Source of the DNA: Ricordea florida
Lineage: Eukaryota > Cnidaria > Anthozoa > Corallimorpharia > Ricordeidae
Assembly: GCA_949710005.1 (NCBI GenBank)
Contig: OX453281.1
Span: forward strand, 27,592,339 to 27,656,338
Length of the DNA: 64,000 nucleotides
Reading direction: 5' to 3'
Shown: positions 1 through 64,000 of the stretch, piece by piece
Layout of the letters: every line of letters begins with the position of its first letter
How positions within the stretch are numbered: position 1 is the first letter of the stretch
Notes under the pieces: generated by a model
Seen by the model: the letters and a program-made list of their open reading frames with translations, nothing else
What the model was told of the DNA's origin: nothing
Databases searched by the model: none
Made by a program: the position numbers and the translations under genes

Positions 1-79
1 TTCAGCTGACCAGTCAGAGAACCAATGAATTCTGTAACAAGTTGATTAATACAGTCAAACCTCCTCTGAGCAACCAACC

Positions 80-1041
80 AAAATGTCAAACCTAGGTGGT
101 CACTTATGGGAGGTAGTCGCTTATTAGACAATATTGGATCAAAATTTTTGCCTCATTAGCATAAGGTAACTGCAGAGACTTACCCAATGCACCAATTCCC
201 ATCTAAACCCATGTAATAGCTTTTAGTAGCCACAAAAATATTCAAGCTTTTGAAAGTATCTTTACAGAGTATCATGATTTACTTCTAGTAAGCTGTCTAT
301 AATAAGGCGAACAGAACAAGTTTCACAATGGTTTCAAGTTAAATCTTTAGTTACCTAGGCATTAAAGGGAACTAAATATAAACTAGTAGGATTAAACTGG
401 TGTCTTTAAATTTGATATATTTTATATTACTGGTGATTCACATGTTAACAATGTGTTGACCTTGCCGTACAGCTGTACTTCAAATGTTATACTGTACTTC
501 CATTAAACTGCATGTTGACTGTGAGACAAGTGAATCAGGAAATTAGTTCTAATTTTCTGTAATCTGTGTAGACATTTAATTTGTCTCTTTAAAAATACAG
601 TGTACAGAGTGTATGTGCCTATTTTCTTGAAATTCTTAAATGTCCTATTCATGTGCAAAAAAAATCCAGACACTTCCCACTGAGCAATTTTTGTCCCTTT
701 CTCTCTTGTACTACCCAGGAATGCGATGTTACAATCAAGTGGTCACTTAAGGGAGGTTAAAAACAGAAAAAAAAATCAAACTTTTAGATCTTAAAGTGGT
801 TGCGGTCACTTATGAAAGGTGGTTTCTTACAAGAGGTTCCAAATACAGTGATCTGACTGGGAAACGTTTGGTATTTTGGAAATCTGGTTGCCGAGGAGAG
901 GTGGCCGCTTACGAGACATGGTCACAACCGGAGGTTCGACTGTATGCAATGTTCCTCCTGCAATGCCACTACATTATCAAGCAAGTAACTCCAGGGATGT
1001 GCTGGATATTGAATTCAGAACTCTTGGGTGATTGGTTGTAA
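80..1041 (+). repeat. Degenerate interspersed repeat with recurring GGTCACTTA/GGAGGT motif
   Basis: A phrase like GGTGGTCACTTATGGGAGGT recurs in diverged form near 91-115, 740-757, 796-830 and 899-945. The 81-codon open frame at 796-1041 follows this repetition and has no recognisable domain, so I treat it as repeat-derived. The family is not identified. Confidence 0.4.
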
Positions 1042-1888
1042 ATTTTCTTTGTCCCCTAGTTTTTGCTACTGCAAAATTTATATTGGCCACTTTCCACCTC
1101 AATTAGGTGATTGCATTCTGACGAAAGTGGACAGTGAGAATTAAGTTCTAAAAAACACAATGCAACAATGAAAGTGAAAGAAGTTTCTAGAATATTTGAT
1201 TATGTTAACAACAAATTCTCCAAACCAAGATAGAAGGAAGTGTCTGGCACTCCACCTTATTTGCTACAGATACTTTTCAAAATGGTAACATCTATATGGG
1301 GTGGTTTCCTCTAGTATGAGAAAAAATTGGTTTAGAACAAAGTGCCTAGCTTTTCTATAATGTGGCACTTCATTGTGCTGTGTACAGTAAGTGAGATGTG
1401 AAATGCACCCTCAGCTGGCTCATCACACAATGCAACGTAAAAAGAGTACTGACACAGCTTCAAAGGATAGTAATGGCCCAGGGAGAGGGGTGCTCCTTAT
1501 ACTACCTTAAATCTTAGGCACAGCTTTGTCCTTACAGTAGCGATAAGTACAGTGTATTTCAAGAGAAAACATGAGGGTTCATAAAAATTACCACAAAGTG
1601 AAATTTATTTCTTTGATAAGATACCAAATTCTTACCACAAGTAATGTAAGAAAATATGGAGGTCAGTCAGAAGAATTTGTATTTGGATAATGGAATTAAT
1701 CATTTAATTTTAGCCCCAAAACTAATCAGCATTTAATGATATTTTGTGTATGGTATATTGTAATATGGTTAGGTAGCTCACAAAAAGTACTTAGTAATTG
1801 ACTATCAAGAGTACAATTTCTTGTTTGGACTATAATTAACAATTAGACCCGTAGCCCTTGAGGGTGAATGATCTAATTGTTTTAATAC
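1042..1888. other. Non-coding stretch, nothing recognised
   Basis: AT-rich sequence with no open frame longer than background and no clear repeat structure. Confidence 0.5.
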
Positions 1889-2069
1889 CACCCAACTAGT
1901 CGGACAGAAAAAGCACTAATAAAGTTACCAAATGCAAGTTGAGGATTTATTTGGGAATAAAACAAAAGAAAGCGCCACAAATTTCACTACTCGAGGACTA
2001 TTACTAATAGTCCTCTAGTAGCATAGCCAATCAGATTTGCAGCATTTGCATTAGTCCACTAGTTGGGTG
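1889..2069. mobile_element. Short MITE-like inverted-repeat element
   Basis: The ends are inverted: CACCCAACTAGT at the left and ACTAGTTGGGTG at the right. ATAC flanks both sides (1885-1888 and 2070-2073), consistent with a short target-site duplication. The interior (about 180 bp) has no coding potential. Confidence 0.55.
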
Positions 2070-3126
2070 ATACTAATAACTGTAAACAAATGCTAAATAT
2101 GTTTTGCCACCAAAAAAACACATAATTAATCTAATACTTTTTATAATTATTTGACTTACTGACATTTAAAAGAACATTATGTATAGCTTGTTAAATCTTA
2201 TTTGACAAATGGTTAACCAAAAATTAATATTCAGAAAAAAATAAAAAGGAATCACTTATAGATGTGATTGTTTTTGTTATTACATGTATTTAGCACGGAC
2301 GGTGCATGAATGACTGAGCATGAATGTATGTGAGCCTAGCTTTGTTGTAGACGTTTGATAAAACTGGTCATCAATCTGATTGAGCTACCTAAATTGCTTA
2401 TAAATCAGAAATGAAAAATCAACAAATCTTGTGAGAATTTGACTGCATTAAGGTTGAAAAAACCAAGACAAACCCAAACCACCGTTATGCAAACCAAGTG
2501 CATGTACAATGCTTTCAAAAAATAATTGTAAAAATTTGTAATGCTAGATGAATGAAACCCATATTCCGTTGCATCACATTAAATGGTAATTTTTGCCTGA
2601 ATAAGACTTCAGCTCAACTTTCCTAAAAACCCCAGGCCACTGTGAGATGGGTTCTGATTTTTTAGGTTAAGATGGGTTCTTAGATTAAATTCTTCAAATA
2701 CTAGCAGCAAAATTCCCGCCCACCTCAGGCAGGGTCTGAAAAATGCCCCCACATTATAATCAGGTGTTAGCATTCGATTGTATCCACTATATGCTGCAAT
2801 CTTAGATGTTTTGTGAGTTGAGCTGATTATCTTCTCCCCTAGGGTCACTTTTTAAGGCGCTTCAGCCCTCTGTGAGCCTGTGATCTGTTGTAACAGATGA
2901 ACAAACAATTTTCAATACTGCATATAACCTTTAACTTTATGCAACAATTCATTTTACTGTACACAAATTTGGCAATTTTTCAGCTCCAGAGAAAACCATG
3001 AAAAGAGATTGGTCTTACATCGACAAAGTGTGAAGCTTAACTGGAATTTCTTGATGTGGGAGTGGGAAAACCTTGCTTAAAAGAATCATGAAAATTCTCT
3101 GGAGCTGAAAAAATAGGTAAAGAAAA
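2070..3126. other. Non-coding stretch with one inverted repeat
   Basis: AT-rich and without a supported gene. A pair of inverted arms (TTCAGCTCCAGAGAA near 2978 and TTCTCTGGAGCTGAA near 3095) encloses about 100 bp and may be a decayed hairpin element. Confidence 0.4.
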
Positions 3127-3700
3127 TTAAAAACAAGGAAATAAGCTTAAGGCACCATGTCTCAAACATGAAGCTAAATGGGGCCTCATTCTGTCAATAT
3201 CAAACGTTATTTGGCATGGGTCCACCTCAAAAGTGAGGCATGTTGCAACAGCTATTGCAAAAATACCATAGTCACTGGAATTGGACTGTTGCTGAACAGG
3301 AACAAAATTGATTGATATTAAACTGCCACCCAGTAAGTCATTAGTCTGTTCTTCTACCTCCTGATTTATGATATCATGGTAAAGGCTGTCATACAGCTTA
3401 ACATGTCCAACCCAACATCCTATGGAGCTGATGCAGACCCAATGATCACTTCCTGTTTGTAGAAGTTGTATAAACTCACCACCTAACCACATCAAAACTT
3501 TGCACAGGACCAAGTGTAGGCCGTTGAAAACACTCCATGGCAGGATTTGCTTCATGCAGCAGTACTTGAGCCCTGTGAATGATATCGCAGTAAAGCCACC
3601 CAGATTGATTGAGAATAATCTGATAGTCAGAGTCTTCTAGATTAGCAAGAGCACCATGTTTGTTGATTTTACCTTTGAGCTCTTTTACAAAGGAAACCTA
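3127..3700 (-). pseudogene. Ulp1-like cysteine protease domain of a mobile element, dead
   Basis: The minus-strand frame contains the core of a C48 (Ulp1/SENP-like) protease of the kind found in large cnidarian mobile elements. A His sits in SDHWVCISS, an Asp in LYDSL and a Gln in PVQQQ. The nucleophile position reads SSDYG where the family has S-D-C-G, so the catalytic Cys is Tyr and the enzyme could not work. The upstream part of the domain (about 3500-3700) is in another frame, so there is at least one frameshift near 3490. It lies downstream of, and on the same strand as, the YqaJ and PHD fragments and is probably part of the same element. Family assignment is from recognised motifs. Confidence 0.7.
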
Positions 3701-3889
3701 ATCACTGCCAACACTTGAAGGGCTTGTACTAACAGAAGCTGTTGATGTGGAGGGTACCGAGATACATGATGATAAAACTGCAGAAGAAGCTCATGTGGTA
3801 GCTGCCGAATCTTGCCATATAGCCTTTTTACACCAAGCACATTTCCACGTAGTCTTTGAGCTGTTTGGCATTCTTTTTAAACTTAACTT

Positions 3890-4195
3890 ACATGAAAAAG
3901 TTTTCCACTGTCACAGTTTGTACTGTGGCATTCCAGTAGTTTAACACCAAAGTTTGGTTTGGAGTTACAAATGCAAATACTGTCACAAACCAAGGCAGCT
4001 TGGTTTTCTACAGTTGACCTTGCACTTTGTTTAGTATTCTTTTCTCATGTAAACTGACGTAATCTGGCACAGTGCGGGCAAACCCATGTTTTTGAAATTT
4101 TCACTGAATTCAGTGCCAAACACAAAGGGTGGAATTCCATGTAAGGTCATTCCTTATTGTTGCATGAGATGACATTTTTATCCCGCTGACCACGA
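3890..4195 (-). pseudogene. Two PHD-type zinc fingers between YqaJ and Ulp1 modules
   Basis: Read on the minus strand, the first finger begins with YFCRG at the end of the YqaJ frame (about 4190) and continues after a frameshift through FHPLC and WVCPHC to a stop at 4047-4045. The same frame then runs into a second finger: CICNSKP, then LLECHSTNCDSGKLFH. Its last Cys pair (WKCAWC) lies in a shifted frame near 3830. The spacing fits PHD-type fingers. In related elements one finger ends the YqaJ protein and the other begins the protease protein; I infer the same here. Broken by a frameshift in each finger. Confidence 0.6.
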
Positions 4196-5181
4196 CAAAA
4201 GTAGATTCCATTGACATCAGGTGAGCAAGCAGGTACAGAACACTTCCTCATGTACCAATGGCCAAAAATTTCTGGTAGAATACAAATTCTCCAGAAAATC
4301 TCTAGCTTAGGTAAAACAGTTTCCCAGTGTTTGAGATCAGGATAAATGCGTTCCTTTACTATGTGTGCATTCTTTTCTTTGTCAATTCCACACACCACAA
4401 AGTCACAGAAATTTCTTTCCCTTACAGTAAATAGCTGCTGCTGCACCTGATCATAATAATTATGGTGTCTCTTCAGCCGAAACTGTCCATTTACCTTCTC
4501 TAAGCAAGAGCTCTTTTCTGTAACATATTTGTTGAAGTCACTGTCCTCACCGATACAGATTGGGCATTTTAGCTCCCCACAACCCAAACCACAGCAATCA
4601 CATGAAGTTAGAAAGTCAGGTGTGGCATGAAGAAAGGGGTACTGTTCATTTATGAAAAGTCCACATCTTGTCAGTTGAAAATTTACATGTGTGCACTTTA
4701 TTTCAGAATCATAGGCTTTGATTAAGGATTGTGGAGGTTGTACTAAATTGCATTTAAAGGCAAAACCACTCACTGATGCTCCAATTCTGCCTGCACGGTG
4801 TCGAAAAAATCCTGCACCTTTAGCTTGTGACCGTGTCCATTTCAACTCGATTGCTTTCTTCAGCTGAAAGATCTAATTTCAAACTGGCACATTTTCTCAG
4901 CAGTGCAGGATAGTCAAGATCAAGATTTTCATTCTGAAACAGGTCAGAGACAACAGGAACAGAAAGACTTTTTGCTACAAATTGATCAGCATAATCTTTA
5001 ACTACACTTAGAACCACAGGTTTAATTTGGCACTGATTAAAATGGCGAATTTGGCACTGTTCCAGGCCTCAATGTAAACGCTAGCTACATGGGAGCACGA
5101 TTCAGCCAGGCCAGCTTTACAGCCTAGGCAATGGCTGTAAAGAATCGTTCCTTCCTTGTCTGCTGTTAGCCATATTTCTAC
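4147..5181 (-). pseudogene. YqaJ-like nuclease fragment with SWIM-type zinc finger remnant
   Basis: On the minus strand this is the C-terminal two-thirds of a YqaJ (lambda-exonuclease-fold) protein from a cnidarian mobile element. The active-site signature is still readable: TPD, then GELKCP (Asp and Glu-x-Lys about 14 residues apart), then a Gln-rich YYDQVQQQ helix. Two overlapping frames, 5017-4820 and 4845-4147, show a frameshift near 4840. The stretch between SLIKA and VNFQLT looks shorter than in relatives, suggesting a small internal deletion. Upstream (5181-5020) a CLGCKAG...CSH pattern marks a SWIM-type zinc finger, followed by further breaks. The N-terminal part continues beyond an inserted LINE at 5898-6268. 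Confidence 0.75.
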
Positions 5182-5189
5182 AAGCGGGT
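5182..5189. repeat. Target-site duplication, left copy (AAGCGGGT)
   Basis: AAGCGGGT is repeated exactly at 5890-5897, flanking the LINE inserted into the YqaJ element. Confidence 0.8.
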
Positions 5190-5889
5190 AGGTTCTACCT
5201 CGCGCCTAGGTATGTTACGTAGGGCACGCAAAGTCCTACCTAGACACGCTTGTATCATACTATATAATGCAATGGTATTACCACTTTTTGACTATTGTTG
5301 CAGTGTTTGGGACAGCTGTGGATTGGGTAACAAAGCATACCTAGACAAACTCCATCGGCGGGCTGCAAGTATCATTGAAGGCAGAATTGTTGAGTTTGTC
5401 GAATTACCGAATATCTTCAGCTGGCCCGACCTGCAAAAGCGGCGGGACTATCTAAAGTCTATCTTAGTTTTCAAATCTATTAATGGCTTGGCCCCACAAT
5501 ATCTCATTGGAGAATTTAGGCATGCTAGAGAAATACACAGTTATCATACCAGACATCGAGACCTGCTGCGCATTCCTCTAGCCAAAACTAGTAAATACCA
5601 AGGTAGCTTTCGCATAAATGGAGCACGCACATTTAACACGCTTCCGCTTACTATAAGAAAGAGCATGACTCTTGTAGAGTTTAAAACTAAAGCGAAACGT
5701 TTTTTCAAGACTTAGAATGAATTGGGAATACGACTTCAAATTTAATTGTCTTTATATGTAACCTGTAATGTAATTCTTATTTTTTTGTATTTTGTAATAT
5801 TATGTTACACAGGACTCTACTTAAACTAGCTATGCTAAATAGATGTTCCTGTTAAAATATTGAAATAAAATAAAAAAATAAAAATAAAA
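5190..5889 (+). mobile_element. 5'-truncated LINE inserted in the YqaJ element
   Basis: A 700-bp insert flanked by the exact 8-bp duplication AAGCGGGT (5182-5189 and 5890-5897). It ends in an A-rich tail with repeated AATAAA units (about 5862-5889), as expected for target-primed reverse transcription. The coding remnant at 5212-5715 has the post-catalytic (thumb/C-terminal) region of a jockey/CR1-like reverse transcriptase. The minus-strand YqaJ reading frame is interrupted exactly at the duplication, in the codons just upstream of the SWIM finger. Confidence 0.85.
5212..5715 (+). pseudogene. Reverse transcriptase C-terminal fragment (LINE)
   Basis: This frame of 167 codons has the usual landmarks of the end of a non-LTR reverse transcriptase: LYNAMVLPLFDYCCSVWD, then the LDKLHRRAASII helix, then a SYHTRHRDLL-like segment and the closing FKTKAKRFFKT. 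The catalytic core, endonuclease and start are missing, so it is a 5'-truncated copy and not functional. The frame itself is unbroken, which suggests a fairly recent insertion. Confidence 0.8.
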
Positions 5890-6268
5890 AAGCGGGTCGT
5901 TCATTTGTTGTGAGTTGCGAACTTTCGCCCTGACAATAAACTTTCCAGAGACCATCAAACCTTGCACGGATGTTACAAATCCGGAGACCATCTGATTAAA
6001 AGCTTCTAAACTTTTCAAAGCCTTGAACTGCTCCTTTGTATAGTAACTTGTCTCCAACACTAAATAGCTGAGCAAATCGGTCGATTCTATCGGCAGAAGA
6101 TTTTCTGAATCAAACTGTACTTTTGGAAGGCTTGCCGGATCCACCCCGACCAGATATTTTCTGGATATACCGTTCCTTTACGTTCCCTTTCAGGTTTTTG
6201 TTGTATTCAGAAAGCACAGGAATATTTTTGTTTCCATCTTCTTTCCGGGTTTTTCCTCGGAGAAATTC
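5890..6268 (-). pseudogene. N-terminal fragment of the YqaJ mobile-element protein
   Basis: The minus-strand frame from 6144 carries DLLSYLVLETSYYT and then VRAKVRNSQQMNDPL, the region that precedes the SWIM finger in this protein family. It is cut at the LINE target-site duplication. Upstream (about 6268-6150) a second frame, EFLRGKTRKEDGNK through KERYIQKIS, looks like the continuation with a frameshift near 6150. No convincing start codon is visible, and the frame is closed by a stop just upstream. Non-functional. Confidence 0.65.
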
Positions 6269-6344
6269 ATTTTAAAATTCCAGAACATACGAATAAAACT
6301 AAATAACAGTGTAGAAGTGGCCTTTTCTTTACATACATTTCACA

Positions 6345-6985
6345 CTCGGGGGGCTCCAACAGGGCGGATGCCCATATATGGATACATCGGTCACGTCAGG
6401 TGAAAACCAAGAATAACGGGGAGGCTCCGCCCGAAAGGGTACCTTTTTCACGCTTCAGGTCAGGGATTTCACGAGTCGAAGTATATGAAAGGGTAGGGAA
6501 AGCTATCATTTAGGTATTTAAAAGGGCCTTTCATTAAAATATGTCGAACACACATACCTTATGACTGTACAGTTTTAATTTATTGAACGCAGCATGAAAA
6601 TGACAAGAAGACTTCCTCTTTAAGTGATTTATTCACTAGACGGGCCAGTTAGAGCAGTTAAAAATTAAACTCGTTGGGTTCACATTACAGTCTATTCGTG
6701 TGCTTGGTGGAGTTTAGTCAACGCGTCGCGCTGTCGTCTTTATTATTTACTTCATGTTATCGACACTTTCTTTTAGTACAACTTGAATGTCGTGCTTACT
6801 CAAGGTACGCTTGATTTCAGTCCCTTGAAACGGGTACTATTTTCCAGTGGAAGATATACAAAAGGGGTATCATTTATCAATGGAATGTATATACGAAAGG
6901 GGTATCTTTTCTGCCAAAAATGGTATATAAAAGGGTAAGGAGTCGGACCTCGGGGTGGAGACTCCCCGTACTAGTTTTGTTAGTA
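6345..6985. mobile_element. Non-autonomous repeat with GC-rich ends and CCCATATATGG motif
   Basis: It starts near CGGGGGGCTCC and CCCATATATGG and ends in GGTGGAGACTCCCC. Internal A-rich phrases such as TATATGAAAGGGTA recur near 6480, 6840, 6890 and 6940. The terminal phrase resembles the ends of the element at 51363-51931, so I place both in one MITE-like family. Boundaries are approximate and no TSD was established. Confidence 0.4.
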
Positions 6986-7654
6986 CCCTCCCCCGGCACT
7001 GACTGCCACAGGATGTAGTAATCAAGTGTCCTCTATAATTAATGTGTGTATGTCAACAGTATCTTAACCCCCGTAGCTTGAAGATAGCTAAATAGGTAGA
7101 GGTTCACATTATGTGACAACTTTAGAGGGGGCAGGGTTTTTCAACAATAACTCTCTCTTGCATGAGGTTTCAAGGCCGAACACAATTTGAGTCACAGGGT
7201 ATGTTGATGAAGTGTGCATTTTTTCTTGTTAATACAATTTGATGTTTTCAGGTGGTGAGGATCTTATCACTTTAGTGGTTATGACCCCAGAACCCGGCAC
7301 AAAGTTAAAGCAATATAGAGTCGTGTTGAGAGTATTTCAGTATACCAGGGGTGATTATACAAGTGATGTAAATTTTGATAAGTCCGCAAAAACAAGCACG
7401 TACATGTATGACCAGAATAGTACTTCCTGCATAATTTATTTTGCGAGCAGTATTTGTAAGAGACTATGGAACTCCATACTACCATCTAGTCAGACAACGG
7501 TAATTCGTGGTGTCTGCGCAGAATATGAATCTCCTGCATATATCCAGTTTTAGTTATTAAATAAATTGTACATGTAACTGAGAGAAAGTAGCCATATGAT
7601 GCTAATTAAGCCTTTCGTTGAATAATTGCTTGGACATAATGGTTTTATTTGCAG
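6986..7654. other. Non-coding stretch, nothing recognised
   Basis: Contains open frames of about 100 codons on either strand (for example 7239-7553 on plus) with no motif, no homology I recognise and strongly AT-biased composition. I do not call a gene here. Confidence 0.45.
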
Positions 7655-8992
7655 ATCAGCAACAGGACTTCAGGCGTGGGGTCTCTAGTGAAACCCAACT
7701 GGTTCTTACAGTTCATGACTGGGCCTCGGCACTGAATACCAAGGGTCAGATTGATGCCGTTCTCTTGGATTATTCTTGGGCGTTTGTCAATGTGTCACTT
7801 CCCAAGTTACTTTTCAAACCATGCACAGCCTTATGGGATACAAGGATTGGGTCAAAGCTTTTCTCCGTCATCGTCTTCAGTTTGTTTCACTAAATGGCGC
7901 TTATTCTGACATCTGGAGTCCCTCAAGGATCAGTTTTGGGTGCCACACTGTTCCTTCTGTTTATTGATGACATTGTACATCAGACAAATTCTACATTGAG
8001 ACTGTTTGTTGATCATTGTATTGTTTATTGTATAATACAGTCCCAAGATGACCACGAATCCTTGAATTTGGGCCTTGATAACCTCTTCACTCGGTCTAAC
8101 ACGTGGCAAGTGTTATTTAATGCTTCTAAATACAACATTTTGTCAGTCACCAGCAAGAAACATCTTGAACACGAAAAATGAACCAAGGTGAGGAACATCT
8201 CGAACAGGAAAATGCCACCGATGCCGTGGTGGTACATGCAGTTCTCAATTACGATGAAGTGATCATTGGAATATCATTGCCACTCAGCAACAACAAAGCC
8301 AACATAACCGTGGGGATAAATTTCCGTATGCTAAAGCCAAGTGGTGCTGCAGTCAAATCAAGAGCTTACTCGTCTATAGTTCGACCGCAGCTTGAATATG
8401 GAATCCACATGATACGAAGTCGGTTAACAAATTCAGGGAACGAGTACAGAAAAACGCAACCCGTTGTGTTACGTTACTATCTTTGGTCTACGAATTGTTC
8501 TGCGTTCATGGTTAGCTCGCTTGGATGGAGTACGCTACCAGAACAGAGACGGCTACTTAATATGGTCTTGCTGTTCTTTAAATTTCATGACAGTCTGGTT
8601 GTCTCCCAGATACCATCTGAGTTCGTTCTTTCTAACTGAAGCAGTCCGAGTCAGAGCTCTACGTGGCGTCAAGTCCAGACCTATGTACTGAGCTACTCCC
8701 ACTAGTTCTTCCAAGAACAATTAGACTCTGGAACCTGCTACCTCCAGAAGCAGTGCAGTCAACATCAATAAAATCCTTTAAAGACATTGTCAATGGCAAC
8801 TGCAGATCTGAAAGTGCCTCTCCTTATGTAAGATGACTCTAGAACTTGAACTTATTTAATAAACCGCTACAATTCATTCTCGTTTTTTATTTATATTTAT
8901 TTACTTATTTGTACTTGTACTTATACTTTATTTGTGAAGTCTGTTTATTTGAATCTTATGAACCTTCTAGGATTAGCTATTTAGAATTGTAG
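7655..8992 (+). pseudogene. LINE reverse transcriptase remnant (copy A)
   Basis: A 5'-truncated jockey/CR1-like reverse transcriptase with several frameshifts. It starts at FRRGVSSETQLVLTVHDWAS, passes GVPQGSVLGATLFLLFIDDI, and at the catalytic site reads LFVDHC where LFADDC is expected, so both the Ala and the second catalytic Asp are lost. The thumb region (8310-8640, MLKPSGAAVKSRAYSSIVRPQ) follows in shifted frames. The 3' end near 8970-8992 has ACTAAGA repeats, matching the tail of copy B at 41050-41078. Confidence 0.8.
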
Positions 8993-9139
8993 CGAACTAA
9001 GAACTAAGAACCACTCAGAGTAGTCCGGGGTCGCAGCCGCACGTTCTCGGTCAATAGTCAATAGAAAATGAGAGGGCAGCTCCTTTCGTTGTTTAAGCAT
9101 AACCGAATAACCAATCAATGGTAATGGTACTGGATTCAT

Positions 9140-9332
9140 GGAGAGACGACCGAATCGACTGAGCTGACTGTTGCGTGACTGTTTCGAAGTCTCAGGCGCA
9201 CTGCGGCGCGGGGACTAAAAACGTGTAAAAAATTATGGGATGTGGCGAGAATAAAATGAGAGATGGAAGATGAAAATGTCGTCGGGTTTTCATGAGTTTC
9301 GATTCCGCGTTATTTCTATCCATAGTGGTCCT
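9140..9332 (+). repeat. 5' LTR-like direct repeat of the BEL element (partial)
   Basis: Shares CGACCGAATCGACT, GTTGCGTGACTGTTTCGAAG and GAGATGGAAGATGAAAATGT with 13478-13621, in the same order and orientation. It stops matching after TATCCAT, so the left copy appears internally shortened. The following TGGTCCTTCGAGCCAGAT looks like a leader or primer-binding region. Confidence 0.55.
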
Positions 9333-9495
9333 TCGAGCCAGATATCGGTAGAAAAGAATAGAATCAGCGGCGGATTAAAAAGGAAGCGTATAATCGAAAA
9401 ATGGCGGAGAATTCGACGAAGTCGCATGTGAATGCCGATGGATCTGCTCTAAAGTGGAGCACACTTGAATGAAACCTGCCGAAACATTTAAGCGA

Positions 9496-9504
9496 CTACA
9501 CCGA
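9496..9504. repeat. 9-bp target-site duplication, left copy (CTACACCGA)
   Basis: Repeated exactly at 10307-10315, flanking the foldback element in the BEL gag region. Confidence 0.85.
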
Positions 9505-10306
9505 CGGCGGGTCTAATCCGCAGGTCGCAGGTCGCGGATCGCAGGTCGCGGGTCACAGGTCGCAGGTCGCTCAGTTTTAGACCAAAATACATTTCTCCAG
9601 TATAGTAATAAACAGGTTCTTTTTAAGTTTTCTACCGCATCCGAAAGTCTGATGGTTTAACAGCGACTGAAAGTAATATTTCTCTAAACTGTAATACAGA
9701 CAGTTTTCTAGCACAACATGTCTACAGAAGAATTTTCAGAAATTTGAACAAGAAGTGGGCAATGTTGAATTTCCACAATAGGATATGAAACTGAAAGGAA
9801 AAACCTCTGAACATCGAGAACCTATAGTTGGTCGACTTAGTTCGATAAACGTACAAAAAAAAAACACAATTTCCGCCCCTTTTCCCTAGGGGGGCGCTTA
9901 ATAGAGGTTCTTCTGTATAATAATAGTAGTATTGTTTCCCTTGGATCTGGTCAGCTCAAATGACCACCACAAACCGCATAATATCAAGCCAAGCTTTAAT
10001 AATTATTCGATCTAAAGAAATACAGTTATAATTAAAACTGTCTGTATTACAGTTTAGAGAAATATTACTTTCAGTCGCTGTTAAACCATCAGACTTTCGG
10101 ATGAGGTAGAAAACTTAAAAAGAACCTGTTTATTACTATACTGGAGGAATGTATTTTGTTCTAAAACTGAGCGACCTGCGACCTGCGAGCTGCGACCTGC
10201 GACCTGTGACCCGCGACCCGCGACCTGCGACCTGTGACCTGCGACCCGTGACCCGCGACCTGCGACCTGTGACCTGCGACTTGTGACCTGCGGATTAGAC
10301 CCGCCG
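9505..10306. mobile_element. Foldback element with minisatellite-containing inverted arms (FB1)
   Basis: The inverted arms are about 203 bp (9505-9707) and 273 bp (10034-10306), starting with CGGCGGGTCTAATCCGC. Each arm has an outer tract of about 7-bp units (AGGTCGC/GGGTCGC; near 9517-9571 and 10168-10293) and an inner unique segment of about 135 bp with only about three differences between arms. The length difference comes from the tandem tract. The exact 9-bp duplication CTACACCGA flanks it, and removing the insert plus one copy restores the gag frame. A 9-bp TSD with long TIRs suggests a non-autonomous Mutator-like element. The central 326 bp carry no gene. Confidence 0.85.
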
Positions 10307-12005
10307 CTACACCGACGTTCCCGGTCAAAACAAACTGCAAACGATAAAGAACAGACGAAGGTCGATGAAAGCCAACCTGACGAAGAAGTTAACATCATAG
10401 AGAATTTCATCGAGGGACGGAAAAACCGTAAGTTGATTGAACTTGCACTTACTCAATTTAATAGAGCATGGGATCAATTGATAGAGAACCATGAAGAATT
10501 TGAAACTTTGTGCATTATTGACGAGGAACTGCAAAACGCCGACACATGGTTGCTAGAATTCCATTAGTTGTTGAAGAACTTATCTGTAGAGCTGTCGATT
10601 ATCAGGAAGACAGAATAGATAGTGGGGGATCTGAGTTAAATTCCCCAATAGCAGCCAGGAAATCTAAACAGGTTGACCAAAGCGATATTACTTCAGTCAC
10701 TAGCGTTGGCCATAAGAGTAACAAAGAGAGTGGTAGCAGGCTAAGCAGGACAACTTCTTCCTGGTCCAGCAAACGTGCAAAAGCAACTGCAAGGGAAGCT
10801 GATCTCGCTAAATTGAAAGTGGAGCAGCTAAAGGAGAAAGCTCGATTAGAGGCCAAAATAGCGGCACAAAAAGCCCAACTCGAGGCACAATTAACGATCA
10901 AAGAAGCAGAACAGGAAGCAGATAGGAAAGAAAAAGAGGCACTGCTTCTAAGGGAAGAGATACATGAGGATGACATTGTCGAGCGCTTAAAGGATTTTGA
11001 AGATGATTCCTCGGTGGCAGAAAAATCAGACAAAATAAAGATTGTTAAGTCAATGACCCAAACTAAAAAAGAAGACCGCTCTAAAAAGGATACCAAGTGC
11101 ACTACGCAGAAAGTTAAGGAGTGACTAGCTGATGTGAGCCCGGAGGAAGAACCAGATGACTTGACAAAGTAGATTATCCCAAGGTCAGCGTTGGTGTCTT
11201 CTCTCCCCAAACGTAACTTACCTGTATTCAGTGGGGATCCATGTGATTGGCCAAATTGGTATGGAATGTTCAAAGCACTGGTACATGACCAGCGACTTTC
11301 CAAAACACAAAAGATGATCTATCTTAAAGCATCATTAAAGGGAACGGCAGAGACAGCCGTTGCAGGAATGTCCTTTGATGGGACAATGTATGACGAAGCT
11401 ATAAAGGAGCTGACTTGTCGGTTCGGAAACCCAGGACTCATTTCAAAGTCCTTAATTAGCAAGCTGTTGGAAATGCCAGCACTCAAAGATGAAAGCACTT
11501 CAAGTCTGAGGTCATTTGTTGGCACCTTGCACAACCTTGTGAGGACATTAAAAACTTATGGTCATGGAGCAGACTTGAAGGCAGCAGCCAACATGCAACA
11601 TGGCATGGGAAAACTACCTCCAGCAATTTCTGAAAGGTGGAGCTGGAAAAAGCTTGAGCTACAGCCAAAGGGGGTTGACCTCCCAGATCTGGATAAGTGG
11701 CTGGAAACAGAGATCCAAGTCAAAGAGATGGCGTTTGGTTGTTCCAAAACGGAAGACTCTAAACAAGATGGTGAGAAGTCCAAACCATATCCAAACAGAT
11801 CAAAATGGTCCAAAAAGCAGAAGGACACTCCCAACAACACGTTCGCAGCTTCAGGGGCCAAAACAGAATGTATCATTTGCAAAGGAGACCATGGGATCAC
11901 GTTGTGTGAAACTTGGAAGAAGGCAGCCGTGAACGATCGCTGGCAGTTAGCGAAGAAGTTCTGCTTGTGCTTTCGATGCCTTAAAAGGAACCTCCGGATC
12001 GGGCG

Positions 12006-12445
12006 TTGTTCACTGAAAGGGTAGCCCTGCAAATGGTACTAGTAATCCTGGAAGGGAGAAATGGAATCAGGATTAAAGCAAATGCTTTCCTTGACGGAGG
12101 TTCTGGATCATCATACCTGAAAGAAGAAATAGCCGACATGTTGGGTCTGGAAGCTGAGCGTAGATCACTTCGTGTATCAGTCTTTGGAGCGAAGTCAGTT
12201 GTCACGGATAGTAAAACTGCGTCTGTACACCTTGAGAGTTTGGATGGTGGCACTAAGAGAGAAGTTTCCTTATGGACTGCCCCGAACATTTGTGAGATGA
12301 AAGCGGTAGATTGGTCTCACAGTCCAAGAAGTTTAAATCATCTTGGTGATCTTTAGATCCCAAAGCCAGTTGGACATGGAGAAGTCGATATACTCATTGG
12401 GAGTGATTATTATGAGGAACTTCTACCACTTGAATAGGAAAACCA
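12006..12445 (+). pseudogene. BEL/Pao aspartic protease region
   Basis: This frame, shifted from gag, contains FLDGGSGSSYLKEEIADMLG, the pepsin-like retroelement protease motif with GGS at the position of the usual T/S-G-S. It continues in another frame through GHGEVDILIGSDYYEELL near 12372-12430. Stops and shifts break it, so no active protease is expected. It lies between gag and the reverse-transcriptase start, as in intact BEL/Pao elements. Confidence 0.65.
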
Positions 12446-12599
12446 GGAGAGCCAGTGAGGGTAAAGACACCGCTTGGATGGGCTATTGTTGGACATGTTC
12501 CAGAAGAAACGGACGAGTGTCAGGTTGCCAACCACGCCTACACGTTCCGTGTAAACCGTACCCCAGAAACGAGAGCCGATGAACTAATGCGGAAGATGT

Positions 12600-13030
12600 G
12601 GGATTAAGAGGTGATCGGCATCACAGACCAGAACAAGCCTTGCACAACCGAAGAAACACTTGCTGCACGAAAAGTTGCAGAGTCACGGGGTTACACCCAT
12701 GGCCGATATGAAGTGGCAATCCCCTAGATTGATGGCAAGCCGCCGTTGTATTGTAACAGAAAGAGTGCCAAAGACCGACTCAACTCCCTTGAGAAACACC
12801 TTCATCGAAGGCCAGATGTCGCCAAGAAATACTGCGAAGTGATGGAGGCAAACGTAGCCAAGGGATACATAAGGAAGTTGGAGCCCGGAGAAATTGATGA
12901 TGGGCCGAGTTGGTACCTTCCCCATTTCCCTGTTGTGAGGGAAGATAAAGAGACGACTAAAGTGAGAATAGTTTATGACTCAGCAGCAAAATATCGAGGA
13001 ATTAGCCTTAATGCGCCGATAGGGAACTTA
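12600..13030 (+). pseudogene. BEL/Pao reverse transcriptase N-terminal fragment
   Basis: Frames in this stretch read LHRRPDVAKKYCEVMEANV, then GPSWYLPHFPVVRED and KVRIVYDSAAKYRGISLN, the entry part of a BEL/Pao reverse transcriptase. The rest of the palm (including the catalytic Asp pair) and RNase H are absent because the sequence jumps to the integrase near 13030. Confidence 0.7.
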
Positions 13031-13039
13031 AAGAACTTA

Positions 13040-13403
13040 TTCAGTCAGTCGACCAAGAGACGATTGTGGATGACAGTGCCAACAAAGGAATTAAATGGAA
13101 CTGGAACCCTCTGAAGGTTCTCACTTCGGGGGAGTGTCTGAGTTGCTGATTAAAGTAGCCAAGAAGTCCTTCAAGGCCATAGTTGGAAATTCAGGACTGA
13201 ACGATGACGAACTTCAAACCGCGTTAAAAGAAGTACAAGCGATGATGAACTCGAGACCTCTCGGTTATGAAGGAACAGACCCGCGTGACGAACCTGTGTT
13301 GACGCCTAGCCATTTTCTGATCGGGCAGCTGGGAGGACAGTTAGCCCCTCGAGTGACAGATGAGATAGCATTCAACCCTAAAAGGAGATGGAGGTTGGTT
13401 TAG
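13040..13403 (+). pseudogene. BEL/Pao integrase C-terminal fragment
   Basis: The frame at 13095-13403 has SHFGGVSELLIKVAKK, then EVQAMMNSRPLGYEG and LTPSHFLIGQL, which is the end of the integrase core and the following DUF of BEL/Pao pol. It directly follows the reverse-transcriptase entry region, so roughly the middle two-thirds of pol has been deleted. Confidence 0.7.
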
Positions 13404-13477
13404 AGTCTGGTGAAGACATCCTGGAAGCGGTAGAGAGAAGAGCTGACGAACCCTCAGACACTCTTCGGGGGAAGGAT

Positions 13478-13770
13478 GGAGAGTCGACCGAATCGACTAG
13501 TGACATTTTTGAGCTGTTGCGTGACTGTTTCGAAGATGAGACGAGAACAAAAGGAGAGATGGAAGATGAAAATGTCGTCGTGTTTTCATGAATTTCGATT
13601 ACGCGTTATTTGTATCCATTTATATACCGCACATATCCTCTAATTGTCCATGGTGGTTTATACTTCTTACTCTAGGGTGAGATAGGAAGTCAGCTTGTAG
13701 CCTAACTAATCAATAAACTGTGATTTCTCACTTGAGTCAAGTATTGCTGGTAGCTCTCGGGCTACATTAA
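13478..13770 (+). repeat. 3' LTR-like direct repeat of the BEL element
   Basis: The first 145 bp match 9140-9332. The rest continues past the point where the left copy diverges and includes AATAAA at about 13711, a plausible polyadenylation signal. The true LTR borders could not be fixed. Confidence 0.5.
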
Positions 13771-15838
13771 CGTCTTCGAACAAACTTGAATGTGTCAATT
13801 CACATTGCTGTTGGTATTATATGTTTTATATATATGGTGAGTATACCCAGTCCAGGTGAGTATCCCAGTTCTCATGAATCTTATGCCAAGCAATGTCAGC
13901 CAGCTTTTCCGGGCCTTGTAATCCCTTGTACGAAGGGTGGCAGTGATTTAGTAATTCTACCGTCACAAGGAACTTTTGAGATTTAGTTTCATGCAGTTTG
14001 TTACCGCCAAGCTTTTAACACTATTATACCCTCGATGGAACACCATGATCTGCAGATTCCGGTACACTTAGGTACGATCACAAGCACCTTTGACCAGCAT
14101 ATTGTGATCCGGGTAGACTGTCTATATATCTTTTACACAAACAAAGAATCAAACAAAATAGGAAATCAGAACCATGTCTTGCGGTATCCCTCTTTAGATG
14201 CTAACATTCGGTGACAAAGCCATCCGCAACTACTCTTATTGTTTCCTGTTTCTAGGCGGAGGCTACTAATCCATCAGTGGATAGCATAAGAATTAATTTG
14301 GCGTGACTGCAGCTTATCGCAAAATGAAAGGGAGTGGACTCCCCGCATCAAATCGTTCTTGAACTCAAGGGAGAAACACTTGTTAAAAGTCTGTGGCCTC
14401 GTCCAACCGTTGAAACCAAAGATGATACATCAATTAAGTAAGGAACGCTGTGGTTGTGTGTGTACGCCACGTGGACTGGACCAGTGGCCAATTTCAACTC
14501 TTGCTCTAATGACATACAGAAATGTTCCTTAAGGATATTGGTCTCGACTGATTCTGTGATTAGCAAGCTTCCATAGCCGAAGTGTTTAACGATTAAACAG
14601 TTTGGTTATGATCACTGCAAAGCAAAAATGGAATTGTTGGGACCTGGAGCAGTATGCTTCAGCTCGTTTAAGAACTTTCTAGCAATGTGCAGTTTACCCG
14701 CCAAACTTTGTTGCAAGTGATAGCAAACATATTCCGCTATAGAGACGATAGGTCAGCTACAGAAACGTATCCCTTTTATTAAGAGTATGTTGAGCGTCAC
14801 TTTCCGTTCAGCAGGGAAGAACATCTGAGACGAGTATGGAGAAATCCACCCTGACGAAATTTGTCGGCAAGTCATCCTATAAGCAGTTCGTTTCTTATAT
14901 CTTCTTTCACATTAACTCTTCGACTATAACCCGTCAAAAAGATTTGTCTTCCAGATATTTGAGAAATTCCTCTTCAGCAGGTTTTTTTTGGCCGTTTGCA
15001 GTTGTCAGGGGCTTATGTGGGGCGTGCTTAAACTGCTAAGCAGACTGTCACAAAAATCCACTACAATTTCAGCATCTCTTTTTGAGACCGTACTTGTACA
15101 ATTTCTCCTGTATTCCTCTTAGTCAATCAGAATCGAAACATTTGTTGAGGTGCATGGAGGTGTTTTGCCGGTTGGCATAGGTCGGGCGAAGGGATGGGGG
15201 AGGGGGGTTGTGGAAGGGTTTCTTTGCTTTTATTCCGGCCCTTGGACTATTTAAATTTTCAGTAATTTTACGCAGGAATTTAGTTCTGTTCTAGCTAGAC
15301 CACGACGAACATGTACACCTCCTTGCTTGTTTCGGCTGGATTTATCTCCACCTTTCCCACCGACACCAGAAAATCAGGAATTCAAAATCCAAGTCCAATT
15401 CTTAACCTTCGTAATTTCCAATGCGAAAATAGCGTAGCAAAAATGGGCATCTCAATGTTTTCCAAATATCTCTTTTTCAAAACATTCTTAAATCCCCGAT
15501 TTCAGTTGACAACTTGACATTCCAAGTATCACTCGAGGATCACAAAAATTGGGATCATTTCACGACCGGGGTCGTTTCGGGACCTGTGGAGGTCTCCAGA
15601 CCAACGTTTTTGTTGGAATTTTAACATATTACCTTTTTGTAATGGATCTCTGTTGTTACATTACCGTTCTCCTATCTGTCATTGGCTTTTGACCAATGGC
15701 GAGGAAATTTAGCCATTTTGTTCATTTATTTTGTCAATCTCCTAATTCGTGTTGTAAAGAGGCTATGTAATTTCTTTTTCGATAGCGAAATCGATCTTTT
15801 GATTCCAAAATGGACTATGTTGTGAACCCTATCTGGAG
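13771..15838. other. Non-coding stretch, nothing recognised
   Basis: Only short AT-rich open frames without motifs. No clear repeats or inverted ends found. Confidence 0.45.
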
Positions 15839-15839
15839 C

Positions 15840-16332
15840 CGGTTTAAAGTACATTGCTTAACATCTCTTCCTAGTCAAGGCTACCAGCACCGTCTTCTCA
15901 AGAGCTGCTTTGGTCTTTCGGCCCTCTGGTGCCCGCACTGGTTACGAACCTTCAGTACTTGGTTCTGCATTACCTTGGGTAGAATAGGTAGATCCAACTG
16001 TCCTTCGACCCTATCTCCGGTCCAACAAGCCATCCTTGTACAACAAGCCATCCTTCTCTGTTATCTTGCTCCACTGCTGTAGCCGTCTCCTTGCTGGTTT
16101 TGTCTCCCGTGCTCTCTCCCTCTTGTTGCGTCCCAAATACCGGTAGTAGATCAACCGTGCTATGGTTGGGTCGTCCTTCTGCACCGCCATCTCCTCCTTA
16201 GTGACAGTTGGTAAGGACGTAGACTGCTGGTCTGCTGACAGGTTTGGTTGAATTTCGGCCATCGCGGCTGCTGCTGATGCTAGTTTCTCTCTCACTTCGT
16301 CTGATAGGTGGGTGGACGCTGCCGTATTGGCC
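15840..16332 (-). pseudogene. Gypsy-A pol: linker and integrase zinc-binding region
   Basis: On the minus strand the frame reads from THLSDEVREKL through DDPTIARLIYYRYLGR, the linker between RNase H and integrase in Gypsy elements. After a frameshift it reaches a degraded H2C2 finger (CGHQRAERPKQLLRRRCW). It is the continuation of the Gypsy-A remnant at 24281-26650: removing the TIR element between 16342 and 24271 plus one duplication copy puts the RNase H side in the same frame as this one. Confidence 0.7.
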
Positions 16333-16341
16333 AGTACTACG
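16333..16341. repeat. 9-bp target-site duplication, left copy (AGTACTACG)
   Basis: Matches AGTACTGCG at 24272-24280 in 8 of 9 positions. Flanks the 7.93-kb TIR element. Confidence 0.75.
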
Positions 16342-17235
16342 TAGTCTCCTCCGCAGCCGTTATTAGGATCGTCATGCAACGCTTCTCCTCCACTAACGGC
16401 TGCTTAAATCTGAACTCTATTTGTTTCCGCGGATTAGCCAATCGCAACATCCCTCACATATTCCTGAGGCGGTCGCGCCAAGACTAAATTGTCCAATCAC
16501 AACTCGTGTTCTATCGGCTACGGATAGTGAAAGTGGATTGAGGAGGGAGAATATCCCAGTGTTTTCGGGTTACCAGGAGCGTGGCTGTTGAATGATCGTT
16601 GAAGAACGATGTTGTTCAATGATGTATACAATAGAAAGTTATGTGCCGTGGCTATTGATGAAGCTTATGTTATAAACCAGTGGCAAGTTAAGGGTCAATT
16701 GGACGCTTGTTTTTGTTTGTCAATTCCGCTTCTGAAGTTACATTTTTGATAGGAAATCCTGTGTGAATTAATTTACAAGTACTGTAGGTATTGAAATCGT
16801 AAGCTTGTGACTTCACTTTTCGCGCCCGGGATATTTTTATTAAGCTTGCCTGAGAAGAAAAAGCATAAGCATAATACACAGGCCGAAGACTTATTTGCTG
16901 GCGAGCCTTGGCGATACAGCTCACTATTTGAGAAGGTCGGCGGTGTTCCATATCATATAAGCGTTGAAAAATCTCGATTTTTCGGATGTCAGATTCGGGG
17001 CATGCGCAGTTTGGCGTTTTTGTTATGTTACGTCACAATTATTTCTTCTGCACGTTTCACCGCAATGCTGGCGGTTGACAAGTCCGGAAGAGTTGAAAGG
17101 TGAGGGATTTTCCTTATTTCGATTGCCTACATATTTCTAAATGCCCGGGGAAGTATTCGTAAAGGTCACGGTCAGTTTAGTGATGAATCGCGAGGACGAC
17201 ACGAGGTTTTCATGAGTTTGTCTGCCTTACTATGA

Positions 17236-17685
17236 GACCAGTTGTGGCCAATTCGGCAATGGTGGTTTGAAAAAATCGATTGCGTCTTTCGTCATGGAGG
17301 TTATTTGTTCCTCAATACACTTCAAACGGGGCAACCACTATATAAAGAGACTTTCCCTCTGAGTAAATTACCGCCTCCAGCTTGCCTGTCTTCGGAGATA
17401 TTCGTGAAAGGTCAATTGGAAAACAGATCTGTCGCTGAACTGAGTTCTGAGCGCGTCAAGGGGAAGCACAAGGTTACTAGCTCGCCCGTTGAGGCTAAAT
17501 CTTTGACCGTTCAGTCAAAAAGTCTGTCGCCCGTTGAGGCAAAATACTCGACCGTTGAGTCACAAAGTCTGTCGCCCGAGGAGACACAACAGTCGGCCTT
17601 AGAATTTATGCAACTGTTTTGTTCCCAGAATGAACTGGACTTCTTTGTTATTGTTATTACCTTCTTGAAGTCAGTTTTATCTTAA
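17236..17685 (+). CDS. Unidentified open frame inside the 7.93-kb TIR element
   Basis: About 149 codons, open from just after a TGA at 17233-17235 to TAA. There is no ATG near its start, so it may be an exon preceded by a short one: ATG at 17065, then 13 codons to a GT donor (AGTTGAAAG|GTGAGG). The middle holds two or three imperfect copies of a short motif, SPVEAKSLTVQSKSLS and LSPVEAKYSTVESQSLS. I recognise no family. It could be a captured host exon or a decayed element gene. Confidence 0.3.
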   Translation, partial: DQLWPIRQWWFEKIDCVFRHGGYLFLNTLQTGQPLYKETFPLSKLPPPACLSSEIFVKGQLENRSVAELSSERVKGKHKVTSSPVEAKSLTVQSKSLSPVEAKYSTVESQSLSPEETQQSALEFMQLFCSQNELDFFVIVITFLKSVLS

Positions 17686-18510
17686 ATATCTGAGAATTGT
17701 TTACACCAAGATCTTACAGTTACAGTTACGCTTAAATGTCACAATGAATGTATTAAATTGTTCATTCCTTTCTAATATTGATGTTGCAGTTTCAATTGTG
17801 TCTGAACAGTATTTCACACCCTTCACACTACATACACTTCTCTTGAACTCAGAACTTCCCTTTAAAAATAACACGATAATTGTAGAAATACTCCAAAAAC
17901 ACGCTTTGAAAACATACCAAAGCGTTAGAGCATAAATAAATAGTTGCCACCAAATCTCCTTCCAAATACCACCATCTTTTTACTACGGGAATATCCAGAG
18001 GATCTTGAACTAACCTAATTTTCTGCTTACCCCTCCTCTTTTCCAAACCACTTCCCCTCGCCAGCACTCGCTTTCACATTGAAATTTCTAGTTTATATCG
18101 ATAAATAGTGGATTTGGGCAATTCCTATGTGAATTTCCTTTACAACTCGCGTACACGAATTATCAATATATTAAGCGTACTTCATTTGTTGTACACAATA
18201 AATATTTGATTTCAAGCATTAGTTTATCACAAGATGGCAACATAGCAGCATTTCGAGACTGTTATTCTCAGCTTTCCTCAACATCGAAGGGTTGTATTTT
18301 GAGCACAAGCCAGTTATTTCTTTTGACGCAATCTTCAAGACCTTTTCAATTACGTGTTGTCGTAGTGGTCATTATTCTGCTTCCGCGATTTGCGATGGAA
18401 CGCCATGAGCCAAGGCCTTTTCAACGTACTCGTTAGCCGATGATAAAGTATTGTTCACATTTTTACTCCGATACTTAAAGGACACTTTGACTTGACTCGT
18501 ATCACGAGAG

Positions 18511-18681
18511 CCATGGACAGAAATCGGCGTCGGTGTCAACATTGAAAGGGGAGAAGGTCCGTTCAGTTGTGCATTTGGAAAAGCACCAGACCAGACCAAA
18601 GGGATGACATTGAACAGGTCATAAGCAGAAACCCAGCGGCGTTCTGCCAGCATAAATTGGCGTTCCAAACACATCCGAATC
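18511..18681. repeat. Tandem repeat unit, left part (split by Gypsy-B)
   Basis: AATCGGCGTCGGTGTCAACA through CACATCCGAATC matches 23349-23518. Together with the copies at 23296-23580 it forms a roughly 218-bp tandem repeat into which Gypsy-B inserted. Confidence 0.7.
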
Positions 18682-18881
18682 TGTGACGAAACTAATGTGG
18701 TTTATCTAGAAACCACAAGGGCTGACCGAAATAGTTTACGTGTCTGCGGTATCTATTACCGGAAATAGTTTAGATTTTTCACTAGCCACTCCTAGCACAT
18801 GTATTACTTGTTTTTCTATCTGCTCTACAACATTATTATTAAACGTCATTTGCTAAAGAAAGTCTCTCGCGTGTTGTTACA
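18682..18881 (+). repeat. 5' LTR of Gypsy-B
   Basis: 200 bp, TG...CA ends. The only difference from the right LTR that I find is A versus G in AAACGTC(A/G)TTTGC near the end. Confidence 0.92.
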
Positions 18882-18899
18882 TGGTGGCAGCGAGTGGAG
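18882..18899 (+). promoter_or_regulatory. Primer-binding site of Gypsy-B
   Basis: TGGTGGCAGCGAGTGG starts immediately after the LTR, and TGG is the expected complement of a tRNA CCA end. I did not identify the tRNA. Confidence 0.65.
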
Positions 18900-18954
18900 A
18901 GCTATAGTGGTACTATATTACACATAGTTTCTCATCAACGCAAGAGTTAAAAGA

Positions 18955-21900
18955 ATGGCATCGGGATACTCCCTACCACCTCCAGCGCACCTCGAGATTC
19001 ATGACTCGAACGCTGCGGAAAAGTGGAAAAAGTTCCTGTTAGCATGGGAAAACTACGCTCTCGCCACAGAGCTCAGCGAGAAGTCCCAGCCAGTACAAGT
19101 AGCCACACTCTTGACAGTGATAGGCGAAGAAGCAAGAGAGGTGTACTCGACCTTCAACGACTGGGTAAACGAGGGAGACGACAAGAAAATCGGACCAGTA
19201 CTAAAGAAACTAGGAGATTACTGCGAACCGCGCAAGAACATTCCCTTCGAAAGATATCGCTTCAACCGACGTATTCAAGAGCCAGGAGAGACTTACGACC
19301 AGTATCGCACGGCACTTCGAAAGTTAGCCGAGGGTTGCAACTTTGCAACAATAACTCCCGAAGAAATACTTCGCGACCGCCTGTTGTTTGGAATTCGTGA
19401 CAACAAACTCAGAGAGAGATTGTTAAGGGAGACAACATTAACACTCGCCAAAACAGACGAAATCTGCAGGGCATCCGAGAGCACAACTGCTCAGATGAAA
19501 CTTATGGAAAAAGAAGAGAATCCATCAAGCACCGTAAATGCAGTCAGAGAAAAAAGCAAGAACCTTAAAGTGCCAAGAAAACGAAATCTCAAAGGCAAGG
19601 ACTCCCAACACGGAAAGCCCAAAGAATGTGAGAGGTGTGGCTCTGTTCATGATTACGCAAAGAAAGAACAATGTCCGGCTTTCGGCAAGACGTGTTTGAA
19701 GTGCGGTAAACTATCGCATTTTGCAGCTAAATGTCGCAGTAAGAAACGAGACAACAACACTCGCACGTTTGTTAGAGCTGTCGACGACGATGTCAGCGAA
19801 TCCGAGGTATTCTACGCCGACATGATATCAGCAGTAGATCTGGATGATTCCCAACTCGTGACACTAAAACTGGAGTCTGGCAATTATCTGCGGTTTCAAC
19901 CGGACACTGGAGCACAGTGCAACGTAATTCCGGTGAGCCTCTACAAGAAAGCCACAAAAGACCACAAATTGGAGCGCGTGACACCACTGAACACTCAACT
20001 CTCAGCCTACGGTGGTTCGAAATTACAAGTTGTGGGCCAAGTTCGTATTACCGTGTGGCGTGACGACTACAGATGTCAGTTGGATTGTAAACTTGTTGAC
20101 AACAACACAATCCGCCCCCTCCTTGGACGAAAAGCCTGTGTGGGCATGAAGATCATTACATACACTGACAATGATCAATTAAACAAACCACAAACAGGAA
20201 ATGCCCCAGTGTACTCGCTCGAAACGGCAGCAAAAGTAACGCAAGCGCCCATTACCAAAATGGCCCTGATTAAGAAATACCCGCAAGTTTTCGGCGAAGG
20301 TGTCGGAAAGCTGGCCGGTGAACACCATATTAGAATTGACAGCACCGTTAACCCTGTACAGCACGCACCGCGTCGCGTACCTGTGGCACTCAGAGCTAAA
20401 GTAAAAGAAACCTTAGAAGACTTGGAGAAACAGGAAATCATTGCACCCGTGACCTGTCCCACAGCATGGATAAGCTCCATGGTAACTGTACCGAAGAAAA
20501 ACGGAAAACTACGCGTATGCCTGGACCCCAGGGACCTCAACCGTGCCGTCCAACGCGAGCACTACCCTCTCCCAACAATTGAAGACATTGCTACTCGACT
20601 CCACGGCGCGAAAGTCTTCACAAAGCTCGATGTACGAAACGGATTCTGGCATGTGGCCCTTGATGCAGAGTCGTCCTACCTGACAACCTTTCACACCCCG
20701 TTTGGACGTTACCGTTGGCGACGCCTGCCTTTCGGTATCAGCTCAGCTCCTGAAGTCTTCCAACGCAAAATGCACGAGCTCATTGAAGGACTTTCAGGCA
20801 TCGAAGTCGTGGCAGATGATTTTATCGCAATTGGTTGCGGAAACACAGTTGAAGAGGCCATTGATGACCACGACACAGTCCTGATTAGATTCCTGGAACG
20901 CTGCAAAGAGCGAGGCGTTAAGCTCAACACGGACAAGCTCAACCTCCGACTAACGGAAGTCCCGTTCATCGGACACGTCGCCACAGACAAAGGTCTATGT
21001 GTAGACCCCGCCAAAGTCCGGGCGATCAGCGAAATGCCAGCACCCACAGACAAGGCCGGAGTTCAGAGATTGCTGGGACTCGCACAGTATCTCAGCAAGT
21101 TCCTACCACGTCTGTCTGACATCACAAAGCCATTAAGAGAACTCACCCAGAAAGACGTACAGTGGACCTGGGAAACTGCCCAAGAAGAGGCATTGGTGGC
21201 GCTAAAGAATGCTGTCATGACTACCCCAGTCTTGCGCTACTACAACCTAGAGGAAGAAGTCACGCTCCAGTGTGACGCCTCTCAGTTTGGGTTAGGCGCC
21301 GCCCTATTACAAAACGGACAGCCGGTGGCCTACACATCGCGTGCTCTTACAGATGCAGAAACTCGCTATGCCCAAATAGAAAAGGAACTGCTCGCAATCG
21401 TTTTTGCGTGCGAACGTTTTGAGCCGTATGTGTACGGCCGTGACGAAGTCCATGTGGAAAGCGACCACCAGCCCTTAGAGTCAATCTTTCTAAAGCCACT
21501 CCACTCAGCACCTAAGCGACTCCAGCGAATGTTGCTGAGACTCCAAAAGTACAGCCTTCGAGTGACTTACAAGAAAGGTCACGACATGTTTCTGGCCGAC
21601 ACCCTGAGCAGAGCTTTCCTCCCAGAGGTCAACGCCTGTGAGTTCACGCAAGAGCTCGAGGAAGTGGATCACACAGCCTCACTACCAGTCAGTGACGAGC
21701 GTTGGCAGCAGATCAGACATGCATCGGCAGATGATCCTGTGTTACAGCAGCTACGTGCTACTATACGCCGGGGATGGCCAGAAACCAGATCCGAAATTCC
21801 GGAATGTCTCTACCCCTACTTCGACATGAGAGATGTGCTGACTGTCCAGAACGAACTCGTCTTCAAAGGACAACTTCTCGTAGTACCAGCCTCCCTACGT

Positions 21901-23010
21901 AAGGAGCTTATGGCAGTGGTACACAGCTCGCATATTGGCGTTGAAGGGTGTATACGCAGAGCACGTGATACCCTCTACTGGCCCCGCATGGCAACCGAGC
22001 TACGAGAGTACATCTCGAAGTGTGACGTATGCCTAGCGCACCGCACCGGACAAGCCAAGGAAACACTCGTACAGCACGAAGTGGTGGCCCGTCCCTGGTC
22101 CAAAGTCGCCGCTGATCTTTGTGAGCTAGACAACCGCACACTCCTAGTCATCACTGACTACTACAGTAACTTCATAGAAGTTGCTCGACTCAACACCGCG
22201 ACGTCACGCAACGTCATCAGAGAAATGAAAGCCGTATTTGCCAGGTATGGCATTCCAGACGTCCTCGTGACGGATAACGGTCCCCAGTTTGCATCCGCTG
22301 AATTCGCTGTCTTCGCGAAAACCTGGATGTTCAAACACAGTACATCATCACCCTACCATCCACAGTCAAATGGAAAGGCTGAGAACGCCGTGAAAACTGT
22401 GAAACGCCTGTTTACCAAGTGTAAAGAGTCTGGCCAATCAGAGTTCCTAGCACTGTTAGATTGGCGGAACACCCCGACTGAAGGAATTGGCACCAGCCCC
22501 GCCCAGCGTCTAATGGGACGTCGCTGCAAGACCCTCCTTCCTGTCGCCGGTACCCTGTTACAGCCTCGTTACTCAACAGAAGAGGAGACACGCGCGCTTA
22601 TTGGCAACAAACAGCGGCAGCAGCACTACTACAACAAGCATGCAAGGCCGGCACTGCGACCAATCGGACAAGGTGAAACCGTGCGCATGAAACTACCTGG
22701 TCAGAAAACCTGGAGCGCTGGTACCTGCATGGCACAAGCTGGTCCGCGTAGCTACGATGTGAAAGTCGGTGAGACTGTATACCGTCGCAACCGCCGCCAG
22801 CTGATTCAGTCCAAAGAACCTCCCATTGTAGACTCCAGCGAGCCAGAACCTTCTACATCATGTGCAGAGACAAAACCTCAACACATTGAACTAGCCAATC
22901 AGCCGCCGACCCAAGCATCCAGCACCCCTGACTCACAACCTGTTAGTATACGCAAATCACAACGTACCCGCAGACCACCTGCTCACCTAAAGGACTTTGT
23001 CACCAAATGA
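18955..23010 (+). CDS. Gag-Pol polyprotein of Gypsy-B
   Basis: One uninterrupted frame of 1351 residues. Order: gag (1 to about 220), two Cys/His knuckles (CERCG...C, then CLKCGKLSHFAAKC, about 225-260), aspartic protease with PDTGAQ (about 317), reverse transcriptase (about 480-690, entry WISSMVTVPKKNGKLRV, catalytic VADD near 618 in place of Y-x-D-D), RNase H (LQCDASQFGLGAALL near 770, ELLAIVF, ESDHQPL), integrase zinc finger (HSSHIG...CDVC, about 989-1025) and DDE core (ITDYYSNF, VTDNGPQF, QSNGKAEN). No chromodomain seen. Length and order are usual for a single-ORF Gypsy of the Mag/K02A2.6-like type; no gag-pol frameshift is needed. All catalytic motifs look intact. Confidence 0.93.
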   Translation: MASGYSLPPPAHLEIHDSNAAEKWKKFLLAWENYALATELSEKSQPVQVATLLTVIGEEAREVYSTFNDWVNEGDDKKIGPVLKKLGDYCEPRKNIPFERYRFNRRIQEPGETYDQYRTALRKLAEGCNFATITPEEILRDRLLFGIRDNKLRERLLRETTLTLAKTDEICRASESTTAQMKLMEKEENPSSTVNAVREKSKNLKVPRKRNLKGKDSQHGKPKECERCGSVHDYAKKEQCPAFGKTCLKCGKLSHFAAKCRSKKRDNNTRTFVRAVDDDVSESEVFYADMISAVDLDDSQLVTLKLESGNYLRFQPDTGAQCNVIPVSLYKKATKDHKLERVTPLNTQLSAYGGSKLQVVGQVRITVWRDDYRCQLDCKLVDNNTIRPLLGRKACVGMKIITYTDNDQLNKPQTGNAPVYSLETAAKVTQAPITKMALIKKYPQVFGEGVGKLAGEHHIRIDSTVNPVQHAPRRVPVALRAKVKETLEDLEKQEIIAPVTCPTAWISSMVTVPKKNGKLRVCLDPRDLNRAVQREHYPLPTIEDIATRLHGAKVFTKLDVRNGFWHVALDAESSYLTTFHTPFGRYRWRRLPFGISSAPEVFQRKMHELIEGLSGIEVVADDFIAIGCGNTVEEAIDDHDTVLIRFLERCKERGVKLNTDKLNLRLTEVPFIGHVATDKGLCVDPAKVRAISEMPAPTDKAGVQRLLGLAQYLSKFLPRLSDITKPLRELTQKDVQWTWETAQEEALVALKNAVMTTPVLRYYNLEEEVTLQCDASQFGLGAALLQNGQPVAYTSRALTDAETRYAQIEKELLAIVFACERFEPYVYGRDEVHVESDHQPLESIFLKPLHSAPKRLQRMLLRLQKYSLRVTYKKGHDMFLADTLSRAFLPEVNACEFTQELEEVDHTASLPVSDERWQQIRHASADDPVLQQLRATIRRGWPETRSEIPECLYPYFDMRDVLTVQNELVFKGQLLVVPASLRKELMAVVHSSHIGVEGCIRRARDTLYWPRMATELREYISKCDVCLAHRTGQAKETLVQHEVVARPWSKVAADLCELDNRTLLVITDYYSNFIEVARLNTATSRNVIREMKAVFARYGIPDVLVTDNGPQFASAEFAVFAKTWMFKHSTSSPYHPQSNGKAENAVKTVKRLFTKCKESGQSEFLALLDWRNTPTEGIGTSPAQRLMGRRCKTLLPVAGTLLQPRYSTEEETRALIGNKQRQQHYYNKHARPALRPIGQGETVRMKLPGQKTWSAGTCMAQAGPRSYDVKVGETVYRRNRRQLIQSKEPPIVDSSEPEPSTSCAETKPQHIELANQPPTQASSTPDSQPVSIRKSQRTRRPPAHLKDFVTK

Positions 23011-23082
23011 ACTATTAGTTCCTCTAAATACTTGTTGATTCGATCTTGATTTATTAGGAAACACATGTAGCTTACTTTCTTT

Positions 23083-23095
23083 ATAGGAGGAAAGA
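23083..23095 (+). promoter_or_regulatory. Polypurine tract of Gypsy-B
   Basis: AGGAGGAAAGA directly precedes the right LTR, where plus-strand DNA synthesis of LTR elements is primed. Confidence 0.7.
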
Positions 23096-23295
23096 TGTGA
23101 CGAAACTAATGTGGTTTATCTAGAAACCACAAGGGCTGACCGAAATAGTTTACGTGTCTGCGGTATCTATTACCGGAAATAGTTTAGATTTTTCACTAGC
23201 CACTCCTAGCACATGTATTACTTGTTTTTCTATCTGCTCTACAACATTATTATTAAACGTCGTTTGCTAAAGAAAGTCTCTCGCGTGTTGTTACA
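23096..23295 (+). repeat. 3' LTR of Gypsy-B
   Basis: 200 bp, same ends as the left LTR, followed by the target-site duplication GAATC. Confidence 0.92.
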
Positions 23296-23580
23296 GAATC
23301 TTCATGGATGACGGAAGAAGTACAAGTGGTATGCTTTTCCTCGATATGTATTGTTGAAATCGGCGTCGGTGTCAACATTGAAAGGGGAGAACTTCCGTTC
23401 AGTTGTGCGTTTGGAAAAGCGCGTAAGACCAGACCAAAGGAATGACTTTGAACCGGTCATAAGCAGAAACCCAGCGGCGTTCGGCCAGCAAAAATTGGCG
23501 TTCCCAACACATCCGAATCTTTGTGGATGACAGAAGAAGTACAAGTTGTATCCTTTTCCTCGACATGTATTTTTGGCACC
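23296..23580. repeat. Tandem repeat, units of about 218 bp (right part)
   Basis: GAATCTTCATGGATGACGGA at 23296 recurs in diverged form at 23514 (GAATCTTTGTGGATGACAGA). The segment from about 23349 also matches 18511-18681 across Gypsy-B. At least two partial copies remain. The minus strand keeps a shared open phrase (LAERRWVSAYD), but no gene is recognised. Confidence 0.65.
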
Positions 23581-23632
23581 TCTGTCGGCATTCTCATCTG
23601 GATGTAGTAGGCGTTTTGCTCTGCGTTTTGCC

Positions 23633-23742
23633 TAACCTGCGATCAGGCGATTTTTTTTTGGTTTTTGGTTTTTTGTTTCTTTGGCGGGGGAAAAAAAACA
23701 AAAAAACCAAAAACCAAAGAAAAATCGCCTGATCGCAGGTTA
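23633..23742. mobile_element. 110-bp hairpin MITE with 9-bp duplication
   Basis: Near-perfect inverted arms of about 50 bp that begin TAACCTGCGATCAGGCGATT, each followed by a T/G-rich (or A/C-rich) tract, with a GC-rich loop. It is flanked on both sides by CGTTTTGCC (23624-23632 and 23743-23751), an exact 9-bp duplication. No coding content. Confidence 0.85.
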
Positions 23743-23913
23743 CGTTTTGCCCTGTTCTCTTGGCTTGAAGACTTCTTCGATCTTTCTTTAGCTCCTTCAA
23801 CTTATCCGATGCCCGATTAAATTTTATCAAACGCTGGTAGCATTTGTCTTTATAGACGAACAGTTCGCTTTTTTTCTGAGTAGCGACTCACGTCCACCGA
23901 TATCGAGGATCGT

Positions 23914-24144
23914 ATGACTTCAGCAATATCGAGTGAACTCTTACCGAAAATGAAGATTTTGTTATTCTTGAGGGAAGCTGACGAACAAATGAAGCACCTA
24001 GAGCTGCTTTTGACTCATAGAAAATCTCTGAGTTTTCTAGCAACAGCTCGCAAAGGAGGCGATGAATTGACGCGGGAAACTGACATCATTGACAAACTAC
24101 TGATACGGAAATTGGTTTCAGAACTAACAATAGGCAACGCGTGA
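23914..24144 (+). CDS. Unidentified short open frame near the right end of the TIR element
   Basis: 76 codons with an ATG and a stop, Leu/Lys/Glu-rich and probably helical (LREADEQMKHLELLLTHRKS). It lies 40 bp inside the right TIR. No family recognised; it may be the end of a lost element gene or chance. Confidence 0.2.
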   Translation: MTSAISSELLPKMKILLFLREADEQMKHLELLLTHRKSLSFLATARKGGDELTRETDIIDKLLIRKLVSELTIGNA

Positions 24145-24254
24145 TTGGTGCATTCTGTAAATTTCACGTGAACTCTAAACAAAGGGAAACAAATAGAGTT
24201 CGGGTTTAAGCAGCCGTTAGTCGGGGTGAAGCGTTGCGTGACGATCCTAATAAC

Positions 24255-24660
24255 GGCTGCGGAGGAGACTAAGTACTGCGCGAACTGATGCAGACACCAC
24301 ATCCTCTTTCCGACGGATACGACTAAGAGCATCTACGAAAACATTGTAGCGGCCAGGTTTGTAATTACTGGAGAAGTCAAAGTTTACTAACTCCGCTGCC
24401 CACCGTTGCTCGACAGCTTTGAGTTTGCTTTTCGATTGAAATTAGGTCAGTGGGGTATTGTCAGTATAGACCACAAACTTCGCTCCCAACACGTACTCCC
24501 TGAACGTTTCACTAATTGCCCATTAAAGGACCAGCAGTTCCAACTTACGGGATGAATACTTCTCCATGTTACGTTCCGCGCCTCGGAGACCACGACTTGC
24601 ATGCGCTATAACTCTTACTCTCCCATCGTATTCCTGGGATAGCACCGCACCATGTCCCCT
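24255..24660 (-). pseudogene. Gypsy-A RNase H region
   Basis: Read on the minus strand from about 24660: LSQEYDGRVRVIAHASRGL, then EKYSSRKLELLVL and YTDNTPLT, then KPGRYNVFVDALSRIRRKED, the second half of a Gypsy RNase H and its following segment. At least two in-frame stops (after LLVL and after TPLT) disable it. It is cut at 24281 by the duplication of the TIR element and continues at 16332. Confidence 0.75.
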
Positions 24661-24700
24661 GGTCCTCTGGTCCCCTGGTCCCCTGGTCCCCTGGCCCCTA
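24653..24700. repeat. Short tandem repeat, unit GGTCCCCT
   Basis: About five tandem copies of an 8-bp unit (CCTCTGGT/CCCCTGGT) at the start of the RNase H remnant, probably grown after the element died. Confidence 0.7.
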
Positions 24701-24965
24701 CCCAGCAGGTGCTGTGTTACCTCTTGGAAGACATTAGGGGGTATCCGGCGGTGCCGCTACGTAACGAGTACGTCATCGTCAGTGTGGATGCGGAGGAAGA
24801 TCGTAGAAGTGCACCCCATGTCGTTCTTATCTGGGAGCTCCAGCTTCCTCTGCCAAAGCGCCATGCCCTCAGCTTCTCGATTGGCATCTGAGGATCAGCA
24901 CTAAGATTGCAGGAGACTGTCACCGTGTTGCCTTCTTGAAAGAACTCCAATGGCTCCAATTGCAA

Positions 24966-25881
24966 TTTGCAGTGTGCTTTGCCACCTTCACCACAAAAAA
25001 CGCCTAAGAGGTGTCAATTACAGTGTTAGCCACAGTTAGATTCCCTGTAATCGGAACCGCAAGCGGTTCTACAACAGCTCTACAACCCCACTGTAGGCCA
25101 GTTACTAAAACAGCGGTTTCACTAAAAGGCGGGACCCACACTTGACCAGACCCAGAAACGTTAGCGAAACATTTTCGTACTTTCCGATTGTTTTGAAAAG
25201 GTTCCTTGAATTGGGGACGCTGTGCTAACATGTTACAACCAAAAATACTGGGAACCCGTCTTCGCATACCCGCAGTGGCTGGAGTGTCCTTGGGTACAAG
25301 GATTCCACAGTTAGGGGTGTCAACCCCCCTATTTCCACTGTGGTGCTGAGGACCCGACGTAGGGGATGTCCAAGCCGTTGGCGCCTCTAAATGGTTGTAC
25401 GTTTGCACGTATACGTGCAAACGTACAACCACCCTCCTGTATATCCCCATGCGTCGGTTGCAGTTGGTCCCGGAATTAAGAAGGACTCGGTGACGAAGGA
25501 CACTATAGAGCCAATGTCGATCAATCCTCGCACTGGCACACCACCGATCTTAGCCATCACCGTGGGAGTTGTTGAAATCAGCCACTGCCTTTCCCCTCCA
25601 CGGCCGCGGCACGGTTCACTGCCGTGGAGGTTTGGAGTTTGACGACTCTTTCTCGCTCCCTTTCTCTGGTTCTTTCCTTTCGTCGGTCTTTCTCCACTTT
25701 GACTCTCAGTCCCGACGGCCGCTCTTACAGTCGCGGGTGAGGTGACCGATCCGCCCACAGTTGAAGGCTTGAAGCACCGTCTGAACTCCTGGGGCTTGTC
25801 CTGTACTTTCCAGGTTAGTGAGGCTGGGGCTACTTGGGTTTCGGCCAGAAGCTTCTCCTGTTGTTGACGACTCTCGATCAA
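24966..25881 (-). pseudogene. Gypsy-A protease region and gag end
   Basis: The minus-strand frame from 25881 passes a decayed zinc-knuckle region and reaches KIGGVPVRGLIDIGSIVSFV, an aspartic protease core in which the expected D-T/S-G reads D-I-G. After the palindrome at 25392-25431 it continues as VDTPNCGILVPKDTP and later WVPPFSETAVLV, typical of the Mag-type Gypsy protease-RT linker. The reverse transcriptase that should follow is missing: the sequence goes almost straight to RNase H. Confidence 0.65.
25392..25431. repeat. Perfect 40-bp palindrome
   Basis: The left half TGGTTGTACGTTTGCACGTA is followed immediately by its exact reverse complement. It sits inside the Gypsy-A protease remnant and has no spacer. 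Confidence 0.9.
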
Positions 25882-26650
25882 GAGCTTCTGGCTGGAAAGG
25901 AGGTCCTGTGTGACCTTTGCTGAGGGAATGCCAATAACCTGCTCACACTACAGATGTTCCATGGTATCCACCTCTATGGTATGAGCAGTGCGGAGTTCCT
26001 GTCGCTCCTCTTCAAGGGTGCGCTTGGCTTTATCACGGATCGCCTGGAAACTCTTGAAGGGGTTCTGGCGTACCATTCGCCTCAAATCCCGTCGCGGTTG
26101 AGAGTCTCGGAGGTTTTTCCACGACCCCGGTCACCATCGTTCATGTCGCCATGCGTCTTCTCCGGTTGGTCGAGGAGGGCCATCACGACATGCGAATAAT
26201 ACTGGACGGACTCCCCCTCCATCTGGCGTCGGCCATAGAACCTCTGCAGGAACTTGGTGAGTGTGAGCTTCTCCCCAAAAGTGTCGCGCAGAAGGGCAAA
26301 CATCAGGTCGGTGGAGGACAATTCTGCTGACGGTTGCAGTCTCATCTGGTTCCCTTGCTTCTCCCTCCAGGTTATGGTATAAAAATTCCACAGCCTCCAA
26401 CCCGGTCAGCTTCTGTGCCGTTATCGCTCTCTTGGCATCCTCGATCCATTCCTCTATTACCTTGTCATCCCGTCCCCCAGCGCAGCGTACTTTCTCAACT
26501 TCCTCTCCCGGGGGACCTTCACTTGGATTACCGGTGCGGTGGTACCAGTGGCTGAGTCAGCTACCAAACCGCTGTTCAATGGTCGAGCCGTGCTTGTAAC
26601 GCAGCCAACTTCGTTGACAGGTTCTCCTCAGTCGCCATTATTATCGTTCC
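25882..26650 (-). pseudogene. Gypsy-A gag region
   Basis: Two overlapping minus-strand frames (26400-26131 and 26345-26082) carry the gag core: LTGLEAVEFLYHNLEGEARE, then LRDTFGEKLTLTKFLQRFYG and GESVQYYSHVVMALLD. The probable start is the ATG near 26640 (MATEENLSTKLAALQ), followed by stops and shifts. Not functional. Confidence 0.6.
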
Positions 26651-26693
26651 CGATTATCTATCTTAAGTAATTATACTCTCAACCAGTGACAAT

Positions 26694-26711
26694 CTCACTC
26701 CTGACACCAAA
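26694..26711 (-). promoter_or_regulatory. Primer-binding-site-like sequence of Gypsy-A
   Basis: Reads TTTGGTGTCAGGAGTGAG on the minus strand, about 55 bp upstream of the gag start. The position and the TTTGGTGTCA phrase fit a Gypsy leader; the LTR beyond it was not delimited. Confidence 0.4.
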
Positions 26712-27454
26712 CGATAACCGTGTGCCGTGGCCTTTTTGCACGAAGAACGAGTTAAGATTGCCTAGATAGTTGAGATTATATTTATTTCCCGAAAGCTGAC
26801 TTAAATTAATGTTACAATGGTGAAAAACATAACAATAGGAGCAGTTACAGATGCCTTACAATCGTTGTGTACTTTAAGGCTAGTACAGGCTATAAGGATG
26901 AGAATAATAATTATAACAAACGCAAATGCAACCTGCAATATGTTGGCTCCACCTCGACCTAAAGGTAAGATTTCGTAACCACAAGTCGAACATGGTGAAA
27001 AACAAAAGAACTTGTGAATTGGCCATGCATTTTAATAGTTCTGAACGTGAACTTTCTCAAATCCATTTTATTATCATTGAATAAATTAGGTCTTTTGAAA
27101 ATTCCTTACCTCTCGAACAATTATTTCTCACTAGGGAGGCCTATTGCTGCTATTGGACTGCGCAATTATTTACCCTTAATCCCATGGGCGTAACAAACGG
27201 CGGGAATTTAGATCAAAACACCGCATGAAGTACTTCAATTGAGTATTTGTGATTTGACATTTTTCCAATATGACGTATTTGTATTTTATTCTATTATTCC
27301 TATTTGTCATTTGTCTGTTTGTATTCATCTTATTTAAATTTGTATTCCCATAGTTCTTATTTGCCTTTGATTGTTTAATGTTTCTCACTTGGTATATAAG
27401 TTGGTGTTCCTGTAACTTGTAACCATTGTAAATAGCTTTTAGTTTTTAAATTTT
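26712..27454. other. Non-coding stretch, possibly Gypsy-A LTR remnant at the left
   Basis: No supported gene. The first part may contain the 5' LTR of Gypsy-A, but no second LTR copy was found to compare. Confidence 0.35.
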
Positions 27455-27500
27455 TAACCTGAAGAAGACCGAACCGCCGAAACGTCGAAACTATAACTGT
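27455..27500 (+). mobile_element. Penelope-like element terminal fragment
   Basis: CCTGAAGAAGACCG...CCGCCGAAACGTCG is the phrase found at the ends of Penelope-like elements, where it forms a degenerate hammerhead-ribozyme-like stem. No reverse transcriptase is present nearby. A related phrase occurs in reverse at 54895-54940. Confidence 0.45.
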
Positions 27501-27521
27501 TTATACGATAAGGATAAACTA

Positions 27522-27660
27522 TATATATATATATATATATATGATATATGATATATATATATATATGATATATGATATATATATATATATCATATATAGA
27601 TATATATTTATATATATATATATATATAGTATAGTATAATATAGTATAGTATAGTACCTT
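27522..27660. repeat. AT microsatellite
   Basis: TA dinucleotide runs interrupted by TATGATATA units, then a short TATAG tract. Confidence 0.95.
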
Positions 27661-29474
27661 CCGACGCTCATTGTATAGTTCCAGGACATTTCCGCGCTAA
27701 TATCGCGGGATTCTTTGTTTCATTGCTTCCACACACTCATTTCTTTTATTTTGTTTCCAGCAGAATTTAAGCGTATTATCGAGATTATCACATTTTCAGT
27801 GAAGATTTTCTTACTGGCATCTCTTAATTTTCTTTCGCAAGTAACAATTTTGGTTGGTACTATACGTTTTTCGTCATTTTGACAAGACTAATTTCGTCAT
27901 GAGCTTGAAGAATTCCTTTTGAAAATCATCTTTTCGCTACCTATTGTAGGTTAGTTTTGAGATTTATATCCTGCTTTTCCGGGAATTTTGATGTTGCGAT
28001 AGACTTACTTAGTTATTTCCCATCCGATAGGTTTTAATGTCTTGTGGTCAGGGGGGTGAATGGAACAATGTATGTATAGGTCTCGCTTTTCTTGTTAAGA
28101 TCTTGAATTTGCTTTTCTTCACTAACAATACAGTTTTTTTGTTTCCTCCGTGCATAATCATTGTAGAGAGTATAAAGTACTTTCGGATAGTTCATAACCA
28201 CTTCAAATCATATATATTTACAGTTGACTAGTTCATTCCAAGCGACAGAATGGTGGCAGATATTCTAGTCTTTGCCGGCATAGAGGAGCGTATAATATCT
28301 TGTTCCATAGTACAGTGTTTCCCAGGCATTTTTTGGTCTTGGTCGTATCGATGAAGATGCGGTACGCTTTCAGTGGCTGCCAGTGAAACGGGAAGGTGAA
28401 ATATAGTCTTAACGGTTTGTACATTGCTCAGCAGGGCCGTCTTTTATTTTCAATAGCTTAAACGTGATAACAGTATCAATCTCAGTCCCAATTTTTGGGT
28501 CGAGATCACCTGGCAAAATATGCTGGACTAATATTAGTAAAAATCTACTTGTACACTAATACAAATGCGGCAATCTGATTGGCTGACCTTCTACAGGCTA
28601 TTAACCATCAGACTACACTTGGTTGAAGGTCTTCTTGAACGACGTCTCGCGCTTTAGCGAAGTTTCGCAGGAAGAGTAATTTTTTTCTCAAGCACTCTGA
28701 GCGGGCCGGAATAATAAATCCTCGAATTTGATTGGCTAACATGCGCACGTGACCAGTCCTATATTTTTACGATACGGCCCAAGGGCCGGATTTTTTCCCC
28801 GCAGTAGCAATTTCCTATCTCTTTTCTTACTTAAAAAAGGAGACATTCAAAAAAAATATAAATAGATTATTTATCAGGCAAGGTCGATCCACATAGGAAA
28901 ACACTGTGCCCTTGGTCTTGAGCATGGCCCTCGGTCTTTGGTCCCTGGGCCGAAGTCAAGACCTTGGGCACAGTTTTCTCCCATACACCCTTCCGACCTG
29001 TAAATAATAAATATGTATTTTCGTATTTTTTTCACCGACTCATGATTTGTTTATTATGATTTTTACTAAAACAATTAGATTATTCGCTTTCTATTTCTAT
29101 GAGGTGATAGTAAATCACCCCAATCTCGAGCTCTTAACCTACTTGTTGATTAAATGGATTCCAAAGCTGTGCTCAATTTCAATTGAGACTGAGCAACGGC
29201 ATAATGCAGTGGAATAGCTTGCCTTATATTTCTTATGCATGCCCTAAATTTTAAAAATCGATTTCACGTTAACCATGTTTTTTTCAGATTTCGACCTGGA
29301 CGCGTACCTAACTGAACTTCTTTGTTTTTCCCTAAAAGGTGGGAGAAGGCGGGCTCTGAACTCCACATTTCTAAAAGCCTCCCCTCGGCCTTTCCTGCTC
29401 CGTCGCAGGCGAGACTTCTTTTTCTTCTTGAACTGGAACAGGCTATCATTCTTATACCGACAGCGGAAAAACTG
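27661..29474. other. Non-coding stretch with inverted repeat
   Basis: No supported gene. An inverted repeat at about 28880-29005 (GTGCCCTTGGTCTTGA against TCAAGACCTTGGGCAC, extended outward to AGGTCG/CGACCT) looks like a hairpin MITE. Nearby ATTGGCTAA/ATTGGCTGA phrases suggest further decayed elements. Confidence 0.45.
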
Positions 29475-29483
29475 TTTCAGCTA
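29475..29483. repeat. 9-bp target-site duplication, left copy (TTTCAGCTA)
   Basis: Repeated exactly at 30432-30440, flanking foldback element FB2. Confidence 0.85.
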
Positions 29484-30255
29484 AGGAGTATCTAATTTTC
29501 GCGGGTCGCGGGTAAATGTAGCGGGTCGCGGGTAGATGTCGCGGGTCGAGGGTAAATGTCGCGGGTAATTTTTTATTCAGCTTTAATAGCCTCACAACAT
29601 ATGAAGTAAGCTGCTAAAAGACAATAACAATGTATCTACAGGCCATTTTATTACTTCTTTAAAAGTCTACCCAACGTCAATAAGTTTTATTTGATTTCAA
29701 GATTAAGATTATGACTTTGATTTCCTGTGGGTCTACTTATTTATTTGTAAACTTCCAGAGAACAGCGCTATTTTACAGCAATTATTTTTAACTAAAGAAG
29801 AGGTATCTTTAATGTTAGCCAACTCGCCAAGTGCTATTCCAGAGGAACATAAACTAAAAGAAACCCTCTCTTTCTCCACTAGAAGGGAAAAAGTGCGAGA
29901 CATTTTATCAAAAGACAATACAAATGGAAATAACCTGTATTGGCACGCAGGCGTTAAAACCAAAAAGAAAGGAGTAACGCCCAGCTGTAGAGCCTGCAGG
30001 AAAGAACAAAAAGAAGGTGAAATAACGGTTTTCGTCAAAGGCTTGCACGTTCCTTTTGAACAAAATTTCGTCACCGAAACAATGTTTTACTTTTGCCCTC
30101 GTTTGCTATGCGTAAACAATACTCCTATGTGGACAAATCTGAAGCCCCCTAAAAAAATTATAGCACAATCATGTGTTAGTGAATCAGAGGCAGATAACTT
30201 GGGAAAAGATGGATTACCCATCTCTTTTGCCTAGCCAACTTGTTTTTTTATCTTT

Positions 30256-30296
<41 letters not shown>

Positions 30297-30431
30297 TTTT
30301 GCGACTTACTTCACAATTTTTTAATAAAAATGGTATATGTGGGTGTAAAAATAGTTTTAATACCCGCGACATCTACCCGCGACCCGCTACATTTACCCGC
30401 GACCCGCGACCCGCGAAAATTAGATACTCCC
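29484..30431. mobile_element. Foldback element with minisatellite arms and an internal ORF (FB2)
   Basis: Inverted arms of about 75-85 bp start GGAGTATCTAATTTTCGCGG and consist of GCGGGTCGCGGGTA-AATGT units (29500-29566, and reversed at 30361-30417). The exact 9-bp duplication TTTCAGCTA flanks it. The interior is coding-like at 29812-30234 and also has a TA microsatellite (30258-30292). The structure parallels FB1, but the arm sequence is different. Confidence 0.85.
29812..30234 (+). CDS. Unidentified 140-codon ORF inside foldback element FB2
   Basis: Uninterrupted frame from ATG to TAG. The frame is open further upstream (CKLPENSAILQQLFLTKEEV) and a CAG acceptor-like site precedes it near 29757, so it may be an exon. 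It contains a CRAC pair (PSCRACRKEQ) and a second Cys pair (FCPRLLC) about 40 residues on, with an aromatic FVKGLHVPFEQNF segment between, possibly a zinc-binding domain. No hydrophobic membrane segment. I do not recognise the family. It could be a captured host exon or a remnant of the element's own protein. Confidence 0.45.
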   Translation: MLANSPSAIPEEHKLKETLSFSTRREKVRDILSKDNTNGNNLYWHAGVKTKKKGVTPSCRACRKEQKEGEITVFVKGLHVPFEQNFVTETMFYFCPRLLCVNNTPMWTNLKPPKKIIAQSCVSESEADNLGKDGLPISFA

Positions 30432-30495
30432 TTTCAGCTAATCTTCTTTAATGGTAGGCTGGCTTTGCATAGCCTGTCGTGGCGAAAAATCTGAT

Positions 30496-30631
30496 AATCA
30501 TACGGTTTCGAGATTAATTTGGAATTAATTTGAACGAGTGAGTTTTTCAAAAAGCTGAAATTTCAGCTTTTTGAAAAACTCACAAGTGCAAATTAATTCC
30601 AAATTGAACGAGAAAAACCGTATGATTACTT
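30496..30631. repeat. Palindromic (hairpin) element
   Basis: TAATCATACGGTTT at the left and AAACCGTATGATTA at the right enclose inverted AATTTGGAATTAATTT and GTGAGTTTTTCAAAAAGCTG arms meeting at AAATTT. About 136 bp in all with few mismatches. Confidence 0.8.
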
Positions 30632-30853
30632 ATTAATAATATAATAATGAAAAAATTCACCTGAAGGAAGTGCCGGAAGATCTCATTGCGGACAGGAAGT
30701 GAGCATTTGACGCGAATTTGACACTTAATTTGCTGATTGGCTGATGAAGATCAACTGATCACGCTACGAACTCAAAGCGGTTCGTTTAAAAATATTTGCA
30801 CATGTAATCGTCGAAAAAAAAATCGTCGATGTGTAATTTGCACTGGTGTTACA

Positions 30854-30886
<33 letters not shown>

Positions 30887-32802
30887 GAGTAATTTTTTCA
30901 TGTATTTATTAAACTGTAAAGTACGTACCATCCACACAGGAAGACACTAACCTTAGATTTATTTTCTCCTTTTCTGCCTTTGAAAAGATGATTATTTGCT
31001 GAACTAGACTTTTAGATTTCTACAAAGATATTACTCCCATCCCCCTACCCCCAACGTCTCCCCCTCCTTCAATGATCCTAGCTAGAGGAGAGAGGACCCT
31101 GGGTAAGAGATTGTGATTGTTTTACACGCCGTTGGAATTTTTAAAAAATCACTGTCGTCAGTCAATGGAAGTAGCGTTCAACAGAAGATCAAAGAAGTGC
31201 TTTCATGCTTTCATGCTTTCATGCTTTCATGGTGGGCTCCAAACATGAAGAAGGAAGACGAAGGCCTCGGAACTAGAGGGTGACATCTGCAATATGCATT
31301 ACTTTGGAAAATATCCCTGGCGCACTGTTCCTTGTGAATGCTTGATGTTCGCGCAAACAGCTTTTAACTTATATCTAGTTACTGAGCTATATACAGCCTA
31401 GAACATCAGCAAAGGTGAGCTACTTTCATTTGCTTTATAAAACAGACGTGCATGGTATGGGAATAACGCAGTTTTCGGTACCCTGTTTTTCTTTGTACGA
31501 ATTATTGCACCAGCCGTAAAAGCGACTAGACATTTACGTTTTATCGTGAAAGAACATTTTCAGCAGAACAAACTTTAAAGAGCTTTTTGAAAGTAGTTTT
31601 GAAAGATGGTGTACAGTATGTTATTGGATAGTTTATTGTTCAGTGTGGAGACCTTTGCTGGTCTCACAATAGTCACAAATTTGCAGCGACTATCTTGAGA
31701 CAAATGGAAAAGTTAATATCGAGTTAATATTACTGATCATAATGTACGCCATTTTACATCACATAAAATTTTGACTGTGTCTACATACCCGGCAGCTGGA
31801 CACGGTTCTCAAAATACAACTATAGGTACCTAAATTCGCAGCTGAAGTCTCATTGAATGTCATTGATTTCTTCAAAGAGCATTATAAGGCATTTGATAAC
31901 TTCAAGCGATTCCAAAAATTGCTTTGGCTTCAATAAAATAGATGCAGCTGTCGAGCTTGGAGTGAAGTCGCAATTGATGTTTATCGACACTTATGAATTC
32001 TTCGTGACGCACAGAATATAATCAGCTCTCTAAGACTCAAGTATAGTTCCGTAATAGCTTTGGTGTAATTGTTATCACATACAAGTAACCAGACGGTGTA
32101 TTTCTAGTTTTGCCTATGATTCAGCATCGAGTCACTCACTCGGCATGATTCAAACATAACTATGTAAAACTCCCTTCTGTTGATATAAATTATTGTCAAC
32201 ATTAATAGCAATTGTATGTTAGCAATTGTATGTTATATATTGTATAGCATGTTTTGTAACATAAATCTAATACTGACTAGTGACTCCAATAAAGCAGTAG
32301 GTCTATAGTGAAGTCCAAGGAATTACTCTGTGCAAGCTACCCCCAACCCTGGTTATAACAGTTACCAAGACGTGAAACGTTCATACGCTACAGAGCTTAC
32401 CAAACATGAAATAATTCCTGAAAACTCTTTTGAAGTCACTTTGCATGTATTAAAACTAATTAAGTCACAAGTCGACTACAGCATCTTAGTTTTTGAGGTA
32501 AAGGAAAATTTAGACCATGCTCCCAGCACAGGGGAGTTCAGCAAGAAGTTTGACATTAATATATATAGTACATCTTGAGCTAGGTCAGCCGTCCACACAA
32601 GGAAGAAAACATGTTCAGGTGTAATTCGGAATTTTCTTAGTACACTAAAAACATAACTTCAAGTATCTGCAATGAAGTTATTCATTTAAACAATTGTGTT
32701 TTGAAGTTAGTATCAACTATGTCATATATTATGTTGCGCAGTTCTTGCAAAAGTATTAACTATTGTGTTTTGCTGTATGCTGTATGTCAAGAATGGTTTA
32801 TT
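30632..32802. other. Mostly non-coding; one exon-like frame
   Basis: The octamer TTTCATGC is repeated about four times near 31198-31231. A frame at 32362-32497 (YQDVKRSYATELTKHE through DYSILVFE) is bounded by AACAG| and GAG|GTAAAG and could be an exon of an unknown gene, but no partner exon was found. Confidence 0.3.
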
Positions 32803-32999
32803 ATAGAAATAAAAAACGTGCCCGAGTGCATTGTTGAGTTATATAAGCACGCGGGAATTTTTAAGAACACGAGAGAAGTGCATAGAGAAGCACGAGGCGC
32901 AGCCAAGTGCTTCTCGCACTTCTCGAGTGTTCTTAAAAATTCCCAAGTGCTTATATAACTCAACAATGCACGGAGGGTGCGTTTTTTTATTTCTTTTAT
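32803..32999. mobile_element. Hairpin MITE-like palindrome
   Basis: Arms start GAAATAAAAAACG and share TGCATTGTTGAGTTATATAA, GGGAATTTTTAAGAACAC and GAGAAGTG, folding around GAGGCGCAGCC. Nearly the whole 190 bp is self-complementary. TATA flanks both ends. Confidence 0.7.
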
Positions 33000-33585
33000 A
33001 AAATGTAAACCACCACGTTAACATAAAGACATATTAAACAAGAAAAGGATTGCGAATTTTAATTAATCAAAATAAGTATTCTCCTTACATGTACATGCTT
33101 TCTTTTTATTGGCTTAAATGCTGAATGAAAAGTAAAACCGTTCCCTTTGTGGCAAGAAACAAACGTTTTCTTATTTCGTGACGTAGCTTGCGTGCATATG
33201 TTGAGTTATAATGTACGCGCGTGACGTAAGCAGAGTGCTTTATGGAGCTATAATGAACTCGAACTGACCAATCACAGCGCGCGCAATTACTCGAACATTT
33301 TATAATTAACTTTAAGTAAAGGTACTCCGCCTCCAAAAATGCTCAGTGTATTTCATCTGTTATTTTCAGGTATAAGGTGTTGAATCCACTAGCCAAGATC
33401 AAAGTCTACACAGGGGAAATCAAGAAACTTCACGCAGAGACAAATGGAATTGTAACTGTGTCCAATAGGACTTAATTATTTTGAACTGTTTTTCCTCAAC
33501 ATACATCAATTATTTTAAATTAATTTTGGTCTTTGTAATTGTGCAGCATTGAAATAGTGTAATTAACTTATACACTGTACTTCAA

Positions 33586-34392
33586 CAGGGTTTGAGCCAG
33601 GCCAGGCCATTGCACCAATCCCACAAATTACAAAATTTAAGATATCCAGTCAGAAATGATTAAAGGGTTAATTTGTTCCCTTCAAACAAATTTTCAGTAC
33701 TGTATTTGTAACAAAGCATGCAAAATGTTCAAAATCGCAGCCAAATGTGATCAAAATTTCCATGGATATTTTAGCTTAAAGCATGTAGTCATACTTCCAT
33801 CACAGTCTGTAGCGAACATGCCAAAGAAGAAAGTTATCTTTGGGAATCTCTTTCAAGAAATGTCGAAACCAACATGAAAGCATATTCAAACAGTAGAGAG
33901 TTTTTTCACTTCTAGTCAAAGCCTCTCTGAGGCAAATGTTTTACAAAATGATACAGACCTTAGTTCAATCAATGGAGAACAAAATAATCAAAGGAAGTGA
34001 TGGATGAAAGCAGTGAAAGAAAAACTACAACTTCTTGATCATTTCAGGCACGTTGGCTGCGTGACTACACATGGCTGTGTTTTGAAAGTGGAGCGATATT
34101 TTTCCATTTTTGTTGCAAATCAAAGAAGGCAAATCCATTTGAATGAGCAGGCTGTACAAATTTTCGGAAATCAACTGTTCAGAGGCAAAAAGATCACAAA
34201 GATGCTGTTTAGGAAGAGCCCATGCGAGATACATTTAACAATCAACTGTGTCTAAAATTACAGTTCACTTTGAATCACTTTCACTTTCTCTATGGTTTAA
34301 AATTAAGCGGCCCTCTAACAACAAAAATGTCCCCCCAAAATTAACTGAGAGACAAATTGAGCCACAGTAGTAAAAGCCTAACTCAAACCCTG
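33586..34392. mobile_element. hAT-like non-autonomous element
   Basis: Begins CAGGGTTTGAG and ends CTCAAACCCTG, hAT-type termini, and is flanked by ACTTCAA on both sides (33579-33585 and 34393-34399). The interior has short frames (33656-33877 and 34004-34255) that lack a dimerisation or DDE motif I can recognise; they may be fragments of a transposase. Confidence 0.6.
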
Positions 34393-34573
34393 ACTTCAAG
34401 ATGATATTATTTCTTGTTTACAGTGTTGCTAGAATTAACCGCTTTTATAATGCTTAAAATCCTACCAGCAGCAGTGTAGAAAAAGTCCTGACTGCTTGTC
34501 ATTAAGTGATAAAATAACTAGGTATTGTGTTGAATTATGGTGATAAGGGTTATTTTTAAGGGGTAGTTTGCAG

Positions 34574-35245
34574 GGATCATGTATCTTATGGGAGGCCTCG
34601 ACCGATACATCGGTCGACACATCGATCGAGATATCGGTCGATGTCTCGATCGATACTCGACCGATATGTCGACCGAGTGTCGGTCGAGTATCGATCGAGA
34701 CTCGGTCGACAATAAACCGCTATATCGGCCGACATATCGGCCGATATGTCTGTACACACATGTCCGACGCTATAGTTGATACTTCACCGATACTTCGCCG
34801 ATACTTCACCGATACCTCAAAATTAAAATATCTATTTTCATTGAACAACTTGACTTTTCAAGTTAGTTAATGGGAGTAACCCTGTCTCTCATATTTTTCC
34901 TCTCTCGTGCTTTCTCTATTGCTCTTGTAAATGACATATCGGACGATATGTCGATCGAGGAACTGTAAAACTTATCCGACAAAGGTCGATAGTTTACTGA
35001 CATGCGACCGATAGTTGACCAATAACCGACCGACACTATGGCGATCGATACTAGCGGTCGACACTCAGATGACAATTGAGCGTTATATCGGTGGTATGTC
35101 GACCGAGTGTCGATCGAGACTCGGTCAACATATCTACCATGTATCGACCGAGTATCGGTTGAGTATCGATCGAGACATCGACCGATATCTTGATCAATGT
35201 GTCGACCGATGTATTGGTCGAGGCCCCCCATAAGATACATGATCC
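34574..35245. mobile_element. Foldback element with CGATCGA-type minisatellite arms (FB3)
   Basis: The ends are inverted: GGATCATGTATCTTATGGG at the left, CATAAGATACATGATCC at the right. Each arm then holds 150-250 bp of tandem units such as GACCGATACATCGGTC and GATCGAGATATCGGTC, themselves full of small palindromes. Flanks are GTTTGCAG and GTTTCAG, a possible decayed duplication. The core of about 80 bp (34860-34935) is unique. Apparent open frames (SIEISVDVSIDT and similar) come from the repeat. Confidence 0.8.
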
Positions 35246-36177
35246 GTTTCAGAAAACAAAATTATGGTTGTACATGTAGGCAATCGGAGAATGCTAATTA
35301 AGTGCACCTATAGCTTTCTACCATTCTGGTACGTACATGTATATGGACACAACAGAAACTTCTCCCATGTTAGGTGCATTAGTGAGTTACAAGACTGCAA
35401 GAATCTCCACAAACAAAAGAAACATTTGGGGAAAAGTAACTTTTCACCCTTGTCAGGCGCTCTTGAAGACTCCCAAGTCCTTAAAGAAGTCAATTATGTG
35501 TGGAGTGATCAGGGTTGTCAAAAGTAGCTGGCTGCCAGCAAAATTGGTTTATACTTTGTGCCAGTATGCCCTATAGTCTCCTGCACCCATCACAATGGTG
35601 CATACTGGCATGAAGTTAAACCGCGAAAGTAGCTGTATACTCCGTCATATTGGCAGTTACTCTGCTTGGCATGCTTTGGCACTCTATTGTTTAGACAGTT
35701 ACTTTTCAATTTTAGCCACCTACTTTTATTAAACATTTTTGACAACCCTGAGGACATGTTTGTTTATAATAATAGGTTCAAATAGCAAACTGAAAACTTG
35801 CATTTTTCCTCAATCAATGAAAATTTCATATTTTCACCAACAGGAAATTGAGATTAGTCCATTAATATTTTGTCTTTCTCAGCTTTTGCACTGGCCTGCC
35901 TTATGCTTGCTGATTTTTTCTCCAAGATGAATCTATAAAATTTAATATGACAAAGAGTAATGGAATAACAACGACAGTTTGACTACAAAGGAGTATTTAT
36001 TATAGTTAAATTAAGTTGGTGTGAGTTAATCTCCAGTTATTCCAAAAGAGGAGTAAAGAGTTGTTTTAGTGGAGTCAGATAAATTAAGTCTATGTACAAG
36101 CTTCTGAAATGTGAATGAAACTTCTTTATAGCACATCTGGCTCATACAGCAGTTCTACTTGGAATGGTACTGTAACA
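35246..36177. other. Non-coding stretch with a hAT-like MITE
   Basis: 35510-35750 begins CAGGGTTGTCAAAA and ends TTTTTGACAACCCTG, hAT-type inverted ends, but no matching 8-bp duplication was found. The rest shows nothing. Confidence 0.5.
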
Positions 36178-36805
36178 CACCCATGTTGTGGGGACTTCTG
36201 TGTGGTGACACACCTTCACTGTGGGGACTTGTTGTACTGTAACATACCCATGTTGTGGGGACTTCTGTGTGGTGACACACCTTCACTGTGGGGACTTGTT
36301 GTACTGTAACATACCCATGTTGTGGGGACTTCTGTGTGGTGACACACCTTCACTGTGGGGACTTGTTGTACTGTAACATACCCATGTTGTGGGGACTACT
36401 GTGTGGTGACACATCTTCACTGTGGGGACTTCACAAGTCCCCACAAAGTGGGTCTCATCTAAAATAAAGTCACTGTGTAAATGCATATAAAAGCCTGTCC
36501 ACGAAAATCATATACTACCTTAGTAACAGCAGACCTTGAAGAACAACTTCCAATCACTACCAGAGTTATTCAACTGAAAAACATTTACACATCCCAGAAA
36601 CGTTGTGGGGACCTTCAAGTTCAGACACACACTTTGGGTGAGTTGTGGGGACCTTTCAAGTTTCATGTGGAAAATGCATTTTTGGACAAATATTGCATTT
36701 TAAAACCAAAAACATTGTGGGGACCAAGATTAGGTCCCCACAATGTCAGCGGTCCCCACAGTGCTGGTGTGTAACCACATGCAGGTCCCCACAACTACAT
36801 GTAGG
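36178..36805. repeat. GTGGGGAC minisatellite in inverted arrangement
   Basis: Four direct units of about 64 bp (CATGTTGTGGGGACTTCTGT ... CACTGTGGGGACTTGTTG) at 36181-36430, then dispersed GTGGGGAC and reversed GTCCCCAC copies at 36436, 36604, 36644, 36717, 36735, 36752 and 36784. The outer ends read CATGTTGTGGGGAC and, reversed, CATGTAGTTGTGGGGAC, so this too may be a foldback element. No TSD was found. Confidence 0.6.
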
Positions 36806-36814
36806 TAAGAACAT

Positions 36815-36857
36815 ACATACATATATACACACATACACACACACACACACACACACA

Positions 36858-36888
<31 letters not shown>

Positions 36889-36890
36889 CC
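36815..36890. repeat. ACAT / AC microsatellite
   Basis: CATACATA tracts flanking an AC run. Confidence 0.95.
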
Positions 36891-37469
36891 TTTATTTAAA
36901 CATGATGGTTTAAAGCTCAAAGCTTGTGGGGTCGTGTAAAAATGATTACAAATGGATAAAACTGTATAAAAATAAGAATAACATCACTTACAAAATACAA
37001 CTACAATTGAAACTCTAAAAATATGCAGGAAGATTTTTTTTAACCAAAAAATAAAATGAATTTACATTTGTTGCCTCTAAGTAAATTGACTATAGTTAAA
37101 AGCATTTAAAATCTTGGTAGTGCCTGGGCAGCGACTGGACCGACCGTGCACTAAAATCAAGTTCCTTAAACCGTCTTAAACTGTCGTTTCAAAAAACCTC
37201 AAGGCTCGCAATTCGGGACTATCTGAAACCTCGTGCAACTAATTATCATAATCGGGCAAGTTCCATAGTGACCCTGCGTAATTTTGAATTTAGCAGGAGC
37301 CCATGAAGTAAGCCTTTGAGAATTCAGGAGTCTTAAAGGAATCTGGGCCATTTCAATCAATCAATCAATGTATTTATTGTTGATAACGTGGGAGTGTTCG
37401 CCCAATCTCCCGAGCGAGGGGCTTATGTAAGAAACGCTCGACATATATAAATTACAACTGCAACTACAA

Positions 37470-37995
37470 GGGCCTAACCACAATCCCGGGTTCTACATCC
37501 TCTACTCTTCGCGAACAATGGGTTCTTTTAACGTCGCACGAAGTTATTAGGGACCTTAAGCAAGGACGACGACGACGTCAACGAGAACGACTACGAAAAA
37601 GATAAATTCGCGTTACTGCAATGAAATTGCAATTATTCCAACATGTTCTCCTTGTGAAACTCATGATGCCAACTGTCCAGGAATTTAACTTGCATGAACG
37701 GCGTTGATGTTATCCGAGTAAATCGAACATTTCTCTACTTGTGCTCACGTCCTCCACAGAACTTTAAATTTGGTCATTACACGTCGTTGTTTTGGAGAGA
37801 ACGGCAACGAAATGTACCAAAATGCAAAACGCACGTGCGGGGCGTGCAGAGCCATTGTTTTTGCTCATTATGCCTATTGTTTATTTGGCGTTCTCGTTAT
37901 CGTCGACGTCGTCCTTGCTTAAGGTCCCTATTACAAACAAGGATTTTGAGACGGAACCTGCGGTTTATCGTCCTTATCCGAGAAGACTAGAAAGT
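37470..37995 (-). mobile_element. SINE body copy split by a MITE
   Basis: CGGGTTCTACATCCTCTACT and the part from CAAACAAGGATTTTGAGACG on match the SINE at 51940-52238. The two halves are separated by the 379-bp MITE at 37550-37928. The tRNA-like head is missing. Confidence 0.6.
37550..37928. mobile_element. MITE inserted in the SINE copy
   Basis: Inverted ends of about 38 bp begin GGGACCTTAAGCAAGGACGA. Flanked by TATTA on both sides (37545-37549 and 37929-37933). Removing it joins the two SINE halves. No transposase. Confidence 0.8.
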
Positions 37996-38153
37996 CTAAC
38001 CGTTTATATATATACTTTAATAAATCAAATTTGTAGGCCGAAATGCCTAAATTTCATTGATTATAAAATACAACTAAGAACTAAAAATACGACTAAGAAC
38101 TATATAAATATATTCATTAAAAATATTTGACTGAATTCCAATTTATCAGATAT

Positions 38154-38485
38154 TTACACTTGCTTAAGATGATCATTATAAAGTCTACTGGCTTTAATTA
38201 TGAAAGCATTTGCTGCTCTCTTAGTGCGACTACTAGGTATGGATAATGTTCCTATTACTTGCGATCTTGTTGAGTAAGAATTACAATAGAGCTGTGGGAA
38301 CAAGTGGTGGAGCTTGTGGTTCTTGTTCGCCATACCCTTAAAATAGTTCATTGAGATAGTCCGGCAGGCGGGAATGCACAGTTGGGATGCTGGCAGTGTG
38401 CAGAGCATCAGAGTATTTGTACTCAGGGAGTATAATCTTCAGAACCCTCCTCTGTATAGCCTCAAGTTGATCAATAAGGTATGCA
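38154..38485 (-). pseudogene. LINE reverse transcriptase C-terminal fragment (minus strand)
   Basis: Reads APAYLIDQLEAIQRRVLKII, then SIPTVHSRLPDYLNELF, then, after a frameshift near 38350, HKLHHLFPQLYCNSY and RAANAFIIKASRLYNDHLKQ to a stop. This is the final part of a non-LTR reverse transcriptase, head-to-head with LINE copy B. Confidence 0.7.
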
Positions 38486-38489
38486 GGGG

Positions 38490-41078
38490 CCGAGAAAAAC
38501 CAGAAAATCCTGTAAAACATTAGACTTGGTGCCCTTTTGTACACCCAATTTGGTATCTGATGTTGATGTAGTACCAGGGATGAATGATCATGACATTGTC
38601 ACCTTCTCCATTAATGCTAAGCCAAGGAGACCCACCACACGCCAACAAAAAGTGTGCCTTTTTCAGAAGATGGATGAAGCTGGATTACGTAGTGACCTAC
38701 TTGAGCTCCAACACCACTTTTTCACTCGTACTCTGGAGGAAAATTGGTTGTTTTTTAAGAGAAATCTTTTGAATTCTGCTGAAGCACGTATACCTTCTAA
38801 GACGATTAAATCCAAATTCCATCTACCCTGGATGACCCAGTCGATCAAAAGGAAAATGAGGAAGCGAGACAAGCTACTACAAAGGGTCAGATCTAAAAAG
38901 TCACCTGCTTTCTGGAATGACTATAAGCAACAGAGAAATAAAGTGGTAAAGCTTTAAAAATCAGCTCATAACGAGTACCTGAATGATGTTATTGGAGAGG
39001 CACTTGAGTCAAACCCAAAGAAATTTTGGTAGTATGTGAAGATCTGATAGCTTTCAGTTCTATTCCTTCACTCAGATCCCGGGACTATTTGCATATAGCG
39101 CAAGTCAGTAAAGCCAATGCTTTCAATGAATTTTTCCAGTCAGTGTTTACTAAGGATGATGGACACTACCCAGAAGTTCAGCCCTTTGGAGTACCACCTA
39201 CTACTAACATTATCTTTAGTGCACTTGGTATTAGAAAAGTATTAGAGCGATTAAATGATAAACAAGGCTGGAGGCCCAGATGGCATATCCACTAAGATCC
39301 TTCATGATATGGGTACTGAAGTGGCTCCAGTCTTGACTTCCATTTTTCAACAAAGGTTTGACTCAGGGGCTATTCCCTCCGACTGGTCATTCCAATTTTT
39401 AAAGTCTGGTGACAAATCACAAGCTTGTAATTATAGACCAGTGTCTCTCACCTGCATATGCTGCAAGGTTATGGAACGTGTAATGCTCAGGCATTTAAAT
39501 AATTATATGTCTGAGCATAGCATTTTGTCTGCTTTTCAGCATGGGTTTCGAAAGGGTTTCTCGTGTGAAACACAACTTGTACTGACTGTTCATGATTGGG
39601 CATCTGTTTTGAACAAGCAAGGTCAAGTGGATTCCATCTTGATTGACTTTGCCAAGGCGTTCAAGTGACAAAGTGTCTCATTCAAAGCTACTTGTCAAGC
39701 TCGACTCTTATGGTATCACAGGCAAGACACTGGGATGGATCAAGGCTTTCCTCAGTCATCGTAAGCAGTTTGTTTCTGTTGGTGGCGCATACTCAGATCT
39801 TGTTGAGGTAAAATGAGGTACTGTACCACAGGGTTCTGTACTGGGTCCAACATTGTTCTTACTATTTATCAATGACATTGTCAACTGTCCCAATTCAATT
39901 GTAAGACTATTTGCTGATGATTGCATTTTGTACAGGAAGATAAAGTCTGCCTCTGATCATGAATGTCTTGATGCTGACCTTATGAGACTAAAGAATTGGT
40001 TATCCACATGGCAAATGACTTTATAACGCCTCCAAATGTAAAATTATCCCTATATCGAATAAGAGTGAACCCATGAACTTTCCGTATAAGTTGGGAGACG
40101 AAAATCTTGAGAGTGTAAATTCTGAAAAATATCTGGAAGTTACTTGCAATAAACAGTTGCAGTAGACTGAACACTGTTATGCCATTGCCAACATGGCAAA
40201 CAGGACCCTAGGAATCGTCCGCCGCATGCTCAAGCCTTGTGATGCACAAGTGAAAGCTAGAGCCTATGAATCACTTGTTAGACCGCAGGTAGAATTTGCC
40301 TCAGCAGCTTGGAATCCCTACTCTATGCAAATGCTATCAATAAACTGGAACAGGTGCAAAAGAATGCTGCGCGTTTTGTGACAGGAAACTATTCATCAGC
40401 TACTAGCTCATCTGATCTTGTCAAGTCGTTTGGTTGGAGTACACTGGACCGCAGGCGTTTGTTAGCCCAAACTTCACTATTTTATAAGATTCATTATGGC
40501 TTAGTGAATATTGGACTTCCTAGTGTATTTAAAAAAATACTATATCAAGAAGACCACATAGTGTAAAATATAATCAAGTAGTGTTACCACCGAAGAACAG
40601 TATTTTATTTTTGTTTTATTTTGATCGTGACGTTTCGTGTCAATGACATTAAGTAGCCTGCAAAGTTTTGTAACCATCCGGACGGACTCACGTGGAACTG
40701 ATTTGCAAAAAAATTGGACGTGTCTTTGGTCATTGAGAAAGTGTTGTGTCAAATTCGTTGTCGTTATGCGAGTTCAGTGGGGACTAAAGAAGTAGCGATA
40801 ACAAGTACCTTGTAAAGTTCTTAGTTACACTTACTCTTTCTTTCCAAGATCCATCAGAGTATGGAACAACCTTTCCCCTGAGGCAGTGCATGCTGCCTCA
40901 GGGGAACAATTTAAGACAATAGCAACAAAAGAATTGCCTAACATCAATTTGCCGCACCTCAAGCGCCTGTAATTTTTCTTATACTATTTATACTATGTTA
41001 AGAATGTATATATTCAGAAAATTATATATCCTTCTAGTATTAGCAGAAGTGAAATAAACTAAGAAACTAAGAAACGAA
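38490..41078 (+). pseudogene. LINE endonuclease/reverse transcriptase remnant (copy B)
   Basis: Longer than copy A and of the same family. It starts in the last part of the endonuclease (NLVSDVDVVPGMNDHDIVTF), continues through the linker (FHLPWMTQSIKRKMRKRDKL) and RT (GDKSQACNYRPVSLT, FRKGFSCETQLVLTVHDWAS, GSVLGPTLFLLFINDIV, LFADDCILY with the Asp pair kept) to the thumb and SFFPRSIRVWNNLSPEA. At least five frameshifts or stops (for example near 39030, 39290, 39668, 39815 and 40024) kill it. A 221-bp insert interrupts it at 40581-40801. Tail of ACTAAGAA repeats at 41050-41078. Confidence 0.85.
40581..40801. mobile_element. 221-bp insertion in LINE copy B
   Basis: CAAGTA is repeated on both sides (40575-40580 and 40802-40807). 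The reverse-transcriptase homology stops before it and resumes after it (SFFPRSIRVWN). No inverted ends or coding content, so its class is unknown. Confidence 0.55.
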
Positions 41079-41185
41079 AAGAGGTAATGGTTCTAATAGC
41101 TGAAATAGCAGTTTTAAAACTGCTCTGTTTATGACGAGACCTTAGGATAAATCAAATCATCAGTTGTCGCAAATCATATTAATAA

Positions 41186-41187
41186 TA

Positions 41188-41218
<31 letters not shown>

Positions 41219-41237
41219 TGGAAGTAATAATAATAAT
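41186..41237. repeat. AAT trinucleotide microsatellite
   Basis: AATAAT repeats with some GTAATA interruptions. Confidence 0.95.
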
Positions 41238-41862
41238 GATAATAGTGATAGTAACATTAGTGAGCTTTATTATCGTTTCTAATTGGAGACGATTAAATAT
41301 ATCTAATTTTAATTAATAGTTCTACTAGCGAAGATAAAACTGGGTAAAATATTGCGCTCAAGTATTATGAAATCGGCTATTATTAAAAGCTTTACTTGCT
41401 GAAGCACCTAATCACTAAAAAATTGCAACATAAATAACAGATTTTGCAATTGTCAGTTACAATGGACAAATGTGAAATGGTTGATTCTGCGTAAGCAGCC
41501 GAAAAAACACAATAGGATTTTGTTTTCATGCTGAACTCTAGGTATACAAAAATAGTTACATCAATATGATCATGGACGACTCTAAGTTATCATATTTTTA
41601 TGCGCAGCTTTCTCGTCATTTGGATCCCATCAACGGGGGCTGTATGGCTATTGAGGCGCTATATCCATTTATTCCAATTGGCTAATTGTATGAGACTGTG
41701 AAGGTAAGCTCAGTTCCCTAGCTCTTGACATCATAAACTGAAAGCAATGCTGCACTGCAAAATTAATGCAAGACAAAGACATTTACATTGGAACACACTG
41801 CATCCAGCTATCAACTATCAATTATTAAATCGAAAAGTGTATAGCAAACGAAAAAGGGAAGC

Positions 41863-42056
41863 AGGGTTGCCGCAGTGGCGAAAGTGCTCGCCTTTTACCA
41901 ATTTCGCCCGGGTTTGATTCCCGGCCCCGGCGTCATATGTGGGCTGAGTTTGTTGGTTCTCTATTCTGCTCCAAGAGGTTTTTTCCGGGTACTCTGGTTT
42001 GCCTTCTCCACAGAAACCAACATTTAATTTGATTTGATTTGATTTCATTTAATATG
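41863..42056 (+). mobile_element. tRNA-derived SINE
   Basis: An A-box-like TGGCGAAAGTGCTCG and a B-box GGTTTGATTCCC about 30 bp later mark a tRNA-like RNA polymerase III promoter. The body follows and ends in a TTTGA-type repeat (TTTGATTTGATTTGATTT). The fold of a functional tRNA is not kept. Confidence 0.7.
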
Positions 42057-42344
42057 AAGTTGGTTTGGTTTCATTTGTGCTTTACAGTGTCTCCACTTAG
42101 GACGTAAATACAGTAAGCACTAAAATAAAATTAATTATCTTTGAAATTCATTTATCATCCACTAATAAGCTTATGCGGTATTAATGAAAGAGTGGGCGAT
42201 AGACAGTACTTAGTACTCCTGTGTCTGCAGTGATCTCCCTGAAAAATTCAACGTAATTTGGTCAAATTGACTTAAACTAAATACCGGCTTGCACTAGCGT
42301 CCTTTCTCTGAAGGAGACTTAATGATTTTTCTTCGTACCCGCAG

Positions 42345-43274
42345 CCACTGAAAAGAAAAGAATTCCAAAGTCATCTCGATGAACATGTGACTCCCTACGT
42401 GACCTAATTGCTTGCTCACGTGAAACAGTTGGCTGAGGACTTGTCCAAATTTCCTGACTGGAATTCATCTCAAGACAAGTTTAAGGAGTTCACAGAAATA
42501 GACGCAACTCTTCAGTATTTCCAACAAAAATTAGGCGCCATAATTAACGAAAATTTAACCTTCTCTTTCACGTTGAGCGGACATGACAGCCGAATTAGTA
42601 AACTGGAGGAGAGCATAGAACAGGCTCTACTCGAGGATTCCTTGGTGGCAGATAATGCTTTGGTGAATTCGGATTTACAAGTGTCAGCAAAAATGAGACC
42701 AAGTCAGGTTTTACACAGGCTGGGAAACCAGGAAGCTAAAGCAGCAAATCATGAAGTTCTGTTGGTCGAGATGAATGCAGTGGTTCACGATCAGAACAAT
42801 GAGCTGAAGAGGCTTGAAAATCTGCTTAGATCAGCTAACCAAGAGATCCAAAAACTGCATCGACGCAATGAGAACCTGGAACACACGTTGATGCTCAGAA
42901 ACACAGCTTTATCAGACCTAGAAAAGCAAGTGAGACAGCAGAAACTAACAAGTTTTGATGGCATTTTCTTGTGGATGATAACTGATTTCTCCAAACGGAA
43001 AACTGAAGCATTTACAGGAAAGCAAGCTTCCTTCTTGGCCATTCAGACAGAAAGTCACCATGATGTTATTGGACCAGGATAATAGGGAACACGTGATCGA
43101 TGCCTTTAGACCTGATCCCAACAGCTCCTCATTCCAACGACCACCCAGAGAGATGAATGTGGCCAGCGGCTGCCCACATTCTGTCCACTGTCAGAGTTGA
43201 ATAAACGTGCTTACGTCAGAGAGGATACAATGTACGTAAAGTTCATTGTAGACACTGGAGATCTGAATATCTAA
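42345..43274 (+). pseudogene. TRAF last-exon pseudogene (coiled coil and MATH)
   Basis: Starts after a CGCAG acceptor with PLKRKEFQSHLDEHVT, then an in-frame TAA at 42405-42407. The coiled coil is open from 42408 (NNELKRLENLLRSANQEIQK and on), followed by the first MATH strand (SFDGIFLWMITD). About 50 codons of the MATH domain are missing: TGKQASF is followed directly, out of frame, by WPFRQKVTMMLLDQ. The domain then continues to REMNVASGCP, shifts again and ends TMYVKFIVDTGDLNI. It is close to the functional last exon at 58671-59729 and is a duplicated, dead copy. No upstream RING or zinc-finger exons were found. Confidence 0.85.
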
Positions 43275-43959
43275 TAATATTTTTATAATATTCAATGTTA
43301 TGTTATCAAAAGAATTAGGTAACGTTATGTTAGCTACAACACCAGTTAATCATAGTACACTTTCCATCATGCATACGACTTCGGACCTCATACGTAACAT
43401 ATTTTAGACCTCTCCCCATGGGGGCTTTTCAGTAACAATATCGAAATAAACAAACTAACGTTCTAAAACCTGCGATGAAGTAAAGTCAAAATTGAATGAA
43501 TGTATGTATGTAGATACGGCTACTAATAAGTTGACTTCGGACGGTACGAAGAGGTACCGTTGGCCATTCTCAAGGCTCCGACTGTTTGAATATACAAGGC
43601 TTTTGTAGCAATAAAGGCAACTCCCTTACAGTTATATATCACCATATTGTTTTTCCTTGAGTTTTTATATGTAACTTTGTAAACGTGCTAGCTTTCAAAT
43701 TTAATTTGCGGGTTACGGGTAACGACGGGTGTCTTGAAGGAAAAAGAATCGGGGGATCCCCGGATTCTTAGAAAAGCTGTTTAAAGATTATGAAAAATTA
43801 ACAAGGCAACACATTCTCCTTTCTAGGATCCTGTAAGTAACATTTTAGTCGAGATGTAAAATCTCCGTTTCCATTATGGTTGAATGAGGTTTGATCAATA
43901 ATGCCCACATGCAAGAAAATGGCAACTCGTGGTCGGGACAGTGGTGTGAATATAACTAG

Positions 43960-45330
43960 GCCGACTTACTTTCTAGTACCATCTCCCCCCGTCCACATCC
44001 CTATCCTCACTTATTGTTAGGGACGGACCATTAGAAAAGTGATGGGGGGGGAGGTGGGGAAAAAACCAAAAAAAAATTCATGCAAGGGAAAATGCCAAAA
44101 AAAAAATTCATGCAAAGAAGAAGGTAAAAAAAAAATTCATGCAGAAGGAAGGTCCAATTATGACTTTTTCACACGTAGTAAAAAAAAATTCGTGCACAGG
44201 GGTTCACCTGGAAAAAAAATTCCTACACAAGCAGTGAGCGTAAAAAAAATTCGTGCAAGCTGAAAATTCCCCACCCCCCCCCCCCATCACTTTTCTAATG
44301 GTCCGTCCCTTAAGTCTTAATTCCCGTGTTTTCTAAGAATATGAAACCGTAAATGCTTTGTTCAGCAAGACTAAAGTAAGGGAGGAATGGTGGTAGAGAA
44401 GATCCATCATCAGACGAAAGAGGTGAGATTGTATCGATTTTAATGTAATTAACATTTCCAGTACACAAATTCCTTAAATGAACTTAGAAAAACTGGCAAT
44501 ATTAATGTCTCTGATTCAAATTGCTACGACTGAGAAACTAGGGACACTTCTCTCAAGATTGAACCAACTCAAAGGGTTGTAAACAAAACTTTATCTACAA
44601 TTTGCAACTGATTTTTAATTGAAATTACTATTTACAAACAAAATCTACCATTTGCAGTTGTAGATCAGTTGAATTTACAATAATATGCAAACGAAACCTA
44701 GAATCGCATAAGTTCCACCGTTGTCAAAACATAGGCGGAAATGAACTACTATTTTTATCCTTCGTGTTCTCGTATAAACAATCAAACAGATCTAGAGGGA
44801 AATATTTTTTTCCTTATGGATCTGTACAGACGAGCAAGTTCTCCAATGTGTCAAGATTTTACTTGACAAGTTCACTTGTTCAAAAGATAGAATGCAAGCG
44901 AATTTGTCAAGGAAAAACTTGACACTGTTTTGTCAGAACTTGTCAAGGACTGAAAACGTGCTGCTGCGTAACAGGCCGTTAAAGGAATCCAGCAGGCTCT
45001 TGGATTCCAGATCCCAACCCGTGAATTCCAGTTCTCTTGTCGTGGATTTCTGATCCCAATTAGTGTAATCCTGGAAATCCGTGACAATGGATCCTGGGTT
45101 CCATGCTCTGGACTCCAGATAACAAAGCCTCAAATTTTCGCTGGCTTCCGGATTCCGGATTCCTTTACCTCGGGGGAGTTTAAAAATACCGCCATGAAAA
45201 TCACGCCCGCCTTGTGGAAATACTCCTAAAGTCACTTGGTTTCAAAAACGTTCAATAATAGTGAATAGTACAAAATTGAAACTTACTCACGGTAAGTGAG
45301 GGCAACAACTTTAAGCTGTACAGTTTCAAT
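43960..45330. repeat. Tandem segmental duplication, unit 1 (left part)
   Basis: AAGTCTTAATT...TTTTCTAAGAA, CAGACGAAAGAGGTGAGA, TATGCAAACGAAACCTAGAA and ACTTACTC(A)CGGTAAGTGAG occur in the same order at 47530-48440. Unit 1 has gained the MITE at 44020-44309 and a GGATTCC-rich segment at 44990-45170. Confidence 0.75.
44020..44309. mobile_element. Harbinger-like MITE with A-rich tandem core
   Basis: Inverted ends of about 31 bp, GGGACGGACCATTAGAAAAG at the left and reversed at the right, flanked by TTA on both sides (44017-44019 and 44310-44312). The core holds about six diverged AAAAAAATTCATGCA units. A 3-bp TTA duplication and G-rich ends fit a PIF/Harbinger MITE. The paralogous segment at 47590 lacks it, confirming an insertion. 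Confidence 0.85.
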
Positions 45331-46897
45331 GGAAAGAAACCAAAAAGCACATATGAATAGAAATTTGCCTTCCGCTCAGGGCAGCGTTGCCACTACACAA
45401 ACCACTAATGTCGGCAACATTGCTGTTGGTCAAAACCTGATACATCAACTTCTGCAAAATACACTGATTAACTTCTGCTGTCTAATGATCCATTCCTTCC
45501 AAAGAATGACTGATCATGAGTGAAACTTTCTTTTTTCTTAGTCATTTTGCATGGCTGTTATGGCGTGATACCGCAGACCTGGGGTAATGTCTGTTTTCGA
45601 GGGGTAAAGAGAAACTCGCCGAGGGTGTCAATTCCACTATTCCTGCTCACAAATTTTCGTTATTTCATTATGAGACAAAAGCCTGGACAGTGTAACTGCC
45701 ACTCATTATTCTGAAATCGGCAAATCGATTTTTCCAAAGGAAGTCGTTATTCCGTTTTTCTGCCGAAACAAAATAGCAAACAAAACATTTTTCGTTATTC
45801 CAAGAGAAATTATTCTTCTTCACCCCTCGAGTCTGCTTGATGCGGGGTTGTTGTATGGTTAATCCGTTGTAGAGACAAACTTTGCCCAGTGAGTGCGACA
45901 CTTTCTTGTCATTTCTCCTGAACTTCAAAGAATCAAATGGAGTCTCTTACTATTTGTTGTTTTTACAGCATGTTTCTTGTCACGGTCCGCAAACCGATTA
46001 TCCCTTGACACTCCAAATGACTGCAAGTCTTTTGGATTCTCCTCGTCTGTCATAAACAAGCAATAAATCTTCTGCTCTTTAGCTGTAATTGGATAATCTC
46101 TCGATCAGACCATAAACCAACTTGAGCTGGAGTATTACAGTTCTTCGGGAATTCCTTCTGCAATTCCTTCTGCAAAAATGTCTGTTGGAATATGACACAT
46201 TCTGTTAGTGATTAAAGCTGAGTAGATCCTCGTTATCTCGAACTTGTAAGCGCAATGGAAAATAGCTCAAAATTGAGGAAGTTCTAGGAAAATTTCGAAA
46301 AAGTGGCTTTATAGGAATGTCAAAGGGAAGAGTTCATAAAAATCCATAATGGTGGCCGACTAAAGCAGTGCGTCTACCCAGTGGACTCTATTGCTCATGC
46401 CCAGAGGCAGACTGACGGCAGCCAGTAAGACTGTGTATAAACGTATAAGCTTCTGTTTGTTTCCCTTAGTAGTCAGGATGAGAAGAATCAGTGATTGTCA
46501 CTGTAAATATTTAACAAATTATTCCACGAAATCGAGTCGTACAAGAGCTAATAGCCAACGAGGCGCGTCGCGCCGAGTTGGCTATTAGCTCTTGCTCACA
46601 TCCAGGGGTTGTAGATATAACAATAGTGAGTCGTTGTCATGGTTGAGTGCTGGTGAGACCGGCCCATACGTATCATTTTTGTTTTCGGAGTTCACGTGTA
46701 ACCATCGAGAACGGGAAAGAAACCAGGGTTTAGCTAAATCGTTGTTCAAGTTTCTTAAGAGCGAAGGACTCTGACGAAGGGCTCTGAACCTCGACGCATC
46801 AGTTTCTCTTTCATTTGAACCTGGTAAAAATTGCCTCATGTAAACACATTTTTTTACGTATGTGTATATGCATGTCAATTTTCGTTCTTAGTCCTAC

Positions 46898-47000
46898 CTT
46901 GGTCGTCTTCCAGCGTTAACGTGTGTACTATGATCCAAGTAAGAATTCCCAACATAATGACACACAGTGTGCAGGATAAAAAATCGAACTCGATAGTCAT
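46898..47000 (-). CDS. Candidate first exon with membrane segment, paralog 1
   Basis: On the minus strand: ATG, 34 codons, then a CAAG|GTAGGA donor in phase 1. The peptide is MTIEFD, then a hydrophobic stretch LSCTLCVIMLGILTWIIV, then HTLTLEDDQ: a signal anchor or single membrane helix with acidic residues at the end. The exon at 49418-49538 is clearly related (shared I-E-F start, W-I-I core, E-x-D-Q end, same donor phase), which supports both being real. Downstream exons not identified. Confidence 0.5.
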
Positions 47001-47179
47001 TTTGACTTGTACCTTGGTTGGATGTTGCCGTAGTAAATACACTGACAGTACTACTCAGTGCGAATAGCTGAATGAATGAACGAAAACTTGATGACGTATG
47101 TAACATGTGTGACGGGAGTAACCGCCAGCACGGTTGATTTCCATGATGTTCAAGACAGTATTTAATTTGCATAATTTCA

Positions 47180-47580
47180 GTTCATGTTCAGTCAGTCCTT
47201 GGAATGCCAAAGTCGAGAAACACTCGAGGTTACCCATCGTACAGCAGTTGCAATTTGAAGTGGAATTGAATTCCTCTTTTGAAAGGCGTTGAAAATATCT
47301 TAAGTACAATTTAGGCGAATTGTTCTCAGGCTTAGAAAGTCTTCTTTGGGCCTCAAATGAAATGTGCTTACCGAAGCACAAGCAGCTTCCATTTCAAGTC
47401 TCGAATATATTCGGAGCAGGTCATGGCCTCGCCTAACATACTTTGAAAACAAAGGTGAAAATTATACAGTCCTTGGACGGTCTCGTCGTCGCCACAGTGA
47501 AAAAGGAGGCCTGGGAGAGTGGAATTAGGAGTTCGACTTACTATTTTGTACCATCCCCCTCCCCCTCCCCCCGTCAACAT
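47180..47580 (-). repeat. Duplicated upstream segment of paralog 1
   Basis: On the minus strand, ACTTGAAATGGAAGCTGC through CTTCG|GTAAGCA and TTTCAACGCCTTTCAAAAGA match 49760-49960. It lies just upstream of the membrane-segment exon, so it may be a 5' exon and promoter; the conserved CTTCG|GTAAGC is a good donor. A frame ending TCSEYIRDLKWKLLVLR leads into it. Confidence 0.4.
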
Positions 47581-48440
47581 CCCTCCCTACCCCCATCGTA
47601 ACAAGTCTTAATTTCCGGGTTTTCTAAGAAAATGAAAGTGAATGCTTTCTTCAGCAAGAGTTAAGTAAACGACGAACGGTGGTAGGACAGATTCACCATC
47701 AGACGAAAGAGGTGAGACTGCATCGATTTTAATGTAAATAACATTTCCAGTTCACTAGTTCCTTAAATGAACTTAGAAAAACTGGCAACATTAATTTCTC
47801 TGATTCAAATTGTTACGCATGGCTGAGAAACTAAGACGCTTCTCTCAGGATCATTGAACCGCAAGTCAAAGGGCTGTAAACAAAACCATATCTCCAATTT
47901 GCGACAGATTTTAAGTTGAAACTTGCCAGCAAACAAAACATTTGAAATTGCACGTTGAATTTACCGTAATATGCAAACGAAACCTAGAATTTTTGGAGTT
48001 CCGTCGTCATCAAATTAAAACAGAGACGGAAATGAACCACTACTTTTGATTATCGTGTTCTTGTATCAGAACACGATGTAACAGATCTAGCGGGAAAACC
48101 AAGAACGGTTAGTTGTTGGCAAATCATCTAAAGCACAAGATTTAAGCCTGAGAAGGAATAATTGTGTTGCGTCAAAGTTGCTTTACACTTTGATGCCATC
48201 AGGTAGCTGTTGAAAGACAGAGACTCTCTGGAATAGCTTTCTTCACTGTTGGGTTGATTCTCTATACGGTTAAAAAATACCGCCATGAAAATCATTCGAC
48301 AACTCTGTGGAAATATTCGCAAAATCTGATCACTTGGTTTCAAAATAGTTCAATAACAGTTAAAAGTACAACATTCAAACTTACTCATGGTAAGTGAGGA
48401 CAACAACTAAACGCTGTACGGTTCCAATACAAGGAACTGA
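47530..48440. repeat. Tandem segmental duplication, unit 2 (left part)
   Basis: Colinear with 43960-45330. On the minus strand it ends with a frame (48343-48128) reading DQILRIFPQSCRMIFMAVFF, of which only the FPQ..R.IF segment is conserved in unit 1. Whether this is coding is unclear. Confidence 0.7.
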
Positions 48441-48454
48441 TCATGAGGCGACGA

Positions 48455-48690
48455 AGAATTGGTTCTCTTTTATGATTTGAAAGAGCCAAAAAATCCTGAA
48501 ACTGGCCGTGTGGGGAGAAACACTTCGATATCAATGAATCAGTATACGATCATGAATTTCAAGCGAACTTCAGGTTTTATAGAACTGACATCTACCGGCT
48601 GACTTAAGTCTTGGATTTTCCAGATGAAATCGATTGCTACAACTGCCTTGTTGATGTAAAAAACGAGGCACTTGCGATGTACTTTTAAAA
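48455..48690 (+). pseudogene. PIF/Harbinger-like transposase N-terminal fragment
   Basis: After a frameshift from LKEPKNPETGR, the frame reads NWPCGEKHFDINESVYDHEF, then FRFYRTDIYRLT, a stop, and FPDEIDCYNCLVDVKNEALA. The FRF-x-R-x-D-I-Y-R-L and EALA motifs are typical of the region before the DDE domain in cnidarian Harbinger-derived proteins. The catalytic domain is missing. Confidence 0.6.
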
Positions 48691-48804
48691 AGCGTTTTTC
48701 ATACCCATGCAGTTATGCTACAATGGTTAAGTTGTTTTCTCGGCCTATGCCTCAAATGAGAACAATGTAGGAATAATATCTTTTATCATATGACCTGTCT
48801 GGTT

Positions 48805-48890
48805 TAGTCTGCTACAGAACGCGGTTTTAGTGTCGTCACGCAACCTCCTCCACTAACTGACGACACTAATAACGGCTGTGTAGCAGACTA
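48805..48890. mobile_element. 86-bp hairpin MITE related to the 7.93-kb element ends
   Basis: Arms TAGTCTGCTACA...TTAGTGTCGTCA are inverted around CGCAACCTCCTCCACTAACT. GTCGTCACGCAAC, CTCCTCCACTAAC and AATAACGGCTG also occur in the TIRs at 16342 and 24271. Flanking TGTCTGGTT and CGTCTGGCC could be a decayed 9-bp duplication (6 of 9). Confidence 0.6.
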
Positions 48891-49417
48891 CGTCTGGCCC
48901 TGCTCAAACAATAACATAGAAAAAATGATGACGCGTGTAAGGTCGGACGGGTTGAAGTGAGCGGGTCCTGACAAAGCCATCCGGCCCCACTGCACTTATT
49001 CGGTTTTATTGCGTTGCGAAAAAGAGAACATAAACATAAAACAGAAATGAGAAGATAAGTCTCGTTTTTCGATGAACTGCGCATTTCTTGTTCTGACTCA
49101 ATAGAATCTTTTTTTGTGATTTTTCCCACGTTCACCAAGCTTCGCTTCCTATTTGGAATGAAAACAAATTTTTGAAACTCTTAGTCAGTGGTCATATGTT
49201 AAACTGCTCATTGACTCTGTTAGGTCGACCCGGTTGGAAAAATATTTTCAATAGGTAAAATAAAACTGATATAGCCAATTCACTGAGATGAATAAATTTA
49301 TGAATTTCTTTTACCTTGCACACTCTTGACGCGTCGCCTCTTTCATTTCACGCTGGTAAAAATTTCCTCATCTAAACACGTGTCCGTGTGAGTTTATGAC
49401 TTTTAAGGCTAACTTAC

Positions 49418-49538
49418 CTTGGTCATTTTCCTCAATTAAAAATTCAATCCAACGAAACCTGTGGGTTATGATCCAGAAAATAGTTGCCAGTACAATGAAA
49501 GACAGCGTCCAAAAGGTATAATGGAACTCCATTATCAT
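49418..49538 (-). CDS. Candidate first exon with membrane segment, paralog 2
   Basis: On the minus strand: ATG (49538; a second in-frame ATG 6 bp on), 40 codons, then CAAG|GTAAGTT donor in phase 1. The peptide has MIMEFH, a hydrophobic YTFWTLSFIVLATIFWIIT helix, then HRFRWIEFLIEENDQ. Positive residues after the helix and a short N terminus suggest a membrane anchor. Same donor phase and core pattern as 46898-47000, so these are duplicated 5' exons. No further exons could be joined with confidence. Confidence 0.5.
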
Positions 49539-51354
49539 TTTGACATCGCTGTATAATATTAATGCCGCAGAATATGATGCACAGCATTCAAGAGCGAATG
49601 ATATATCGGCATATCAGAAGAGCCACGGCGAGATTATATAATATTGACATGCGTGACGTATCCGTTACGTATCCGTTTTACTGATGCACAGAGCGACAGA
49701 ACTGACGCAGAAGGGGGTGATTTTACATGTTTACAATTTGCATATCACTGTTTCCTTGGAATTAAAAAGTTCTGAAACACCAGAAGTCATCATCGTAAAG
49801 CAGTTGCAATTTCAAGTGGACTGGAATTCCTCTTTTGAAAGGCGTTGAAGGTATCTTTAGTACAATTCATGCAAATTGTTTTCTCCTAAAGGAAAAGTAT
49901 AAAATCCTGAGACCTCCACTGAAATATGCTTACCGAAGCAACTTATTTCAGGAGGAAACTGCCGTTTCAAGAAAGCACAAGTCTGGCACATTTTGTGCAA
50001 CTAATCGATCCCAGGCCACCCAAACAATTTTCATACAAATTTTGAATTTCTGTTTTTGACGCTAAACAACAGATTAGTGACGAGTTTCTACCGACTAAGA
50101 TAATTATTTTTCAATCGTGATATGTTTTGTACACAGGTATAGAGCAAATTATATGCATTATAAGCGAAATATAAAATATTTATAGAGATTCTGTTGTTTA
50201 GATACTCGATTGTGATTCGATAATTTTTACGAAAATGTCTTTGAATAGTCGCAATGTAACAAGCGCACTGAAAATATTGTACGATATCCATGAACCATTT
50301 ACATCGAGAAAGAAATAACAGAAGGGATTTGACATTAGTCTGAACTGATAAAACAAAACTAGGAAACAAGTTATGCACTGCTTAAGATCTGACTTTGCAA
50401 ATGCTACATTACGCCTTGGATTAAGAAAGATTTTATTTCCTTGTGGCAAAAGTTTCTTTATGAGACTGTATTTCCTTGACAACTAACCCACGACAGGTAT
50501 GGGATTCCCCGAACCCTTATGGTTTTTACAACACAATTATGATTGTACCATAATGCAAAATAGTGGGCTTTTTCTTTCTTCACTGATCGCTGATGCGGCG
50601 AAAGCACTAGAATAATCGTCAATAGCTGCAACTTGCAATTGAGAATTCGCGCGCTCGACAAAATGGCTGATGCACTGTAGCCTATGATTCTACAATTCTA
50701 TCATACCATAATTAGTAGAGGAGACTACTACTATTGAACTATGATCAAACTGAAAACATCTCTTTTCAGTTTTCCGCAACTGGTTCAGGTGGCAGTGGCG
50801 ATTCGCCTCAGACAAAGAAAGTATTATACTAAAATACGGGTCATAACCTGGTCTGAAATCACTTAAGTATTGCTTTTGGGGCAATGCTTAACACTGATTT
50901 CGTTTTTAAAATGATTTAGACGTACGGTAATGAAAAGTGTTTCGGCCTGGAAATTGCACGAGTCATGGGGACTGTCTAAAGGTGCAATAAGAACACATTT
51001 CATAACAAACAAAAAACACAAATAGACAAACAGACATGTTCGAACGCTAGTCCACACTTGAAGCTGTAAGCGATTCCATGCACTGACCAACAAATTCTAT
51101 GATTTAACGACTGACGGTTAGCATGGTTAAGTATGGTCATTTGTTAATTGGTAAGATTGACTTCAGTGAATTAAAAGTTTTGTGATAGATCTCGGACTTT
51201 TCCAAATGAATGGTACATCTTTTCGTTGGGTTTCAACTAGTCCGTTCTAGTGAGGGTCTAGACTTTTTGAGTGTTCAGACTCTCTTGAAAACTCAAAGGA
51301 ATGATCAGATCAATCAATCGACTCTATTTGTACAACGTAACGCCTAGGAGCTGT
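49539..51354. other. Upstream duplicated segment, then nothing recognised
   Basis: 49760-49960 is the counterpart of 47240-47400. The rest has AT-rich minus-strand frames (50378-50088, 50482-50198) with hydrophobic stretches but no family resemblance or splice context. Confidence 0.35.
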
Positions 51355-51362
51355 ACAAGCGC

Positions 51363-51931
51363 CCCCCCGGGGGGGCACTCCCTGAACCTTAGCATGGGGG
51401 TGAGCCGCTGAACCCCTGAAACCCTGAGCCTGTTCCAGACTAAAAAATGGTATTTTGCTACCCTGTTTCAGACAAAATGGCTAAAATGGGTACCCTGTTC
51501 CAGACCGAGTAAAAACTCTTCCAGGCTATTTATCAAACATGTTTTATCCCAAAGCCGTGCAATACATCAAGTGCTTTACCTTAGATAACAACAATCTATT
51601 GAAGTAAATACCGTCATTACTACAGCAATGAAAAATGGCCAAACAAAACTGCATGACAATATACAATATATACTAGAAACTGACAAGCGCTAATTCGGGA
51701 ACGGCAGCGTTTGCACTTTTCCGTGTTCTGTTCCCGGCTCGGTCCGTCGAGGCAGGGAAAATTTTCGACCCTGTTCCAGACAAAACATACAACTAAAATA
51801 TACCCCTGTTCCAGACTCAAATGGTGATTTTATATACCCTGTTCCAGACTGAGAGAGGCGAAAACTATACCCTGTTGAGCGGCACATCCCCGTCTAGCCC
51901 ATATATGGGAGTACCCCCCCCCCCACCCGGG
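51363..51931. mobile_element. 569-bp MITE with GC-rich ends and 8-bp duplication
   Basis: The left end has CCCGGGGGGGCACTCCC and the right end GGGAGTACCCCCCCCC...CCCGGG, imperfect inverted repeats. ACAAGCGC flanks both sides exactly (51355-51362 and 51932-51939). The interior repeats CCCTGTTCCAGAC several times, which creates spurious open frames. Related to 6345-6985. Confidence 0.75.
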
Positions 51932-51939
51932 ACAAGCGC

Positions 51940-52238
51940 TCGTATGTGAAATTACATTCCGTTGCTCTACCACAACACCGGGATCTACGTCGCCTACTCT
52001 TCGAGAACAGTGTGTGGGTTCTTTAACGTCCCACAAAGTTATATGAACAAAGATGGTGAGACGGAACCCACGTTTTGTCGTCCTTATCCGAGACGACTGG
52101 AAAGTGTAACCATTTACAGATGTCATTTGAAAGGCAGCATTTTCTCCTCAGTTATAAAGACCCGGAGTAATGGTCCAGCCGAGGTGCGAACCCACGAACG
52201 ATAGTCCAGTGCTCAACCAATTGAGCTAACCGGTGGAT
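51940..52238 (-). mobile_element. tRNA-derived SINE (second family)
   Basis: On the minus strand it begins TCCACCGGTTAGCTCAATTG (A-box GTTAGCTCAATTGG) and has a B-box GTGGGTTCGCACC, followed by a body ending GATCCCGGTGTTGTGG. The MITE at 51363-51931 is inserted at its 3' side. Body fragments recur at 37470-37995 and, in part, at 59846-59890. Confidence 0.75.
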
Positions 52239-54222
52239 TAAAGCAAAAACTCCTGGAAAAATCAGTGCACATTACACTGATTGCTCGGCTACGGCTTATA
52301 TTAAAATATTATTGACTTAATTTAACATTTTGTTTACGGAACAGTTAAATGTTGAAGGCAGCGCAGATCCACACCGCCTGGTTTCCACCTTTTTACGCCG
52401 GAAACAGTCAGATTTTCCATAACAAATAATACATTTTTAATTAAAACAAAAACTTTTCAAATTGAAATCTGGAAAATGGTTTCGGGACTAATGCTTGTTT
52501 TTCCCCAATCGGTTAGGAAATCAATCACCATTTATTCTAGATCCCGCGCCTCGGGAAGGGACTTTCCAGACATCAGACAACTGTAAATAGATCAGGGAAT
52601 TCACCGTTTTTGGCATCAGATCTTAAGTGTTGCACGGACTTTGTAAAGCAAGGAAACAAGACCTCAGGTGAAAAAAACATTGCATTTTCATACCTTATAT
52701 TAGATAATGAGAGTTACAAGGCTGGAGTAAATTCATGCATTAGCCACTTTTTACATACAATAAGATCTCGAGTCACGCAATCACTACACCGATACGATAC
52801 TTGGTAGATCAAGCTTAGTTTACTAAACAAGTCCTTATTCGGGTGATTTGGCTCTGTTTGGCAGGCTATAGACCGTCCTTGGCTCAGGCTTCGTCAGGGC
52901 GTAACAGAATCAAGTTCAAAATTCAGTCGAGTGAGAGACTGAAGGCTAACTGTGGTAATCAAACGACGTGGGAATGTTAACACCAGCTTCCGCCATTACG
53001 GTTTACGAAAATACAGGTAAGATTATGGCGGTCAATATAATCAACAATACTGCATTTCCATTGCGTTGTAAATGACGTTGAATCCTTCGAGACAATTTTG
53101 ATCCTTCAATTTAAGGCACTAAAAATGACCCGCAGGTTCTACAAGGTTTGTACCTAATTCAGAACAGTCTATGAAGAAAGTATGACCTGAACAATGCGGG
53201 CACTAAACAACACGAATTTTACGGGCGAACTAGGATTTCTGTTGTCCGTTACACATGCACAGTGCAGTTTAAATTGCTGAAAAGCAGTGCAATCGACGTA
53301 TGCACATCACAGTGTAAATACTCGGGGCGCTGGTCAAAAAGGAACAATAAATCGCGCCTTAAATCCTAAATTGTTATGTTTAATGTACGTATAATTATCA
53401 TAATAAAGTTTTATCATTCCTGGAAGATTTAACGACAGACAGTCATGCACTGCAAATGACGAGCCTCTTGTTTTATAGTTACGCGACAGTAATTTTCGTT
53501 CTTTCGTTATTCTCAAGCAATCGCTGTTAAAAGGAATTCGTTTTCAGTAAAGTTTCGTTCTGATTCAGTCCTCTGTCGGCACCGATACTGAGTTATAGAT
53601 GGCGGTTTCGGTCTGCGTGAGCGCCGCCTTAACGTCGTCCTTGCGGATTACGGTTGATTACCGCCTTTGTAAGAGGGAAGGAAAATTTATGCCCAACAAG
53701 CTTCAGTGAAAAAACCGAAAGAAAAGGCGCGTTTTGATTATTAGAATACAGAAATGCATCATACGCCTAATTTATTCTATCACATTCTGAACACGTGTAC
53801 AAAATAGCGTATTTTGGACCCGTCTACTTATGTCTGTCTGCTTTTTGTCTAAGCGCGTCACGGGTTTGAGGAGGAACGCGTGACAACGCCCAAAGAACGT
53901 TCTGCGAAGGGAGCAACTTCCACCCGTTATTAGGGAGGGTGGGTCGGGGATTGCAGTGAGTGGCCACTCGTTCGCAATTAACTTGAGGTTGTGCGTTGGG
54001 GTACAGAATCACTAGGTTAATTATATAGTGCAGTCACCGTGAAATATCTACAAATTGATTGATGACAACGTAACCAAAGTATGAAAGCTTTTTACGCTGA
54101 TCAAACAGTATGCATGCATCTTCCTTTGGCTTTGTTCATTCAAGGTGAAAATAACCTGTTTTTGACTTTATTTGAATTTGAATAACCTTTAACACCACAA
54201 CTTTGTTTTTATCTATTCCACA
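52239..54222. other. Non-coding stretch upstream of TRAF
   Basis: No supported gene. The region probably includes the TRAF promoter and 5' untranslated exon, but none can be placed. TCTATTCCACAG at 54211-54222 is a good splice acceptor just upstream of the first coding exon. Confidence 0.4.
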
Positions 54223-54378
54223 GTGCCTAATTTGTCCAGTTTTATGATCAAGTTGGCCCGGCATTTCCTTGTTCATCAATCGATAACTGCTACACATAAA
54301 ATAATCAGATTGACTCTCACACTGAATCTTGTTAATGTTTTTATAACACTTGTTATCAACTACATCGCTCTAACCAAA

Positions 54379-54524
54379 ATGTCAGGATTCAAAATTGCCA
54401 GCGTCGATCTCAAGCACATCTCAGCCAAGCTTATCTGCAAGCAGTGTGACTGTGTACTACGTGATCCTCTTCAAACGCCGTGTGCTCACTTTTATTGCAG
54501 AGCCTGTCTTAAATTTCTGAAAAG
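54379..54524 (+). CDS. TRAF coding exon 1 (RING, first part)
   Basis: MSGFKIASVDLKHISAKL then CKQC, CAH and CRAC ligands. The donor AAAAG|GTGAGA leaves two bases, completed by exon 2 (55374-55425, starting after TTTTTATAG). Confidence 0.85.
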
Positions 54525-57500
54525 GTGAGATCCGAAGGCAATGTAAGGAAGTTCGATTGAACTGACCTCAACAACTGAACCCCAAGATAAAAAGAATTAG
54601 GTTCGTGTGCATGTTAAATGTGACGTTCATCTTAGGCCTTATATATCGCCATAGTGTTTTTCCTTTATCCTCCACAACGACAAAATTATAGAAAAATGTG
54701 AAAAGAGGTTATAAGTACAGTTTGTTTGGAAAGGTGAGTGATGGACCAAAGCGATTAACGGGGGGAATGGGAGAGGATGAATTTAAAATTTGACTCAGGG
54801 AGAAGAGAAACTCGCATTCTGTCAACACTGTATTCGTAGTTCGTATAGTTTGATCGTCTGGGTGAGGGTAGTTCTGAAAAGAACTGCTGTTGGTAACTGA
54901 CGTTTCGACAACCTGAGCGGAAGTCATCTTCAGGGTCAAGTGACTAGTGTTAATCAGACGATGATGTTATAAATCTGGTCTGTTAAACGTGATTGGTCAG
55001 TTGATGATGTTATAAGTCTGGTCTGTATTCGCTGTGCGGTGGAGCAAAAGAAATAGCGCTCTCCGAACTGTTTTCTAACTTCGTATTTCTTGATCTCCTG
55101 TTCAGGGTCTTCCATGCGCATCGCTCAGTATTTCTGTGCGAGCTCGGAAAGATGCTATACCCATATTTAATGTCCCAATTCCCCACGACCATCAATGCAA
55201 ATAAGACAGATACATATAGTCAGCTCTATTTTTTAGTCTAAGAATGCCTGATCAGTTAAAAATGGAGGTATTGTTCTTCATAATAACGGTTACCTTCCCG
55301 ATAATCGTGCTCTGAGCAGTGGATATTATAATGATCAACTGATTACTTTCTAACTATTTTTCTGTTTTTATAGTGGCACACTTTATAAATGCAAGGTTGA
55401 TGACGAGGAATTCAGCGAATCAGAGGTACTGAAAAACAGTTTTGTTATTGTAAGGGGCGCAATTTTAAAATAGGTCAATTTTGTTTTCAGAAATCCCTAG
55501 TACTGTGTCATATCCTGCCATATTAGTATTAGCACGTTCTGCAAGTTTTTGATACGTGCCTTATCTGAAGGGAGAGGGAACCTATACCTTACAGACTATT
55601 ATGCGACAAGGTGTCTCCTCCCCTCCGGGGTGTAACCCCCTTTCTATTCTACATTAACATAATTTTTGTCACACAAAGATAACCCCCTTTGTATAACTAT
55701 TATCGATTTGGGGATCTGTGCCAGTCTTTTTACAATAAAATAATTCCAGGGGCTCATCACTAGCCCTGATACCGTTTTTTATTGTTGGGAAATACAAGGT
55801 TTTCCCTGACGGCTGTGTAAGAAAAGAGATTCAGCAACTGGAAGTGCACTGTTTGAATCACGAGGGAGGATGTGAGTGGAAGGGAAAACTTGAAGACCTG
55901 GAGGTAAGACGTAAAATGACGCCTCTGATTAAGATTCTACCTCACAGAAATAGCTCACCAGATGAGAACAGATCCTTACTCAGTCTTACTCAAACTCATC
56001 AATAATAAATACGAAAGAGGCATAGGAAATCAGGCACCGTGACGAGTTTGGATAAGCCTTTTATTACCGGGGCCCAGCAGAAGGCTGGCACCGGCCATAA
56101 AATGCAGACGGTTTTTGTCGTTTTTTCAACGTTACATTGTAAGGGATATATCGCTGACTGAGATATATCGCTGGTTCGTTACTTTTGCTCGCTGGCTCAT
56201 TGAAATCTTATCCGCCATTTTGAAAAGCACGAGGCATGGAGGACAGTCAAGAGAAAGCCGGATTATAGCTTTTTGTTCCCCAACCTTTACGATGCACTAG
56301 TTTATGAGCGAAAATTTAAGAGTGATTATTTGGAGAGACAAATTTACGAGCGATCACTTAAGAGTGAACCTTACATCCTGAAACGTATCGAGAATAAGAG
56401 CGACTTATCAAAGCTATCTACATTGAGTGAATCTTCCATCGTGAGAGGTGGAAGAGGTTAACTATATCTATGCAATCCCGTGTCCCACTGGGCCCCGGTA
56501 AGTTCCACGTAGTGGTTCTCGTTCATTATATATTGTTATGCCTCAAACACAGTTATCAACAAATAATAGAGCCCAGGATTTTATTGTGTTGAAATCAATT
56601 TTTTTTTGTTCACAGGAGCATGCGATTCTCTGTGACTTTACTGAGATAGCATGCGTTTTCAAACAATGTGGCCAGAAAATCGTAAAATCGAAACTAGCAG
56701 AGCATCTTGAACATGAATGCAGCCAACGACAGGTTAAATGTGACCTTTGCAGCGATGAAATGCCTCAAGCAGAGCTGGAGGTACGTGAGATCTTAACTGA
56801 AATGACAAACGTACATGTGTTTATGATCAAAAACGCTTTCTGCAGAGAAGCTATAAGACAGTGGTTATCAGTATTCAGCCAGATTACGAGCATGACGTGG
56901 GGAGTCACGGTGGGGTTGGGGAGGGGGGTTATATTTCAATTTGTCATATCTACAACCCCTGGATATGAGCAAACGCGCGCTCTGATTGGTTCCCTACTCA
57001 CGGGCTATCAATGATTAGTATATATATACCAACTCGGCAATCTTGGCATTTTGAGCGATCTGATTTGCTCTCCACCTCGGGATATTTAACAAGTATTCAC
57101 CGAAGTGGAGGTGGCTAGTGGTGGATATTAACCGGGCCGCGAAGCGGCGAGGTAAATATCCAACGCTAGCCACCTCCACATCAGTGAATACTTGTTTTAG
57201 TGTATGTTATCCTTGGCGTTGTCGTCGTGTTTGCTGAAGCTCCCTACTGAGGTTGCTTCATTGGTATATACTAAAACAATCATTCTCTTCAATCTCGGTG
57301 ATTTGTGAGTGGCTTTAGGAATATTTACCGAGCTGCTTCCACTATTCTACCACTATTCACCTCGATTTCTGAGAATAATTGTTAATTAGTATATACTAAA
57401 ACAGTGGATAGCGTTGAAGGTGCGCTCTGATTGGCTAATCAAACTTCGAATATCCTGTGCTATTTACCTCCGAGTAACTTGCGAATTTCTCGCTCCGCCG

Positions 57501-59729
57501 TGAGAATATGGCGTCCCGGTTTGCATCCATGACAAGCGAAGAAATAATCCAAATTAACAACGAAACAGTCCCCGAAAACTCCAAGAAAGCGATTAAATTT
57601 GGCTTGGCCGAGTTCAGAGGTAATGGCTTATGTTTTTAACCCGGAGTTTATCGATAAGAACTGAAGAGAAAGGCTTTGTTTACAAATGCAAATTAATCTT
57701 GCGTAACCAAATTTGATGTCACTTGTTCACTTGACAACCAAAGTTGAATTATATTTTTTACAGAATGGTTTCAAATACAGAAAGAGTTTGCAACTCCATT
57801 TGAAAAAACGTCGCCACTAGAACTAGACGTACGGCAGTCATTACAACACAAAATTCCTTACGGCGATCTGCGCTGCGTCGGATTGTCACTTGAGAAGTCC
57901 TCCAATTTCCAAGCCATTTTCTTTTTCTGGTGTACATTTTCTCACTGTTTTGGTATATACTAAAACAACTATTCACCTCAATATCCACCACTAGCCACCT
58001 CCACTTCGGTGAATAGTTGTTAATTAGTCAAGATCAGGTGGACAAGCATCAGCCAATGGCAGACCCTGACTGTCTAGTAGGGTAAAAGTCTAGGAATACA
58101 CTAAATGGATTTGTTTTCTCTACAGGAGCACAAGAAGAAGGCGTGCCGTCGTTTTCCCATCAAGTGCAGTCTGTGTAACAAAAAGGACATTCCACGTGAA
58201 GAGCTACGTCATCACCATGATCCGACGATTGGAGACTGTGAGGAATCTCTAGCAGCGTGTGCTTTTAGCACCCTGGGATGCAGCAGTAAAAAGGTGCCAC
58301 CTTAAAATTTCCGTCTTTGTCGCGCATCAATCTTCTTTGCCTTTTTCCTGTGTTTGTTTCCAACAAGTATAGTTAATTTTGTGGATATGCCCAGGACGCG
58401 TGGGGCTGCATTTTCAGGTCGGAGTCTGCCAAACGCTTTAGTCATTCTCGCCGTACAAATCAGCTTATCGTGCAGGTTAACCGAAAATCGTTTTGCTTTA
58501 CCTTGAAAACTAACAAAGTTAAAATTCCCATTGTAGGCCTAGCTCCCGCGCCCGATACGTCAGCTTCCCTTTAATCTTTCAACCTGATTATTTGATTTGA
58601 CAGGTTATATTTTTCGCGTTAGTAAAAAAGCTCGACTGCTTTTAATGGTAACCTCGGCTTTTTGCTACAGGAGATGAAGCGTGAAGAGAGGAAGCAACAT
58701 GACGATTCTTTGCTGCCATTCCACCTCAATCTTCTCGTCAGGTTCGTCTTTACACTCAGAGACCAGTTAGGGTATTATGTTCAAGAAATAAGCCCTCTCA
58801 GAGAGGGGCTGGGGGTAATTGAACGACTAAAACACACGGTCAAGCAGGTTGTCTCTCAATTGGCCACTGTTGCAAGAGACACTGCAAGCATGAGGAACGA
58901 TATTCAGGGCATCAAATCTCGGTTGACGAGTGTTGAGCAATGGTCTGTGGTAGCAGATTCCGTGCCTGTGAGCCACAGTTCCTTGCTGGAGCAGTTTCAG
59001 CGGTTGAACTTGTCGTTTCCAGATCTAAAGCGTCGGCTAAATAACATGGAAGCGAGTTTGGCGAACTACGATCTTCTTATAGTGGAGTCAAACCGCACAA
59101 TCGAGGAACACAACAATGACACTGTTTGGTTAAAGAGACAGGTAGAGAATCTCAAGGAATCGCTGAGAAGGCTACAAGCAAAAGTAGACATACTAGAACA
59201 AATGTCAAGAGAGCGTAAACCCCTTCCCCTGGATGGTCTACAAAATGCCACAAGTGGATACGAGGCCAACAGTTATGACGGTGTTTTAATTTGGAGAATC
59301 ACCAATGTTGCTGCAAAAATGTATGACGCTTGGAACTCCGCTGAAAACGCCTTTTACAGTCCTCCATTTTATACTAGTCGTCATGGATACAAGATGCGTG
59401 CGCGCATTTATCTGAATGGAGACGGAATGGGGAAAGGAACGCACATCTCTCTGTTCTTTGTGATCATGCGCGGAGAGTACGATGCCTTACTCCGCTGGCC
59501 ATTCAGACAGAAGGTGACTATGATGCTATTGGACCAGAATAATACAGAACACGTAATCGATGCCTTCAGGCCTGATCCCAACAGCTCGTCATTCCAGCGA
59601 CCGCGAAGAGAGATGAACGTGGCCAGCGGTTGTCCTTTGTTTTTCCCCCTGGCGGATATCAACAATCACGCTTACATAAAGGACGATGTTATGTTTATTA
59701 AGATTATAGTTGATTGCTTGGATTTGTAG
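54379..59729 (+). CDS. TRAF-family signalling adaptor (RING, TRAF zinc fingers, MATH)
   Basis: Six coding exons with GT-AG junctions join into a 564-residue frame: 54379-54524, 55374-55425, 55799-55903, 56616-56780, 58126-58293 and 58671-59729. Domains: RING (CKQCDC...CAHFYCRAC) in the first exons, TRAF-type zinc fingers in exons 3-5, a coiled coil from about residue 215 to 410, and a C-terminal MATH domain. TRAFs bind TNF-receptor-type receptors through MATH, trimerise through the coiled coil and act in NF-kB/JNK signalling in the cytoplasm. Length matches TRAF2/3/5 (about 500-570). The start is the ATG at 54379 (AACCAAAATGTC), the one directly before the conserved RING. All inner introns after exon 2 are phase 0. 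Ortholog not assigned. The RING ends unusually: only one Cys (YKCK) is visible after the sixth ligand. Confidence 0.88.
54525..55373. other. TRAF intron 1 with Penelope-like terminal fragment
   Basis: At 54895-54940, ACGTTTCGACAACCTGAGCG then GTCATCTTCAGG is the reverse of the CTGAAGA...CGAAACGT phrase typical of Penelope-like element ends. A minus-strand frame through it (TLKMTSAQVVETSVTN) is repeat-derived. Confidence 0.5.
55799..55903 (+). CDS. TRAF coding exon 3 (zinc finger)
   Basis: 35 codons, VFPDGCVRKEIQQLEVHCLN to GKLEDLE, phase 0 at both ends, acceptor AATACAAG|G and donor GGAG|GTAAGA. Cys/His spacing fits the first TRAF-type finger. Confidence 0.85.
56616..56780 (+). CDS. TRAF coding exon 4 (zinc finger)
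   Basis: 55 codons starting EHAILCDFTEIACVFKQCG, with two Cys/His fingers. Acceptor TTCACAG|GAG, donor CTGGAG|GTACGT, phase 0. Confidence 0.87.
56781..58125. other. TRAF intron 4 with repeats and foreign exons
   Basis: Contains an inverted repeat (57088-57196; arms ACAAGTATTCACCGAAGTGG and reversed), related GCCACCTCCACTTCGGTGAA copies near 57985, several TATATACTAAAACA phrases (near 57265, 57395 and 57955) and the candidate exons at 57508-57828. Together these look like one or more inserted elements. Confidence 0.5.
57508..57828 (+). pseudogene. Two exons resembling the start of a KIAA1958/QRICH1-like (Crypton-related) protein
   Basis: Exon A, 57508-57619: MASRFASMTSEEIIQINNET to FGLAEFR, donor CAGAG|GTAATG. 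Exon B, 57764-57828: acceptor TTTACAG, then EWFQIQKEFATPFEKTSPLE. They join in frame (112 + 65 bp). MASRF followed by a helical SKKAIKFGL segment is how many cnidarian proteins with a Crypton-type tyrosine recombinase (DUF3504) start. The rest of such a protein is absent, so this is a fragment inside the TRAF intron. Confidence 0.4.
58126..58293 (+). CDS. TRAF coding exon 5 (zinc finger)
   Basis: 56 codons starting EHKKKACRRFPIKCSLCNKK and ending in TLGCSSKK, with CSLC and later Cys/His ligands. Acceptor CTACAG|GAG, donor AAAAAG|GTGCCA, phase 0. Confidence 0.85.
58671..59729 (+). CDS. TRAF last exon (coiled coil and MATH domain)
   Basis: 352 codons plus stop, after acceptor TTGCTACAG. The first 200 residues are helical with heptad-like spacing (TASMRNDIQGIKSRLTSVEQ, VWLKRQVENLKESLRRLQ). 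The MATH domain starts at SYDGVLIWRITN and contains GYKMRARIYLNGDGMGKGTH, LSLF-like FFVIMRGEYDALL, FRPDPNSSSFQ and the closing YIKDDVMFIKIIVD. The MATH domain is very close to vertebrate TRAF2/3-type sequences. It is intact, in contrast to the broken copy at 42345-43274. Confidence 0.92.
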   Translation, partial: EMKREERKQHDDSLLPFHLNLLVRFVFTLRDQLGYYVQEISPLREGLGVIERLKHTVKQVVSQLATVARDTASMRNDIQGIKSRLTSVEQWSVVADSVPVSHSSLLEQFQRLNLSFPDLKRRLNNMEASLANYDLLIVESNRTIEEHNNDTVWLKRQVENLKESLRRLQAKVDILEQMSRERKPLPLDGLQNATSGYEANSYDGVLIWRITNVAAKMYDAWNSAENAFYSPPFYTSRHGYKMRARIYLNGDGMGKGTHISLFFVIMRGEYDALLRWPFRQKVTMMLLDQNNTEHVIDAFRPDPNSSSFQRPRREMNVASGCPLFFPLADINNHAYIKDDVMFIKIIVDCLDL

Positions 59730-60242
59730 ACATGTAGATTTGACATGACTTGTAGATTTCTTCTGGGGCGCTATGATTGTGAGCTATTGGCTATATCAAG
59801 GGTTATAAGCATCCATATGTTGAGTTGTTTGCTTTGGTATTAGACTTCGTGAGACGTTAAAGAACGCACACACTGTTCACAAAAAATAGGGAACGTTAAA
59901 AAAAAAAAATGCTTTTTTTTCGCGGGCAGTTCTATTTTTTTCCCTTTTCAAACTTTATCCTCTTGTAAAAAAATAACAAACGCATGTGCCAAAAATCTGA
60001 GACACGGTTTTCGAGGTCAATGTGTGAAGAAACGGATGCCATGTTATTCGTTTTCTCCGACCTGAATTTAGCGGACGTATACCTTGATTTATGGCTTCTT
60101 CAAGCTTCGTAAACATACCGTAATTATTTACCTATAAGCCGAGGTATTTTTTTCAGAAATTTTGACTTCAATCTTCCAAATAAAGTCCAAACAAAGGGGT
60201 TCGGCTTTGTATAAAATGTATAATAACAGTAATTTTACATAA
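59730..60242. other. TRAF 3' flank
   Basis: 3' untranslated region probably begins here. GAGACGTTAAAGAACGCACA at about 59850 is a fragment of the SINE body described at 51940-52238. No clean AATAAA was assigned. Confidence 0.4.
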
Positions 60243-60475
60243 GGTGGTGATCACACTTAGTGCCTGAGCACAGTGGTACCTGAGCACTGGCAAAAAAATA
60301 ATGTGTTCAGAACCAGAAAACCAAAGCACCCGATTACCTGAATGCAAGGTCCAGACCTTGAACTCGTGCCCATGCCCGAATTCTGGTGTGGGTACTTGAA
60401 AAAAGGTGTTTACATTGGTGTCCATCAAGAATCATACTCTCAGACAATGCTCAGACACCAAGTGTGAACCCAGCC
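60243..60475. mobile_element. 233-bp MITE with TAA duplication
   Basis: The left end GGTGGTGATCACACTTAGTG and the right end, reversed GGCTGGGTTCACACTTGGTG, are inverted. TAA flanks both sides (60240-60242 and 60476-60478), as in Harbinger MITEs. Confidence 0.65.
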
Positions 60476-61059
60476 TAAGTTGAAATATCAACAACAGACT
60501 CGGGTCTCAATGCCTGATTCCCTCTTTGAGCTAATAACATCGTTCTGCAGACTGATACCCCTGTACTTGGGCAGTCTGGTATTTATTCCTTTATAAACAC
60601 ATGCTGGAAGAGGTCTTGAATTATCCCAGCCAAGATAGCCACATATCCATCTTACTAGTCATCTGTAAGCCACTGCTCTCACTAACCTAGTAAAATAATA
60701 TGGAGACTTATTTAAAAAAATTATACACCGGAAACCCGAAGATAAAATACACTCTGGATCCAAATACTTGAATCAAAGTGGTTATAGGAATGACAAGGAG
60801 TTAATTCCAGTTATCATATTTTTATTGTAAATTTTCCCTGGTGTGATCTATTTAGACTAGAGACATGGTTTTTGAGCCGTGATATAGAGATTAATGTCCT
60901 AGCAAATATGCCCTTTTAGTGATACAAACTAGCTCATCTGAATGGATAACTCTTCAGTTCTTGGTGCTCATTTAGGAGTGAAACACCACGTGCACCCAGT
61001 GAGTATGAAATCAGTCGAAAACAAGGTATTCAGAAAAGTCAACCACAGAAAAGACTAAC
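60476..61059. other. Non-coding stretch, nothing recognised
   Basis: No supported gene or repeat. If the exon at 61060-61298 is real, this is its first intron. Confidence 0.4.
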
Positions 61060-61298
61060 CATTCATTCAACACCATCTCTCCTTCATATCGTGCCCTAAG
61101 TGTTGGCGGAGAAAGACCATCGTGGTCTTCTTTGGTGTCGTCAATTTCGTCGCTCGAGTGAGCGAGCCGCTCATCCGTATAAGGTTGGACATGTCCAACT
61201 ACATGTATCTCCATTTCCTGCGACGAATCGCTGCTAGAGGGTTGTTCATCGCTTGAAATGGGAGCCGAGAAAGACATTTCATCGCTACTGTCAGACAT
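61060..61298 (-). CDS. Candidate first exon of a P2X7-domain-like cnidarian protein
   Basis: On the minus strand: ATG, 79 codons, then ATG|GTTAGT donor in phase 2. The peptide is acidic and Ser-rich (MSDSSDEMSFSAPISSDEQP, SSDSSQEMEIHVVGHVQPYT) and ends LSPPTLRARYEGEMVLNE. Such N termini precede a P2X7 intracellular-type Cys-rich domain in a multigene cnidarian family, where W-C follows directly. The donor splits exactly at that codon. The next exon would lie at lower coordinates and was not found. Confidence 0.45.
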
Positions 61299-63150
61299 AG
61301 TTGATTTTTAGCCCAGTAAGAACAAGCTGTAATCCTCGAACTGAAAGAAATCCAATCTTCGCAACAGGAAAGTTTGTGTAAACAGAACGCTGGAACCAAC
61401 GTCTACGTCATCACTGCTAAATTCGTTCCCAGTCTCCGGAACCTCCATTTGGTCTAATTCTCGTACTTCGAGCTGCAAAAAAACTAGTTTTCTTTCCTTT
61501 TCACAAAATTTCTTTTGGCATTTTGGAATAAGGGTACAATATGCTACAAAATTATGCAAAAAAATTTTTACTTCATAGGCACTTTAAATCCAGTATTATC
61601 ATCTATATTATTATCATCTTCTGGAGTTGAAATTCAGTAGCCTTAGAAGTACGATACATTTTCCTTTTTTGTAAATTATTGTAAATTATATTAGAATTCT
61701 CCGGTCAAATTTAAATGGCCTGAGCTAGCTTTAAATTCTGACATGGAACACTTTCAGAATATTCTCCTGTTACTTAAAACACAATTCTCCTGCTGCTACA
61801 ATTCTTATTGAAAACCCTGACCAAGTCTGCACAAGACGTTTTTGGGAGCCTTACAGTGTATAGTTTTAATGCACACAGTGACATGGCTACACATTCACAG
61901 CCAGCATTAAACACAAAATAATGCAATGTTACCCTGAGAACATGGAGCATAAATTGTTTTCTTCTAATGAAATACTATAGAGGGACCAGGATTGGATCAA
62001 TGTAAGTATCTGGGCAAATGTGCACCTTCCTCTCCCCTAACCAACAAGTTATGACTTAAAAAGTTACGGTGAAAGTTGGTTTAGGGGGCTGGTTAGGGGA
62101 GGGTTAGGTTGCACAGTTGCCCAGATACTACCATTGATCCCCAAGATTTCGTTCTACATCTCTGCTGAGGGTGAACTCACAGTGACTGATTCTGTATTAA
62201 CTGAGAGTTCTATAAACATGGGATAAATCACCAACAGTACTACTTTCTCTGAACTAAGATTTGTCAACAGTCGTTGATAATATTTATGACCAACATCCAC
62301 TGTCCTTTTATTGGATTTGTTTCCTTTCGAATGGTTTTCCACACCATAATTTCCTAGTTATTCTAGATGAAGAAACAGTGTTTAATATTGCATTTGTTGA
62401 CAAAGCAATGAATACTAGATGACATTAGTAATTTTTTTTATAATATACTTACGAACCACTTTCCTTATTTTCCTGCTTTTCTACAAAACACGGGTCAGTA
62501 CTTTCACAGGGACTCTAATTGGTTCTCAATCACGTGGAATGACACGAGAGATGTGTCTGACACTCAGATTAGTATGAAATTTAGCATATATATGCTACAG
62601 ATAATTTTACAAATATGTCACTGTCATTTTCCTGAAAATCTATTCGAGTCTGTTGATATTATGAACTGATATAAGCTTACAAGTGCGCACACTAAGACAG
62701 TGGTAAATAAGCTCGCTATTAAAAACATTTCAGTGCACAAAATAATACCTTATCGTGGTAGTCATTAAAAAATGGCCGAGACTTGCTTGTGTAAATGCAC
62801 TCATCTTGGAGCCCATGTTGTTCAGCAGAATGTCTTCTATTTGCAATCTTCACAGTTGTTCTCAAGTAGGTCCCTACTTACGAACGTTTGAGTTACATTT
62901 GAATTGATTTGTCTTTTGAGATCACGAAACGACCCGGTTCGAAACTGACGCTCGACATCTTAAAGTGAACGACGGCGTGTGCGTCTGCATGCATTTTGAG
63001 AGTCTCACAAGGAAAAGAAGTGGAAAAATATTATTTCCAATCGATTTCTGAACGCTGCTTCAACCGAGATTCAACTCGTGTTGTTGACTCCTCCCAGTCC
63101 CTGCTCGGCTGCACATTTGCGACGTACATAGATAGGTAGGAAGCCCAAAC
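61299..63150. other. Non-coding stretch with a hairpin element
   Basis: 61994-62140 is a hairpin MITE: GGATCAATG, then AGTATCTGGGCAA, then CTCCCCTAACCA at the left and the same reversed at the right. No other feature is supported; the promoter of the exon at 61060-61298 should lie just above 61298. Confidence 0.5.
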
Positions 63151-63153
63151 TTA

Positions 63154-64000
63154 GGGCCTGATTATATGAGCCGGGCTGGCTCGGTTTGCCGAGATCTCGG
63201 CACGTCTGTAAAACGCAACAAAAATCAACTTCCGATTACATGACAACCGGGCCAGCCGGGTTAGCCGAGATCCCAGTATCGTGATACCGGGATCTCGGCT
63301 AACCGGGCTGAAAATTTTCCATGTAATCGCGTTCACCGGGCCAGCAAGAGGACGAGGCTGGACAGCGGGTACTTTATTGCATCGCAGACTTCAAACACAA
63401 CATTTGAAACAGTGCACTGGTGGATTCCAAACGTAATCGCAGTCATCCACATGGATCCCGTGTCTTTCAGGTGGTACAGTGCTACTGCCACTTTTTTCTC
63501 AACCGTTAGAGCTCGCTACATGATTAGGGGATTTCGGATTTGGAGATATGTGGGGTCGCAGTTGTTCGCAAAGGTCGTCGAATTCTGGTTTGCAATTGGT
63601 CATGCGAAAATATTTCTTCCAATCTTCATCCGGTGATATGCCTCTGATCATGTTTTGCCACCACTCAGGCTGATCCGTTCTCCCTTCGTTAACCCATGTT
63701 TCCCGTTGTTTCCGATGGAGCCGTCGAAGTTTTAACTGCTTGCACTTCTTCACGAATATATTTCTCTTTCGAGCAAAGTGGACCACTATCAAATCTATGT
63801 TCCGCTTTCTATACAACATATTAAGATAGAGCAATCCATGAAACTGCATTGAAACTGAAAGCAATGCAGTCAAATGCTGTAGAAAGGTGACGACAATCAT
63901 TCGACGCATTCTACTTGAAGGAGCCATTTTGAAAATAAACTACTCCAGCCAAAGACGTCGTTCGCGCCAAAATTTAGCTCGCCCCGGGTTGCCTCGGCTA
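63154..64000 (-). mobile_element. PIF/Harbinger element, truncated by the window edge
   Basis: Begins GGGCCTGATTATATGAGCCG after a TTA (63151-63153), the usual 3-bp target. A strong internal hairpin lies at 63233-63330 (GGGTTAGCCGAGATCCC and reversed). The transposase remnant reads toward this end. The other terminus is outside the window; the last bases (CCCCGGGTTGCCTCGGCTA) resemble the subterminal repeats. Confidence 0.65.
63370..63927 (-). pseudogene. HARBI1-like transposase fragment
   Basis: The minus-strand frame from 63927 has a basic N terminus (KQLKLRRLHRKQRETW) and the Harbinger landmark WVNEGRTDQPEWWQNM...DEDWKKYFRMTN, then LCEQLRPHISPNPKSPNHV. After a frameshift near 63510 it continues ALTVEKKVAVALYHLKDTGS and TFGIHQCTVSNVVFEVCDAI, the helix-turn-helix region. 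It ends at the element terminus without the DDE catalytic domain. It is dead unless the shift is an intron, which I consider unlikely. Confidence 0.7.

Follow-up and report, generated by a model that had tools for sequence, protein, structure and literature searches.

A nested transposon cluster in Ricordea florida and the probable descent of its inverted-repeat element from parents carrying RecQ and DUF6589 genes

How deep is the pile of transposons at this locus of the corallimorpharian Ricordea florida, in what order did its members arrive, and what kind of element is the one with terminal inverted repeats (TIRs) in its middle? The window, meaning the whole 64,000-nucleotide stretch analysed (GCA_949710005.1, contig OX453281.1, positions 27,592,339 to 27,656,338 of the forward strand), had been described in a first-pass annotation as holding a five-level nest. 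All of the pieces named there were present in the sequence, and a TIR element does interrupt a decayed Gypsy pol (Table 1). However, the nesting is three deep rather than five, because Gypsy-B, a hairpin and a 1.2-kb repeat all lie at the same level within the TIR element; five was the count of components, and one of these, a tandem repeat, was no insertion. No tRNA gene was found in the window with ARAGORN, and Pfam, NCBIfam and PDB searches with the window's own short frames returned little.

Table 1. Features of the nested cluster, in window coordinates.
Feature	Position	Strand	Basis
Gypsy-A left half, end of pol and linker toward integrase, decayed	15840..16332	-	minus frame 16014-16343; collinear with C2 block L063, ~86%
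9-bp target duplication of TIR element, left copy AGTACTACG	16333..16341		flank and empty site
TIR DNA transposon, internally deleted, with three later insertions	16342..24271		TIRs, duplications, relatives, parents
Left TIR	16342..16428	+	81/87 to right arm, gapless
RecQ-like helicase exon remnant (DEAH region)	16531..16746	+	88% to L007 fragment, one stop inside; parent exon is RecQ
Independent dispersed repeat, 1.2 kb, inside TIR element	16895..18095		genome copies; relatives' contiguous sites
Internal-deletion junction, ~4.4 kb of parent gone	18265..18273		sides match parent ~1117 and ~5512
DUF6589-gene 5' exon remnant and left part of tandem copy 1	18274..18681	-	88% to L067 5419-5844
Tandem copy 1, left part (resumes 23301-23355)	18520..18681		self-alignment
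GAATC duplication, left	18677..18681		read from sequence
Gypsy-B LTR retrotransposon	18682..23295	+	LTRs, domains, recurrence
Gypsy-B 5' LTR	18682..18881	+	199/200 to 3' LTR
Gypsy-B single 1,360-aa frame	18928..23010	+	RT, RNase H, integrase matches
Gypsy-B 3' LTR	23096..23295	+	199/200 to 5' LTR
GAATC duplication, right	23296..23300		read from sequence
Tandem copy 2	23356..23574		self-alignment
Hairpin duplication CGTTTTGCC, left	23624..23632		exact
Hairpin MITE, 110 bp	23633..23742		genome copies; empty sites
Hairpin duplication CGTTTTGCC, right	23743..23751		exact
zf-AD-like N-terminus remnant of DUF6589 protein	23853..24014	-	zf-AD E=0.078
Right TIR	24185..24271	-	81/87 to left arm, gapless
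9-bp target duplication of TIR element, right copy AGTACTGCG (CGCAGTACT on minus strand)	24272..24280		flank and empty site
Gypsy-A right half, gag to RNase H, decayed	24281..26711	-	collinear with L063, with gaps

The outermost layer was assessed through the other copy of the host block, on C2 (L063), about 86% identical, which holds an empty site with a single 9-bp stretch and joins exactly at the point predicted for an unbroken Gypsy-A. When the two halves in the window were joined so as to keep a single copy of the duplication, the frame 24274-24441 on the minus strand continued into 16014-16343 via a CTG codon, and a 189-aa open reading frame crosses the empty site in the C2 block; the single frame from RNase H into the integrase linker thus holds. 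This step is supported by one empty-site block, since the probe matched the genome at just one further place; the surroundings of Gypsy-A form a block for which a single additional copy was detected. The outer limits of Gypsy-A (15840 and 26711) are those of the first-pass annotation and are putative as element ends. A Ty3/Gypsy element is expected to carry gag, protease, RT, RNase H and integrase between LTRs. Among 11 pieces scanned (two in overlapping forms), the only retroelement match was the RNase H piece at 24526-24756 (RT_RNaseH_2, E=4.8e-6; RT_RNaseH, E=1.8e-5), and no LTR pair for Gypsy-A was found in the window or in L063.

The TIR element (C10:27608680-27616609) had been credited with inverted ends of about 88 bp and a duplication matching at 8/9 positions; we measured TIRs of 87 bp and the same 8/9 in the flanks, a match that at fixed ends would arise by chance at ~1e-4 by our own arithmetic. 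Perfect 9/9 duplications flanked 21 of 22 two-ended relatives, the exception (L009) showing a shifted repeat with 4/9 in register, and a further 9/9 duplication was read in the wider flanking sequence of a 2,154-bp copy (L066). Searches with a 44-bp TIR end at no more than three mismatches returned 439 and 464 matches (903 ends), compared to none on either side for the reversed control. The TIR pair was found again as whole elements, mostly 1.5-1.6 kb long, that carry both ends and the same interior. The two checks proposed with the first-pass annotation, an unbroken Gypsy-A join and recurrence of the TIR pair, both came out in its favour. A chance arrangement is excluded because of these genome copies, i.e., the 21/22 perfect duplications and the 903 ends against zero. 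TIRs together with a fixed-length duplication in independent copies mark a cut-and-paste TIR transposon, and both were found here, in the relatives as well as in the parents described below; the duplications are 9 bp long and lack a fixed motif.

Three insertions lie inside this element. The 7.93-kb span assigned to it is not its original size: subtracting the three inserts leaves ~1.99 kb (our arithmetic). Gypsy-B has the two LTRs, 5-bp duplication and RT-RNase H-integrase order of a Ty3/Gypsy element, and its LTR pairs recur: 14 of 16 same-strand pairs less than 8 kb apart, the window's included, were spaced 4,410-4,415 bp among 40 scored matches. Its position inside the 218-bp tandem repeat, with the GAATC duplication, was borne out, and the longer relative L067 is unbroken there, with its alignments to 18265-18682 and to 23296-23332 sharing 6 bp. 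The repeat itself (220 bp aligned, 90% identity) is present and was hit by Gypsy-B as described, but it is a duplication of the TIR element's own DUF6589 exon and not an inserted level. The 110-bp hairpin is, as had been claimed, an independent insertion, with CGTTTTGCC on both sides. Twelve loci were read, giving ten places (L049/L050 and L047/L055 each represent one place read on both strands); nine of these ten, the window's own included, carried 9/9 duplications and one carried 8/9, so that the hairpin has the short TIRs, many copies and fixed duplication of a MITE. Across its site in 31 relatives, the flanks overlapped by 9 bp in 17, 8 bp in two, 12 bp in five and not at all in one, with the site uncovered in six.

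The 1.2-kb repeat was missed by the first reading. It has 322 candidate copies, of which 40 were scored, and copies end at or near 16895/18095; of the 31 relatives, 26 run across its site with no more than 10 bp of discontinuity and five do not cover it. Neither it nor Gypsy-B was present in the parts read of any of the 31 relatives' loci. In nine copies including the window's, no clear target duplication was seen, most 3' ends read CTAG before T, and GCTGGCGAG and CTCGCCAGC lay inverted near the ends. Helitrons and Helentrons are marked by the absence of a duplication and by a CTRR end or asymmetric terminal repeats. Regarding order, the sequence proposed earlier (Gypsy-A first, then the TIR element into it, then the tandem duplication ahead of Gypsy-B) stood up. 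The relative order of the hairpin, Gypsy-B and the 1.2-kb repeat is not fixed; only the precedence of the tandem duplication over Gypsy-B is set.

Longer copies of the TIR element were located through open reading frames among matches to a 73-aa RecQ-exon query. Two were bounded by exact 9-bp duplications, namely L067 (C4:10642707-10649325; GTGCTATTG on both sides) and L075 (C9:1188825-1195736; GAGTCATAG on both sides). Both carry two convergent genes, one for a RecQ helicase and one for a DUF6589 protein (E=2.7e-30 in L067). Each lacks a piece present in the other, and neither has every parent segment. Sequence comparison indicates that the element in the window is an internal-deletion derivative of such 6.6-6.9-kb parents. 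The zf-AD match in L067 (E=0.0027), like the weaker one in the window, fell below the curated cut-off, and fragments of TIR-element copies gave only weak helicase matches. Four 225-aa RecQ-match frames each held a stop inside the match, which we took as the exon end. No TIR was found in the small flanking stretches at the guessed far ends of the C7 and C8 copies, and the C9 TIR was found in a longer stretch. Six TIR copies with no nearby second end (L057-L062, some with N runs) revealed no parent when the wider sequence around them was searched for TIRs and its frames were listed.

Fifteen RecQ/DUF6589 neighbours less than 10 kb apart were counted, compared to 0.57 expected, and all 15 were convergent. 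A second, diverged family is arranged in the same way and has a similar TIR, and both of its copies that were examined carried 9/9 duplications. DUF6589 had 103 matches in this genome, whereas 14 control genomes of unstated nature gave none; 88 of the 103 had no RecQ-like match within 10 kb, as scored against 150 matches to the one 73-aa RecQ query. We infer that DUF6589 is probably the transposase, which would act in trans on short copies by cut and paste, with RecQ as an accessory helicase. Searches against solved structures gave matches confined to the C2H2-finger part and no transposase match (the third, to a cilia protein, was weak at E=0.36 and overlapped the same part). A pattern search of viral contigs gave five matches, none of them a DUF6589 relative. 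The word DUF6589 was not found in the literature searched, and the four papers listed for PF20231 looked unrelated by title.

Other readings of the element were weighed against this one. The two TIRs could be independent short inverted-repeat MITEs that flank the stretch by chance, and short TIR-to-TIR elements do exist, with pairs 96-153 bp apart among the matches listed and others at 356 and 614 bp. However, relatives share both ends and the interior with 9/9 duplications, and the window element has its own 9-bp duplication and an empty site elsewhere; the empty site and shared interior refute this reading, to which we give practically no credence. A Mutator-like transposon (MULE or Rehavkus type) with RecQ and DUF6589 as passengers would resemble it in 9-bp duplications and long TIRs, features given in PMC6446971 for several MULE groups and Rehavkus. 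In contrast, it is RecQ and DUF6589 that the second, diverged family conserves as a pair, and no MULE transposase domain was found by Pfam in the parent frames scanned (seven from L067, two from L075 and one from L080; some short frames of L067 and L075 were left out). PMC6446971 uses "RecQ" and "helicase" zero times and tabulates a PHD finger for Rehavkus, and we regard a MULE origin as improbable.

A closer competitor is that DUF6589 is a second accessory protein and that the mobility enzyme comes from another exon or a different element. The minus-strand frames L067:3972-4775 and 4717-5097 had no Pfam match, and the solved-structure search offered no fold evidence for a transposase. Against this, DUF6589 is the sole domain above the cut-off among the minus-strand frames scanned, and the diverged family has it too, together with a similar TIR; we consider an accessory role rather unlikely.

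Taken as a whole, the nest history, the RecQ/DUF6589 descent and the putative transposase role form the best explanation, and one we hold with high confidence; its joints, empty sites, family, parents and parental gene content are observed. In this account, a decayed Gypsy element sat in a block of which two copies were found, on C2 and on C10, and on C10 a DNA transposon entered its pol, duplicating 9 bp. That transposon was a shortened RecQ/DUF6589 derivative: some 4.4 kb had been lost from the interior of an L067/L075-type parent, and the short form so produced, with both TIRs retained, spread. Within the copy in the window, about 218 bp of leftover DUF6589 coding exon were then duplicated in tandem and one tandem copy was entered by Gypsy-B with its 5-bp duplication; independently, the 110-bp hairpin MITE (9-bp duplication) and the 1.2-kb repeat inserted. 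The nest is ordinary transposon biology, with an insertion order that empty sites support. The parents of the TIR element suggest a testable function, transposase, for DUF6589, and they provide a further example of a TIR transposon that encodes a RecQ helicase; enzymes of this class are linked to DNA repair.

As for known groups, AcademH is a helicase-encoding TIR element of animals and fungi with ~9-10-bp duplications, and the hallmark of Academ and AcademH is an Academ-type DDD/E transposase. The RecQ/DUF6589 group may belong to this AcademH lineage of Academ DNA transposons, reportedly described by Kojima (Mobile DNA, 2020); the element-encoded helicase, here RecQ, is shared. It is possible, and we propose it tentatively, that a TIR group undescribed as such has DUF6589, to which Pfam assigns no function, as its transposase; the group would be defined by TAGYCTCC termini, by duplications of 9 bp and by a RecQ helicase gene in convergent orientation, and its shortened derivatives would number in the hundreds in this genome. 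Academ elements encode a RecQ helicase according to PMC3627910. In PMC9587614, some Kolobok elements (KolobokH; Kolobok-1_CCri) likewise have RecQ alongside a transposase, on the complementary strand in Kolobok-1_CCri, whereas Kolobok duplications are TTAA-specific and 4 bp long; Kolobok membership was rejected on the 9-bp duplications. MULE and Rehavkus elements differ from this one in the RecQ and DUF6589 genes. Nested clusters of LTR and DNA transposons with target duplications are routine, as in a table of PMC4522978, and the present nest is like them in that respect; it differs in that paralogous loci show empty sites at the Gypsy-B point as well as for the hairpin, the TIR element and the 1.2-kb repeat.

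The nest around the TIR element, a DNA transposon interrupting the decayed minus-strand Gypsy pol (Gypsy-A), is real, well supported and ordinary; the more interesting outcome is the parent of this element and the probable function of its DUF6589 gene. Empty sites and joints bear out the nesting described in the first-pass annotation as five-level, but the depth is three.

Features of the window discussed in the text
Feature	Position	Length	Characteristics
TIR element	16342-24271	7,930 bp	termini with 81 identical over 87 bp; flanks AGTACTACG and AGTACTGCG
Gypsy-B	18682-23295		200-bp LTRs with 1 difference between the two; GAATC on either side; RT, RNase H and integrase in a single 1,360-aa frame
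Hairpin MITE	23633-23742	110 bp	exact 9-bp duplication
Dispersed repeat	16895-18095	1.2 kb	contains a 45-bp tandem
Probable further insertion	9111-13617	~4.5 kb	short direct repeats near its ends; frames presumably BEL/Pao-like
67-bp tandem array (98%); two long palindromes	36167-36431; 32797-33002; 30495-30628

The genome surveyed comprised 537.8 Mb in 48 contigs (window, G000:C10:27592339-27656338). Its elements resemble those of an animal, possibly a cnidarian. A probe from the left of the insertion found two places in it, the window and a block on contig C2 (86%). This block (L063) was collinear with window 8236-9110, 13618-13833, 13850-16334 and 24284-26779 at 82–91%, with gaps present. 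At the insertion point it read CC-AGCTCCACG-CTTACTGATGC, with one 9-bp stretch versus two in the window, and a 189-aa minus-strand ORF (L063 5842-6408) spanned the point. C2 thus provides a natural empty site, and because of its single stretch and continuous ORF, Gypsy-A is placed earlier than the TIR element, as had been proposed. Both the left duplication copy and C2 end in ACG; therefore, the base change between the two duplication copies probably lies in the right copy. A domain scan of 11 Gypsy-A pieces returned a retroelement match for the RNase H piece only. Since no LTR pair was found for it in the window or L063, the previously assigned limits, 15840 and 26711, were not confirmed as element ends. 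The segment at 9111-13617 was absent from the C2 block and is a probable insertion later than the block duplication.

Later insertions into the TIR element were assessed against 31 relatives, namely 29 family loci and two long elements, L067 (contig C4) and L075 (contig C9). Neither Gypsy-B nor the 1.2-kb repeat, an insertion overlooked in the initial inventory, occurred in any of the 31 within the sequence compared. The 1.2-kb site was contiguous within 10 bp in 26 relatives, the other five not reaching it, and the hairpin site showed a 9-bp overlap in 17/31, 8-bp in two, 12-bp in five and none in one, lying outside the sequence in six. The Gypsy-B point was unbroken in L067, where matches to 18265-18682 and 23296-23332 overlapped by 6 bp, the 5-bp duplication plus one extra base. 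The Gypsy-B LTR gave 248 candidates, the best 40 of which scored 98–100%; among these, 14 of 16 same-strand pairs <8 kb apart were spaced 4,410–4,415 bp, and Gypsy-B therefore looks young and abundant. The hairpin family occupied 10 distinct places in 12 loci, window included (9/9 duplication in nine, 8/9 in one), and relatives of ~1.2 kb (L064:1001-2208 and L065:1001-2204) ended in the arms of the 110-bp hairpin. The 1.2-kb repeat had 322 candidates, of which the best 40 were scored, and copies elsewhere share its end points exactly or nearly; no clear target duplication was found in the copies compared, and the repeat may be Helitron/Helentron-like.

The proposed order of Gypsy-A, then TIR element and tandem repeat, then Gypsy-B holds, although the tandem repeat (90% identity over 220 bp aligned) is not a level of its own: it is a duplicated piece of a minus-strand exon, single-copy in L067 and L075. 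Its duplication preceded Gypsy-B because Gypsy-B sits within one tandem copy. Gypsy-B, the hairpin and the 1.2-kb repeat lie side by side within the TIR element and may have inserted in any order, hence the depth of three.

A family search with the left 317 bp of the TIR element gave 885 candidates, of which the best 40 were scored and 30 retrieved, including the window's own. Copies with both ends, defined by a regex allowing 5 edits, numbered 22 in these loci; 21 had a 9/9 duplication, the exception (L009) having a shifted one, 4/9 in register. Most were 1.54–1.58 kb long, with two at 356 and 614 bp, and a wider region yielded a 2,154-bp copy (L066) with CTATGTCTC on either side. The first 44 bp, at ≤3 mismatches, matched 439 + 464 times in the genome, versus 0 + 0 for the reversed pattern. 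Among the places listed, several TIR pairs lay just 96–153 bp apart, near-pure hairpins of two ends. Several long frames that resemble genes of a large virus-like transposon adjoined a TIR copy at L061:2836-9684. At L057:4852-7550, a long minisatellite gave three overlapping frames of 790–884 aa, in which a single short peptide is repeated throughout.

The short copies retain a fragment reading as a DEAH helicase; that in L007 matched DEAD (E=0.016), the RecQ family (E=0.026) and, better, the helicase-like model DpdF (5e-5). When the genome was searched with this fragment, four places among the best 150 of 367 candidates showed 89% identity and had a 225-aa frame; all four matches contain a stop, presumably an exon end. 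Of these places, L067 is a 6,619-bp element with TIRs as in the window element and GTGCTATTG on either side; L075 is 6,912 bp long, between copies of GAGTCATAG. The two were 99.8–100% identical where aligned, each lacking a segment present in the other. Their plus strand encodes a RecQ helicase (DEAD 2.7e-17; Helicase_C 5.2e-17; RecQ_Zn_bind 1.5e-4, just under its cut-off; one exon matching the RecQ family model at 1e-40), and the best PDB matches were to WRN, at 1.6e-12. Their minus strand encodes DUF6589 (2.7e-30 and 1.6e-8) in a protein whose beginning resembles zf-AD (0.0027, under cut-off). The window element corresponds to the parent minus ~4.4 kb, with a junction near 18265-18273, a further 0.3-kb gap near 16532 and smaller differences. 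Since the 1.5-kb copies align unbroken over this junction, the deletion predates their spread. The C4 parent itself presumably lies within a Copia-like pol (L067:6527-8001; minus frame 6652-8001, RNase H-like stretch next to the TIR).

DUF6589 matched 103 times in the genome surveyed, versus zero in 14 control genomes of unstated nature. Between these and 150 scored RecQ-like matches, 15 pairs lay within 10 kb, all 15 convergent, versus 0.57 expected under random placement; the pairs include same-family copies, which are not independent events, so independent cases are fewer than 15. A second family, with a RecQ fragment 55% identical, starts with TAGCCTCCTTCGCAGCCGTT and ends in its inverse in copies on C1 and C5; both copies lie between 9/9 duplications, CCGGAGAAC in one and CAGCTTCAC in the other. 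Its DUF6589 piece showed 58% identity to L067 over the aligned part, and its N-terminus 36%. TIR elements with fixed 9-bp duplications carry RecQ and DUF6589 genes, and deletion derivatives retained both ends and multiplied. DUF6589 would be the transposase, acting in trans on short copies, and RecQ may assist at excision or repair. A conserved D...EHSN stretch in DUF6589 is only suggestive of this role, and searches of solved structures gave no supporting match for its fold.

RecQ is reported in Academ elements (PMC3627910) and in some Kolobok elements (PMC9587614); according to the latter paper, Kolobok duplicates TTAA, whereas the elements here have 9-bp duplications. In the literature searched, the term "DUF6589" retrieved no paper, and the four matches to "PF20231" look unrelated, judged by title. 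Helicase-bearing Academ elements named AcademH, with ~9–10-bp duplications, have reportedly been described in animals and fungi. If AcademH has these features, the elements here are probably AcademH members, and the sole novelty would be the link to DUF6589.
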